The notes under the pieces are model-generated. The model was not told where the DNA came from and searched no databases. It saw only the letters and a program-made list of their open reading frames with translations. The translations under genes were made by a program, and so were the position numbers. A stretch of DNA of 64,000 bases from Gymnopus androsaceus JB14 (lineage: Eukaryota > Basidiomycota > Agaricomycetes > Agaricales > Omphalotaceae), in the NCBI GenBank assembly GCA_009733575.1, contig ML769680.1, positions 1 to 64,000 on the forward strand, given 5' to 3'. Shown piece by piece: positions 1-64,000 of this stretch (the first letter of the stretch is position 1; each line of letters starts with the position of its first letter).

Positions 1-3000
1 GGTATACTCACTCAACCCAGCGATCGTTGCCCCAAAATGTCCCAGCACCGGCGCCTTTGCAATCGACATCTCCCTCTTGACAGACATCTGAGCTTTGAAA
101 TAAACATTCCCCCAGCTCGCGCCAATGAACAGAATGAGCAGCCCAGGTAGGATAAATATAGGTGAAAACAGCACAACGGCGCCTACTCGTACAAAATCGT
201 TAGTGCTTATCATACTCTGTTTATAGAGGACTAGCCTAGTCTGGAGAGCAGCCGGATACAGACATCGATAAAGTTGCGGATTGAAGCTGGGATGTTTGCA
301 TCGACTACGGTGGACACTCAGTTAAAAAGCTTCGAAAGGAAAACGAATGAGCTCTCACCTGCGTTAAGATCCTGCGTTGCCCTGGTGATAACTCGAGAAA
401 CAGGAGTTTTATCCAGCCATCTATAATGCGCAAAGGTTCACTGAAAAGTCCACCCAAGTGATCTAAAGTGTATATACGAACCTCATTGTCGTTCCAAGAA
501 TTGAAGCCACGAGTCGCTTATGAATATAGTCTGAAGCCCGCGTAATCCCGTAGATGAAATTCAACGCCGTGCAGCAGTTGATTATCAAAGTCAAGATAAC
601 TATCCCAGCTGCACAAAACGAATTCACAAATTCAGCAACAAATAACCTCACATAAAGGGTGAAATACGAACAGTAACCAGAAAGATATCTGCGAGTACAA
701 AGTGAGAATGCAGCACTATTAAGAATTGAGGGAACACATACAAAGTGACAGGTACATCTTGCAGGATCGCTTTCCTCATACTGCGAAGCCCAGAAGCCCA
801 GATACCATGTCTGGAATACCACCGTCAGCTGCGAAAGCACGGTGCTTCCGATCCAGGCCACAAAGAACAGCACAGGGAATCTCCCTCCCATTCCTGTCGC
901 ATAGAGCTTTACTAAACGGAAAACAACAATTAGAGGAGAACAGACAAGGGGATAAAAACTTACTGGCAGCCCAACTAACATGCCCCACTTGGACTTCTTC
1001 CTCTACTACGAGCTTCCCAGAGGCCTTCGTTGAGTTCAGGGCGGGTTCATCATCAGCTTCATTATCCAGAATTTCTTCCGTCGTGATGGCGACTTCTTCA
1101 ACCTCGGCGATAGTGGCAGAGGACCCAGAAGCTCTCTGTATCACTTCTTGACTCGCAACTCGACCATCTTTCATTGCCACCACAAAACTCGCAATAGGGA
1201 GGGTTAGGGCCGTGTTGTGCGTCTGTACAGTAAACAGCCGTCAGAAAGTGAGGAAAGCACTCAACGAACGTAACTAAATCCTCACCACCAGAATAACGGT
1301 CCGATCTGCATTAGATCACCCAAAAAACATTTCTCGATAATCCATTTGGACGTATGAACACTAGATTTGAGAGAACTATTAGCCATATGTCAACGGGGAA
1401 AGAAAATTGCTTGGACTTACTCCAACGCCGCTAGGACATCATCCAACAGTAAAATCTTTGCATTCGAATACACCGCCCTCGCCAGCGTCAACCGAGTCTT
1501 TTGCCCTCCGCTCAACGTCAAACCCTTCTCTCCGACTTCGGTCAAATCACCGGCATCAAACAACGTGAGGTCACGCTCGAGTGCGCACTGATATAACACC
1601 TTGTTGTAGCGCTCTTCATCGAAGGGAGAGTGGAAGAGAATGTTATCCTGTCGGAGGGGGGGAAAAATTAGCGAATGACGAACAAGGGAGGGATAAACAT
1701 ACCCTGATTGTCTCGTTCTGCACCCAAGACTCCTGCGCTGCATACGCCACACCCCCTACGCCGTGACCACGACCATGCCCTGAGTCTCGAGGAAGACTAT
1801 ACCACGATCCCGAACCCGTAATACTCGCATCCATAGTAGACCTCCCCCTCAAACTGGAGTTTTTTGAGCTATCAGCTTCCGAGTCGTCGTTCACCGTAGA
1901 CGGGGATCGGAATGATGCTGGCATTGGAATGAAATGCATTTCACCTGCGAAGGATTAGAAGGCTGCACTAACATGGGTAAAAGCACATACCCAATAACGC
2001 TAACAGCATCGCAGTCTTCCCACTCCCAGTAGGTCCAATAATCAGGTTGATACAGTTACGATGGAACAAGACAGTATCGGAAACAGCGAGGAAAAACTTC
2101 CGGACTTGAGAGACTCCGAGCACGGCCCCAGCTTGGGAAGGCGTAGGAGCTTCTTCTTCTTGTGGTAGCAGAGCAACAGCGGAAGGAATGGCGGAAGAAG
2201 CAGTAGCAGCAAAAACCTCCTCGTCCTCCTTGCTCCATGAAAACGTCGCATTGCTAAACCCGATTATAAACTGCTCCGAGTCCTGCTGCTGTTCACGAGG
2301 CTGACGATCTACTAAAACATCGTCTTCCACCAACGCCACAACCGTCGAAGAAGCCGAGCTACTTGAGGGCGATCCGGATTCTGCGTCTAACGATCCTACG
2401 ACGACGGACGATGTCGATGAAGGATCAAAGGAGTCGATGAGTTCCGTCTAATAGAATATGTCTGTCAGTTATATCAACGACGTCTTTAACCATCCATAAT
2501 CCTCACCTCGGCCAAAAACTCCTCTATCCTGGCTATGGATATCAACCCGGTATAATACTTGTTCAGATTAACCACTAGGAAGCGAACATGTTGTTGTAAC
2601 CGTTCGAATACCACAAGGGAGGAGAACACGCGGGACGGAGTGAGGTCTTGCTTCATTATTAGGGTCTATATGTACACGCATTAGATTGCATGCATCAGGA
2701 TTCAAAGTGCATTTCAACGACATACGCTGCAAATGACTGATGTCAGCGTCAATTCTGCATTACCATTAAAACACTCACAAAGTAGCAAAACATCCAGTGA
2801 CCGCAACCAAAGGGACTAGATAACTACAGAACAAAGCATTAGTGATTCATATATGAACAGAAAGTGCGTGGACCAATTGAGAAAAAGTCGAACAGCCAAA
2901 CACTCACTTGCTCAACTCACTCCCCATCCAATACATCCTCCGTTTCTTCAACAACTTCAACTCTTCCTTCCTCACGTCCGCAATACGTTTAGACATCTTT

Positions 3001-4806
3001 GCTTCCCACCCGAATAATTTGACCATCCTCAGAACGGACATGACTGTGAACGAACGCAACGGTTAGATGAAAGTTATGTATGGCGGATACGGATAGAGAA
3101 CAAGATGATACGTACCATCCCCAAACACCTCAACCCTCCAATCCGTCTTGCGCATCCTCTCGAGGAAAACCTTTCTTCCCGCGTTGATGATTTTGACAGG
3201 TATCGGTGCAAGCGCGAACATGAGTCCGATCCCTACGAATGAGCTGTAGAGTAGAAGGGATAAGATAAATCATCATCCTATCGAAATCCCGACCCACCTC
3301 CATCCCAAAATCCCATACAAAAACGCCGCACTTAATACAAACTCGAACGGTCTTTGAAGAAAGACAAACATCCAATTTCGGAGCTCGGCCATGTTGGATA
3401 GGTCAGTAGTGACGAGGTTGTTGATTCGGCCAGAGGTGGATTTCGTCGCGCCACCGGATTTTTTGCCCTTTTTTCCTGGAGTCTTCTGTTTTTGTTGTTG
3501 TTGTTGTGGGGATGAATCTCCTCCTTCAGTCCCTTTCTTTTTTAATTCAGATTCTATAGACTTCGGAGTAGATTTCCCTCCTGCAGTATTCGCCTTGACC
3601 CTGATCCTCAAAGAATGTTCAAACACCAACTGAGTAATCAACGCGTCGACTTGGACATTCAAACGCAATGCGATACGCATGTACCATTCCATTGATAGTG
3701 TAACGGCGAGCGGACTGATGAATAGCAATAGGATCCAGAACCACGGGCGAATGGAGGAGGAAGAAGATGAAGGGCTTGAGGAAGCTTGAGATTCAAGATA
3801 ACTGATGGAAAGTTAAGCTCCTGTAGAACAACTCAAAGGGCAACACTCACGAAAGCAACTTATTAACAGCGACCGGTGAACCCAAATTTCCACACGCCAA
3901 AGTCAACATTGCAACACCAATCTTCATCCAAGTCCAACGAAACATCCAAAGTAGAGTGTAGGGCATGGATCTCTTTCGTTTTGGTTTGGGTTGACCTATA
4001 TTGGCACTCGAATACCGTTCTAAACTTGGGAACCATCGTTTCTTTAACCAGGCCACGCGATCGCTATCTGCGAGGTGGGGGAGTTCCGAGGCAGGAAGAT
4101 GGGCCACGCGGTAGGCTTTCCATACAATAGGATCGAGAAAAGCGAAGAAGAGGAGGGAGAGAGGGGACGCGATTTGTTCAGGGTTTGGGGAGGAGACCGT
4201 GTCTGCATTCGCCTCGACCGGAATCCATACCCTCGGACTAGCAAGCGGTATCACTACTGCCGTCAGGAATAATAGCGCAATTTTGGCCCATAATAAGGCC
4301 CCTCCGCGATGCTCGCCGTCAGAGGTTCGGACGAGGGGAACCAAGTCTCGTACTGCGTATACACCAAGAGCAACTAATAAAACAGTATTAACGTGTCTTT
4401 TATAGAGAATGCTCCATCGCGGAGTCGTCGTGAGGAGGAGAAGCGCCAATAGTGCGAGGACGGTGGTATAAGCCTATATAGAAGTAGTTAGAAAGTTATA
4501 CCTATATGAGAAAAGAATACTCACAAATACCAAGCACAGTATAACATTGATATCCTTCGACCGCGACTCCCCTACGCATCTATCTTTGACAGCTTCAGCA
4601 ACCTCCAATCCGAAGATAACCAAACAGCCTAAGAAACGGAGGGTTGCGAATACGCGTGGCGGTTTCGGTTTATTGTCCGTAACCTCGACACTATCATCAT
4701 TATTTCCAACTAAGCCAAATTTGACGAGTAAACCATGGACTATAAGGAGGACCACTGAGCAAATGGCGGTCCAGGAGATGATTAGAAGCAGCTGGAGATG
4801 AATCAT
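1..4806 (-). pseudogene. ABCC-type (MRP-like) ABC transporter, copy A, runs off left edge, one frameshift
   Basis: A multi-exon minus-strand gene for a full-size ABC exporter of the MRP/ABCC group, a membrane pump that typically moves conjugates or drugs. The proposed start is the ATG at 4804-4806, opening a hydrophobic N-terminal segment. TMD1 lies at about 4470-2510, interrupted by a low-complexity Q/K/S linker near 3480. NBD1 has Walker A GPTGSGKTAMLL (near 2020), signature LSGGQ (near 1520), Walker [13 protein letters not shown], and then VHTSKWIIEKCF across an intron. Downstream are THNTALT (near 1215), an acidic linker and the start of TMD2 (463-981). NBD2 lies beyond base 1. About a dozen exons are separated by short introns. 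Near 1310 the expected ADRTVILV is out of frame by one base, while the exons on both sides match the family, so copy A looks recently broken unless this is a sequencing error. The family call is firm; the substrate is unknown. Confidence 0.85.
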
Positions 4807-5155
4807 GGTGGTCCAAGTCGCAGAGATGGGAAAGTTTTTTCTAGACTCAACCCGTGCTCGCCGTTGCGCATGCCGAGGGCCATAACTGATTGAGATAAAA
4901 ATACACGCGTTGTATGAATCTGGAGGCTTGAGGAAGATACTCGGAGTGGAATGAAAGAACAAGTCTACTGTTTCATCCCGGCGTATCCTCATCCTCCAGT
5001 GCACTGCAGCTTCACCGGTCACTCGAACACAAGACCGTTATCCTTATATCTTCAAGGTCTTTGCCATGCAATGAAAGAACGAAATATCCTGCGACGCCTA
5101 GATTCTGGTTCAGAGTGATAGCTAAAAAGTAACAAATTCCCGAAGTCATCCCACT

Positions 5156-5223
5156 TCCGAGGCGGGGAATCAAACACCACTCTATCACGCTAGGAAGTTG
5201 CAGATTCAACTACACCACATCGC
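5156..5223 (-). other. Degenerate tRNA-like sequence (copy A)
   Basis: On the minus strand this resembles a tRNA. It begins like fungal tRNA-Glu (CGATGTGGTGTAGTTG, covering an A box) and has a T-arm-like segment, but the acceptor stem no longer pairs. The copy-B counterpart at 31238-31306 is better preserved. It is a tRNA pseudogene or the head of a tRNA-derived SINE, probably not functional. Confidence 0.35.
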
Positions 5224-6942
5224 ATTCACTATACTTAAGCTGTGGTGATCATGTTCTGACTGCATCCAATTTCATCCGCCTCAGAATCCTTGAGGGTCGG
5301 CGCTCTTCTTGGTCCTTCATCTCTTCATTACTTCATTATCTAATCCAGGTTTCAGAAGTCGACTGGAATAGCTAAATGATAGACGTAGAAACGACGATGA
5401 ATCTCGACATTCAAAAAATAGTCCATTCATTAGTATTGGTGCCAGTGAGTTTTCGATAGGAATGCATCGTGCTTCAAGTCCATGAACAACGCGTACTAGC
5501 GCGCATTCATACAGGAAACGCTAGGTGCTGACGTTCGCATATATCTTCCAGAAATTTCGTCCCTATCCTTCAAGTTTAGGGTGAACATTACTAAGGTACG
5601 GTATGTGTACTCGCAAAATATATCATTCACGATCCGCCCAGCCGCATATCATCTCATTCTCCAGTCTACTCGAGCTTCACCGGTCACTCAACTTGCACTA
5701 TAACATATCAGGACGCAGGACTCCGCTATCCGTACGAGCAGGCAGCCTGAATCCACAATCCTCAATAGAAGTACTTCAAGGTCTAACCATGCACTGGCAT
5801 GCAGAGGCAGCTTGCTGCAAATCGAAGTTTGGTGCAGCGGCAGGTCCCCGACTGCCCTGGAAATTACCAGTAAATTAAACACTGCTAATCTAGCAGGACC
5901 TTGTTCTTACAGTTCAAATCCAGTCAGTTGCGGTACAGGTAAAACCTGATTTGGCCAAGGCTATGTATCTTAGAGGTAGACTTTCGATCTATCTTGGTAA
6001 CAGAGGTATAACAGTATTTCTATGTACAGTACACTGGTGTTATATGGGTTAGAGAGCAGCGCGATACATATTCTCGGCAGTGAGCAACCGGATAGATGGA
6101 TCTGATCTACAGCAGGTTTAGCCGCGGTACAAGGCAAGTAAAACATCATTCTTACATCCTAGACCACAATGTGGTTTGGAATATCCTTCTCGTCCTGCGT
6201 CATTAGAGTTTTATGCTAAGCCAGGTTAGGATCACTGAGCTGTGGGCTTTGGATGAAAGATCTTGCCAGGGGGATAGGCTTGAAACTGCTCAAGAGTTTA
6301 ATTCGGAAACGCATAGAAATTCCACGGGAGATGACCATACCGCATTTCTAACTTCTACTGCAAAGATACTGGGAAATTTACACATATCCTGCAGCAAGCC
6401 TACATCACATTGCATCTCCAGCTAGTTCGTATTATCTACTTCCAGTCACAACGAAATAAATCATAGTCTACTGTCTAATGCTAAAAGTCATCTGCTGCTG
6501 TCACTTTTGCCTTGAACAGTGCTACTGCCAGATTGCACTTCAACTCCGAAGAAGCTCAAAATCCAAGCCCGAGCATCAGCAAACATGGATCCGGAGGCCA
6601 ACCCATGCCAGCCCTGACAAATGTTGAAAATCGAGGTTAAGTTGGTATATAGAGTACAGGGCAAATTATTTACCATGTACTAGTTACAGTCCCCATCACC
6701 TCTGGTAGTTCTGCAATGGGACCATGCTATGTATGTATGTATCTATCTATGGCCAATTTTCAAAGTGCCTTATAAGTTAGATTTGGCCAATAATAAAAAA
6801 TCTGTCTGACTTGGCATGTTACAATGTATGCAAGGTCTTTCAGAGTTGGTCTCACCTTTGCCAGATGGCATCAAAACTAGTGAATTATTTCCCTTAATAT
6901 TAGCTATGGGTGCTTCATTATATTTTGCATTGCAGTTATGAG

Positions 6943-7902
6943 TAGTGATGTGCCCGCCTGGCTTTGGCCTGATAGGCCGGGGCTTTGGCTTTCCAAATGT
7001 GAGGCCGGGCCCACCCCCATGGCTCCAGCTTGGCTTTGGCCTAAGCCGGGGCTTTTCAGGTGGCTGTACACATTCTCTGTATAGGGAAATAGAGTATAAA
7101 TTTTTGTAACATAAGTAAGATTTAGTATACTTTACATGAAATACCTTGCCTATGAGGATAAAATTGTGAGATAGAGTGGAAAGGAAGAGAAAAGGGAATG
7201 TACAGCAGAGATTGAGACTGGGAATACTTACAAAATAAGCTAACTTGGATCAGCAAAGTCACAGACAAGGGAAAATTAATTTCATCAGGAAAAACTGTTT
7301 GGGCCTTGGATGGCCTGAAGTTAACCTCAAGGTTCCTTCAGTGTTGGATAAGTACTTAGCTGTCGGTTGTCCGGCCACTCTGCACATCACATGTAACCCC
7401 TATCTGTTTCTGTATATAAAGTAGGTAATTACATTTTACCAATTAATTGTTCTTGCCATTCTCAATGGTTGATTCCCTCCTCACTGAGGTTGTACCCGCC
7501 AACTGAGCTTGTCCATTTCTCAGCATTCAGGATGACCTAGGAATTAGGGGGTAGACTTTTGACAACCTGAAGTAACCTGAGTCACCTGAGAAAACCTGAG
7601 GAAACCTGGAGGAACCCAGGAGAAACCTCAGGCTGCCTAGGCCATCCCAAGTCCAGCCCCTGTAACCTAGGAGGCTTAGGTTACCTGGGCTATCCCTGGC
7701 CCAGACCATTTTTCCTGATGTTAAAGGGTTGAGCAAGTTTGAAAATAGTGCTCATTTGCATAAAACTTGAGTCAAACTGGTCCTTGCACAAATACCCTCC
7801 TACCATATGGTGAAAAGCCTCAGCTTGTGACTTTCAAAAACTCAGGCCAGGCCAAAAGTCTTGGTCAGCCTGGGGCTTTAAGGCCAAGCCGGTACATCAC
7901 TA
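6943..7902. mobile_element. Non-autonomous hAT-like TIR element, copy A
   Basis: A 960-bp element with inverted termini TAGTGATGTGCCCGCC and, on the other strand from the right end, TAGTGATGTACCGGC. It is flanked by GTTATGAG and ATTATGAG. In copy B the same flanks are a perfect 8-bp TSD (ATTATGAG), as expected for hAT elements. The ends are rich in GGCC/GGCTTTGG motifs facing inward, probably subterminal transposase sites. There is no transposase ORF. It contains a nested 438-bp element. Confidence 0.75.
7283..7720. mobile_element. 438-bp TIR element, CATCAG family, 2-bp TSD (TT)
   Basis: The ends are CATCAGGAAAAACTGTTTGG and, from the right end on the other strand, CATCAGGAAAAATGGTCTGG. Copy B has the empty site near 63350 (GATTTAAAGGG), so the insertion is exact and duplicated only TT. 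Inside the right half is an array of variants of AACCTGAG/AACCTGGAG, a subterminal-repeat pattern. It has no coding capacity. The 750-bp element at 56461-57210 has the same TIR core and also a 2-bp TSD. Confidence 0.8.
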
Positions 7903-8100
7903 ATTATGAGAAAAAAATACATTTAAATTGTATATGTAAGTATATCTGGAACTTGCTTTTTGTCATATAGTAGAGGCCCATTCTACATAGTGCTGTAGTA
8001 GATTAGCCTTCTACCTAGTATTGTGTAGTACCATATAGTAGATCTGTATGGCAGTTGTCAGATTATTGATAGAAAGCCATAAAGAGTTGACCGTAAACAG

Positions 8101-8365
8101 TGTGGCGCTGGAATGAGCTTTGAGCGTGGCTCAAACCTGCGCAAGTTTGAGGGGAGATACCGAGGGAGTCTGAGTGTCCCCGTACCATTGTCGAGACATA
8201 CTCATCAGCAGAAGTAGCTGAGGAGATGGTGGTTACAAAAAGAAACCAATCTGATTTGTAATATGTACGTAACTACTTAAATACTACCGGAATAGGGGTA
8301 ATTGGATGAACGCAAGTCCAAAGGACTTGTCGAGATTCATGCACAAACATGCATGAGGCTTGACA
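8101..8365. mobile_element. Probable solo LTR (TG...CA)
   Basis: A 265-bp insertion present in copy A and absent from copy B (empty site near 63778). It starts TGTGGCGCTGG, ends GGCTTGACA, and is flanked by ACAG on both sides (AACAG if the right border is moved one base). The TG/CA ends, the length and the 4-5 bp TSD suit a solo LTR, but no matching internal region is in the window. Confidence 0.55.
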
Positions 8366-8483
8366 ACAGTAGGCAGAATCTGATGATTTTAATCAAAGTT
8401 TCACCCAACAGCTTTGACAAAAATCTTGAACAGCTCATATGACATATGTAGTTCATAGTTTGGCAACCTATGTAAGACATGAA

Positions 8484-8795
8484 TGTTAGTTAAATAGAAT
8501 CTCAGTTGGACACTTGGTAGTGGGACAACTATATGTACTGTACCTGTTAGTTAAATAGAATCTAGGGTGAATATAAGTAAGGTACAGTAGGAAAAGAAAT
8601 AGTATGAAGCTCACCTCAGTTGGACACTTGGTAGTGGGACAACTGAGGGAGTCGGACGACGGTATCGTAGGTATATATGTCGATCATGTGATCGGCGTAG
8701 TAAGCACGGAATCAGGAGTCGGAAAAATAGATAAGTAGACGTAACTGAAAAGGAAATGTCAAAGCTGTTCCTACCGGGCGGAGTACTCTCCAACA
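8484..8795 (-). repeat. Copia-1 3' LTR
   Basis: A 312-bp LTR with TG...CA ends on both strands (TGTTAGTT to CTCCAACA in plus orientation). It carries an internal repeat: GTTAGTTAAATAGAATCT occurs twice, and so does CAGTTGGACACTTGGTAGTG. These direct repeats may be enhancer-like elements. Confidence 0.95.
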
Positions 8796-8801
8796 CCCCC
8801 C

Positions 8802-11800
8802 CTACTCCGCACGATCCAATCCTAAGGCCTTCACCAATTTTGAATGTGCCGGGCCCGCTAACGGTTTTGTAAACAAGTCCCCCAGATTGTCCACGGAGCG
8901 GATTCCTTTCACCACAATATCTCCATCCGTCACCTTTTCCCTGATATGGTGGTGTCGTACATCGATGTGCTTGATAAGAGCATGTTGCTTCGTGGTCTCC
9001 GTTAGGCTGTTCGCACCGTTATTATCTCCCCTCAGTTCAACCGGCCCTTCCTGCTCCAGGTCTACTTCCGCCAAAAACGATGCCATCCAAACTGCTTGCT
9101 GGCTCGCTCTCGCCAGCGATACGTATTCGGCCTCAACGGTTGACATTGCTACCGTTGCCTGCCTCTTCGAGCTCCACGAGACTGGGGCTCCAGCCATGAG
9201 AAAGACGTATCCTGAAGTGGATCTACGAGTGTCGAGGCACCCAGCATAGTCTGCATCGATGTGTCCTATTGGCTTCAGTCCTGTACCTGGTCTCGTATCT
9301 CCTGGGGGTGGTTTCACATACGTGATCGCATGTTGGATCGTCCATTTTATGTATCCCGCTAGCCATTCCACCAACTCCCAGTGATACCGACCTGGGTTCA
9401 ACTGGTAGCGTGCCAGCATGTTCGATGCGAAGCAGATATCCGGTCTTGTGCATCCGGACCCCCACATCACAGATCCTACCACGGGCCTATACGGTTTGTC
9501 TGACATGTAGATCCGTTCATCCTCCGGCAATGGGTTTGGAGAGCTCTTGAGTTTGAGGCCCGGGGGTAGCGGTGTTCGACGTGGCGTTACATTCTGTAGG
9601 CCAAAGTGTTCAAGCATGCGCTCAAAGTACACTTTCTGGGAAATCGTAATGGCTCCTGTCTCCAGATTCTGCCGTATTGTCATTCCCAGCAAGACGTTCG
9701 AGGTTACCTCCCCAGCTTCCCAGCGTTTACCCAGGTCGTGGACTGCTTTCTCCTTTCCTTCCTTTGTCGAAGAACCTCCACACACGTCGTCTCCATACGT
9801 GCTCGTGATTGTGTATTCAGATCCTTCCCGTCGGTACCGTATGCACGGGTCAGCCCTCGAAGCTGTATATCCATCTTCTCTGTACCCAGCCGCCAGCGTA
9901 GCCTGCCAATCGTGGCTACCTTGTTTGGTACCGTAGATGGATCGCTTCAGCTTGCAAACGAGGTGTTCTTCTCCCTGCTTCGCAAATCCCTCGGGTTGTT
10001 TCATGTATACGTCGTGAGTAATTGGGCTGTTGAGGAATGCTCCTTTGAAGTCCACTTGGAAAAGTTTCAGTCCAAGTACGACGATTATGGCGAGTACCAG
10101 TCTGAGAGATTCCATCCGGGCAACGGCGCCGTAGGTCTTGTCGTAGTCGACCCCGAATATCTGCGTGAACCCCTGAGCCACATACCGAGCCTTACGTCGA
10201 ATAACCTCCCCTCTCGGTCCCCATTTTATCGCGTACGTCCATCTCCCCCCCATGAGGTTTGCCCCCGACGGCAGTTCCACCAGTTCCCAGACGTCCTTCT
10301 CCATTAGTAGGTTGTATTCGTCCTGCATTGGTGCCAACCAGAGATCTGGTCTACGCATTGCTTGGCTGTAGGATTGTGGAACCCAGAATTCGGAGTTTGT
10401 CGACGCGAAGGCCCACGGGTTTTGGACAATTAATGCCAGTGGTTGCTGTTCAGGTGGCAGGTCGTTAGCCCATGCCTCCCCGTTCTCCTTTGCTTCTCGT
10501 TCTTGGTCCTCAAAAGCCTCGGATTCGATTAGGCGAGTTGTCTGTTTACGTTCCCGGTTGCTTCGGCGTGGTTGTTGGGGAGCTATAGCAGGGACGACCG
10601 GTGGTGCTAGGGGTGGTAGTGGTTGGTCTACAGTGGGCGTTGGAGGTGTAGGACTCGGTGGTTGGGGCGTGACTTCAGGTCTCGGTGTCTGTGGGCGGTC
10701 CTCGGACACCGGGGTCGTTTGATCTACAGATCCAGTGATGGGATCTTTGTTGATACTGACCTCGGTATCTCCGGTGAGAAAGCCGTCGATTTGATCGGCG
10801 TTTAGGTCAGGCTTTGACCGTGTCCTCTTGGACTCTCCCTCCTCGAACTTGACGTCCCGCGACTCCATAAACGACCGCATACTCGGAATGTACAGCCGGT
10901 ATCCTCTCCGTCCCATGTAACCGACCAGAATGCCTTCCACCGCCTGCCTGGCCAATTTACCTCCAGTCCTAATGTCTGGTAGAGTTGCCCAGACTTTGCA
11001 ACCGAACGGTCGCAAATGGGACACGTCGTGTCTCTTCTGGGTCCAAACTTCGATGGGGATATCGTCAGGGAACCTCGCAGATGGCACGAAGCCGTCCAAG
11101 TAGCAGAAGGTTGCTGCGGCTTCTGCCCAGAAGGAGTGGGGGAGACCTGACTCGTCTAAGAGGGTGCGTGTTCCCTCAATAACTGTTCGGTTTGCTCGTT
11201 CTGCCATGCCGTTTGCTGCAGACGAGTACGGTGGCACTTTCTCTATGCTAATTCCCCTCTCTGCGCAGTATTCTTCCATCAGTCGGTTGTCCAGCTCTTT
11301 CCCCCCGTCTATACGAATAGCCTGCAAGCGCTTTTTCGTAACCACTTCTGCTTTAATCCGGTATCGGTGGAACTCCTTCAGGGTGGTTTCGCTCCGTTTA
11401 TTCGAGAGGAATGCGGGTATTTTGACGGTAGAACGGCCGTCGGAGAATAGCATCAGGTATGAGGCTCCTCCTTTGCTCTGCGTCCGAGTCTGACCGAAAA
11501 GGTCTATGTGTACACGCTCCAGTACTTCTGTCTCATGCATCAGCTGCTCGTCGAAGGGCCTGCGTGTTGCTTTGCCGTACAAGCAGGACTCGCACATTCC
11601 GTAGACTTCACGCGACGTTATTTTGAGTCCGTCGACGAGATTTCTGCTTGCCATCCTGAGGATTCTTGGTATGGCCACATGCCCCAATTGCCTGTGCCAG
11701 GTGAGGATGTCCACTGCTCTCTCATGGGACCTTGCTGCGTTCACGTTCGTAGTCCCTTGTAGCACATCGATCTCGTACATGTGGCCCTTGCCTACCCCTA

Positions 11801-13268
11801 TCATCACCGTCTTCCCCTTCACCGTTCTCACCGTCAACGTCCCGTTTCCCCATTCACCGCGGTAGTCTTTCCTATCCAGCGTTGACAGTGATATGAGATT
11901 ATGTCCGAAGTCAGGCGTGTGCTTCACGTCCTGAAGTCGTATACATCTCTTGTCTCCGCCGACCTGGGTAACGAATTCTACCGTTCCAATTCCTTTTATT
12001 CGAAATTCTCCGTCGGCACCTGCTATAGCGCTGTTTCCCTTCTCCGTAACTTCTCGGTATTCCGTGAACTGTTCACGCTGGACCCAGCAGTGGTCAGTGG
12101 CCCCGGAGTCTATGTACGTCTTTGTTCGACTAGTGGAAATCGGAGAATAAAGGGGTAAATTTTGTACTTTGCAAACAGTGCAATCTCTATCAGGGACTAA
12201 GTGGGGTACGTTGCTATCTACTCCTCCTCTTCGCTGACCATCTCCTTCACTCAGAAAGGCATGATGTACCCTACAAGAGGTGTCAGGAAGTTTGGAGGAG
12301 AGTGAAGCTGACGTCGACGTACCCGACCCTGTATCCTTCGGGGAGTTCATTGAGCCTACGAAGATGTCGATGGGGGAATCGGTGGTACTAGAGGAGGCCT
12401 TCGTGCCTGCGTACTTGTCCTTCCAGGACTTTGGGGCTTTGCCTTCCGCGCCGCCACCTTTAGCCCAGCATCTGTCAATGGTATGACCGACTTTGGTGGG
12501 GCATGGTGGGTTGGTACAGATGGGACGCTCTCGTTTTGCACTTGCAGCTGTGGTACTTGCGTGTGCAGCTAGGTGTTGAGCGACCAAAGCGGCCACCTGC
12601 TTCTGGAGTCCATCCTCATTCCCGTCATGGTTGCGTCAGACCTTGTCCAGGTAGAGGCGGTGAAGGTAGGTGAAGGCCTCGGAGCTGAATACTCCGGGTA
12701 CGTTAAGTACGTGGTCCCTCCAGGCCTCGGGCATGGAGGCGATAACGATGAGTCTGAATTGGTAGTCGTTGCAAGAGCCACCAAGATTGTGAAGCGCCTT
12801 CAGCAGATTCTTCATCTTCTTCTCGTGTGCTTCCATTGTGGTTGCCTCGGGATCAAACTTGTGTTCGCGGAGACGGGTGTCGGCCATATGGATACGTTGC
12901 TCGTCTCGGGCCTCGTACTTCTTAATGAGGTACTGCCACATCTTGTGAGCCGCATCATCCCGTTCGAGGCCGATACCAATTGGGTCTGTGCAGTTGAGGT
13001 TGATGATTGAAGCGACCATGCGGTCTCGCTGAAACCATTCGCCGGGAGAGGGGAATTGGCTGTCATTGGGAGATGAGGTTTGAGCCGTATAGATATATGT
13101 CGCCGATGTTGGTTTAGAGATAGATCCCTCGAGGTACCCTTTGAGCCCTCTGACCTGCACGTTTAGGTCGACACGATCCTTGAACGCTCTCCAGGTATCC
13201 TGTCCCGATAGCTGAGAAGCTTCGGGGAACGATGGCACGTTTAGGGGTGAGTTTCCCGACGACGACAT
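8802..13268 (-). CDS. Copia-1 Gag-Pol polyprotein with one internal TGA
   Basis: A single frame of about 1488 codons starting at 13268, interrupted once by TGA at 12636-12638; the downstream frame is unbroken to 8802. The Gag part is UBN2-like. After the stop come a zinc knuckle (CTNPPCPTKVGHTIDRC), the protease motif YIDSGATDHCW, the GAG-pre-integrase HHCC (HRQLGHVAIP...CESCLYGKA) and a DDE integrase (HIDLFG, IDGGKE, NGMAERANRT). RT follows (VDFKGAFLNSPI, STYGDDVCG as the YxDD box), then RNase H (HIDADYAG, STVEAEYVSLA, GDNNGANSL). The lone stop, followed by C (TGA C), is either a CGA to TGA mutation or a readthrough stop between Gag and Pol. Otherwise the protein looks competent. Confidence 0.92.
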
Positions 13269-13348
13269 TGGAATCCTGGTAGTAATTGCTGTTGTCTTCT
13301 AAAGTATTCTATGGTGTCCTTTAAGCTCTAGAGCCCAGTCTCATAATC

Positions 13349-13660
13349 TGTTAGTTAAATAGAATCTCAGTTGGACACTTGGTAGTGGGACAACTATATG
13401 TACTGTACCTGTTAGTTAAATAGAATCTAGGGTGAATATAAGTAAGGTACAGTAGGAAAAGAAATAGTATGAAGCTCACCTCAGTTGGACACTTGGTAGT
13501 GGGACAACTGAGGGAGTCGGACGACGGTATCGTAGGTATATATGTCGATCATGTGATCGGCGTAGTAAGCACGGAATCAGGAGTCGGAAAAATAGATAAG
13601 TAGACGTAACTGAAAAGGAAATGTCAAAGCTGTTCCTACCGGGTGGAGTACTCTCCAACA
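13349..13660 (-). repeat. Copia-1 5' LTR
   Basis: A 312-bp copy of the other LTR, near-identical. Transcription of the element should start here and run on the minus strand. The internal region directly after it reads GATTATGAGACTGGGC, a possible primer-binding site I could not assign to a tRNA. Confidence 0.95.
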
Positions 13661-13722
13661 ATGAATGCTTCAAGCAAATTCATAGATGACTGAGTTGGGG
13701 CTCAAACAACCTGGTGGAGAAT

Positions 13723-14214
13723 TTACAACTTGAATTGCTCTTAAAAAGGTTTAAGACCTTAGGATAGAAAAATCCCCCTATTAATCCCTTAGGTGAAAAC
13801 ACTGCTAGTACAGTAGCCTGTAATGATTTGGCAACTTCCAAGCAAGGCCCTAATGGGATAAGGGGGAAACAACTCAACTGGTGAAACGTAAAAATGTAAG
13901 GGCTCCAATTTACATACAATGGTGTATATATAAGGCAAATGAGGAATCAAATGGGGTTTAAGCATTTTCAGTGAGTATTGCAAGTGACACAGAACCTGTA
14001 AATCCAAAACGAGCATCTCAAGACTAACAGAAGCTTTGATGGAAGTGACAGGAAAAGGAAATGGGAAAAACCCTCTGGACCAAGAGGTCCAGTCAATGTT
14101 TCTTGTGACTAGGAATGTTGAAGGGTTGTGACTTGACAAGGGGACTGTCAAACAGAGTTTCAGAAACTAGTTGCTAAAGTACTTACAGGAAAAAATAGAC
14201 AGTTCTTAGGATGG
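13723..14214. other. Spacer between duplication copy A and the NLR gene
   Basis: About 490 bp with no supported ORF. Its right part should hold the 3' untranslated region of the NLR gene. Confidence 0.5.
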
Positions 14215-17200
14215 TCATTCCATAATGCAATGAAACCATTCCTTGCCATATATGTGATCTGCGAAGGATAACTTAGTGTATCCTACCCGAGATATCATGC
14301 ATAAATTTCGAGGCCTCCATAATGGTCTGCGAAACTGAGGAGGAATCCAAATTATACCATAAGGACAATTTGGAAAGATAATCCATCCATCACTTGAAAG
14401 ATTCCAGTAATTGTGTGCTGGACAGAATAAGTTAAAAATCAAACATAGACAGAAAAATAGAAACACTACCTTGCAATGACTCAGTGTGATCTGTGAGTGT
14501 GTTATTCATTGGAGAATCAAAAGTGGGATCCCAAATCCTGAGTGTCTTGTCATCAGAGCAAGACACAATCCTGGTTCCATCATGTGAAAAGGCTACTGAA
14601 TAGAGCCAACCATCATGACCTTGCAGAGGATCACCCATTTGAGCACCAGTACTGGCATCCCAGATCCTGACTGTTTTGTCTCTAGAGCCAGACACAATCC
14701 TGGTTCCATCATGAGAAAAGGCTACTGAATAGACCCAACCATCATGACCTTGCAGAGGATCACCCATTTGAGCACCAGTAGTGGCATCCCAGATCCTGAC
14801 TGTTTTGTCTTCAGAGCCAGACACAATCCTGGTTCCATCATGTGAAAAGGCTACTGAATAGACCCGACCATCATGACCTTGCAGAGGATCACCCATTTGA
14901 GCACCAGTCGTGGCATCCCAGATCCTGACTGTTTTGTCTTCAGAGCCAGACACAATCCTGGTTCCATCATGTGAAAAGGCTACTGAATTGACATAATCAT
15001 CACGACCTTGCAGAGGATCACTCATTTGAGCACCAGTAGTGGCATCCCAGATCCTGACTGTTTTGTCAAAAGAGCCAGACACAATCCTGGTTCCATCATG
15101 TGAAAAGGCTACTGAATAGACCCAACCATCATGACCTTGCAGAGGATCACCCATTTGAGCACCAGTAGTGGCATCCCAGATCCTGACTGTTTTGTCATCT
15201 GAGCCAGACACAATCCTGGTTCCATCAGGTGAAAAGGCTACTGAATTGACATAATGATCATGACCTTGCAGAGGATCACCCATTTGAGCACCAGTAGTGG
15301 CATCCCAGATCCTGACTGTTTTGTCAGAAGAGCCAGACACAATCCTGGTTCCATCATGTGAAAAGGCTACTGAATAGACCCAACCATCATGACCTTGCAG
15401 AGGATCACCCATTTGAGCACCAGTACTGGCATCCCAGATCCTGACTGTTTTGTCATCTGAGCCAGACACAATCCTGGTTCCATCATGTGAAAAGGCTACT
15501 GAATTGACATAATGATCATGACCTTGCAGAGGATCACCCATTTGAGCACCAGTAGTGGCATCCCAGATCCTGACTGTTTTGTCAGAAGAGCCAGACACAA
15601 TCCTGGTTCCATCATGTGAAAAGGCTACTGAATAGACCCGACCATCATGACCTTGCAGAGGATCACTCATTTGAGCACCAGTAGTGGCATCCCAGATCCT
15701 GACTGTTTTGTCATCAGAGCCAGACACAATCCTGGTTCCATCATGTGAAAAGGCTACTGAATAGACCCAACCATCATGACCTTGCAGAGAATCACCCATT
15801 TGAGCACCAGTAGTGGCATCCCAGATCCTGACTGTTTTGTCAAAAGAGCCAGACACAATCCTGGTTCCATCAGGTGAAAAGGCTACTGAATTGACATAAT
15901 GATCATGACCTTGCAGAGGATCACCCATTTGAGCACCAGTAGTGGCATCCCAGATCCTGACTGTTTTGTCTTCAGAGCCAGACACAATCCTGGTTCCATC
16001 AGGTGAAAAGGCTACTGATTTGACATAATCATCATGACCTTGCAGAGGATCACCCATTTGAGCACCAGTAGTGGCATCCCAGATCCTGACTGTTTTGTCA
16101 GAAGAGCCAGACACAATCCTGGTTCCATCATGTGAAAAGGCTACTGAACAGACCCCACCATCATGACCTTGCAGAGGATCACCCATTTGAGCACCAGTAG
16201 TGGCATCCCAGATCCTGACTGTTTTGTCTCTAGAGCCAGACACAATCCTGGTTCTATCATGTGAAAAAGCTACTGAATTGACCCAACCATCGTGACCCTT
16301 CAATATTACATCTGTCATCCGGCTCTGTGCCTGAGCCTCAATCCAAGTCCTTTTTATGTGGGGCTTACATTCAAAATTACTTTGCCAAAAAGGAATGATA
16401 CTGAGATATAAATGTGGTGTTCTTCCCTTAACTTCACCACTTGAAAACTGTACTAGTAAATTTTGGAGGTATTTCATCATCCTTATTGCTTCAAATTTAG
16501 GATCAGCATCCGTGAGTTTCTGTAAAAACTTCAGTTATTTATTCACATAATTATACCACCACCTTGAACTGACCTTAAGAGTTGAGTCTATAGCTTCTCC
16601 ACATTGTGGCAATAGGTCCAGTATGCTCATGGCTTCAATCCAATATACTCCCTTGCCCTTCAAGAACTCATACAATTCCTTCAAAATATCCCCCTGGATC
16701 TCACATTTATGGAAATGATAACTCCAGAACTGGCAAGTATATTGAAGTGTTTCTCCTATGTTGTCCTTAACTCTCCTCTCCAAGTCAGGCACTTCCTTAT
16801 CTGGTATAAATGATGAAGGAAGTTCACAGATATTGAATCTTAACTCTTGCATTGTATTCAAACATGCAAAGGTCAGCTTGAGATGGTGAGACTTTATCCA
16901 CTCAGCTTTCATCACCTTTACAAGATAGTCAGGAAAAGAGGCATGAAATGTAAAAACACAATTACTGTCATCGGAAATATAGACAAGTGCTTTCAATTGT
17001 TCTATCAGATTGGCAACACCAGCCTCTGTCAAACCCAATAGGTCAGCTATGGCATTACATGTCAATGGCTTTCCTGTGCAAGTGATGGTGTAAAGAATCA
17101 TCTTATCTTCCTGGATTTCATGTGGATTTTCACTTGAAATGGCACTGCTTACAATACCATCATAAAGTTGGTGCAGGTCCTGATATTGGTTACTCTGCTT

Positions 17201-18260
17201 CAGTGAATCAGTCAGTCTTTCCTTTTGCCTTTTAAGATAGCGGCCACCCTTCACATGTTTCACCAATGTGGCTGCATAAATGAAGAGCTTTCCAGACAAT
17301 GATGTAAGATGCTGGAGTTCCTTCTCTGATGAACATATTCCATCCAGTTCATTTTTAATATAACTGTATATATCTTCTTTGACTAAACTTTCTTCAACTT
17401 GGTGTAAGAGAAATTTATTGATATATGAGACTGGCTCTGATTGTGCAAAGTTGCTTGCATCAATAAGGTCCTGGATTGCCTGCTCTGGGCGACTAGTGAA
17501 GAAAAATTTCAATCCTGGTAATTCTCTTTTCTGGATTGCCATTATGAGTGGTTTAAGTACCCATGAGACTTCTTCACATTCATCCAAAGCATCCACAACA
17601 AGAACTGGTGTTGTATATGATCTTATTTGTCCATTAATAATAGCTGCATTCCATGGCTGAACTAAAAATTTTTTGATCTGCTCCTCTGGCATCCCCAGAT
17701 GGATAGGATCTTCTTGCATGATATTCACCAGTGAAGCTTCAAATATTCCAGAGAACCTTGCCAGCTGGTATGCTAATGTAGGAATAAGCATCTGGTAATC
17801 TCTGCATTCTGGGATTTGGCGTGAACAGAAAAAGGTCCCAGCAAGTAGACCTTTCTTTTTCAATCTCATGCAAAGAGACATTGCAATTGTACTTTTGCCT
17901 GTCCCAGCCATCCCACACATCCAATAACCAAGTGGATCAAAAGGGTTTTTGCTAGTCGCCCATTTCTCAATGTCAGAAAGAATTTGTTCCCTTGTGCCCG
18001 AACTACATGACTTGCGAGCAAGCCTGATGCCCACACCCGCATCATAAAATGCCTGTTGTGAGTATGTCAGCTTTCTCATAATGATTTCCTATGATTAAGA
18101 TATCAATAGTCAGTTTTTCGCCTTGGTTCATTTTTTAATATTTAAAAGTTAAACTTACATGCAAAATTTTGGGATCTTGATAAGAAATGTTGTATTGATT
18201 TCCCTGAATATTGTTGAACTCTCCTCCACTTATACCAAAACCTTGAGCATTTGAAAACAT
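14215..18260 (-). CDS. Fungal NLR: NACHT NTPase with 14 WD40 repeats
   Basis: Four exons: 18260-18159, 18088-16574, 16519-14470 and 14417-14215. All introns are GT-AG and the frames join cleanly, for a protein near 1290 residues. The N terminus has a G/N/Q-rich motif (GISGGEFNNIQGNQY). A NACHT domain follows, with Walker A GMAGTGKST (about residues 94-102), Walker B VLVVDALDECE (near 200) and the sensor-like FFFTSRPE. Next is a helical region, then 14 WD40 repeats of 43 residues. The last exon encodes the conserved tail DGWIIFPN...WIPPQFRRPL. Members of the HET-E/NWD group act in non-self recognition and regulated cell death; the ligand here is unknown. No large N-terminal effector domain (HET, patatin) is visible. 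The reading frame is intact. Confidence 0.93.
14492..16297 (-). repeat. Fourteen near-identical 129-bp WD40-coding repeats
   Basis: Fourteen tandem 129-bp units, each encoding GHDxxVxSVAFSHDGTRIVSGSxDKTVRIWDATTGAQMGDPLQ-type repeats with little change. Variation is concentrated at a few residues: after GHD (GW, DY, HY, GR, GG), two residues later (N, Y, K, C), and at SGS-x-DK (R, S, E, F, D). Fourteen repeats are enough for two seven-bladed propellers. The last unit is more diverged. Confidence 0.95.
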
Positions 18261-19435
18261 TGTCGAAGAAGCGATGATGGTGGTTGATGGTCAAGAGACA
18301 ATTAACTTTGTCAGATTTCCCACGTCACCGTCCACATGTCTTGAGGGCAGGTTAAAGATTTCGTGACATGTTATTTGAGAGACATTAATGAATACTTGAA
18401 TATATGTATGTAGTAGTACATCCACTAGTATGTAGCCTAGCTACACATAAACATGTATCAGACATAAGCACAACATCTAGTAAAGCTCTTCTCTCTTTGT
18501 TTCTCCCAATCTATACATATATAGGAGCGGATGGCTTAGAAGTTAGTGGTCATCGTCGCAGGTCGGTGTGTGCGCATTCAGAACAAGCAGGGCAAGAAGG
18601 GTTTTGCATCTTTGGTGAGGTAGGTGAATTATATGCATGGGCATGCGGAGAGGGGCGTACACCATAGCGTATACGAGGGAGCAGCGAGATACATTATCGG
18701 TATCGGTGTCGAAGCATGGTGCATATGGTAGGTATGGTTTCAGCATCGATAAAGGAGGTTAAGAGTGATGGAAAAGGGGAGGGTAGCGGTGACATGTAAC
18801 CTGAGGAGAGATGAGATGATGCAAGGAAGAGAGGGAACAAAAAGCATGTTGTCGGTGTCGGCATAAACCCAAACGAAAGAAAGGTAGAGCTGGAACTCAT
18901 TTCGTTCGCACCTTTCCTCGCTGAAGCAATCTTTTTCGGTATACGTACAGTAACGTACTGAGGGTGAGAGTCTCTGACTGTAGACATCAGCCCTTCACCA
19001 GCACGACTTCCACCTTCACTACGTTAGTCTTCAAGAAAGCCGGCGTAGTATACTTCCTTTGATCTATGGGCATTCGGAGAGCGATTTTTCGAAGGTGCCA
19101 CGTTGCGACGAGCGAAGCCATGCTCTTCTGACAAGCACACAATTCAGAAGAGCGGGAGAGGTGGTCGAGGTCCAAGTGCTATGAGGAAACAAGCGCCAGA
19201 AGTTGGGCGTTGATCTCTGCCCAGCCATCTTTCTACTTGATTTCGCGTAAAGTTCGTTTCTCATTACCATCCGTCGTTTCTCAAGAAATATTACGGCCTG
19301 CATTCTCCTTCATACGCAGCAAAGTCCCACAATATAACGTCGTGAACAGTCTCGTACTCGTTCAATCTTCGTAAGAATCGCAAGCATGCAGTGATTAGTA
19401 CCCGACTATACATGTCTAGAATCACAGTCCATATA
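18261..19435. other. Intergenic region, NLR promoter side
   Basis: The part next to 18260 should carry the NLR promoter. Short minus-strand frames at 18987-19303 encode fragments such as CACQKSMASLVATWHLRKIALRMP that may be remnants of a gene I do not recognise. No intact gene is seen. Confidence 0.4.
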
Positions 19436-20839
19436 TTAATCTACTTCTAATACCGTGCCTCGTTGAACACTACCCCAACCTGCGGAATTCGATTAGTACC
19501 AAACGCTAAAGATTAATCACAGTAGATACTCACCGACTAATCGCCAATGGTTCTCGATTCTACGAGAGAGCGCAACCTTCTCTCCTACTTCGGTACATGC
19601 GGGGGACGTCAGCTGGATCTTGGCCATGTCAGCTTTCACACTGAGGACACGGCCGCCAGTCGATGTGGAGCCGATATTAATGAGCAGTAGCTCATTTTTA
19701 GTCAACTTGGAAACCTTTGTCTGCTTCTTGTCTTCGGTCTTTACACCAAGGAGACGACGAAGAAGGAAGAGATTGATCTCGAGTTCTAAACGAAACGTTA
19801 AACGTGGGGATATAATCGAAAGAAAAGTGCAGAACACGAAGTGTAAATCTTGGAAAGCTTCCCAACACCTGTCCGACCAGCCTGTCTGCTCTGCGAAGCG
19901 TAGGATCGACCCGAGTACCAACACCGATAATTCCGCCAGGAACAGCAGAAGAGACATGATTCGGCTGAAGATGGGCTGGCACTTGGTTCGGCCTTGACTG
20001 TCTTTGGTAACAATACCCGGTCGGATTTCGACTTCCTGTCCCAATCGAAGAACACCGGGATCCACCAGCGACACCACCCTTGAGCTCGTCGACTTCAGCA
20101 CCTGGCTTGTTGACATCGAAAGAACGGATGACAATCAGCCTAGGATCCGAGGTAAAGTCGCGAACAGGGATCGGAATCCGTTTTACGATGTATTCATCGA
20201 CAGCGTCGATGCTGTATTTCGACTGTGCAGATATCGGGAAGATAGGTGATGACTCGGCGACCATTCCTTGAAGTATAACGCACATGAGCACCAGTCTGAA
20301 TGATAAACTCAAGAGCGTACCTTTTACAAACTCTGCAATACTTTTTTTGTGCTCTAGTCGACTTTATTTTGCAAAATGATGATGTTTTCCAGCTTCATGA
20401 TCTCAACGGCAGCGAGATGCTCAGAAGCTTGGGGTTGTGGACAAGTTTTGTTTCCTGCTACCAGAAAAAGCGCTGTGCGGCTCCGTTGAGCATGGTAGCC
20501 ATGAGAATGTCGTGTCCGGGACAATCGACAAAGGAAACGTGTCGGACGAGTCGCATTCGATGCCTACATCCTGGGCGTTCAAATGGAGGATTATTCTTTG
20601 TCCGAGCGATATGAACGATAGCAGCCTGGTCGTGGGCAGGCGGCGTTCTCGCATTTGTAGATCTGGATGGGCAACAATTAGTGCTGATTTTTGCGATAAA
20701 CAAAAACGACGTACTTTGGCGTTGGTATAACCCAATTTAATTGTAGTATTCCATACCAGCTCATTGAATCTATCCGTCATTACTCCAGATATGGCCTTGA
20801 CCACTGTCGATTTTCCGTGCACGACATGTCCAATGGTAC
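19436..20839 (-). pseudogene. Degraded translation initiation factor eIF2 gamma gene
   Basis: Clear eIF2-gamma similarity runs along the minus strand in shifting frames. It starts with G-domain P-loop [19 protein letters not shown], then [14 protein letters not shown] (zinc-ribbon-like insert), [23 protein letters not shown] (G3) and [12 protein letters not shown] (G4). Then come [115 protein letters not shown], and a last exon ending WGSVQRGTVLEVD. Introns are kept, so it is not a retrocopy. Several short blocks expected in the family are missing and the frame breaks there: after NGAA, after NKVD, after VAGGS and after IMSLL, plus a shift after SDKE. The N-terminal exon is not clear. Probably a duplicated, decaying copy of an essential gene. 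Confidence 0.8.
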
Positions 20840-23334
20840 CTGCGACACATCGATACAGATTTGAAGCAAAGAGTAGAGCAACGAGTACCAAGATTTATTG
20901 GAGCCTTTAATGTATATAAGCAATTGCGATCTACCTTATCGCAGAATCTGAGAGCTTACCTGTTTAGATAGGTTTCAGCAAAGGTGGTCAGAAAGATTTC
21001 GATTGAGAACGTAGTGGAGAGAAAAGAATACGCGTCAGGCCGGAACTAGCGCTCAAACACGTTCGCTTCTACGATCACTTGCTCAGATGCCATCGACTAT
21101 ATTCGACGGGGCTTCGTCGTAGTGAATACAAGCCGATACAGACGAGCGAATTCTGCCGGGCATCCCAACCAACGACCCAGAACTCGGTATTCAAGGATTG
21201 AATATCTTCGGACTCCGTCTCCGAATTAAAGTTCTCGTTTGTTTTCTTTGCAAGGCCTCAGAATATTCGTCGTTCCTTTGGATTACGGTTCACAGAGTCC
21301 AAGGCAGGAGAGAGTAAATATGTGTGCGAAACTGATACAGTATCCTATGGACAGATGAAATGGACCATATGCTTGTAGGTTGCTCGACTAGTATTTTTAT
21401 TAACGTCTCGTTTTCTGAAAATTTTGGTCCGATTGTCTCCATTACTCTACGTTAAGTTTTGTACTAGCCTTACGTTCGCTAATTATTTCGTTACTTTGGC
21501 AGCTAACGTGTGCAACAGATACTTCACTGGTCTCTAGCTAGAATTCACAAGAGTGAAGAACAGTAGTTCACTCATCGAGAATATTTCGCCAGAGACTCAG
21601 CATCTTGGATTCGAGATTTCATTTTGTACATGCGTTGGATGGAAGCTTCAATTAGAGTGCGTAATCCGCGTTTTCTTATTTCAACACTATTTTTTTTCTC
21701 CAATCAAGTTGTGCATACTCTAGGGTCATTTCAGTCTCAGCATGATTCCCTTCGCTTGTACCACGGTGGTTCTATATCTTAGCCTCAGACGAATCCTTGT
21801 TACTAGATCCAATCATCCTGATATAATGAACTCCACTACAACCACCAGAGGTACCCGTTATAAAGTTCCAGTGAAAACTTGCTGGTTGAATAAAGTTACA
21901 CGACGATTTAATGATACCTTTTCTGCCAACGGACGTGTACTCGCATCGGACTTGGATGACTACTAGTCCCTCTTTACTTCCTGTAGCCACCGAGATGACA
22001 AACAAGTCATAGAATTTCAAGGTCGATTTAACCTTTGTCGCGTGGAGCCTCTCTAGCTAGGTCTTGACTGTGTCCATGCTGCTGCGATACAACGCCCGTC
22101 CTTCAACCAAAGCTTGAGCCCCCTTTTCAATGCATGTACATATTTCTGCGACTTTTTTATGTATTGATTACTGAAGTGGGCGACGGATTCTTCGCCGGCG
22201 AGGTGATAACAGAACCCGGATGTATGGTAGGCTGTTTTTTCCGTATAGTATTACCAGCGCTAACCCTCGCATCCCCTAGATGCCAATCCGATCCACAAGG
22301 AATGCATCATCGCCAGTATTTTGCGCAATGACTAGCATAGTTGCATAATCATCCCTTCCTCTGCTTTTCTTCTGTAATGCGGCACGTTGTCTGGCGTACT
22401 CTTGGAGGACTTCACCTCTACCAACGGCTTCGTAAAGCAGCTTGAGTTGGACCATGGGCACGACAGTCGCGCTTTACAAAGTGAAGTATGAACCAGATTC
22501 AATATGCTTCCGAGGATGATCATCCCATGCATGTCGATGTTGCTGGGATTGTTTTGAAGGTCGAGTGCGGGGATGATGGCACAGATAAGGGAACTATCGA
22601 ATCGCGCGGTCCAGAGATGGAGATGGCGTTCTAGTTGGATTCGGCGTTATTAACTAGTTTGCACGAAGATTTATGCTGCTCCCAGTCTTGTTCTGGATAG
22701 AAGGTGTGAGATAGGAAGGCCTTATCTACAAGCCTAGTACTCACTCTGACATGCTCTGCTCTCATTTATGATGTATATGTTAGATAACTCACCAATTAGA
22801 CAAGGATACATACACAATAACGCGCAGTTCTATAGAGCAGTATGCAAATTGTTAGTGGACAGCGAACGACTTTTTGAAAAAAATAAATTCAGCCTTACTT
22901 GCAATTCGAACAACTTTGTAAACTTTTCCAGTCTTCATTGTTACACAAACGCAATGGCAGTGAGTTCATCGACGGTGGGTTGGCGGGCCTAGCTACCGCG
23001 CCAGCTTCCTTACTATCCTGCTCTCAAAATCAATCTATCGGGTCTTTCAAACGCACCCAAAATCGATATTGTGCTCATCGTACTATCATGCTCAGGCCCA
23101 ACATTTCCTCAAGCATTCGAACACTATCGTTGCCCGCTATTTTGGGTTTGGTGGACATTGGGTGGACAATACATTATTTCTGAATATCATTCACGATCCG
23201 CCTATTATTCTGATGACGGCGCATGGCTAGAAAGGAGCTGTATAGGGAAAATATTGTGACAGAGGTTTCGAGAATTGCTAATTATTACTGAACAGCTTGG
23301 ATTATACGCAGAATTGAAAACAAAGGGCTCGCAG
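20840..23334. other. Region without a recognised gene
   Basis: A possible first exon of the eIF2-gamma copy could lie at 20900-21100, but it is unreadable. Short minus-strand frames at 22276-22532 (ALDLQNNPSNIDMHGMIILGSILNLV) may be the remains of a gene that I cannot name. The rest is AT-rich sequence with no supported feature. Confidence 0.4.
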
Positions 23335-23885
23335 TCATTTCCTGCTATACCAAACCTTCGCTCTCTCCTTGACCGTTTTGCCTTTGGGATCTTCCACTTC
23401 CATGCCTACTGGACCCCAGAATCCTCCGGTGATCCCAAATCCAACTACGCGTTCGGAATCATACACGAATTCAGCGGTAATGGGAGATTCTCCCGTTACC
23501 TTCCGCGCCCAGTAAGGCTGCTTTGGGTCTTCGATAGTAGCCTGAGGCAATAGCACATATAAGTCAGCTAAATCGTGACCCAATTCGGAAAAATATTATG
23601 CGTACTACGCTTTGATAGCCAGTAACATTGAACAAATTCCCGTTGAAATGTTCTAGACGGAAGTGGGTGACCAAGAAACTATCAAATCGAGCAAAGAGTG
23701 TAGGAACCGAGTGGTTTTTTACACCCGGAAGAGGCAGAGGAAGTTCGTGTAGCAAAGTTTTGCAAGAGCTTGACATATTATGTGAGCTCAAAGACGAGTC
23801 CACAGCGCACAGTTCCAGGTCTCCGTATGCAGGGTCATTGTAATTCGCAGCCAATGAAGAAAGAGGCACGGAAGGCGATGTAAGG
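23335..23885 (-). pseudogene. 3' fragment of a beta-lactamase-like serine hydrolase
   Basis: Two minus-strand exons joined by a ~60-bp intron near 23540-23605 encode the C-terminal domain seen in fungal serine beta-lactamase-like proteins: LAANYNDPAYGDLELC, then THFRLEHFNGNLFNVTGYQSV, then AEFVYDSERVVGFGITGGFWGP and VKERAKVWYSRK before the stop. The catalytic SxxK and YxN motifs would lie upstream, but there the sequence turns into NBD1 of the duplicated ABC gene at 23885. The gene was therefore cut at the duplication joint. The family call is from recall of conserved C-terminal motifs, so it is moderate. Confidence 0.55.
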
Positions 23886-26729
23886 TGAGATCACGCTCAA
23901 GTGCGCACTGATATAAAACCTTGTTGTAGCGCTCTTCATCGAAGGGAGAGTGGAAGAGAATATTGTCCTGTCAGAGGGGGAAAAACTTAGCGAATGACGA
24001 ATGAAGGAGGGATAAATATACCCTGATTGTCTCGTTCTGCACCCAAGACTCCTGCGCTGCATACGCCACACCCCCTACGCCGTGACCACGCCCTGAGTCT
24101 CGAGGAAGACTATACCACGATCCCGAACCCTTGATACTCGCATTCATAACAGACCTCCCCCTCAAACAGGAGTTTTTCGAGCTATCGGCTTCCGAGCCGT
24201 CGTTCCCCGTAGATGGGGATCGGAATGATGCTTGGAATGAAATGCATTTCACCTGCGAGGGATTAAAAGGTTACACTAATATGGGCAAACGCACATACCC
24301 AATAACGCTAGCAGCATCCGCAGTCTTCCCACTCCCAGTAGGTCCGATAATCAGGTTGATACAGTTACGGTGGAACAAGACAGTATCGGAAATGGTGAGG
24401 AAAAGCTTGCGGACTTGAGAGACTCCGAGGACGGCTTCAGCTTGGGGAGGCGCATGAGCTTCTTCCTGTGGCAGCGGTACCGGTTCTGTTCCGATTTCTT
24501 GATTACCACCAATAAAAGATATAGCAGAGGAAGCAGTTCTGGTAGCAGCAAAAATCTCCTCGTCCTCCTTGCTCCATGAAAACGTCGCATTGCTAAACCC
24601 GATTACAAACTGCTCCGAGTCCTGCTCCTGTTTACGAGGCTCATGATCTGCTGAAACGTCGTCTTCCGCCAAAGCGACAACCGTCGAAGAAGCCGAGCTA
24701 CCTGAGGGCGATCCGGATTCTGCGACGACGGACGATGTCGATGAAGGATCAAAGGAGTCGATGAGTTCCGTCTAAGCATATCCGTCAGTTATATCAACGA
24801 CACCTTCAACCATCCATAATCCTCACCTCGGCCAAAAACTCCTCTATTCTGGCTATGGATATCAATCCGGTATAATACTTGTTCAGATTAACCACTAGGA
24901 AGCGAACATGTTGCTGTAACCGTTCGAATACCACAAGGGAGGAGAACACGCGGGACGGAGTGAGGTCTTGCTTCATTATTAGGGTCTGTGTGTACACGCA
25001 TTAGATTACATGCATCATGATTCAAAGTGCATTTGAACGACATACGCTGCAAAAGACCAATGTCATTGTCAGCGTTAGTGTTCAGGATTAACATAAAAAC
25101 ACTCACAAAGTAGCAAAACATCCAGTGACCGCAACCAAAGGGACTAGATAACTACAGAACAAAGCATTAGTGATTCATATATGAACAGAAAGTGCGTGGA
25201 CCAAGTGAAAAAAAAGTCGAACACACAAAGACTCACTTGCTCAACTCGCTCCCCATCCAATACATCCTCCGCTTCTTCAACAGCTTTAGCTCTTCCTTCC
25301 TCACGTCCGCGATACGTTTAGACATCTTTGCTTCCCACCCGAATAATTTGACCATCCTCAGAACGGACATGACTGTGAACGAACGCAACGGTCAGATCGA
25401 TGTAAGTTATGATGGGCGGTTAGAGAACGAGATGATACGTACCATCCCCAAACACCTCGACCCTCCAATCCGTCTTGCGCATCCTCTCGAGGAAAACTTT
25501 CCTTCCCGCGTTGAAAATTTTGACAGGTATCGGTGTGAGCGCAAACATGAGTCCGATCCCTACGAATGAGCTGTAGAGTAGAAGGGATCAATAAATCGTC
25601 TTAATTAGATGTGTAGGGCCGAAATCCAGACTCACCTCCATCCCAAAATCCCATACAAAAACGCCGCACTCAATACAAACTCGAAAGGTCTTTGAAGAAA
25701 GACAAACATCCAGTTTCGGAGCTCGGCCATGTTGGATAGGTCAGTAGTGACGAGGTTGTTGATTCGGCCAGAGGTAGACTTCGTCGCGCCGCCGGATTTT
25801 TTGCCCTTCTTCCCTCGTTTATCATCTGGAGTCTTCTGCTTTTGTGGTTGTTGTGGTTGTTGTTGTGGGGATGGATCTCCTCCCTCAGTCCCTTTCTTTT
25901 TTGATTCCGATTCTGTAGACTTTGGAGCAGATTTCCCCGGGGCTCCTGCAGTATTTGCCTTGACCCTGATCCTCAAAGAATTTTCAAACACCAATTGAGT
26001 AATCAACGCGTCGACTTGGACGTTGAGACGCAATGCGATGGGCATGTACCATTCCATTGATAGTGTAACGGCGAGCGGACTGATGAATAGCAATAGGATC
26101 CAGAACCACGGCTGGATGGAGGAGGAGGAGGATGAAGGGCTTGAGGAGGCTTGAGATTCTAGATAACTGATAGAAAGTTAACTTCCTGAAGAAAAACTCA
26201 AAGCGCAACACTCACGAAAGCAACTTATTAACAGCGACTGGTGAACCCAAATTTCCACATGCCAAAGTCAACATTGCAACACCAATCTTCATCCACGTCC
26301 AACGAAACATCCAAAGTAGAGTGTAGGGCATGGATCTCTTTCGTTTTGGTTTGGGTTGACCTATATTGGCACTCGAATACCGTTCTAAACTTGGGAACCA
26401 TCGTTTCTTTAACCAGGCCACGCGATCGCTATCTGCGAGGTGGGGGAGTTCCGAGGCAGGAAGATGGGCCACGCGGTAGGCTTTCCATACAATAGGATCG
26501 AGAAAAGCGAAGAAGAGGAGGGAGAGAGGGGACGCGATTTGTTCAGGGTTTGGGGAGGAGACCGTGTCTGCATTCGCCTCGACCGGAATCCATACCCTCG
26601 GACTAGCAAGTGGTATCACTACTGCCGTCAGGAATAATAGCGCAATTTTGGCCCATAGTAAGGCCCCTCCGCGAAGCTCGGCGTCAGAGGTTCGGACGAG
26701 AGGAGCCAAGTCTCGTACGGTGTATACAC

Positions 26730-29700
26730 TGGTAGTGGCCAACGACCGCCAGAAATTTTGAGCGCTTAATATTGAGCGCTCAATACTTTTCGTCAAAAAA
26801 GTGGCAAGTGTACATACTAGCTCTAACACTCACTTCTGCTATAAGTTTTGGTGAGATAAATTGTTCAAAATGTATGTAATAAGAGAATGTTCAGACTTTT
26901 TTCCCGTAATAATTGAAGCAGTCAACAAAAATGTGTATTTTGTAATTTGATCCTGTAAGTATAAACAGTAAACTGCATCGAGCATCTCTATATGCTATCT
27001 TTTCACAAAAAAAGTCTGGACATTTTTGTCTAAGCATAAAAATGAACATATTTACCTGCAAACTTAAAAGAATAGATGGTTTCCTAGGGGGTCTGTCTGC
27101 CAAATCGACACTTGCCGCATAAATTTGGCAGTGAGAATCAGTGATGTAATATTCAAGACGCGTCTTGAATGTGTACCGAAACCATATATACCCTCAAATT
27201 ACACCTTCTACGCTTTCAAATTGCTCTTTTTTTCATTACTTATTCTTATTCTCTATATCTATTATCTCTGAGCATCAAGTGCTCTTGTACCAGCATGGGA
27301 AAACAACGGTCTGCAAAGCAAAAGGCACAATGAGTGGCAGCAATAGCATTGGCGACGGAGAAACGAGAGGCAAAGAAGAGGCTTGAAGGTCTGGAAGAGG
27401 AGGTTGCGAGGTTGAGGAGACTAGAGGAGCAAGAAAGTCACACCTTTGAGGGAAGCACAATGCAAACGGAGATCATAGCAGAAAGGGCCGAGATGTATGA
27501 GAAGGCGTTTGGAACACAGGGAAGAAAGAAAAGCGGGCGAAGATCAGTTTGCAGAACATGAAGGAGAAGCTAGAAAAGGAGAGAGCTGAATGGAAGGAAG
27601 AAAGGAAGGATTTGAAGAAGCAGGGCAGGGAAGTAGAGCAAGAACTTACAAAAACGAAGAAGAAACTTGAAACTGCTGAACGGAAAATATCTGATCTCCG
27701 CGCCAATAAAGAAAACCTCAACGCAAATGTTCATCGTCTCGATAAGAAGATTGCTAGGGCTGTAGATCAGAAGGATAGAGCTATTGACAGAGCTATGGAG
27801 AAGACAAAGAAAGAGGTCAACACGTTCGAAGTCAAGCAGGGTGGAATCGTGTCTAATCTAGCTCGGGACGTTACTCAGAATCTTGTCGCTATTGGACTCA
27901 AACCTGGTATGGTTGGTCCTGCTGTCAACACAATACTCACTGCTGCTGGGGTCAAAGTCAAGGGCAACCTCTCATGTACTACTGTCCGTCGTGCCATAAT
28001 CGAAGGTGGAGTCGCTGCTGATCTTCAACTGGTTGAAGCTATGAAGGAATCCGATGGTATGTATTGCTTCTTTTCATAACGTACACTGTTTAAACTTTTT
28101 TTAGGCTTTACGGTTAGTGGAGATGGATCAACACACTGAAGCATTAACTACGAGTCCCATTTCATCATGGTAAACAAAGACGGTACCCACAAGGACTACT
28201 TCGCTGGTTTAACCAGGGCTCCAACCCATACTAGCCAAGAGCAGTGTGACGCTTGGGAGTGACTTTTCTGCCGTATCATCACACTCTACAATGCCAGTCC
28301 ACTGGGAAAGCAGAACAGTGAAATCAACCTTTGCAAGCTCATCCAACTTCTCACTGGAATGCACAGTGATCATGCTGAGGACCAGAAGAAGCTAGCGAGT
28401 CTTCTAGAGGCATTGAAACAAGCTTGGGATCGTGAGCTACATGGTGAAGATGCTCTGCTAGACTTGGGCACAGTCGCTCTTTTCCCGCTCATTGCAAAGG
28501 CTACGGCGACCGTTGTGAAGAATGCTGGTGGGCAGGAAACTTGGAATAGTCTATCAGAGAGTGAACAAGTCTTAGGATGGAAGAAGTCTATCGTGCAATC
28601 TATTGTTGACTTGGTCAGGAAGCGTTCGCAAAGCTCAATCCAGTCCAACAATGCACCATTGATCTCTTTGTCTGGAGTGGTTGTCAGATTCACAAGGATC
28701 TCAACACAGTGAAGTGGGGAGCGATTGCAATGGGCAAGTGGTGGGTGGATAACGGTGTTCAGGGTCCGAAGAAGTTGCTTAACAAGTCGAACAAGGAGGC
28801 AGCTAGAATTGGCGGTGCTGCTGGCGAGCATGCGGAGGATGTATCAGTTGGTGGGGCTATCAAGGGTACGAGCATTGCGGGAACTCTTTTCAACCATAAA
28901 GACAATAAGAAGGGTCAACATGACACGTACCGCATCTTTTTCGAGGAGAAGCTTGGACATCTCGGTACCTTCCCTGACACATCGAACAACCACTTTCAGA
29001 CCCACGCGCTCGCTGCCGAGCAGCTGTTGCTCCACCTCGACCTTTACAAAGACTTCCTCTTGCAGGTCAAGGATTGGAAGGAGAAGAGGAACTGGAGTAA
29101 TCTTGAGCAGAATCTTTGGGATGCGCTCAATGATATTCCCACTCTTACTGAACTTGCTGCGCTCGCCGTCTATAGTCAAACCATCAGTGTCCCGTATGTT
29201 TCCTACATTCGCCAAAACCGAAATCAGAACGCCCTCGACATGGGTCCTTATCACCAAAATGTACTTTCCACATGCAAAGCTGTCATTGATAACCCAGACC
29301 TTGTACTCGGTGCTGATGCATTCCACACTCCTCCTACCCTGGGTGGTGATCAGTTTCACCGACCTGAAGTCATGTACACTATTCATGCTTGGGCACCTTC
29401 ACTTCCTTATCTTCGTCCGCTTGTCCAATGGTTCTTCACTGGTGCATATGAAGCATGGCCGCGGTTTATGACCAAGTTTGCTGAAGGAAGAAAGGTCTCG
29501 GAATTGACTGCAGAGGAACGTGATTGTGCATTTTGACAGACAACCAATGATTTGAATGAGAGTGCATTTGGAATTCTTCGGCAGAACTGGAGATTTGCTG
29601 GGAATACCTCACTTCTTTGGCACAATTCTCGCGTTCAGTACAAAATGAACGGAACTGCTGAGTATGTAGCGGAGATGGATAATGAAACTCGGGTGTTTCT

Positions 29701-30392
29701 TTGAAAGGAGGCTCGATGAAGGATGGAGGCAGGGGAAGAGAGGGAGAATCGGAAACGGCTTGCAGAGCATGATCTCGCGGTTGTCGCCAAGAAGCGGAAG
29801 CGTGACACCAAGCGCAAGGAGAAACAAGATGCTGATCATCAAGCACTGCTTTCCCTTCGCCCAATCTATCTCACCCCTTCATCTTTCCCAAAAAAGTTCT
29901 GCAAACCCGATATAATCCTTCAAATCAACTGGCACCGCACTTTCAGCCCTTCCCGCGTTGATGTGCCCAAAAAGTCGAAATGTGGAGGTAAGCGAGATGA
30001 GTTGCTTGAAACATTGTTGAAATGCATGGAAAGGTTTTGAGAGGAGGGGAAGACAGTTGCGGAATGCATCGGGGAAGTTGAGGGTGAAGGTAGTAATGAA
30101 GAGGAGCAAGGACAGGAGGAGATTGAGGACGAGGACAGGGAAGATGAAGATTAATTCACTCAAATTTGCTTTTTCAGTTGTTATTGCTTTCTTTTTGCAC
30201 GGAATTGTGTATTTTTAGTATAGAACCATTGTATGGCTTGAAAGGAATAATTTGTACACTGTTTATAGTGCAAGGTAGTCAAATGCGAAAGAGATACGAA
30301 GCGAATCAGTGGGAGCACGGCAATTTGCCATCTTTTTTTAAGCGCCGAAGCTGATTCAGCGCCAAGTTTCTAGCAGGCATTGGTCACTACCA
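26730..30392 (+). mobile_element. 3.66-kb DNA transposon with 7-bp TSD, family not identified
   Basis: Inserted in exon 2 of ABC copy B. The TSD is TATACAC (26723-26729 and 30393-30399), present once in copy A. Termini are TGGTAGTGGCCAACGACCGC on the left and TGGTAGTGACCAATGCCTGC read from the right, with similarity continuing to about 26 bp. One transposase-like gene occupies 27295-30154. The inner ends are AT-rich with GAGCGC motifs. Confidence 0.85.
27295..30154 (+). pseudogene. Transposase-like gene with coiled-coil N terminus, multiple TGA stops
   Basis: Starts at MGKQRSAKQKAQ and reads through a long K/E/R-rich coiled coil (to about 27830), a helix-turn-helix-like GLKPGMVGPAVNTIL segment, and SGDGSTH after an intron (28068-28104). 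Later come DLFVWSGCQIHKDLNTVKWG (28650-28730) and TYRIFFEEKLGHLGTFPDTS. IPTLTELAALAVYSQTISVPYV and LDMGPYH...VIDNPDLVLG follow, and the protein ends in an acidic tail. The first Asp and the C-x2-H-x-D-x-N motif recall RNase-H-fold transposases, but I do not know its named superfamily. Stops at 27331, 28137, 28260, 29534, 29702 and 30038 are all TGA, at places where CGA (Arg) would fit. There are also frame changes near 27510 and 28625. Inactive as it stands. Confidence 0.65.
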
Positions 30393-31237
30393 TATACACC
30401 AAGTGCAACTAATAAAACAGTATTAACATGTCTTTTGTAAAGAATGCTCCATCGCGGAGTCGTCGTGTGGAGGAGAAGGGCTAATAGTGCGAGGACAGTG
30501 GTATAAGCCTGTATAGAAGTACTTAGTTAGAAAGTTATACCTATATGAGAAAAGAATACTCACAAATACCAAGCACAGTATAACATCGATATCCTTCAAC
30601 TGCGATTCCCCTACGCGTCTATCTTTGACAGCTTCAGCGACCTCCAATCCGAAGATTACCAAACAACCTAGAAAACGCAGGGCTGCAAATACATGTGGTG
30701 GTTTTGGTTTATTGTCCGTAACTTCGAGACTATCATCATCATTTCCAACCAACTCAAATTTGAAGAGTAAACCATGGACTACAAGGAGGACCACTGAGCA
30801 AATGGCGGTCCAGGAGATGATTAGAAGCAGTTGGAGATGCGTCATGGTGGTCCAAGTTGCAGAGATGAGAAATTTTTTTTTTTAGACTCAACCCGTGCCC
30901 GCCGCTGCGCATGCCGAGGGCCATAACTGATTGAGATAAAAATACATGCGTTGTATGAATCTGGAGGCCTGCTGGAGGTTTGAGGAAGATACTTGGAGTG
31001 GAATGAAAGAACAAGTCTACTGTTTCATCCCAGCATATCCTCATTCTCCAATCCGCTCCAGCTTCACCGGTCACTCGACTTGCGATATACTCAAGACGGT
31101 TACTGTACGAGCAGGTGGCCCACTTTCAAATCTTTTAAAGTCTTTGCCAGGTGTAAATGAAAGAATGAAATTAGCTATGGCGCCTAGATTCTGGTTCAGA
31201 GTGCTAAAAAGTAAGCCAAATCCGAAGTCATTCCACT

Positions 31238-31306
31238 TCCGACACGAGGAATTGAACCCCACTCTATCACGCTAAGAAGTTGCAGATTCAACTACACCAT
31301 ATCGGA
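31238..31306 (-). tRNA. tRNA-Glu-like sequence, probably a pseudo-tRNA or SINE head
   Basis: On the minus strand, 69 nt begin TCCGATATGGTGTAGTTG and end GTGTCGGA. A seven-pair acceptor stem forms with two G-U pairs. The A box (TGGTGTAGTTGA) and B box (GGTTCAATTCC) fit RNA polymerase III promoters. The anticodon stem does not pair convincingly and no anticodon can be assigned. Copy A has a more decayed version. More likely a tRNA-derived relic than a working tRNA. Confidence 0.35.
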
Positions 31307-32297
31307 TTCACTATACGTATACTTAGGCTGTCCTAATCATGTTCTGACTACATCCAATTTCATCCACCTCAGAATCCTTAAGAGTCGGCGCTCTTCTTCG
31401 TCCCTCATCTCTTCATTATTTAATCCAGGTTTCAGAAGTTGGCTGGAATAGCTAAACAATAGACAAAGAAATGACGATGGATTCTGAAGATGAATTTCGA
31501 CATTCGAAAAATAGTCTATTCATTAGTACTGGTGCTGGTGAGTTTTCAATGGGAATGCATTGTGCTTCAAGTCCATGAACAACGCGTACTAGCACGCATC
31601 TATGCTGGAAACGTTAGGTGCTGACTGTGGCATATATCTTCCAGAAATTTGGTCCCTATCCTTCAAGTTTAGGGGTGGAGATTACTAAGGTATGGTATGT
31701 GTACTTACAAAATATTATTCACAATCCGCCTAGGTGCACACCATCTCCTCATTCTCCATTCTACTCGAGCTTCACCAGTCACTCAATTTGCGCTATAACA
31801 TATCAGGACGTAGGACTCCGTTACCCATACAAGCAGGCAGCCTGAATCCACGATCCTCAATAGAAGTACTTCAAGGTCTAACCATGCACTGGCATGTAGA
31901 GGCAGCTTGCTGCAAATCAAAGCTTGGTGCAGCGGCAGGTCCCCAGCTACCCTGGAAATTACCGGTAAACTGAACACTGCTAATCTAGCAGGACCTTGTT
32001 CTTCAGTTGCGGTACAGGTAAAACCTGTTTAAATTTGGCCAAGGCTATGTATCTTTCAGGTTTCTTTCACTAGAGGTAGACTATCAATCTATCTGGGTAA
32101 CAGAGGTATAACAGTATTTCTATGTACAGTACACTGGCATTATATGGGTAGAGAGCAGTGGAATACATATTCTCAGCAGTGAGCAACCAGATAGATGGAT
32201 CTGATCTACAGCAGGTTTAGCAGCGGTACTACAAGGCAAGTAAAACATCATTCTTACTTCCTAGACCACAACGTGGTTTGGAATATCCTTCTCAACC

Positions 32298-32658
32298 TAT
32301 TAGAGTTATGTTCCTAAATAGGAAGTAGCAGCAGTAAGTCCACACAGGACTTAGTAGTAATGATCACACAGATTGATCGGGGATAATGGTGGTATTACAG
32401 GGTATGGTACTAGGCTTTATATCCAGTCCTATATACAAACAATATATCAGGCAAGTGGCTACTGCATGAATGTCTGTGGCTACTGTGCATACAGTAAAGT
32501 GGGTACTGCAAGATAGTAGGTGGATATGGCAAGAGACTGAGTGGAGTCCATGAGACGATAGATGTGGAGTGCATGGGATGGTGATACAAACAAGTGGAGA
32601 CTACAAGAAAGTGTTCCATGTATAGAGCGATAGTAAAATTACCTTTGATATTCCAACA
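32298..32658 (-). repeat. Copia-2 3' LTR
   Basis: A 361-bp LTR directly next to the TSD CAACC. The adjacent internal sequence on the minus strand, GGTTTGAAGGGGAG, is the polypurine tract. Confidence 0.93.
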
Positions 32659-32665
32659 CTCCCCT

Positions 32666-34298
32666 TCAAACCTTTGCTAATCCCATGGATGCTGCAAAGT
32701 GTTTGGCTTTCATTGAAGGTAAGGCTTTGGTGAAGATGTCTGCCATCATGTTTTTGGTAGGGCAGTAAGTAAGACAAATTTTGCCTTCCTCAATGACGTA
32801 GCGGATGAAGTGGTATCGGATATCAATGTGTTTGGTCCTGGCATGAAAACAATCATCCTTTGCCAATGCAATGGCTGACTGATTGTCTGACATGATAGGG
32901 ATGGGATGAGTAATAGGACCAAAGATTTCCAATAAAAGGTTCCTAAGCCAGATCGCTTCCTTTGCTGCATGGGTCAAAGCAATATACTCGGCTTCCATAG
33001 TGGATAAAGAAATGGTATCCTGTCATTTTGATGACCAAGATACTGCTCCACTGTTCAACATAAAAACATACCCGGAAATGGCATGTTGGTCCTCTTGGGA
33101 CATACCATCGGCATCTGTGTAGCCTTGGACTGTCTCCTGATTGCTTGTACTGAGCCAAAAATCTCAGGTGTACTTGAGATAGGTGTAGACATGGCGTACA
33201 CCATTCCAGTGAGTAATGCCAGGGTTTTGTGAAAAGCGAGCAAGGATAGAGACCACATAGGTGATATCAGGTCTCATAGCAACAGATAAGTATTGGAGAG
33301 CACCAAGGGCCTCTCTGTAGGGTTTCATGCATAAAAGCAATTTCCTTGACCGTTTGGGTGACTGGTCTTTGGTGAGGTGAATGTGGGGATTGAAAGGAAT
33401 AGAAAGTGGCTTTATATCCAAGAATCCATAACGAGAGAGTATGGTGTCAATATATGACTGCTGGGATAAGTCTTGTTATGGAGAGATCTTTGGATCTCGA
33501 TCCCAAGTAGCCATTGGATTTCTCCAGAATCAACAAGTTTGATTATAGCCCCAACATCTTTCTTCAATTTCTCCATGATGGCCAGGGTTTTGGTAACCAG
33601 TGTCATATCATCAACATGTATGAAAATGATGGTGAAGGGATCAGTGCAATAGAAAATAGTGTGATCAAAATCAGACCGTTTGAACCCTAATTGGGTCATG
33701 ATTTCCCTGAATTGCATGTACCATTGTCAACTGGCTTGTTTAAGTCCATAAAGTGTGAGTTTAAGCTGTAAGGTTTGACCTGGTTTTACCCCTATATCAA
33801 TGCCTGGAGGTGCCTTCATATAGATACACTTGTTTGTTGTCCAATTTCCTGTAAAGATAAGCAGATTTCACATCCATCTGGTGAATAATCATGCTCTTCT
33901 TGGCACCAATGCTGAGTATAGCATGGGCTGATACAAGTTTTGCAACAGATGCGAAGGTTTCATCTGGGAAGTAGTCAACATCTGGGATCTGATTATATCT
34001 ATGTACAACAAGACAAGCTCGGTGTCCTGTAATGTGACCTCATTCATCCTTCTTGGTCTGATAGACCCATTTGGATGTGAGAATATTGGCATCTGGAGGT
34101 GGAGTGACAATTGTGTAGGTTCCATGCTCCTGGAGTCTAGAGATTTCATCCTTCATGGCATCGTACCATTTGGAGCTGTCAGGTTGTTGCATAGCTTCTG
34201 CAACAGATAAAGGATCAGATTGGATTTCTGATGTTACCTGACCTAGAGATGCAGTAAGATGTTGCAACTCATCACTTCCTTCTCCAAGTCCTTCAATG
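32666..34298 (-). pseudogene. Copia-2 3' half: reverse transcriptase and RNase H
   Basis: Reads DVIEGLGEGSDELQHL, then the RT entry SSKWYDAMKDEISRLQ...ILTSKWVYQTKKDE. The RT box HVDDMTLV keeps both aspartates. RNase H follows with MEAEYIALTHAAKEAIWL and ADIFTKALPSMKAKHFAASMG, ending in a stop at 32666. Frames change several times, for example near 33890, 33470 and 33000, so it is decayed. The reading continues on the far side of the nested element at 51052. Confidence 0.85.
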
Positions 34299-34305
34299 AC
34301 ATCCC

Positions 34306-34720
34306 CAAGTACCAGGGCAGGTTTTCTCAAGAAAGTCATTTTATACTTAAGTATACTTAAGTACAACTTGAGTATTTCCTTTAGTTGAAGACAAGAAAAA
34401 AAACTTTCTATTGAGCATTAGTACTTTCAGATTTTCTAAGTACGTTCTAAGTAAGTCCTTGAGAAAATAGATATCTGCTTTACTTGAGGATTAGATAGTA
34501 ATACTTTGAAATTTCAAATCTTCTAAGTACATACTAAGTAAGAACTCAAGAAAAGTAATTACAATGCAAGAAATCGACTTAAGCAAAACTATAAATAAAG
34601 TAACTTAGAAATACTTAAAAAGTAAAACTCACATATGTACTTAAGTAGATGAACAAGTAAGAAAGTGACAAAGTAAAGATACCAATAGAGTAAGAAGACA
34701 AAATCGCGAATGTTGAGAAA
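34306..34720. repeat. Left terminal and subterminal repeats of the KDZ element
   Basis: The terminal inverted repeat is followed by about 400 bp dense in ACTTAAGTA, TACTTGAG and CTAAGTA motifs in both orientations. Similar motifs fill 50605-51044. Clustered short motifs at both ends are the usual form of transposase-binding regions. No ORF. Confidence 0.7.
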
Positions 34721-34844
34721 TATTTTGCCTACACTAAAGCAAAGTAAAGGTTGTATGTACTCACAAGGGCCTTAGGGAGAAATATTATAGTAAGTAATAG
34801 TTGCAAGTAAGAATATTGAATCTCGCACCTTCTTCTCTTTGGAA

Positions 34845-37800
34845 CTAGGGTTCGCGTACATTCCGCCCATGTCTGAGCCAAGACCTGCAATTAGCATTAA
34901 TTAGACCCCAAAAGAAAATTAATATGAGACCACTTACCACATCTGCTCGTACAATATCTAAATCACTCATCCACTTGAGCTGATCTTCACGGAACTCCAC
35001 AACCAGACCCGCCAGGTGCACCTCAAAATTCACAAAGGCTGGATGTCCTACTTCTGTGAATTTTGCCCGAGCAAGGCCTCCTAGGTGTCAAAGATAGCAG
35101 CTTGCCATGTAGCGCGCGCACGCAAGGCAGCAACCTCTGAAGAGGTTCGAGCAAGTTCATCAATGCAGACCTCACTCGCTGGCAGATGTCCAGATGCGGG
35201 ACATGGAGCTACAGTGGAGAATGTACCGTTGAAGCTCCACATGCCGCTGCTCAAACTGTTTCGAGCCACCTGGTACATGTTGGCTTCCGCGACGGTACCA
35301 CGAAATTGCATTGCCTAAAGAGATAAAGAGATTGGACTTGGACTTGGCAGGAACAGAAAGATAGTGCACCTTCCGTCTCCCATTCATCCGTGTTGTTCAA
35401 GGTCCGAGGCTGCCCGCTGTCCAAGCGACCATAGCGAGCCTTGCTTGTCCTCGCTTACTAAAATATCAGGTTAGTGGACCAGTGTTGAAGAGCCGCTCTC
35501 CGACGCACCACAGCTCACGTTTGTCGATTCTTTAGGGGCAGGTTGACGTCTTGGCCTGTACATTGCCCAGGACGAGGTTCTGCAGAAAGAAGACCGTAAG
35601 CTCGCTGTCAGGAAAAAAAAGATAAGTAGACGATACGTTGGCGTTTAGTAAGCTGTGTCGCTGTCCTGAGCTCGACCTTTCCCAGCATGTCCACAAATAC
35701 CTGTTGGCAGGTCTTCTCCCAACTCCGTCTCAGCTAGCCTCTTGTGCGCCTCGCCAACAGTCCATAAAATTCCCTCGCGTCGCTTTGAGTCTCCCACCCT
35801 TCGTTTGTGATTGACGTCCTTCTTGAAGGTATCAGAAGCGGCGAGGTGTGGATACATTGACGATGAGTCCTTCAGAGCCTGGAGTGAAATCAAAGCCTGG
35901 CGGTACTCATTATATGCCACGAATTCCTATATCTCGTGCGATGATAGCCTTCATGATTGATTTGCCCAGTCCGTGTCCGAAGCTTCTCTGAGTCTACGTT
36001 CTTGTCCTTATAGTTGAGAAGTGATAGTAGTCGGTTAACGGTATGCTTGAGGCTTGAAATGGTGCTGTGAAGTTGTGCTTCTCGTAAACGAACTTCCTGG
36101 TCAGCCAATGCTGCAAGGCCGTACTTGCATCGCTCGTTCACTGACAGGTTCGAAGGGAGCCCCAAGGAGAAATCTTCCGGACCTCTGTCTGATAGGTTGT
36201 GCGCAAACAACTCCGGTGGTAGATCTGCCATCACGACAGCCTGGTGCATGCGGAATTCCTTGAGGACCTGAGTTAGTCGGTCACGGAGCTCCTCAATATG
36301 TAGCTCATCTCGTTCAGTATAGAAATGTCGTAGGACGGCTACAGATTCATTTATATCTGCCCTATTGCATCTGTTAGCCATCAAGATATTTTCTAGTCCA
36401 AGTCAGCACTCACCGTATATTCTCCGCTTCAACTGCTTTGGACCAGTACGCCTCGAGTGTAACAGTCATTTCATTCTCCCCCAGGAACATATTTGCTGGA
36501 ACACAGCCTTCCTCCCTCGACAAGTTAACCAGCAGCTGTCGCACCGTCGGAATCTGAGTATGACGGCGGTGATACACACTAGTCCATAGCTTGGGGTGCT
36601 TGGGGTCCTGCTTTGGACGGCGAGGGGCGCGGGACCAGCTAGAAACAGCGTCCTTATGGGCACGACTAAGCAACTCCAATTCATCTCGAGCTTCTTGGTA
36701 CATGATCCGCGCCTCCTGCAACTGTCTTGCTACAGTGTCATCTATGATTCGTCTCGCAGTCAAAATACAAGTCTAGACAGCAAATCAGCGACTCACAGCT
36801 GTTTATAAACTTCTTGTGATTCCAGTCGTTGATGTGTGCGATGATAGTATCTTCACGGTTGGCGTCGTTCATCTGGCGTGTGTAACCACCGACCTGATTA
36901 AACTCAATCCATAACTGCTCGATGCTCTCGCCATGGGTGTTTGCATTGCACCAATGGTACGGTACATTGTACTTCTCCCGACAGTCAAACTCGCGGTGTT
37001 TCATCATGTGAACAACCGGAACGCCACGTTCAACTTGACGTACGAATTGTCGATGAGAACGCAAATATGGGAAGCATGCAAAGCGAATTTGAACATTGGG
37101 GGCGAGGTCACATTGAGCGTCGTAGGTGTGTTTGTGCCGAATCATATCGCGACTATCGAGTTTCACATCATCGCCATAACCGTACAGAGTGTAGGCGCGC
37201 GCGTAGGAGGCGTCTACGTGTGCTTGACTAGTGAACTACTCAGTGAGAGCAAGAATCTAGTAACTTATTGACTCACCTCTCCGCACTATACATATCAGTT
37301 GCTGCCAAAATGAAAACATGGCTACACGCTGTGCTAACCACTCCAACTGTCTTCTTTGGGACGACTGTTCGCAGAGCTTGATTGTGTTGTCGGTTGATGA
37401 CCTTTATATGGCCGCATTCTGACGCTGTTGACTACACCAACTGAGTCTGTGAATCAAACCAAAACGCTCCAATTACTCACCACATAGGCAGATTTTTTCG
37501 TGCTTGCCAGAAACTCCTTGTAGGGCTGTACAGGTGGAAAGTAAGAGTTTCCCCTGAACATCGACTTGTCATCCGCTCCGCTGTTCTTGTGGAATTGACT
37601 GAGTTTGAAGTTGCCATCGCTCGCTGTGCTCATCATGATTAAATGGCTGATACGCAACGACATAACAGTAAGTGAAAGAACCCTAGTGCACAGGAATGGC
37701 ATACCGTAAGTGTAATGGAGTTTTCTCCCAATCGCCGAGCATATTAGTTGCTGGATCTGGGCATATAGGGCAATAATTGATCATCGCCTCTGGCGGACGA

Positions 37801-38877
37801 TGCGGAAGGTATCGCTTATTCAAATTGAAAATCCCGCCAAGGCGTATCTGTGCTTTGAAGTACCTCCATGCGCGTGCTGCAAGCATGAACGGCTGGTAAG
37901 GATCCTGGGATAGTTAAGGTCGATACGTTAGAACTGTGGTATATAAGTACATGAGCATAACTTACATTAACTTGGTCCGTGTGGACATTATCCGTGAGAC
38001 GACGCAGGCTCAGAAAGTAGTCGTAAGCCGCAATCTTGCCCTGCAGACTCTGTAGGTCATATTCTCGCATCACTGTAAAGGTGAACGCGGTCTCCGGCTC
38101 TGCTACGGAAGCTGGGAAAAGCCGAGCTCGCATGAGCTGCTCGACACGAGAACCCCGGCCACAGTTACAAAACGAAATATATGTACCGTGAACCCCATTA
38201 GAGTGTGTGACTGTGAATTTCACCGGTTTGGGCTCGTCAAGTGTAGGACATGCTTTGCCATGATGTCCGAGCTGAACAGCGTAGCGCTCGCGTAAAGTGC
38301 TGATATCGCTTCGAACAAAGAATGAACCTTTCCAGACACGAGCCCAATGCCAAGGATTACTGAGATGGTTACTGATCCAACAATCCTGGCACGAGAGCTC
38401 GTACTCTTGACAGTCCTGGCATTGCACAGTTCTAACACCTTTCCCACAAGAACAAGGTGTTTCAATGTCGGGGTCGTATTCATGCATTATGAGGAGCATG
38501 ATTAGGAGCGTCGCGCTGTCAACAAAGTCCTGCGAAGGAGGTTTATGAGGTCGTTTGGGTTTACTGTGATTGCCGGGACTGTCCTGCGGGGGGTTGTTGC
38601 ATTGGGCTTCCGAGCTGGTAGCTATCGGAGGTGAAGATATCGCAGCAGGGACAGGTTTGGGAGGCCCGCTAGTAGTGACTCGGAACACTGTTTGCATGCT
38701 AGATCGTGTATTATCGACAAACTCGATGCGGTCTTGATCAAAGCATAAACGCTTGACCGAGAGGCCTTCGTTGGGAGCAGTGGAGAGCTGTGAGAGGGCT
38801 GCACCTCGCTTGAGACCCCTCGGCATGATGGTTGGGACAGAAACAGATGGGACAGCAAGAAAGGTACATGGCGCCAC
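34845..38877 (-). CDS. KDZ transposase with CxC2-like cysteine cluster
   Basis: Many exons on the minus strand. Exon 1 (to about 37966) starts at MAPCTF or at MPRGLKRG (about 38825). It carries the CxC2-like cluster (CSCGKGVRTVQCQDCQEYELSCQDCWISNHLSNPWHW), then LGHHGKACP, CNCG and FPASVAEPETAFTFTVM. Later exons show YCPICPDPATNM, TASDGNFKLSQF, VVSTACSHVFI with DMYSAE, and a D-x2-C/H/E series: TYDAQCDL, VPVVHMMKHREFDCREKY, HGESIEQLW and NREDTIIAHINDWNHKK. The C terminus includes YNEYRQALISLQAL and VGDSKRREGILW. These are hallmarks of Kyakuja-Dileera-Zisupton transposases. Candidate catalytic residues are the Asp of SDGNF, the Asp of ATDMYSAE and the Glu of GESIE. I did not resolve every exon; the catalytic stretch is readable without stops. 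Confidence 0.85.
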
Positions 38878-39211
38878 ACTACATGAATTTGTTGAGCTAC
38901 TGGAATCAGACGAACAATGAAATAACGCACCAAAGTAAGACTCGAGGCCACCAAAAGTAGTTATTGTCCTTAGTTTAACGTCATCTCGGACGATCTGAAC
39001 CTGATTCCCAATCTGGTGGTCAAAGCAGTTCAGTCAACTCTTATTGTTAACAGAAAACCGAGATATTTTTCATTTACAAATACAATGAATTATGGTCCAC
39101 CCATATATTGCTATATACATTGAAGTCCTATAAGAAAATAAGTTACAAAAAAATGATTTAGCGATACAAATGTGCTTAATCGACCAAGAAATACATTATC
39201 TACACAAGAAT
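38878..39211. other. Intergenic spacer between KDZ transposase and Spt5-like gene
   Basis: About 330 bp, AT-rich, no ORF. It holds the 3' end region of the Spt5-like gene and the 5' region of the transposase gene; both are read on the minus strand, Spt5-like first. Confidence 0.5.
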
Positions 39212-42200
39212 CTATTCTCCTAAAAGAGCCCTCTCGTCGTCTGTAATCTGCATTCCAAGTAGCTGCTTTTCAAGGATGTGCTGTAGCTGCGTTATTGCAA
39301 TGGCACCCTTCCCTGCCTTATCCTCATCCGGCATCATAGGGACATGTGCACAGACGAGTTGCGATACTCGTAGCAAAGGACCATCCACAGGGATTTCCTG
39401 AAAACGTCTTGTTTTGATTTTCTTTCCCTTCTCCTGGCATTCATGTCGAACAGGCTTAAGAACAATATCGTCAGCTGCACCCCAAAATACAGCGCGTCCC
39501 AGTTTTCCAGCATGCTCTCCGCTGCACACTAAGAACAACTTTGAGCTATATGAATTAGCTGCAGTATGAGAGCACTTTGAGGGGTCGAGATGTTGGGCAG
39601 TGATGATGGTCTTTATGGGAGCTCGACCTTTGGGCTTTACCAGGTATACTGCTTCGTTGAGACCATCCTGCGAAGAGATGACCACTTCCACATCATCATC
39701 TTGCCCCCGTAAAGCTACGAAAACCTTCCCCCGAGGCAATACCTTCGTAATTTCGGGATCGTCGATCCAATCCGTCCATGGGGGTGGGGTTCCAGCTCTG
39801 AGTGTGAGTGGAGCCCCCCCTTGTGTGAACGTAGCATTTTCTAGTCGATTGCCAAAACTTGGGATTGCCAGTCGCTCACGGGCAGCATCCTTTGCCCTTT
39901 CCTCGTCTTCCAACTTTTTCCGCGCCTCACTCAGCCGCTCATTCTGAATCTGCATGATCCTTTCGGGATGGCCATACACATGACGGATCTCCGCCGGAGA
40001 GTGGGTTGGAATGTAACCTGGCTTGAATTGAAAGTAAGATGCGGCATCAAGTGAATAGGCGAGGAAACAGTCATTATCGCGTCGACGAATACGATCAAAG
40101 TCAAATAAAGTATTGGGCGATGTGGAAGGGGCGTCGAAACGCACAAGTATACCAATGCCGCTTTTCATTGACGAGTTTTTGACAACATCCATAACACGTC
40201 CAAGAGAACCCTTGTGCATCTGAGCAAAGTTGTCGTTCTCAACGCCAACAACTTTGATTTCCGTATTGGCCCAAGGTATACGTCCCGTCGATGTATCGAT
40301 AAGAGAGTTGCTAGTACCGGGCTGGCCCATAGTCGGCAGTTCATTGCGAGGATGATAGGGTTCATGAGCGAGATGGATTTGGGGCATTAAGGAAAGATTT
40401 TTGAGGCTGTTGGCGTGGAAAGGATGTGTAAGATCATCACTGCCGTCGAACTTGACAGCAATAACATCGTCAACCGCAACCACCAGCCCTTCACGAGCAA
40501 CGCCTGAGTCTTGTCGAACTTCAACTCTCGACCCCACTTGCATGACCTTGATCAAGAATCGAAACGGTATAAACCGTACTCCCAAAACAGTGAGATCGTC
40601 GTCGAGACTCGGAGCATTGGCCTGGTTGATGAAGGCGACGTCGCACCCTGAGGAGTGAACGCACTCTATCCAGCCTTCAGAACCGCTCGTAATCTCATCG
40701 TCAATCTCTGCATCTCGAGTAAAAGGCCCATAGTGAAGAGCCAGTTGTACTCTTTCACCGTGATCAAAGAACCAGGAGCTGGGCAAAGGCCATCGACTAC
40801 TGATCAAGTCAGGTAGACATTTCAGCCACTGACTAAGATCCTTGGCGAGAATAGTAGTGGCCTCCTGCACGTCGACATGATTGAGAACGACCAATGCGAT
40901 ACCGCTGTCAGTGACAGTTTGACCGCTCATTGTATAGACCTTGGATAAGTGATTACACGTCCTCGGACGTTCGCATTGATAACATTGGATCTTCGAACAT
41001 GGTATGGAATTACGGACAGCGAATGAAAGGATGGACTCAGAGCCCTGATACACCTTTGCCCTACGAGGCTGCGCAGCTCGACGCTTTCCATTGACTGGCA
41101 AAGCCGATACTATTGTCGATGCGTGTTGTGACGATCCCTCTTCAGACTGCAAGTGCGATACTTTGGGTCTCTTACGGGGTCGCTCTGTAAGAGCCAGTCG
41201 AGGCAGGAATCCCACAAGTATCTGATTATTTCGGTCAAAGTCCAGACCATTAGTGTATTCGGTGTCCAAAACTACACCAATGTCACCTCGGTACCGTCCC
41301 TTCTTGGCCAATATCCAAGTTCGCGGTTGCGGAATATTTCGGAGTCGCCTCTGTTCAATGAGCTGAGATGCATCAACAACACGGCGATGTATGGGCATCA
41401 GCAAGTGCACGTCCTTTGAAGGGGGAAGCACGATGGTATCAGATGGGTGCAAAACGATTGGCTTGCGAGGATATTTGAAACCATAGATGGTTCGAAAGTA
41501 GGAGGCCGCTTGCGTATGCATCTGTAGCATGGAAGTTACTCGGATATAAAGGCCTCCCGGAAGCATGGAAGGAAAAGCGCCTCGGAGACCTGGAGGAGCC
41601 TTTCCGTTGCGGGAGTCACGCTGGATACGCTGTACGATGTCGGATTCTGTCCCTTGCTTTTAATGTTATCAGAACAGAATATAAACCGAAATATTAATTC
41701 CGTACCTGACAGCGAACGTAAAATACTTCACAATCTTCCAACATGGCAGCGTGAGCAACAAGAGCGGCCAGGCCCTCTAGCTCGTCGCGTTCCTCAGAGG
41801 TTGGATCATCCTCATCATCTAACAGGAGGGGTTCCAGAGAAATGTTGACCTTCGGATCGACCTCCTGCTCTGCAACTACCTGCTCCGCTGGCTTCATTTT
41901 TTCTAGTTGGGCCAATAACATCCGCGCAGCTTCAGCGTCGTCTGGCTCTATTTGCATGATACGGATCCTCATGGCGTGCCACTCCTCACCAACTTGAAGT
42001 TCGTCCAAGGACGTTTTGACTTCATCGCCGGAGGGCGGTTTCTCGTCGGTCATGTAGCTGTGCAGAAGATTCCATGCACGAGCTGCAGGAGAAGTCGAGG
42101 GAGGCAAGTCGGAAGTGATTTTATCGAGCAGGAAGTCGACCACTACTTGTGGAACGGAGGGCGGAGGTACATCGGAGGCTGCAATGGGTGCAGGGGAATT

Positions 42201-42407
42201 GCGGGAGTCGGTACTTTGAGAAGGCGGGGCTGGAGTGGGGGGTTGTTGAAGCGATTTTTCAGTTTCAAAAGTCAACCAACGTGTAATTACTTCGTCGAGG
42301 CGATCAACATGGTCTTTTGGGCGGAGAGGGACCGATTCTGCCTGTTGCCGAAGCCGCTCCTCAGAGTCTTCATCGGAGGAATGCTCGAAGTCGAGGGTAT
42401 CATCCAC
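39212..42407 (-). CDS. Spt5-like protein (acidic N terminus, NGN and KOW domains)
   Basis: Two exons joined by an intron near 41658-41706, about 1000 residues. The N terminus is acidic (DDTLDFEHSSDEDSEERL). The NGN domain is split by the intron: DCEVFYVRCQ | QGTESDIVQRIQ, then PGGLYIRVTSMLQMHTQAASYFRTIYGF. Next is the first KOW: PRTWILAKKGRYRGDIGVVLDTE, ending VGFLPRL. Weaker KOW-like units follow: GSRVEVRQDSGVAREGLVVAVDD, AQMHKGSLGRVMDVV and SGEHAGKLGRAVFWG. This is the order of Spt5, the elongation factor that clamps RNA polymerase II with Spt4. The usual C-terminal repeat region is absent and the KOWs are diverged, so it is a specialised paralogue rather than the housekeeping gene. It lies inside the KDZ element next to the transposase, on the same strand. 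Both exons are open. Confidence 0.8.
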
Positions 42408-42810
42408 CTCCGCCTGATCTAATACAAGACTTGCGGCCTATAATCCTGAGTTACTTAGTAGATGTGGGTCAAAGTATCGTGGACACGCACGAATATACCT
42501 ACTTCGGCTATCAGCTCTCTGCTCATCCTAAGGAAACAAAGCCTAAAGAAAGAACGCGTCAGCGCAGGTATTCCAAGGATTAGAGACTCAGAAAACGGAG
42601 AAGCGTAGTCCTTCTCTGCCTGTGAGCTTCTTACAGTCGTTCTGACGACTATTCTGACCGTCTTCGGGTCTTTTTACGCTCAAGGAGGCTCAAGGAATTA
42701 TTTAAATAGTTAAACTACGACTACGACGATGTTACATACGGATATTCGACCTTAAGACTTACCTTGATGGACGTTCGGGAAGTAGAGCAAAAATGATTAG
42801 TCAGCATTTG

Positions 42811-42914
42811 AGCGCCAGACTTCTTCCGGCCGTAAAAAAATTCTATGACTCACCTCGGGTACATGACCGAGGTGAGTCATAGAATTTTTTTACGGCCGGA
42901 AGAACTCTGGCGCT
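42811..42914. repeat. 104-bp near-perfect palindrome (48-bp arms, 8-nt spacer)
   Basis: Left arm 42811-42858 and right arm 42867-42914 are inverted copies with one mismatch; the spacer is GTACATGA. Arms start AGCGCCAGA and include TTCCGGCCGTAAAAAAATTC. It sits between the Spt5-like gene (minus) and the plus-strand genes, near the switch point of transcription direction in the element. Seen directly; function unknown. Confidence 0.9.
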
Positions 42915-43855
42915 TCTGATTGCTGCACAGCTTTTTGCATCTTTTCCTCAACGTTCGTCGTAAAGACCGTCCATCGTGCTGAAGTCTTTTTTCATTGCTG
43001 TTCACGTCGCCACTAGTAACCCGTGCATCGTGCGGGCGTTGTCGGAGCACTTGGGGACTGGTCCTAAAGGTACGTTGCTAAAATCTCATCATCGGTGACG
43101 GTCTAACATTACTCACTGTCCAGCAACGTTGTAAACGTTCAAGCCCTCGAGCCCTCGAGTCCGTCATCCGAGTCCGTCATCCCTGGACGCAGTCCGCTGT
43201 GCACTCTCGCTTATTTTCCTTACTGCTCACCGTTATCGGATCTTCCTCTTCGTGCGGCTGGGTTAGCGGAATTCTGAATCACTAAGGTCCGTGCTTGGAG
43301 AATTACTGTTTTCCATCTTTCTAACGCCGCTGTGTAGTCGGTATCTCCTCGTCGTCTTTGTAACTCGAAGATCATTGCTGCCGCAATTCTTCCTGCCTGG
43401 CTGGATGGGGTATGAATCTTTACTACTATAACTTATGATATTGCTACGTTGCTATGCTGTCCTGGTTTTGTAGTGTTGTAGTCTAGTGATACGTAGTGTC
43501 TCAAAACCTTTGGTATCGCTTAGTCCAATGTAGTCCAATGCAAAAGAATTTGTCTCCAAAAAATATGCCCTACAAAGAAGTCGAACAGAAATGGCAAGTC
43601 AAAGCTGACGAGACAATAGACATGGCCAATAGGGCCTCACAATGGCCAGTGGTCCGCAATGACCTAAAACTACAAGTCGGTGGAACAATGAAATTATCCT
43701 TGGCTGGCGCACTTATAGATGATGCGTCAACGTCGACCGTGGACCTTTCACTCGTTAGCTCTGCTACTTGATCACATTAATTTCGAAGGTACGTGGTATG
43801 CTTCGCTTTCCTTGTATAGTAACTGAAGTATCGCATAGGCTTCCTTCTTCACATC
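42915..43855 (+). other. Leader region with a small possible ORF (43496-43771)
   Basis: This stretch contains the promoter side of the plus-strand genes and short direct repeats (AGCCCTCG, GAGTCCGTCATCC, 43140-43185). A 91-codon frame at 43496-43771 (MSQNLWYRLVQCS...) has no recognisable domain and may be chance. No firm gene. Confidence 0.3.
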
Positions 43856-44462
43856 ATGCCTAAAGCTAGCACTCCAAAAACGCGAAGCTCGCAAGCGACA
43901 TCCTTCTCCAGTGCAGCCACAAAGACTGCACAGCGTACGGCGAACAATGCCAGAATCTCCAAACTCTTGTTTGAAATCCGTCGTGCTGCTGGACTGCCCA
44001 AGTCTTTTAGCCGACCCACTCTCAATCATGGAGAGTATGCCGCAAGCAAATCTCGTATATATATGGGGGAGAGTGATAATGTCAACAGCATCCATCACCC
44101 TCGATTTAATCAACTTGGCCAACTTTACCGACAGGTGTGTATTGGTTCAATCGTGTCCTTTGAATTTGAGTAACTGATCTCTCACCTAGATTTATCGTGC
44201 ACAGACTTTTGTGCGCTTGGCGTGGGATGTCGAGCAGATTCCTAGGCATGTCCTAGAAGCAAACAACGAGCTAATTGACCTCCTCACTGCTCGGGAAATG
44301 CTCAAACGTGTCCCGAGAGCTTCTTCATCGTCCAAGGCAAAGCAATCCTCAAATACTTCTACAGCCACGTCATTTCCTTCCTCCAGCACTACCGCTTCTG
44401 GTAGCTCTAGTTTGCCAATGGTCATCACAGACGATGACGAATCCGACATTGAAATCTGTTGA
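43856..44462 (+). CDS. Unknown protein inside the KDZ element (two exons)
   Basis: Exons 43856-44134 and 44190-44462 join in frame with GT-AG ends, for about 183 codons. The N terminus is S/T/K-rich (MPKASTPKTRSSQATS). The core reads GLPKSFSRPTLNHGEYAASKSRIYMGE...HHPRFNQLGQLYRQ | IYRAQTFVRLAWDVEQIP. The C terminus is Ser-rich and then acidic (ITDDDESDIEIC). I do not recognise the family; composition suggests a nuclear protein. The frame is open. Confidence 0.55.
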
Positions 44463-45299
44463 TTTTCAGGCCCAAGACCAAACTATCAACGCATACTGGT
44501 TGAGCGGGCTACGATGAACTCTTCTCCTGCCACATCTGACAAAGGAGATGCCGCCTCCAAGACTCAGCGAGACAGGATCATTGCGGACGCGATGTCCAGT
44601 TCGCCTGTCCAGTAGTGAACAAGACGAAAGTCGAGCAGACTCATTCGATCGAAAAGCTGTCGCTCGCACCACCATTACTTTAGTATGTTTTCACTGAGGT
44701 AAAAACAGTTTCGTGAACCATTGTCTTCCTGTACGCTAACTGGCTGTCCAGACCCACAGTACCATCCAGAGCACACGCGCACTTGAGGTCAAGCTGGGTG
44801 TAGCATCAGGCACTAGATGTTGCCAGGCTTTTGCAAAAGATTGCGATAATTGTCGTAGCCTGTTTTGCAAAAGATCCCGATAACTTATAAGACTTATTGG
44901 GAATGGCCTCGGGGTGCTGCTGCCGGATTTTTGGCATTGCGGCAGTGTAGTTCTTTTGCCAAATATTTGTTAAATGCTTTTTGCACCAATGAAATCAGTG
45001 ATATTGATTCACAAATATTTCTTAAATATGTTTGCTTTATAATATTGTAATAAATGCCATTATTGTTTTGCCAAATATTTGTTAAATCCATTTTGTACTC
45101 AAATATTAAAATTAAATTGATTACTTAGGTGCCTATGGTCCTTCCGAGGTTCATTTACCAAATATTTGGTAATAGCCAAAAGAAATCAATTGTCTGGGTG
45201 CCTACAATCCTTTGTAGATTGATTTGGCAAATATTTGGTATTAAATCAATGTGAAAAAAACAGCAGTTAGGTGCTTGTGGGTGCTTGTGGGCGCTTATT

Positions 45300-46080
45300 T
45301 GTGGAAAAAAACAGGGTTGATCATGGGGTCCCATAAATCTCCATAAAATGCTCAAAATAATGAAAATATATTAATCATGGGTCTCATAAATGCCAAAAAA
45401 AAACTGAAAAATAATAAAAATATTCAGGAGGCAGGGTTAGGTGTACTAGCACATGATCATACTATTGGGCGCTTATGGGCGCTTATTTTAAGAAAAAAAA
45501 AAAAAAGTTGATCATGGGGTCCCATAAATCCCCAAAAAATACTCAAAATAATGAAAATATGTTGATCATGGGGTCCCATAAATGCCAAAAAAATACTGAG
45601 AAATAACAAAATATATTCAGGGGGCAGGGTAAGGTGCACTGGCACATGATTCATATTGTTGGGTGCTTATGGGTGCTTATTCTACAAAAAAAAAAAAAGG
45701 TTGATCATGGGTCCCATAAATCCCCAAAAAACACTCAAAAATAATCAAAATATGTTGATCATGGGGTCCCAGTAAATGCCGAAAAAATACTGCAAAATAA
45801 TAAAAATACTCAGGGGGCATGGTTAGGTGCACTGGCACATGATCCATATTGTTGGGCACTTATGGGTGCTTATTTTCCATTAAAAAATGATCATTGGGTC
45901 CCATAAATCACAAAAAAATGCTGAAAATATTCAGGGGTGGGGCTAGGTACACTAGCACATGATTCATATTGTTGGGCACTTATAGGCATTTATTTTCTGA
46001 AAAACAGTCAATCATTACATTCCATAAATCCATAAAAATTCATGAAGAATTCATGCAAAATCCTAAAAATATTCAAGGGT
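45300..46080. repeat. AT-rich tandem array, ~190-bp unit
   Basis: About four degenerate units of roughly 190 bp. Each carries TTGATCATGGGGTCCCATAA (often twice), a CAAAATAATGAAAATAT stretch, a TTCAGGGGGCAGGGTTAGGT block and TTGGGCGCTTATGGG followed by an A/T run. GGGTCCC and GATC palindromes recur. It is internal to the 2.77-kb element. Confidence 0.8.
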
Positions 46081-46649
46081 GGGGTTACATGAATTAGTAA
46101 TTGATTTATACATAGTGCAGACAACAAAATTGATGTCACCCCCTAATTCAGTGGGCTATTCAGTAGCCCATTCAGTAGGTCACAGAGGTCATATCAATTT
46201 TGTCATCCACTGTATATATTGCTGGGTGCTTATGGGCAATTATTTTCAGCAGAAAAGATTATTGGGCCCCATGAATCCTTAAACAATGTTGAGATACTAA
46301 GAATATTAGGAGGTTTAGGTACACTAGTATCTAATTTATAGATATATCTACTTAGCTATTAGTATTAGTTAATGAAATGAATGCCAAGTTCATGTTTTCA
46401 GAATTCTGTGCCTGATCCTACATAAGAAATTTAAATCTCATAAGCCTGATTATACAGACAATTGAACTGTATTAGAAATTCTACTTTCCATGTTATTAAC
46501 ATGTTTATGCTACAGCACTACTGTATGCACAGCCTTGGCTGCTAGATCATATTATATCATTTGTGCTGATTACTTTGACACTGGATGAGTAACCACCATG
46601 CACCAGCATAAGCCCACCTTCACCCTAGCATTTATGGTACTAATGTTAA

Positions 46650-46960
46650 ATAGATAACTAGCAGTAGTAGCTCTGAGTTACTACTACTAGTTACTCGCCC
46701 TACAGTAACTCCAAGTTATTAGTACTAGTATGGTAGTAACTCCAAGTTACTACAATACTAGTACTAGTAGTGGTAGCTCTGAGTTACTAATAGTATTAAT
46801 TACTAGTACTAATAGCTAGTACCAGTAACTCCGAGTTATTAGTACTAGTATAGTGGTAACTCAGAGTTACTACTAGTATTAATTACTAGTACTAATAGCT
46901 AGTACCAGTAACTCCGAGTTATCAGTACTACTATAGTAGTGACTTGGAGTTAACTTGGTA
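46650..46960. repeat. Short palindromic repeat cluster (ACTAGT / AACTCCGAGTTA)
   Basis: Repeated units built of TAGTAACTC-CRAGTTACTA and AGTACTAGTA, each near-palindromic, over about 300 bp. It could fold into several hairpins. No coding capacity. Confidence 0.8.
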
Positions 46961-48194
46961 TGAGTTTCTCTGGGTAATGGTTTACAGTTTCTCCTTGACC
47001 CAACCACCAGGTGACAGTTGATTCACAGAATCCCATATAGAACCTTCAGTGCTTAGGCACCTATACAAACCAATAATGACATCATAACCAAAAAAAACTC
47101 GAAATTTTTGTGATATGACATCATATTCATTCTTACTAAAACTGAATACCGTTGTGTGTGTAAACTCATTTCCTGAAACTTTATGCAATGTTGATGGCTT
47201 TTTGGGGATTAAGAAACCCAATGATGTACTTAATAAGCACCCAAAAGTGGGGTGCATATAATGTGTTGGTATGCTGGATAAAGACGCAATGATCACGTGT
47301 ACTCATGGTCCAAACTTAGGTGACAGACCCAGTTGTAGCTATGACATATGTGATGTATTTTATTTTATTTTATTTCATTTCATTTTAGGTGTGTCATGGT
47401 TGAAAGTTAGGCAATGGGGCTAAATTTGACTGTGACATCACGGTAAATAGGTGACACAAAAATCCGGCAGCAGCACCCCGAGGCCATTCCCAATAAGTCT
47501 TATAAGTTATCAGGATCTTTTGCAAAACGGGCTACGACACTTATCGGGATTTTTTGCATTAAGCTGGCAGAATCAGCTGCATCAGGTTCATTCATAACAT
47601 TGGATCGTTTAAGGAGTGAATTGGGCCTGCTGGGAATAAAGGCAAACTCTAGCATTGAACGGTACCTTGCGCTCTCAGCGACTTGGAGGCCGATTCGATG
47701 GGATACACCATTCAGGGTGACCACTAATGCGATCATGGCTCTGAAGCTATCCGATGTTACTGTGAAGGATTGGAAAATCCACGCGCCTCACATATATGAG
47801 AATCATCTTTAATAACTACTTCATATTGTATCTATATAGCGCAATGTAAAGCAATTCAATATTACATGTCTGTATTAATGGTATCCAATAGATAGTGATC
47901 TTTGTCATGCAGAAATTCAAGCTTCGACATGTGGCTCGAAATGAGCTAGAAATTTACGCTTTGACCGTGATTTGTGCGGTCCGAAATGACCATAAACTAG
48001 TCCATTGTGAGCTGACCCTGAATATGTCGCGGCTAGACCACCATTGTAAATTGCAATGGATGTGGCCCGGGATCCCATTGTTTGTTATCCTGCCTCTCAA
48101 TTAATTTGATAAGCACTGACTTGCATGTGGCCAGGTTTTTCACATTGCGCAAGTTCAACCTTCTTACACTAGTACCACCACCTTCACGATCGCA

Positions 48195-50605
48195 ATGAAC
48201 GGAACACAGAACCCAGACGGCGACACTCCTGCCAACACAATCTTGACCAACGCCCAAAAAAACAATGCAGCGGACGCAGAGCCTACACTGAAATTGCAGC
48301 AAAGTGCAAATGAAGGAGGGTCAAACAACAACGCAGGTTCAGTCTCAGTAAGTTGATGACATATTGTGCGAAGGTCTCCATCTAATAAACATCTTGTAGG
48401 GAAAACCTCGCTACAGGTACTCCAACCCCCAGAAAGATATACTGCAACGTCTTCTTCCTGAGTACAAAAACCACAGTAGCAAGCGCAAACAGGCTTTTGA
48501 CAACATCTACAGCAAGCATCTGATGAGTGACGCGTCTTTCGCCAAACCAGCGAGTATGACAGTTGAGGAATGGAAGAGGGTGTGTTTTTTTTGCCTCCAA
48601 ATCTAATAAAAAGCTCAACATCTACAATTTAGACTCTTATCAAATGGTTCGACAACAACGTCAAGAAAAGTGGTCAAACTGTGAAAAGAGATGTTGAAGC
48701 TCAGTCAAAGCATGTCAGCACGGCAGACGAGAATACACTCGTTCAGAACCATATTCCGCATCCTGCCAACCCTCCATCAACCAATCAGTCAGACACTTTA
48801 TCCTGGGCCAAACTTTGCGACCTGGCCAAGTTCTTTAACGAGCTGATGTCGGGCAATATGGATATCAAGTCGGGAAGAATGGTGTTTGCGGGTAGCCGGG
48901 GCATGACAGAGGAGGAAATCAGCCAAGACTGGAACGAGCTGAGCGTGGATGAACGAAACAAGTGGGAAAAATGTGCCGCCGCTGAGTGCAATATTCAACA
49001 GTAAGCTTATCCATGTCAGGGATTGTTCCTTTGGTAACCACTCTGTTTTCTTAGCAATCGAGAGCGTTCCGTGTCTTCGCTTCCGAAGCTGCTTCAAGGC
49101 TGTCTGCAGTTCGGACACATTGGACATGGGGAAATTGCCACGGTCATTGTTTTTGACAATGGCTTTGATACAGAAAGAAGAAAGATTGCCAGTCATGGGT
49201 AACATATTCCCTTGCCATCTTCTTCGCTATACTCATCCGTTGCTCCATAGCATCTTTGCCAGTTCGGACATCAAGTGCTCCGCCACAATCAAGGAAGTTG
49301 TGAAAGACCCCTATGTATTATACCGCGACCTTTCAGATCATTTGAACGAGAGTCTCAAAGACACCAGTGAGTTGATATAAAATCTTTGCATGCATTGATA
49401 TTCACGCTTTAGGTTTAGTTCTTAACGACCTCAAGCTAAGGACCGAGATACCCGTTGACAGCGAAGGCCTTGCCCGGTTCCCCACAATATCCAATCTTGA
49501 CGATGTGTCAAGATCGCAGCTAAGACAGGTCTATGAGGATTTCATGACCGCAATCTGGTGTAAGTCTTCCGTTGATCCCTTGAGATATTTCGCTTATTGT
49601 TATAATGTAGTTCAAGCTGGCTATACAGGCTCTGTAGATTACAATGCCATCGAAACCAGCCCGAATGATTACTACGAACCCACTCTACTTCCGACTCACA
49701 TGAAACTCAAGAGTGCTGCAAACACAGGGGGATGGTTCCAGGATCTATTCAAATATCTCATGGCAAACTACTGCAGCTCAGGGAGAGTTTTTGTGTTGAA
49801 GAAACCCAGTCCGGTGGCAGATGTCGAGATTGCTCCACTGCCGATTCCTGCGCCTGTTCATTTGGGTACCCCAGAGCCAAAGACTGTCTCTTCGATGACC
49901 GTGGATGATGCTCCTGTAGCTCATTTGCATACACCAAAGCCAGAGGTTGTATCTACGAAGGTGGCGGATGACAATTTGCACACACCGCTCGCTGCCACTG
50001 AGCAGAAAACCCCCGAGGCTCCCGCTCTCCCTATTCCATCGCCAAACGCACCCAACGCAGCTCATCCAATGACCCCTTTAATGGATACGGCGATGGCCTC
50101 ACCTTCAGCTACTGCCGTCGATCTCTCACTGGATGAGAATAATGGAGCTCCCAAAAATATACACAACCATGAAGATGACGATGAAGATTGGATGGACGCG
50201 CCTGAGGAAACTGACCCGCCCATCGCTGAAACGACGGTCACACCTGCGGACGCTGATACCAATGTCAGCATGAACCACACAGACGCCGGCACCTCCAGTG
50301 GTCCAGATCCCGAGGGCGCTGTTGGCACAGACATTACAAAGACAAATGAGAAGAAGGGTGCGAAGAAAATGCGGGGGCGCAAGGCAGGAAAGCAGAAACA
50401 GCAACCACTTGTGAACCAGAATGTCTCTTCGCCTGCGACAACGGGGGGTAATGACGAGCCAAAAAACCTTGAAGAGGGTGTTCAGGCTGAACAAGTGGAC
50501 GTCACGCACATGCCCCTTCATCGCAGCAAGCGAAAAATCGCGGAGACCGAAGCAGACGGTGATGGAACGGATGGTATGCAGAGAAAGCATCGCAAAAAGC
50601 AGTGA
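48195..50605 (+). CDS. Unknown nuclear-type protein with weak HMG-box-like segment
   Basis: A multi-exon plus-strand gene within the KDZ element. It starts MNGTQNPDGDTPANT and ends HRSKRKIAETEADGDGTDGMQRKHRKKQ. Introns near 49002-49053, 49200-49249, 49371-49411 and 49560-49610 splice in frame; others lie near 48350 and 48580. The N-terminal part has GKPRYRYSNPQKDILQRLL and PASMTVEEWKRTLIKWFDNNV. A later segment, GMTEEEISQDWNELSVDERNKWEKCAAAE, resembles the second half of an HMG box. The long C-terminal half is low complexity (P, T, acidic), with a basic KKMRGRKAGKQKQQ stretch suited to nuclear import. No stop breaks the model. Family unknown. Confidence 0.6.
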
Positions 50606-51044
50606 TGCTTAAGTACTTTTCTTTTTTTCTTGAGTACTTCCTCAAGTACTTTGTACAATGTTCTCAGTATCTTGCAATGTTTTCTTTATGATTTTTTCTT
50701 CATACTTTCTTTACTATGCTTGGGTACTTTCTCTACTTACATACTTTCTTAAGTACTTTCTGAGCAGTTTACTCAAGTATAGGACTTATGACTTCTTCGT
50801 CATACTTTCTTTACTATTTCTTGGGTACTTTCTACTTAGATACCTTCTCAAGTACTTTCTGAATAATAAAAGACTTAAGTATATCAAAGAATCTTAAGTA
50901 AACGATCTGAGTAATGATCACTTAAGTAAACTTTCAGAGTAAAGTAAAGTCATATGCTCAAAGGTGAAGAAGTTTGCTTGAGGACATACTTGAGAAGTTC
51001 TCAAGTAAAAACGACTTTCTTAAGAAAACGTGCCCTAGATTTAC
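50606..51044. repeat. Right subterminal and terminal repeats of the KDZ element
   Basis: About 440 bp made of recurring CTTAAGTACTTTCT, CTCAAGTACTTT and TTGGGTACTTTCT motifs, ending in the inverted terminus whose complement reads AGGGCACGTTTTCTTAAGAA. It mirrors the left end at 34306-34720. Confidence 0.75.
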
Positions 51045-51051
51045 ACATCCC

Positions 51052-54000
51052 TGATCTTCTTGGTGGGTCATCTGACTTGTTTGCCAGTTACTTCATCTGG
51101 TGAGACTGGTTTGGTGATTTCCTCTGGAACTGGTATGACAGGCTGTTCCAACTCAGTGACCAATGTTTCTAAATTTCCCAAATTTTCATCCTCCCCTTCA
51201 ATGGGTTGGATCTGCCTGTCAGAGAAAACTACATTTCTTTCCATTGTAACAGTGTGACATGTTGGCTAGTAAATGTAGTGACCATTCGATTCAGGTTCCA
51301 GTCCAATCCAGCATCCTTCCTGGGCCTGTGGTTCCAATTTGCCAGGTTCCTTTTCTCATTTAACATAAATGATACTGCCAAAGATATGAAGATTAGTAAT
51401 GTCCAGTTTAATACCAAACCATTTCTCATAGGGAGTAACCATTCCAATGGCCTTGTTCGGCGTCCTGTTCCAAACATATACCACATATTTCATCATGAAT
51501 CCCCAAAGCCATTTTGGGAGTCCTGATGAGATCAAAAGACTTCAAACTGCATTCAGCAAAGTTCGATGTGCGTGTTCCGCTATACTGTTATGTTCCGGGG
51601 TATCGTGTACTGATTTGTTCCAGATATGCCGTGAATTCATTACTGAGAAATTCTCCTCCTCAATCAGAGTGAAGAACTTTGACAGTTGTGCCGTATTGAG
51701 TCTGAAGACCTGTTTGGAAAACCACGTACTGTGCAAATGACTCATCTTTCAACTTCATTTGGGGCTTCTCCAACCAATCAGTGGCTTCATCAACTAGAGT
51801 CAGTGTGTAAGTGCAATGGTTTACTGTCCTGACTTGGGCTGGTCCCCACACATCCATGTGGAAAATATCTCCAAATTTCTCAGCATGGGGAGATGATTGC
51901 AGCTGAGCGATAGGATACCTGGATGCTTTCCCAAGCATACAAGTGCAGCATTCTGGTTCATCCATTTGCTTCAGATCCAATCCGATTCCATGAACCTGGT
52001 TGTCTCAGAACATATGCTTCATGTAAGCATAGTTGAGGTGCCCTAAGATGCAGTGTGCCTCATAAAGAGATACCAATCTGCCAATCTTTGTTGAATAAGC
52101 ATGTTCCCTTGCCGGGATCTGGTATAGTCTGTTGATCTTTGGGATAACTCCAACGAGTTTCCCCTGGCAATCTTTGATTGTCGTTTTGCCATTAGTGGTA
52201 TGGATGGAGTATCCATCATCATCAAGTTTTCCCACTGATATGAAAGTGTTGGGAGTGTCTGGACATAGAAGGGTGTTAGGGAGCTTTAACATTCTTAGTT
52301 CTTGTTTAAATGTTGGCAGTTCCAGATGGAGTGTGCTGGAGATGTTTGCTGTGAAAGTTTCCGCATTAGCAGCCTGGATGACTCATGTTGGAATCTCCCT
52401 TTGATTCCTGAGTTCCTCAGTGAGTGGCATCATGTGGGTAGAGCATCTGAAGTCAAAGAGAATTGCTCCATAACCATGGGCTGCAGCATAAGCATTAACG
52501 TATACTTCTTCCTCCTCTTCATCACGTTGGTCACTGAGCCCTGATGAGGTGATGAGAGTAAGAGGTGGAGAAGTTTCGATTTTTGGCTCCATGTTCATTT
52601 GGTTGCTCGGCAATGAAAGAGCTAATTTTAATTTATCAACTATTTCAGAAAAATCAAAAACAAGATTCCCTGGCTTAGCAGGAATTTCAATTGCTGCCCA
52701 TGATGACTCTAGTACTTCCTCAATCATGGATGAGGATGCCACTTTGTTGTTCTTCAACCTGTCTCTCCAGTTTCCATCTGACTTCTTCTTCTTCTGCTCT
52801 TTAGCAGGTTTTGTTTCCTTGGCCTGGTTGGCCTGGCTGCATTTCTCCAATAGACATTGATTTCCAAAGTGTCCTTTCTCACCGCAGTTGTAACAGATGG
52901 AGTCTTGGTGACTCATTGCCCCTCCTTGGCCTTTTCCTCTACCTTGGGAATTTCCCCTAAAGGAATTTCCACAACCTTGGAAACCTCCTCTTCCCCTGTT
53001 ACCAGCATAGTTTGCCAATTCCTTCTTGTGATCATGTTGCATTTGGTGTACCATTGATTCAGTACGAATGGTAGAGATAGGCTCAGCAGGACTGAGCTTC
53101 TTGTCTGCTTTCACAGTGAAAACAGCCAATGTGTTTATGGTGGCTTTGAAGGTGTTGGGGACAGAGGACATAATGGTGTTGATGAATATATCATCATTGA
53201 TATCAATTCCCCTTGTCATGAGCTCGTCACGGATGTTGATCATGTTGTCCAAATGTTTATTGACCTTGGCTGGGTCAGTGCATTGCATAGTATGAAGTTG
53301 CCTTTGCAAAAATGATTCAGTAAGAGCATTTTTAGAATCGTAGTCTGCAATTAAATTTTCCCATAACTGTTTCATGTTATTATAGTTCCTATACCTCCGG
53401 AATATTCCATCCAACAACCTGCCAATGATAGCATTCAAAAGGTCATTGTCCTTCTCCCTATCATTCTCTGTTGCATCTGGATCAGTTATTAATTGTGGAT
53501 TCCATTCAAAATAACATTGATAGCCAATAGATCTGGCTGCAAATTCCACTCAAGTTTTCCACGTGTCCCAGTTTGATCCATCCGACTTTAAAGTTGTAAC
53601 CTTATCAAAGGCTTTTAAGGCTTTAGACATATTGTCTTCATCATCGGACTCTGATTCAAATGCCCCTGATGATTCAGATCCTGAATCTGATGGATCTGAT
53701 GGAGATGGGGATGTAGGATCTGGTGGGAGATTTCTGGATGTGGGTTGTGGAGTTCAATGTGGAGATGGCTGTGGAGATGGATTCAGTGGAGGTGGAGGTG
53801 GAGTTTGCTGTGGCTCTTGTTTCGGTAACAAAACTGGAGCTGGTGAAGGTGTAGGTGCTGGAGTGGGATTAGATGAAGATGAGACTGCGGCTTTCTGTTT
53901 GCCAGCTAGACATTTGCTACATCTTTTCTCCTGTCTTTGGTTTTCAGCCTGTTTGATATATTCTTCCTGACTAATATCAGGTATATTGGCGTAATCTGGT

Positions 54001-54314
54001 AATTCTGCAGTGTATTTAGTATCCTTGTGAGGTGTATCATACTGGTTTGGGCAGGGCTGTTTAGCACAAACAAACCACTGTTTGTCAGCTGGATTCCACC
54101 ACCTGTTGCAGGTTTTGTCTTTGTCCGCTATATGAGATTTTGAAGTGCAAGGTGCCTTTGGATCGGTGGCTGGTAATGGTAATGGTAGAGGCACTGGTTT
54201 GCTACTGGATGCTGCAGCGGCAGCTGCTTGGCCTGATGCTGTTCTGCGAGCTGCTGGTGCAGTAGGCCTAGACTGTGATGTGAGACCCGGTGCACAAAAC
54301 GGATCTCGAACCAA
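51052..54314 (-). pseudogene. Copia-2 5' half: Gag leader, Gag, protease and integrase
   Basis: The leader ORF 54314-53754 is P/S-rich with a Cys segment (CNRWWNPADKQWFVCAKQPCPNQYD). Gag (53549-52383) has a UBN2-like region (LLNAIIGRLLDGIFRRYRNY) and zinc knuckle CYNCGEKGHFGNQC. Then come the protease motif FDFRCSTHMMPLT (active-site Ser replaced by Phe and Gly by Arg relative to FDSGCSTHM of Copia-3), GAG-pre-integrase HCILGHLNYAYMKHMF and integrase FHMDVWGPAQV. TGA stops interrupt KTxVEF, PTxVIQ, MFxDN and HSDxGGEF. Coding continues at 34298 across the nested element. Confidence 0.85.
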
Positions 54315-54589
54315 GGTATCCTGAATGTCTCACACCTAGATGTAGGTGGAGACCAAATGCAACCACCCAGGGTAACCATGCCATAAGGTGGGTCTGGACA
54401 GTAGTATGAGTGTTGTACGGAACAGTACAAGCCTCAGAGGTGCAAGGAACAGTGTACGGGCCACCTGATGACATAATCAAGAGGAAGCGGCTGGTATTGT
54501 GGTCCGACGACCAGAAACGAGTGGAAGCAGATGGAATATGGATGAAGAGGTGGTCCAAAAAGGTGTAATAAGTCAAAATATGGATAATG

Positions 54590-54830
54590 CAGATGGAATA
54601 CAGCAAAAGCGGACGGAAATAGCGTGGGAGCGGGTGGAATGGGGTAAAAGCGGGCGGAAATAGCGTGGGAGCGGATGGAATAGCACAAGAGCAGACAGAA
54701 ATACCGTGGGAGCGGATGGAATAGGGTGAAAGCAGATGGGAATAGCGTGGGAGCGGACGGAATAGGGTGGGAGTGGATGGAAATAGCATGGGAGCGGATG
54801 GAATTGAGTGAAAGTGGATGGTGCCAGTGG
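54590..54830. repeat. G-rich minisatellite in the Copia-2 leader
   Basis: Roughly ten degenerate units of about 22-24 bp around GGAATAGCGTGGGAGCGGAT (variants AGGGTGGGAG, AAAGCAGATGG). It lies between the 5' LTR and Gag and is absent from the shorter leader of Copia-3. Its unit encodes repetitive short peptides in antisense frames that are probably not real proteins. Confidence 0.75.
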
Positions 54831-55444
54831 TTCTAGAGGTAGCAAAACCCAAATAGGAAGCTCCTGGAGAGCTTTGGTTGTAAAATTGTAAACAGAGATA
54901 GAAGACAGTGAGCTCCGGACGTAGATTTGGTATCTACAGATGGAGCCTCGCAGTTAATGCAGATGACAGTGAGCCTTTGAACAGAGCTTGGAAGGCACAA
55001 CTGGTTAGAGCAGACAGAAACAGAGAGACAGAGACAGAGACAGAAGCAAAATGGGATCAATTGGGTAACAATGGTAATAACAGACTAGGGTGCATGGACT
55101 CGGGGTCTCTACTTATATACTGTAGGGAGGCTGTGTAAGTCATTGGGAGGGCCTGATGGATGGTTATCAAGTGCGGGAGGCACCCGGGAGGCAGGATAAC
55201 TGGTAATCACATGTAGAAAGTGCCCGGCAGGCAAGATAAATGGTAAATAAGCATGGAAAGCGCCCGCACTTTAGGTAATGAGTGCAGGAAGTATCTGCGG
55301 ACGGTCAGGAAGCGTGGGAAACATCAGTGGTTGGATAGCGGATGCAGGGAGTGTCTGGAAATGAGCCAAGGCCTGACATGTGACATCAACAAGGGTTATG
55401 TCCACAATTAGATGTGTCAATGGTTAAGGCCAGGGCCCATAACC

Positions 55445-55805
55445 TATTAGAGTTACATTCCTAAATAGGAAGTAGCAACAGTAAGTCCACACAGGACTTA
55501 GTAGTAATGATCACACAGATTGATGGGGGACAATGGTGGTATTACAGGGTATGATACTAGGCTTTATATACAGTCCTATGTACAAACAATATATCAGGCA
55601 AGTGGCTACTGTGTGAATGTCTGTGGCTACTATGCATACGGTAAAGTGGGTACTGCAAGATAGTAGGTGGATATGGCGAGAGACTGAGTGGAGTCCACGA
55701 GACGATAGATGTGGAGTGCATGGGATGGTGATACAAACAAGTGGAGACTATGAGAAAGTGTTCCATGTATAGAGCAATAGTAAAATTACCTTTGATATTC
55801 CAACA
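55445..55805 (-). repeat. Copia-2 5' LTR and adjacent primer-binding site
   Basis: A 361-bp LTR. On the minus strand the internal region begins GGTTATGGGCCCTGGCC directly after the LTR. This fits the Copia-type primer-binding site complementary to the anticodon arm of initiator tRNA-Met (half-tRNA priming). Confidence 0.9.
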
Positions 55806-56460
55806 CAACCTGCATCATTAGAGTTTCATGCCAAGCCAGGTTAGGATCACTGAACTGTGGACTTTGGATCAAAGATCTCGCCAGGAGGATAGGTTGAGGA
55901 TAGGCTTGAAACTACTCAAGAGTTTAATTCAGAAATGCATAGAAATTCCATGGGAGGTGACCATACCGCATTTCTAGCCTCTACTGCAAAGATACTGGGA
56001 AATTTACACATATCCTGCAGCAAGCCTACATCACATTGCATCTCCAGCTAGTTCGTTATTATCTACTTCCAGTCACAACAAAATAATTCATAGTCTACTG
56101 TCTAATGCTAAAAGTCATCCGCTGCTTTCACTTTTGCCTTGAACAGTGCCACTGCCAGATTGCACTTCAACTCCAAAGAAGCTCAAAATCCGAGCCCAAG
56201 CATCAACAAACATGGATCCAGAGGCCAACCCATGCCAGCCCTGAAGAACATTGAAAATTGAGGTTAAGTTGGTATATAGAGTACATAGCAAATTATTTAC
56301 CATGTACTAGTTACATTCCCTATCACCTCCAGTAGTTCCGCAATGGGACCATGCTATGTATGTATGTATCTATCTATGGCCAATTTTCAAAGTGCCTTAT
56401 AACTTAGATTTTGGCCAATAATAAAAATATGTCTGACTCAGCACATTACAATGTATGCAA

Positions 56461-57210
56461 CATCAGCAAAACCTGGGTGGTCTCCAGGGATCTCCAGAGC
56501 ACCTGTAGCTTCTGGAGCAGCTGGAGCAAGGTTACCTATTCTGGAGACCTCTGGAGACCTCCAGAGAGCTATTCAATCAAGTTTCCATGTCATGTAACCA
56601 TGCATTAATAATAGAAATTTTATATTCATCATTTTTATGTACTGTGACAATATTTAGGTGCACTGCAGCAATTATTATTATGTAGTAGTAATAAGTGGCA
56701 AGTACTGGACGAGTCTCCTGTTTTTCCCCTCCCAATATTTCCATAGTGCTCTTCTTGATATCTGCCTCCATTGCCCAAACCCTTCTGCATTTCTGGAAAT
56801 CACCTCTAAAAAGCAACATTATGTGAAAGCAAAACTTACAGTGAAAGGATGGAATGTTGCAACAGTGGGAGAAGGGAAAAAAATACAAGTTCATCTTCTT
56901 TGAAAGTTGAAAGCCCATGCATTTTATATCACTTCCTGATAGTTTACAGCATTGTTGATGACACAAGGAGTTGCTGACGGCAACCATCATTATGTTGAGG
57001 GCACTCGAGGCCATCATTTTTGGCGCTACTCTGGCTGACAGCCAGACTAGCTCCAAAAAAGGAAAGTCCGATCATTCTCAAAGTACCATCAATCGGCAAC
57101 TACAGCTTTTTTCTCTCCAGCATCTCCAGAGTTCTCCAGAGCTCTCTGGAGACTTATTCAATTCTCTGGATGCTCCAGCAGCTCCAGCGAAAATACGGGT
57201 TTTGCTGATG
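56461..57210. mobile_element. 750-bp TIR element, CATCAG family, 2-bp TSD (AA)
   Basis: The ends are CATCAGCAAAACCTGGGTGG and, read from the right, CATCAGCAAAACCCGTATTT. Copy A retains the empty site near 6833 (TATGCAAGGTC), so only AA was duplicated. Subterminal regions hold many CTCCAGAG/TCTGGAGAC/GCTCCAG motifs in both orientations. A 159-codon minus-strand frame (57056-56577) has no family match I know of and is probably chance. Confidence 0.8.
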
Positions 57211-57457
57211 AAGGTCTTTCAGAGTTGGTCTCACCTTGCCAGATGGCATCAAAACTAGTGAATTATTTCCCTTAATATTAGCTATGGGTGCTTCATTGTA
57301 TGTTGCATTGCAATTATGAGTAGTGATGTGCCAGCCTGGCTTTGGCCTAGTAAGCCAGGGCTTTGGCTTTCCAAGAGTGAGGCCAGGCCCCACCCCTATG
57401 GATCCGGCTTGGCTTTGGCCTAAGCCAGGGCTTTTCAGGTGGCTGTAAACATTCTCT

Positions 57458-57820
57458 TGTTGGAATATCAAAGGTAAATATATTCTATCGAACTATACAT
57501 GGAACACTTTCTCATAGTCTCCACTTGTTTGTATCACCATCCCATGCACTCCACTGTTATTGTCTCACAGACTCCACTTAGTCTCTCGCTGTATCCACTT
57601 GCTCTCTCGTAGTACCCACCTCGCCATATGCATAGTAGCCACACATACTCATGCAGTAGCCACTTGCCCGATATATCGTTTGTACTTAGGACTGTATATA
57701 AGCTTAGGTACCATACCCTGTAATAACACCATTGTCCCCCATTGATCTGTGTGATCATTACTACTAAGTCCTGTGTGGACTTACTGCTGCTACTTCCTAT
57801 TTAGGAACATAACTTTAATA
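57458..57820 (+). repeat. Copia-3 5' LTR and primer-binding site
   Basis: A 363-bp LTR from TGTTGGAATATC to AACTTTAATA. The next bases, GGTTATGGGCACCGGCC, form the same initiator-tRNA-Met half-tRNA primer site as in Copia-2, with one change. Confidence 0.9.
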
Positions 57821-57875
57821 GGTTATGGGCACCGGCCTTAACCATTAACGCATCATATTGCCGTAACGCTTGTTC

Positions 57876-60800
57876 ATGCCACCCAGGCCAGACCCTCCAC
57901 CACTACGAACTCGACAGGAGATAAAATCATCACAACAAGCACCACCACCAGTAACTTGACAATGTTCCATCGCATCGGAACAAGCCAGCTCATCAAGTAG
58001 CAAAGCTGTAATGTCACAGCAGAGATCAGCTCCATTACCTCCCACAGACGACACTGTTCCTTGTAAAGGACACCCACACATCTTTGACATCAACATATTA
58101 GTTGATAGGTACAAGAACTGAACCACTGGAAAGTGGAGCCAGTGCAACAAACAACATTGCCTAAATCGATACGACATACCTTGGACAGGTAAATTAGCAA
58201 ATTTTGCAAAACCCATCGCGAAAGATCAGGAGGCAATTATCAGAACCCACCTACGACACATTGCTGACGACGACGAAGAAGAGGATACTGAAGCACCTGC
58301 TGCTCAGCCTATAGCATCATCCTCACAACAGCATACTCCCGCTCCATCCCAGTCACCTGCACCAAAATGCGAACCAACCCCACCTACACCTCCACAACCA
58401 TCTCCACAGGGCACTGCACTCCAATTTCCATATTCAAATACAGAACCACCTTCTCCACACAGATCCCCATCGCCATCAGATCCCGGATCACCAGGCGCGT
58501 TAATTGCTGATTCCGACAACGACAACGACGAAATGTCAAAAGCAAACAAAGCCTTCAATAAGGTTACAACCTTAAAATCGGACAGATCAAATTGGGACAC
58601 ATGGAAAACTTGAGTGGAATTCGCAGCCAGATCTATCGGCTATCAGCATTATTTGGAATGGAATCCGCAACCTGATCTTGCCCAAGGATCAAATGATGAG
58701 CACAGGGGAAAGGATAGTGATTTGCTAAATGCAATCATTGGCAGATTATCGGATGGAATATTCCGAAGGTATAGGCACTACAGCAACACAAAGCAGTTGT
58801 GGGAAAATTTACTCGCTGATTATGATTCTAAAAACGCTCTTACTGAATCATTTTTACAAAGACAACCTCACACCATGCGATGCATGGACCCATCCAAGGT
58901 CAATAAACATTTGGACGATATGATCAGCATCCACAATGACCTCACTACTAGGGGAATCGATATCAACGATGATATATTCGTCAACACCATTATGTCCTCT
59001 GTCCCCGACACCTTCAAAGCTACGATAAACGCATTGGCTGTTTTCTCCGCTAAATCCGACAAGAAGCTCAATCCTGCGGAGCTCATCTCTACCATTCGTG
59101 CTGAATCAATGGTAAACCAAATACGACATGATCACAAGAAGGAATTGGCAAACTATGCCAGTAACAGGGGAAGAGGAGGTTTTCGAGGTCAGGGAAACTC
59201 CTTCAGGAGAAATTCCCGAGGCAGAGGCAGAGGCCGTGGAGGATCGACGAGTCATCAGGACTCCGTTTGTTACAACTGCGGAGGTAAAGGTCACTTTGGA
59301 TATCAATGTCCATCGGAGAAACGCAGTCAGGCCAATGAGGCCAAGGAGACGAAGGCTCCTAAAGAGAAGCAGAAGAAGAAGTCAGAGGGAAACTGGAGAG
59401 ATAGGCCGAAGAACAGCAAAGTGGCATCCTCATCCATGATTGAGAAAGTACCAGAGTCATCATAGGCAGCAATTGAAATTCCCACTAAGCATGGGAATCT
59501 TGTTTTCGATTTTTCCGAAATAGCTGATAAATTCGAATTAGCTCTTTCATCGCCGAGCAACAACAGATGTCAGAAATACAATTCTGATGCAGTGCAAAAC
59601 ATCAAAGTCAACAGTCCGCCACCTCTTACTCTTAATGGTGAAGAGGGGGAAGAAGTATACGTCGATGCTTATGCTGCAGCCCACAGTTATGGAGCAATTC
59701 TTTTTGACTCCGGATGCTCTACCCACATGACGCCACTCACCAACGAACTCAGGAATCAACGAGAAATTCCAACATGAGTCATCCAGGCTGCTAACACGGA
59801 AACCTTCACGGCAAACATCTCAGGCACACTCCATCTGGAACTCCCAACATTTGAACAAAAGATAAGAATGTTAAAGCTCCCTAACACCCTTCTATGTCCA
59901 GACACTCCCAACACACTCGTATCACTGGGAAAACTCGACAATGATGGTTACACCATCCACACTCCAAATGGTAAAATGACGATCAGAGATTGCCAGGGGA
60001 ATCTCGTGGGAGTTATCCCAAAGATTAATGGACTATACCAGATCCCATCACGGGAACACGCTTATTCAACTAAGATCGGCAGATTGGTATCTCTTTACGA
60101 GGCACACTGCATCTTAGGTCACCTCAACTATGCTTACGTGAAGCATATGTTCTGAGACAACCAGGTTCAAGGAATCGGATTGGATCTGAAGCAAATGGAC
60201 GAACCAGAATACCGCGCTTGTATGCTTGGGAAAGCATCCAGGTATCCTATCGCTCAGGTGCAATCATCTCCGTGTGCGGAAAATTTTGGAGACGTCTTCC
60301 ACATGGATGTGTGGGGACCAGCACAAGTCAGGACGGTAAACCATTGCACTTACACGCTGACTTTAGTTGACGAAGCAACTGATTGGTTGGAGGAACCCCA
60401 AATGAAGTCGAAGGACGAGTCATTCGCACAGTACGTGGTTCTCCAAACAGGTCTCCAAACACAATACGGCACAACTGTTAAAGTTCTCCACTCTGATTGA
60501 GGGGGAGAATTTCTCAGTAACGAATTCACGGCATATCTGGAACGTATTGGGACACGACGATGTCTCACGGTACACAACACCCCGGAACACAATGGTATAG
60601 CGGAACGCGCACATTGAATGTTGCTGAACACAGTTCAAAGTCTTTTGATCTCATCAGGACTCCCAAAATGGCTTTGGGGATTCATGATGAAATATGCGGT
60701 ATATGTTTGGAACAGAATGCCGAAGAAAGCCATTGGAATGGCCACTCCATACGAGAAACGGTTTGGTATTAAACCGGACATTACTAATCTTCAAATCTTC

Positions 60801-62771
60801 AGCAGTATTGTTTACGTTAAACGAGAAAAGGAACCTGGTAAATTGGAACCACAGGCCAGGAAGGACGCTGGATAGGACTCAAACCCGAATCGAATTGTCA
60901 CTACATCTATTGGCCAACACGTCACACTGTCACAACAGAGAGGAACGTAGTTTTCTCTGACAGGCAGATCCAACCCATTGAAGGGGAGGATGGAAATTTG
61001 GGAAATTTAGAAACATTGGTCACCGAGTTGGAACAGCCTGTCATACCAGTTCCAGAAGAAATCGCCGAACCAATTGCACCAGACAAAGTATCTGGGAAAC
61101 GAGTCAGACAACCTACCAAGAAGATCAGGGATGTCATTGAAGGACTTGGAGAAGGAAGTGATGAGTTGCAACATCTTACCACATCTCTAGGTCAGGTAAC
61201 ATCAGAAATCAAATCTGATCCTTTATCTGTTGCAGAAGCTATGCAATGACCTGACAGCTCCAAATGGTACAATGCCATGAAGGACGAAATCTCCAGACTC
61301 CAGGAGCGTGGAACCTATACAATTGTCACTCCACCTCCAGATGCCAATATTCTCACATCCAAATGGGTCTATTGAACCAAGAAGGATGAACGAGGTCACA
61401 TTACAGGACACCAAGCTCGTCTTGTTGTACGTGGATTTAATTAGATCCCAGACGTTGACTACTTCCCAGACAAAACCTTCGCATCTGTCGCGAAACTTGC
61501 ATCAGCCCGTGCTATACTCAGCATTGGAGCTGAAAGAGCATGATTATTCACCAAATGGATGTGAAATTAGCTTACCTTTACGGGAAATTGGACGACAACG
61601 AGCGCATTTTTATGAAGGCACCTCCAGGCATTGATATAGGGGTAAAACCAGGTCAAACTTTACGGCTTAAACTCGCACTTTACGGACTTAAACAAGCTGG
61701 TCAACGATGGTATATGCGATTCAGGGAGATCATGACCCAACTGGGGTTTAAATGGTCTGATTTTGATCACGCTGTTTTCTATTGCACTAATCCCTTTACC
61801 ATCATTTTCATACATGTTGACAACATGACATTGGTTACCAAAACCCTGGCCATCATGGAGAAATTGAAGAAAGATATTGGGGCTATAATCGAAGTTGTTG
61901 ATTCCGGAGAAATCCATTGGCTACTTGGGATCGAGATCCAAAGATCTCTCCATAATAGGATGATTCACCTATCCCAGCGGTCATACATTGATGCCATACT
62001 CTCTCGCTATGGATTCTCGGATATAAAGCCACTTTCTATTCCCTTTGATCCCCACATCCACCTCCCGAAAGACCAATCACCCAAAACGGTTGAGGATATC
62101 GCTTTTATGCGCGACAAACCCTACAGAGAGGCCCTTGGCACTCTCCAGTACTTATCCGTTGCTACGAGACCTGACATCACATATGCAGTCTCCATCCTTG
62201 CTCGCTTTTCACAAAACCCCGGCATCACTCATTGGAATGGTGTACACCGTGTCTACACCTATCTCAAATACACCCGAGACTTTTGGCTCAGTACGAGCAA
62301 CCAGGAGACAGTCCAAGGTTACACGGATGCAGATGGTATGTCCCAAGAGGATCGACATGCTATTTCCGGGTACGTTTTTATGTTGACAGAGCAGTATCTT
62401 GGTCGTCGAGATGACAGGATACCATTTCTTTATCCACCATGGAAGCCGAGTATATCGCTTTGACCCATGCGGCGAAGGAAGCGATCTGGCTTAGGAATCT
62501 TTTGTCGGAAATCTTTGGTCCAATTACTCATGCAATCCCTATCATGTCAGACAATCAGTCCGCCATTGCATTGGCAAAGGATGATCGTTTTCACACCAGG
62601 ACCAAACACATCAATATCTGATACCACTTCATCTGCTACGTCATTGAGGAAGGTAAAATTCGTCTTACTTACTGCCCTACCAAAAACATGACGGCAGACA
62701 TCTTCACCAAAGCCTTACCTTTGATGAAAGCCAAACACTTCGCAGCATCCATGGGATTAGCAAAGGTTTGA
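57876..62771 (+). pseudogene. Copia-3 Gag-Pol polyprotein, several TGA stops and frameshifts
   Basis: The frame opens at 57876 (MPPRPDPPPLRTRQ). A leader domain with HIFDIN...KWSQCNKQHCLNRYDIP parallels the leader ORF of Copia-2, and an acidic/Pro-rich stretch follows. Gag (MSKANKAFNKVTTLK at 58533, UBN2-like) is followed by zinc knuckle CYNCGGKGHFGYQC, protease FDSGCSTHMTPLT, integrase FHMDVWGPAQV and NTPEHNGIAERAH, and RT HVDNMTLV, where the second catalytic Asp of the YxDD box is Asn. RNase H ends with MEAEYIALTHAAKEAIWL and ADIFTKALPLMKAKHFAASMG. Stops include TGA at KTxVEF (58611), PTxVIQ, MFxDN, HSDxGGEF, RAHxMLL and AMQxPDSS, and TAG at ESSxAAIE. Frames shift near 60880, 61530 and 62390. 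Confidence 0.9.
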
Positions 62772-62778
62772 AGGGGAG

Positions 62779-63141
62779 TGTTGGAATATCAAAGGTAAAT
62801 ATATTCTATCGAACTATACATGGAACACTTTCTCATAGTCTCCACTTGTTTGTATCACCATCCCATGCACTCCACTGTTATCGTCTCACAGACTCCACTC
62901 AGTCTCTCGCTGTATCCACTTGCTCTCTCGTAGTACCCACCTCACCATATGCATAGTAGCCACACATATTCACACAGTAGCCACTTGCCTGATATATTGT
63001 TTGTACTTAGGACTGTATATAAGCTTAGGTACCATACCCTGTAATAACACCATTGTCCCCCATCGATCTGTGTGATCGTTACTACTAAGTCCTGTGTGGA
63101 CTTACTGCTGCTACTTCCTATTTAGCAACATAACTTTAATA
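62779..63141 (+). repeat. Copia-3 3' LTR
   Basis: A 363-bp LTR, same length as the 5' copy; ends CAACATAACTTTAATA, then TSD TCTCT. Confidence 0.95.
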
Positions 63142-63587
63142 TCTCTGTATAGGGAAACAGAGTATAAATTTTTGTAACATAAGTAATATTTAGTGTACTT
63201 TACATGAAATACCTTGCCTATGAGGATACAATTGTGAGATAGAGTGGAAAGGAAGAGAAAAGGGAATGTACAATGGAGATTGAGACTGTGGGAATATTTC
63301 CAAAATAAGCTGACTTGGATCAGCAAAGTCACAGACAAGGGAAAATTGATTTAAAGGGTTGAGCAAGCTTGAAAATAGTGCTCCTTTGCATAAATCTGGA
63401 GTCAAACTGGTCCTTACAGCTGCACAAATACTTTCCTACTATATGGTGAAAAGCCCTGGCCTGGAACCCTGGCTCATGGCTTTCAAAAACTCAGGCCGGG
63501 CCAAAAGCTGTCCCAGGTTGGTCCCAGGCCAAAATTCCTGGCCAGCCTGGGACCTTGAGGCCAAGCCGGCACATCACTAATTATGAG

Positions 63588-64000
63588 AGAAAAATACATT
63601 TAAATTGGATGTGTAAGTACATCTGGAACTCGCTTTTTGTCATATAGTAGAGGGCCCTTCTACATAGTGCTGTAATAAATTAGCTCTCTACCTAGTATCG
63701 CATAGTACTGTATAGTATATCTGTATGGCAGGCGTCAGATTATTGACAGAAGGCCATAAAGAGTCGATCGTAAACAGTAAGCGGGATCTAATAATTTTAA
63801 TCAAAGTTTCACGCAACAGCTTTGACAAAAATCTTGAACAGCTCATATGACATATGTAGTTCATAGTTCAACAACGTATGTAAGACATCAATGCTTCAAG
63901 CAAATTCATAGATGACCTAGTTCGGGCTCGAAAAACCTGGGGGAGAATAAACGAGTATGCCATCGTGTAATTGTTATACTTGGCCCGGGCAAAAGTAACC
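63588..64000. other. Right end of duplication copy B and unique flank
   Basis: To about 63949 this matches copy A (7911-8483 and 13661-13722) without the solo LTR and Copia-1, providing the empty sites for both. After that the sequence is unrelated to copy A. No gene. Confidence 0.7.

What the first reader, a model, noticed from the sequence alone, without database searches (positions are those of the whole stretch)
34306..51044. 16.7-kb KDZ transposon carrying an Spt5-like gene and other companion genes
A TSD (ACATCCC), inverted termini, and mirror-image subterminal CTTAAGTA-type arrays bound one unit inserted in Copia-2; the related Copia-3 shows the unbroken site. Inside are a CxC2-KDZ transposase, an Spt5-like NGN/KOW protein, and plus-strand genes for unknown, probably nuclear proteins. 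KDZ elements are known in fungi. A defined element in which an RNA-polymerase elongation factor paralogue travels next to the transposase could mean the element controls transcription through itself or its target chromatin. The co-mobility and role are inference.
Basis: partly seen in the sequence, partly recalled or inferred. Interest (0 to 1): 0.92.

Follow-up and report, generated by a model that had tools for sequence, protein, structure and literature searches.

The report
Fungal jumping gene carrying Spt5 relative
A 16.7-kb DNA transposon in a leaf-litter mushroom carries, beside its transposase, its own version of a general RNA-polymerase elongation factor (Spt5), and the same pairing recurs in distant relatives of the element in that genome, so the element may bring along a factor that helps it be transcribed where the host would silence it.

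Summary
Window 34306-51044 is one element inserted in a Copia element: 7-bp TSD, inverted repeats, subterminal arrays, and an empty site at 61128. The genome is Gymnopus androsaceus JB14. Two further large copies have both ends and 7-bp TSDs: C374 with KDZ and Spt5-like, C290 with neither. The element encodes a CxC2-KDZ transposase (C-terminal frame broken here) and an intact 1066-aa Spt5 paralogue, confirmed by profile chain and fold. Of 55 Spt5-like loci found, 26 lie within 10 kb of a KDZ/CxC2 match (about 2.5 expected), 25 of 26 on the transposase's 5' side; an orphan gene 3 is head-to-head with Spt5-like at 11 of 11 loci that have both. Seven of seven family proteins covering it carry a Cys3His motif in the KOW1-Linker1 domain; host Spt5 lacks it. 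No TET/JBP match, the known KDZ companion, passes cut-off in the genome. Most likely role, inferred: an element-dedicated elongation/anti-silencing factor. No report of this was seen in the search rows shown; the founding KDZ paper could not be read.

The parts
34299..34305 (.). left copy of 7-bp target site duplication ACATCCC
   Evidence: sequence; single copy in empty site
34306..34313 (+). left tip CAAGTACC, outside the inverted repeat, conserved
   Evidence: 8 of 8 left ends
34314..34342 (+). left inverted repeat arm
   Evidence: pair I6, 90% complementary
34314..34913 (.). left subterminal array of CTTAAGTA-type boxes (10 boxes)
35890..38826 (-). KDZ transposase gene, CxC2 + KDZ domains, 7 exons in my model, 870 aa; C-terminal frame differs from other copies
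39212..42526 (-). Spt5-like gene, 3 exons (42526-42503, 42437-41706, 41656-39212), 1066 aa, intact
40805..41347 (-). KOW1-Linker1 domain of the Spt5-like protein
40949..40984 (-). Cys-x2-Cys-x5-Cys-x-His motif (putative zinc knuckle) inside KOW1-L1
   Evidence: 7 of 7 family proteins that cover the segment; not in host Spt5
40397..40768 (-). KOW2-KOW3 region
40055..40279 (-). KOW5-like domain
43856..44462 (+). gene 3, orphan 183-aa protein, head-to-head with the Spt5-like gene
   Evidence: gene model; linked loci
44810..47578 (.). nested insertion with 118-bp inverted repeats and 7-bp TSD GCATCAG (44803-44809, 47579-47585), absent in C53, C216 and C279
48195..50605 (+). gene 4, 717-aa orphan protein, 6 exons in my model
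   Evidence: homologues
50437..51036 (.). right subterminal array (15 boxes)
51008..51036 (-). right inverted repeat arm
51037..51044 (-). right tip AGATTTAC (GTAAATCT on minus)
   Evidence: 7 of 9 right ends identical
51045..51051 (.). right copy of TSD ACATCCC
60509..61725 (-). related Copia copy with the empty target site (single ACATCCC ending at 61128)

Best explanation
A CxC2-KDZ (Kyakuja-Dileera-Zisupton) DNA transposon with 7-bp TSDs that carries a conserved cassette: transposase, an Spt5 paralogue and the orphan gene 3 (and in many copies gene 4). Shown: the insertion, the termini, further copies, the Spt5 homology and fold, and the recurrence and geometry of the cassette. Inferred: the Spt5-like protein is expressed from the element, binds Pol II through its NGN with host Spt4, and uses its KOW barrels to keep Pol II moving (or initiating) through the long, intron-rich element despite host silencing at CpG, so that transposase is made. 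It would thus be an anti-silencing companion filling the place that TET/JBP dioxygenases fill in other KDZ elements. The Cys3His insertion in the DNA-clamp domain and the gene-3 protein are the candidates for giving it preference for the element's own DNA or chromatin.
For: Termini, TSD, empty sites. Gene set in a second TSD-bounded copy, C374. 26 of 55 Spt5-like loci within 10 kb of KDZ/CxC2, 25 of 26 on the 5' side; after dropping the nine contigs of the window's own family 19 of 46, 18 of 19 on the 5' side. Gene 3: 14 of 15 loci within 10 kb of KDZ/CxC2 or Spt5-like, the 15th (C216) in the same element at a contig edge; head-to-head with Spt5-like at 11 of 11, four of them the window's family and seven diverged. 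Long open frames in diverged members (888 aa at C44, 30% identical). Spt5 identity: window family to the C727 relative hhalign 98.5%, E 3e-15; that relative to host Spt5 27% over 300 aa, E 3e-17; fold matches. Copies decay by CpG C>T, as methylated repeats do (C308: 132 of 156 C>T/G>A changes at CpG, CpG being 720 of 3800 C). No TET/JBP over cut-off in the genome.
Against: No expression, binding or transposition data. 29 of 55 Spt5-like loci have no listed KDZ/CxC2 match within 10 kb (some are near contig ends, and the KDZ search scored 150 of 335 candidates). One linked locus (C410) lies on the 3' side. In one search every other locus of the window's own family has stop codons in its Spt5-like matches, so within that family only the window copy is seen intact. 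C290 has termini and TSD but neither KDZ nor Spt5-like, so the gene is not needed in cis. Among close copies non-CpG changes in the Spt5-like gene are 61 nonsynonymous to 39 synonymous: purifying selection is at most weakly visible there. Gene 4 is within 20 kb of KDZ or Spt5-like at 10 of 18 loci only. Linkage is shown in one genome only.
Confidence: 0.55

Rival explanations
1. Transposition accessory factor: the Spt5-like protein (with gene 3) works in the transposition reaction, binding the subterminal CTTAAGTA arrays or target chromatin with its KOW/Tudor-like barrels and Cys3His motif, like a second transposon protein, not in transcription.
For: Subterminal arrays at both ends; lower-ranked fold matches to Tudor and SAWADEE chromatin readers; cassette tied to the transposase in fixed geometry.
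Against: The best fold matches are Spt5 chains and KOW1-L1, KOW2-3 and KOW5 keep Spt5 order. Arrays of the same boxes begin also in short elements without the gene (first 40 nt shown).
Confidence: 0.2
2. Interference with host silencing: a decoy Spt5 that titrates Spt4 or a silencing polymerase complex, the reverse of plant SPT5L/KTF1, which serves RNA-directed DNA methylation.
For: Spt5 paralogues serving silencing exist (KTF1; PMC3111484, PMC10229537, starts of abstracts in a search listing only). The element family decays at CpG.
Against: No equivalent pathway was tested here; such a decoy would act on all repeats, not on the element alone.
Confidence: 0.13
3. Passenger: a host Spt5 duplicate captured and carried without function.
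For: C290 and short derivatives lack it; other copies of the window's family have stops in it.
Against: Kept as long open frames at about 30% identity between lineages, with a nearly fixed side relative to KDZ, a fixed head-to-head gene 3 and a Cys3His motif in 7 of 7 proteins covering it.
Confidence: 0.08
4. Chance neighbours or assembly artefact.
For: Draft of 934 contigs.
Against: Two more large TSD-bounded copies, an empty site for C290 at C52 (86%, one unbroken match across the junction), linkage far above expectation.
Confidence: 0.01

Closest known systems
Kyakuja (KDZ superfamily) of Agaricomycotina
   Same: KDZ transposase, 7-bp TSD, 5'-CA start, companion gene beside the transposase (Kojima 2025, PMC12730594; abstract, introduction, sections 3.2 and 4.2 read)
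   Different: Described companion is a TET/JBP dioxygenase, termini 5'-CA..TG-3' without TIRs; here an Spt5 paralogue plus gene 3, inverted repeats 8 nt inside the tips, right tip ending AC, and no TET/JBP over cut-off in the genome. The place within KDZ was not tested by a tree.
KDZ1-3 of Cryptococcus neoformans
   Same: KDZ transposase, 9-11 kb, mobile, TSD 4-8 bp (PMC12810828, passages)
   Different: CxC1 not CxC2; 139-241 bp TIRs; the word Spt5 does not occur in its main text
Host Spt5 (C302, L041)
   Same: NGN/KOW1 homology and KOW1-L1, KOW2-3, KOW5 folds of Spt5
   Different: Element protein too diverged for Pfam NGN and has no Spt5_N match, and carries a Cys3His motif in KOW1-L1
Specialised NusG/Spt5 paralogues: bacterial RfaH, plant SPT5L/KTF1
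   Same: Paralogue of the universal factor given to a subset of transcription units (RfaH mostly recalled; KTF1 from abstract starts in a listing)
   Different: Neither is encoded by a transposon as far as I recall; KTF1 serves silencing

Membership tests
KDZ superfamily DNA transposon | KDZ transposase domain | tested here: met
   PF18758 E 3.6e-28, 4-217 of 217; PF18803 CxC2 E 9e-32
KDZ superfamily DNA transposon | bounded element with TSD and termini; empty site | tested here: met
KDZ superfamily DNA transposon | catalytic acidic residues of the transposase | not tested
   motifs recognised by eye only, from recall
Kyakuja subgroup | 7-bp TSD (Zisupton 8 bp) | tested here: met
   7-bp TSD at 6 of the 7 end pairs whose two flanks I read (C298, C374, C290, C56, C213, C54; by eye); C279 has none. 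C374 also allows 8.
Kyakuja subgroup | 5'-CA..TG-3' termini and no TIR | tested here: not met
   starts CA but ends AC; 29-nt imperfect inverted repeats
Kyakuja subgroup | transposase phylogeny | not tested
Spt5 | homology of NGN/KOW1 to host Spt5 | tested here: met
   hhalign 96.7% E 4e-10 direct; chain through C727
Spt5 | KOW1-L1, KOW2-3, KOW5 folds in order | tested here: met
Spt5 | Pfam NGN above cut-off | tested here: not met
   only KOW at E 0.11; in the genome NGN is over cut-off at 5 places, the host Spt5 and four others. It is therefore called Spt5-like.
Spt5 | binding to Spt4 and RNA polymerase | not testable with these tools
   needs experiment
TET+ KDZ element | TET/JBP gene in the element | tested here: not met
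   one sub-threshold match in the genome, at C425; none in the window

The most novel reading that the evidence does not exclude
KDZ transposons of this lineage carry a dedicated, sequence-recruited elongation factor: a eukaryotic counterpart of RfaH, an Spt5 whose DNA-clamp domain gained a zinc knuckle that, with the gene-3 protein, recognises the element (perhaps its subterminal CTTAAGTA arrays), lets Pol II read through silenced copies, and replaces the TET/JBP demethylases of other KDZ elements.
Probability: 0.15. Interest if true: 0.92.

Novelty: new variant of a known kind. Interest (0 to 1): 0.72.

Why it matters
KDZ elements are known for carrying DNA dioxygenases; an RNA-polymerase elongation factor as the recurrent companion would be a different way for a transposon to meet silencing. 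It offers a natural set of dozens of diverged Spt5 paralogues, with one added motif in the DNA-clamp domain and one constant partner gene, in which to ask how elongation factors acquire template preference. It also warns that genes named as chromatin elongation factors in mushroom genomes may be transposon genes: P0007, whose UniRef name begins 'Chromatin elongation' (cut off in the listing), is the C796 locus beside a CxC2 match.

Tried and rejected
Pfam and PDB sequence search alone do not show the Spt5 link; profile chain and fold do. P0007's weak CagA match (17 residues, below cut-off) and gene 3's weak viral-capsid match (below cut-off) were set aside as chance hits. Gene 4 as an HMG-box protein: only a sub-threshold hint on one exon (E 0.12), not seen with the full protein, so not claimed. 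Gene 3 as an Spt4: it lacks paired cysteines by inspection; not claimed. C279 as a complete copy: both ends 21.2 kb apart but no TSD, taken as a fusion. Cross-species context: the search for related loci found no relative in viral or prokaryote contigs; protein searches gave Gymnopus and two unnamed metagenome proteins for Spt5-like and one Lentinula raphanica relative for gene 4, without gene context. The right end of the C233 element could not be read: the contig ends at 113655. The first linkage count (23 of 41, 23 of 23 on the 5' side) was replaced by the union with the P0007 search, which gave 26 of 55 and 25 of 26. For these counts 139 rows of the KDZ list were typed in (second pieces of loci already entered were left out, and one search did not list all its 161 matches) and all 119 CxC2 rows. 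Whether print already holds this: the rows shown contain no paper that, by title or abstract start, links Spt5 to KDZ; several of these searches matched far more papers than were listed. Iyer 2014, the founding KDZ paper, is not held and could mention it.

Full report
What is there. The window is contig C298 of an 83.27-Mb, 934-contig genome. Proteins of Gymnopus androsaceus JB14 returned lie on contigs of exactly the lengths of C53 (289490), C198 (128227), C290 (86867) and C279 (89238), so the genome is that mushroom. The element occupies 34306-51044, between two copies of ACATCCC, within a Copia element (copia gag domain at 52386-53549, minus). Joining the flanks gives a sequence that aligns to 61725-60509 with one ACATCCC.

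Ends. Each end has an 8-nt tip that is not inverted (CAAGTACC; AGATTTAC), then 29 nt of imperfect inverted repeat, then a dense array of CTTAAGTA-type boxes. The tips are conserved across copies (left 8 of 8, right 7 of 9), so they belong to the element. Of the seven end pairs whose two flanks I read, six have a 7-bp TSD: C298, C374, C290 and three short ones about 1.1 to 1.8 kb long, C56, C213, C54 (by eye); the seventh, C279, has none. C374 also permits an 8-bp reading. C290's insertion has an empty counterpart at C52 (86%, one match across the junction); C374's joined flanks gave no match across the junction elsewhere.

Genes. Transposase: minus, 38826-35890, CxC2 plus a nearly full-length KDZ domain; near its end the frame differs by indels from C374, C279, C308 and C21, 4 of 4 copies aligned; by eye C21 reads on in a longer frame, the others were not translated. 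Spt5-like: minus, 42526-39212, three exons, 1066 aa, intact. Gene 3: plus, 43856-44462, 183 aa. Gene 4: plus, 48195-50605, 717 aa. Between gene 3 and gene 4 sits a later 2.77-kb insertion with 118-bp inverted repeats and its own 7-bp TSD, absent in C53 and C216 and C279. All splice sites are my reading; no transcript was seen.

Is the pairing real? Searches of the genome with the window protein (55 of 103 candidates scored) and with P0007 (42 of 137) give 55 Spt5-like loci. Of these 26 lie within 10 kb of a KDZ or CxC2 match, where at most 4.5% of the genome does (about 2.5 expected; binomial 1e-20 if loci were independent, which copies of one family are not). Leaving out the nine contigs of the window's own family, 19 of 46 are linked (3e-14), 18 of 19 on the transposase's 5' side. 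The exception is C410. The transposase list is incomplete (150 of 335 KDZ candidates scored; 139 rows typed in), so the linkage is a lower bound; equally, 29 loci show no listed transposase near. Gene 3 is stricter: 14 of 15 loci lie within 10 kb of a transposase or Spt5-like match, and the fifteenth, C216, is inside the element at a contig edge. Where both are present gene 3 and Spt5-like are head-to-head, 11 of 11, four in the window's family and seven diverged, although the transposase lies beyond Spt5-like at some loci (window, C233) and beyond gene 3 at others (C188, C311, C106). C233 has the order KDZ, Spt5-like, gene 3, gene 4 with an Spt5-like protein 35% identical over the 168 residues aligned and begins with the same kind of terminus, CAACCACC|AGGGCAGC; its right end is off the contig. 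Gene 4 is within 20 kb of KDZ or Spt5-like at 10 of 18 loci.

Copies. C374 (10.9 kb, TSD) has KDZ and Spt5-like and a shortened right part. C290 (8.7 kb, TSD) keeps the ends and gene 4 with about 5.9 kb of unmatched sequence. C308 and C279 hold the left end, KDZ and Spt5-like (in C308 partial); C53 holds most of Spt5-like, gene 3, gene 4 and the right end; C21 and C216 are cut by contig ends. Every other locus of this family has stop codons within its Spt5-like matches. Copies decay mainly by C>T at CpG: of C>T/G>A changes from window to copy, C374 126 of 156, C279 325 of 421, C308 132 of 156, C53 69 of 101, C21 22 of 29 are at CpG, with CpG 720 of 3800 C. CpG lost in the window but kept in the copy number 27, 30, 8, 47 and 1. 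Against C216, a diverged relative, it is the other way (30 against 66). The window copy is thus among the better preserved. This is what 5mC deamination leaves; methylation itself was not measured.

How it may work. Other KDZ elements carry TET/JBP dioxygenases, proposed to undo methylation silencing (Kojima 2025, PMC12730594: abstract, introduction, sections 3.2 and 4.2 read). In this genome TET/JBP is absent over cut-off (one weak match at C425), while Spt5-like genes are many. I therefore favour an anti-silencing elongation factor: the NGN would bind Pol II with host Spt4, the KOW array would hold template and transcript, and the Cys3His clamp and the gene-3 partner could supply preference for the element. 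Only the anatomy is shown; binding, expression and effect are inferred. A transposition accessory, a decoy against silencing, or a passenger are weighed as rivals; conservation of side, partner and motif across about 30% identity argues against a passenger.

Against prior knowledge. Cargo on KDZ elements is known in kind (TET/JBP), so this is a new variant of a known kind. Among the rows shown no paper links Spt5 to KDZ, but Iyer et al. 2014 is not held and prior mention there cannot be excluded. PMC12810828 and PMC8290104 were seen as passages only; the KTF1 papers only as a search listing.

Noticed in passing
44810-47578: Nested 2.77-kb insertion with 118-bp inverted repeats, internal imperfect tandem repeats and 7-bp TSD GCATCAG; empty in C53, C216 and C279.
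   Followed up: partly
G000 C56, C213, C54 (read); many other contigs carry the same end pattern: Short elements of about 1.1-1.8 kb with the same tip-plus-inverted-repeat termini and 7-bp TSDs, presumably non-autonomous.
   Followed up: partly
[quoted passage not shown] may be ordinary 5mC deamination.
   Followed up: partly
42811-42914: Near-perfect 48-nt inverted repeat with 8-nt spacer upstream of the Spt5-like start, in the Spt5-like/gene 3 intergenic region; also present in C53 and C279.
   Followed up: no
G000 C76:238255 and C335:68675: Two equal-scoring Spt5-like genes with 1081-aa open frames and no listed KDZ match on their contigs: haplotype duplicates or candidate domesticated copies.
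   Followed up: no
35890-36000: Transposase C-terminal exon of the window copy differs in frame from four other copies.
   Followed up: partly
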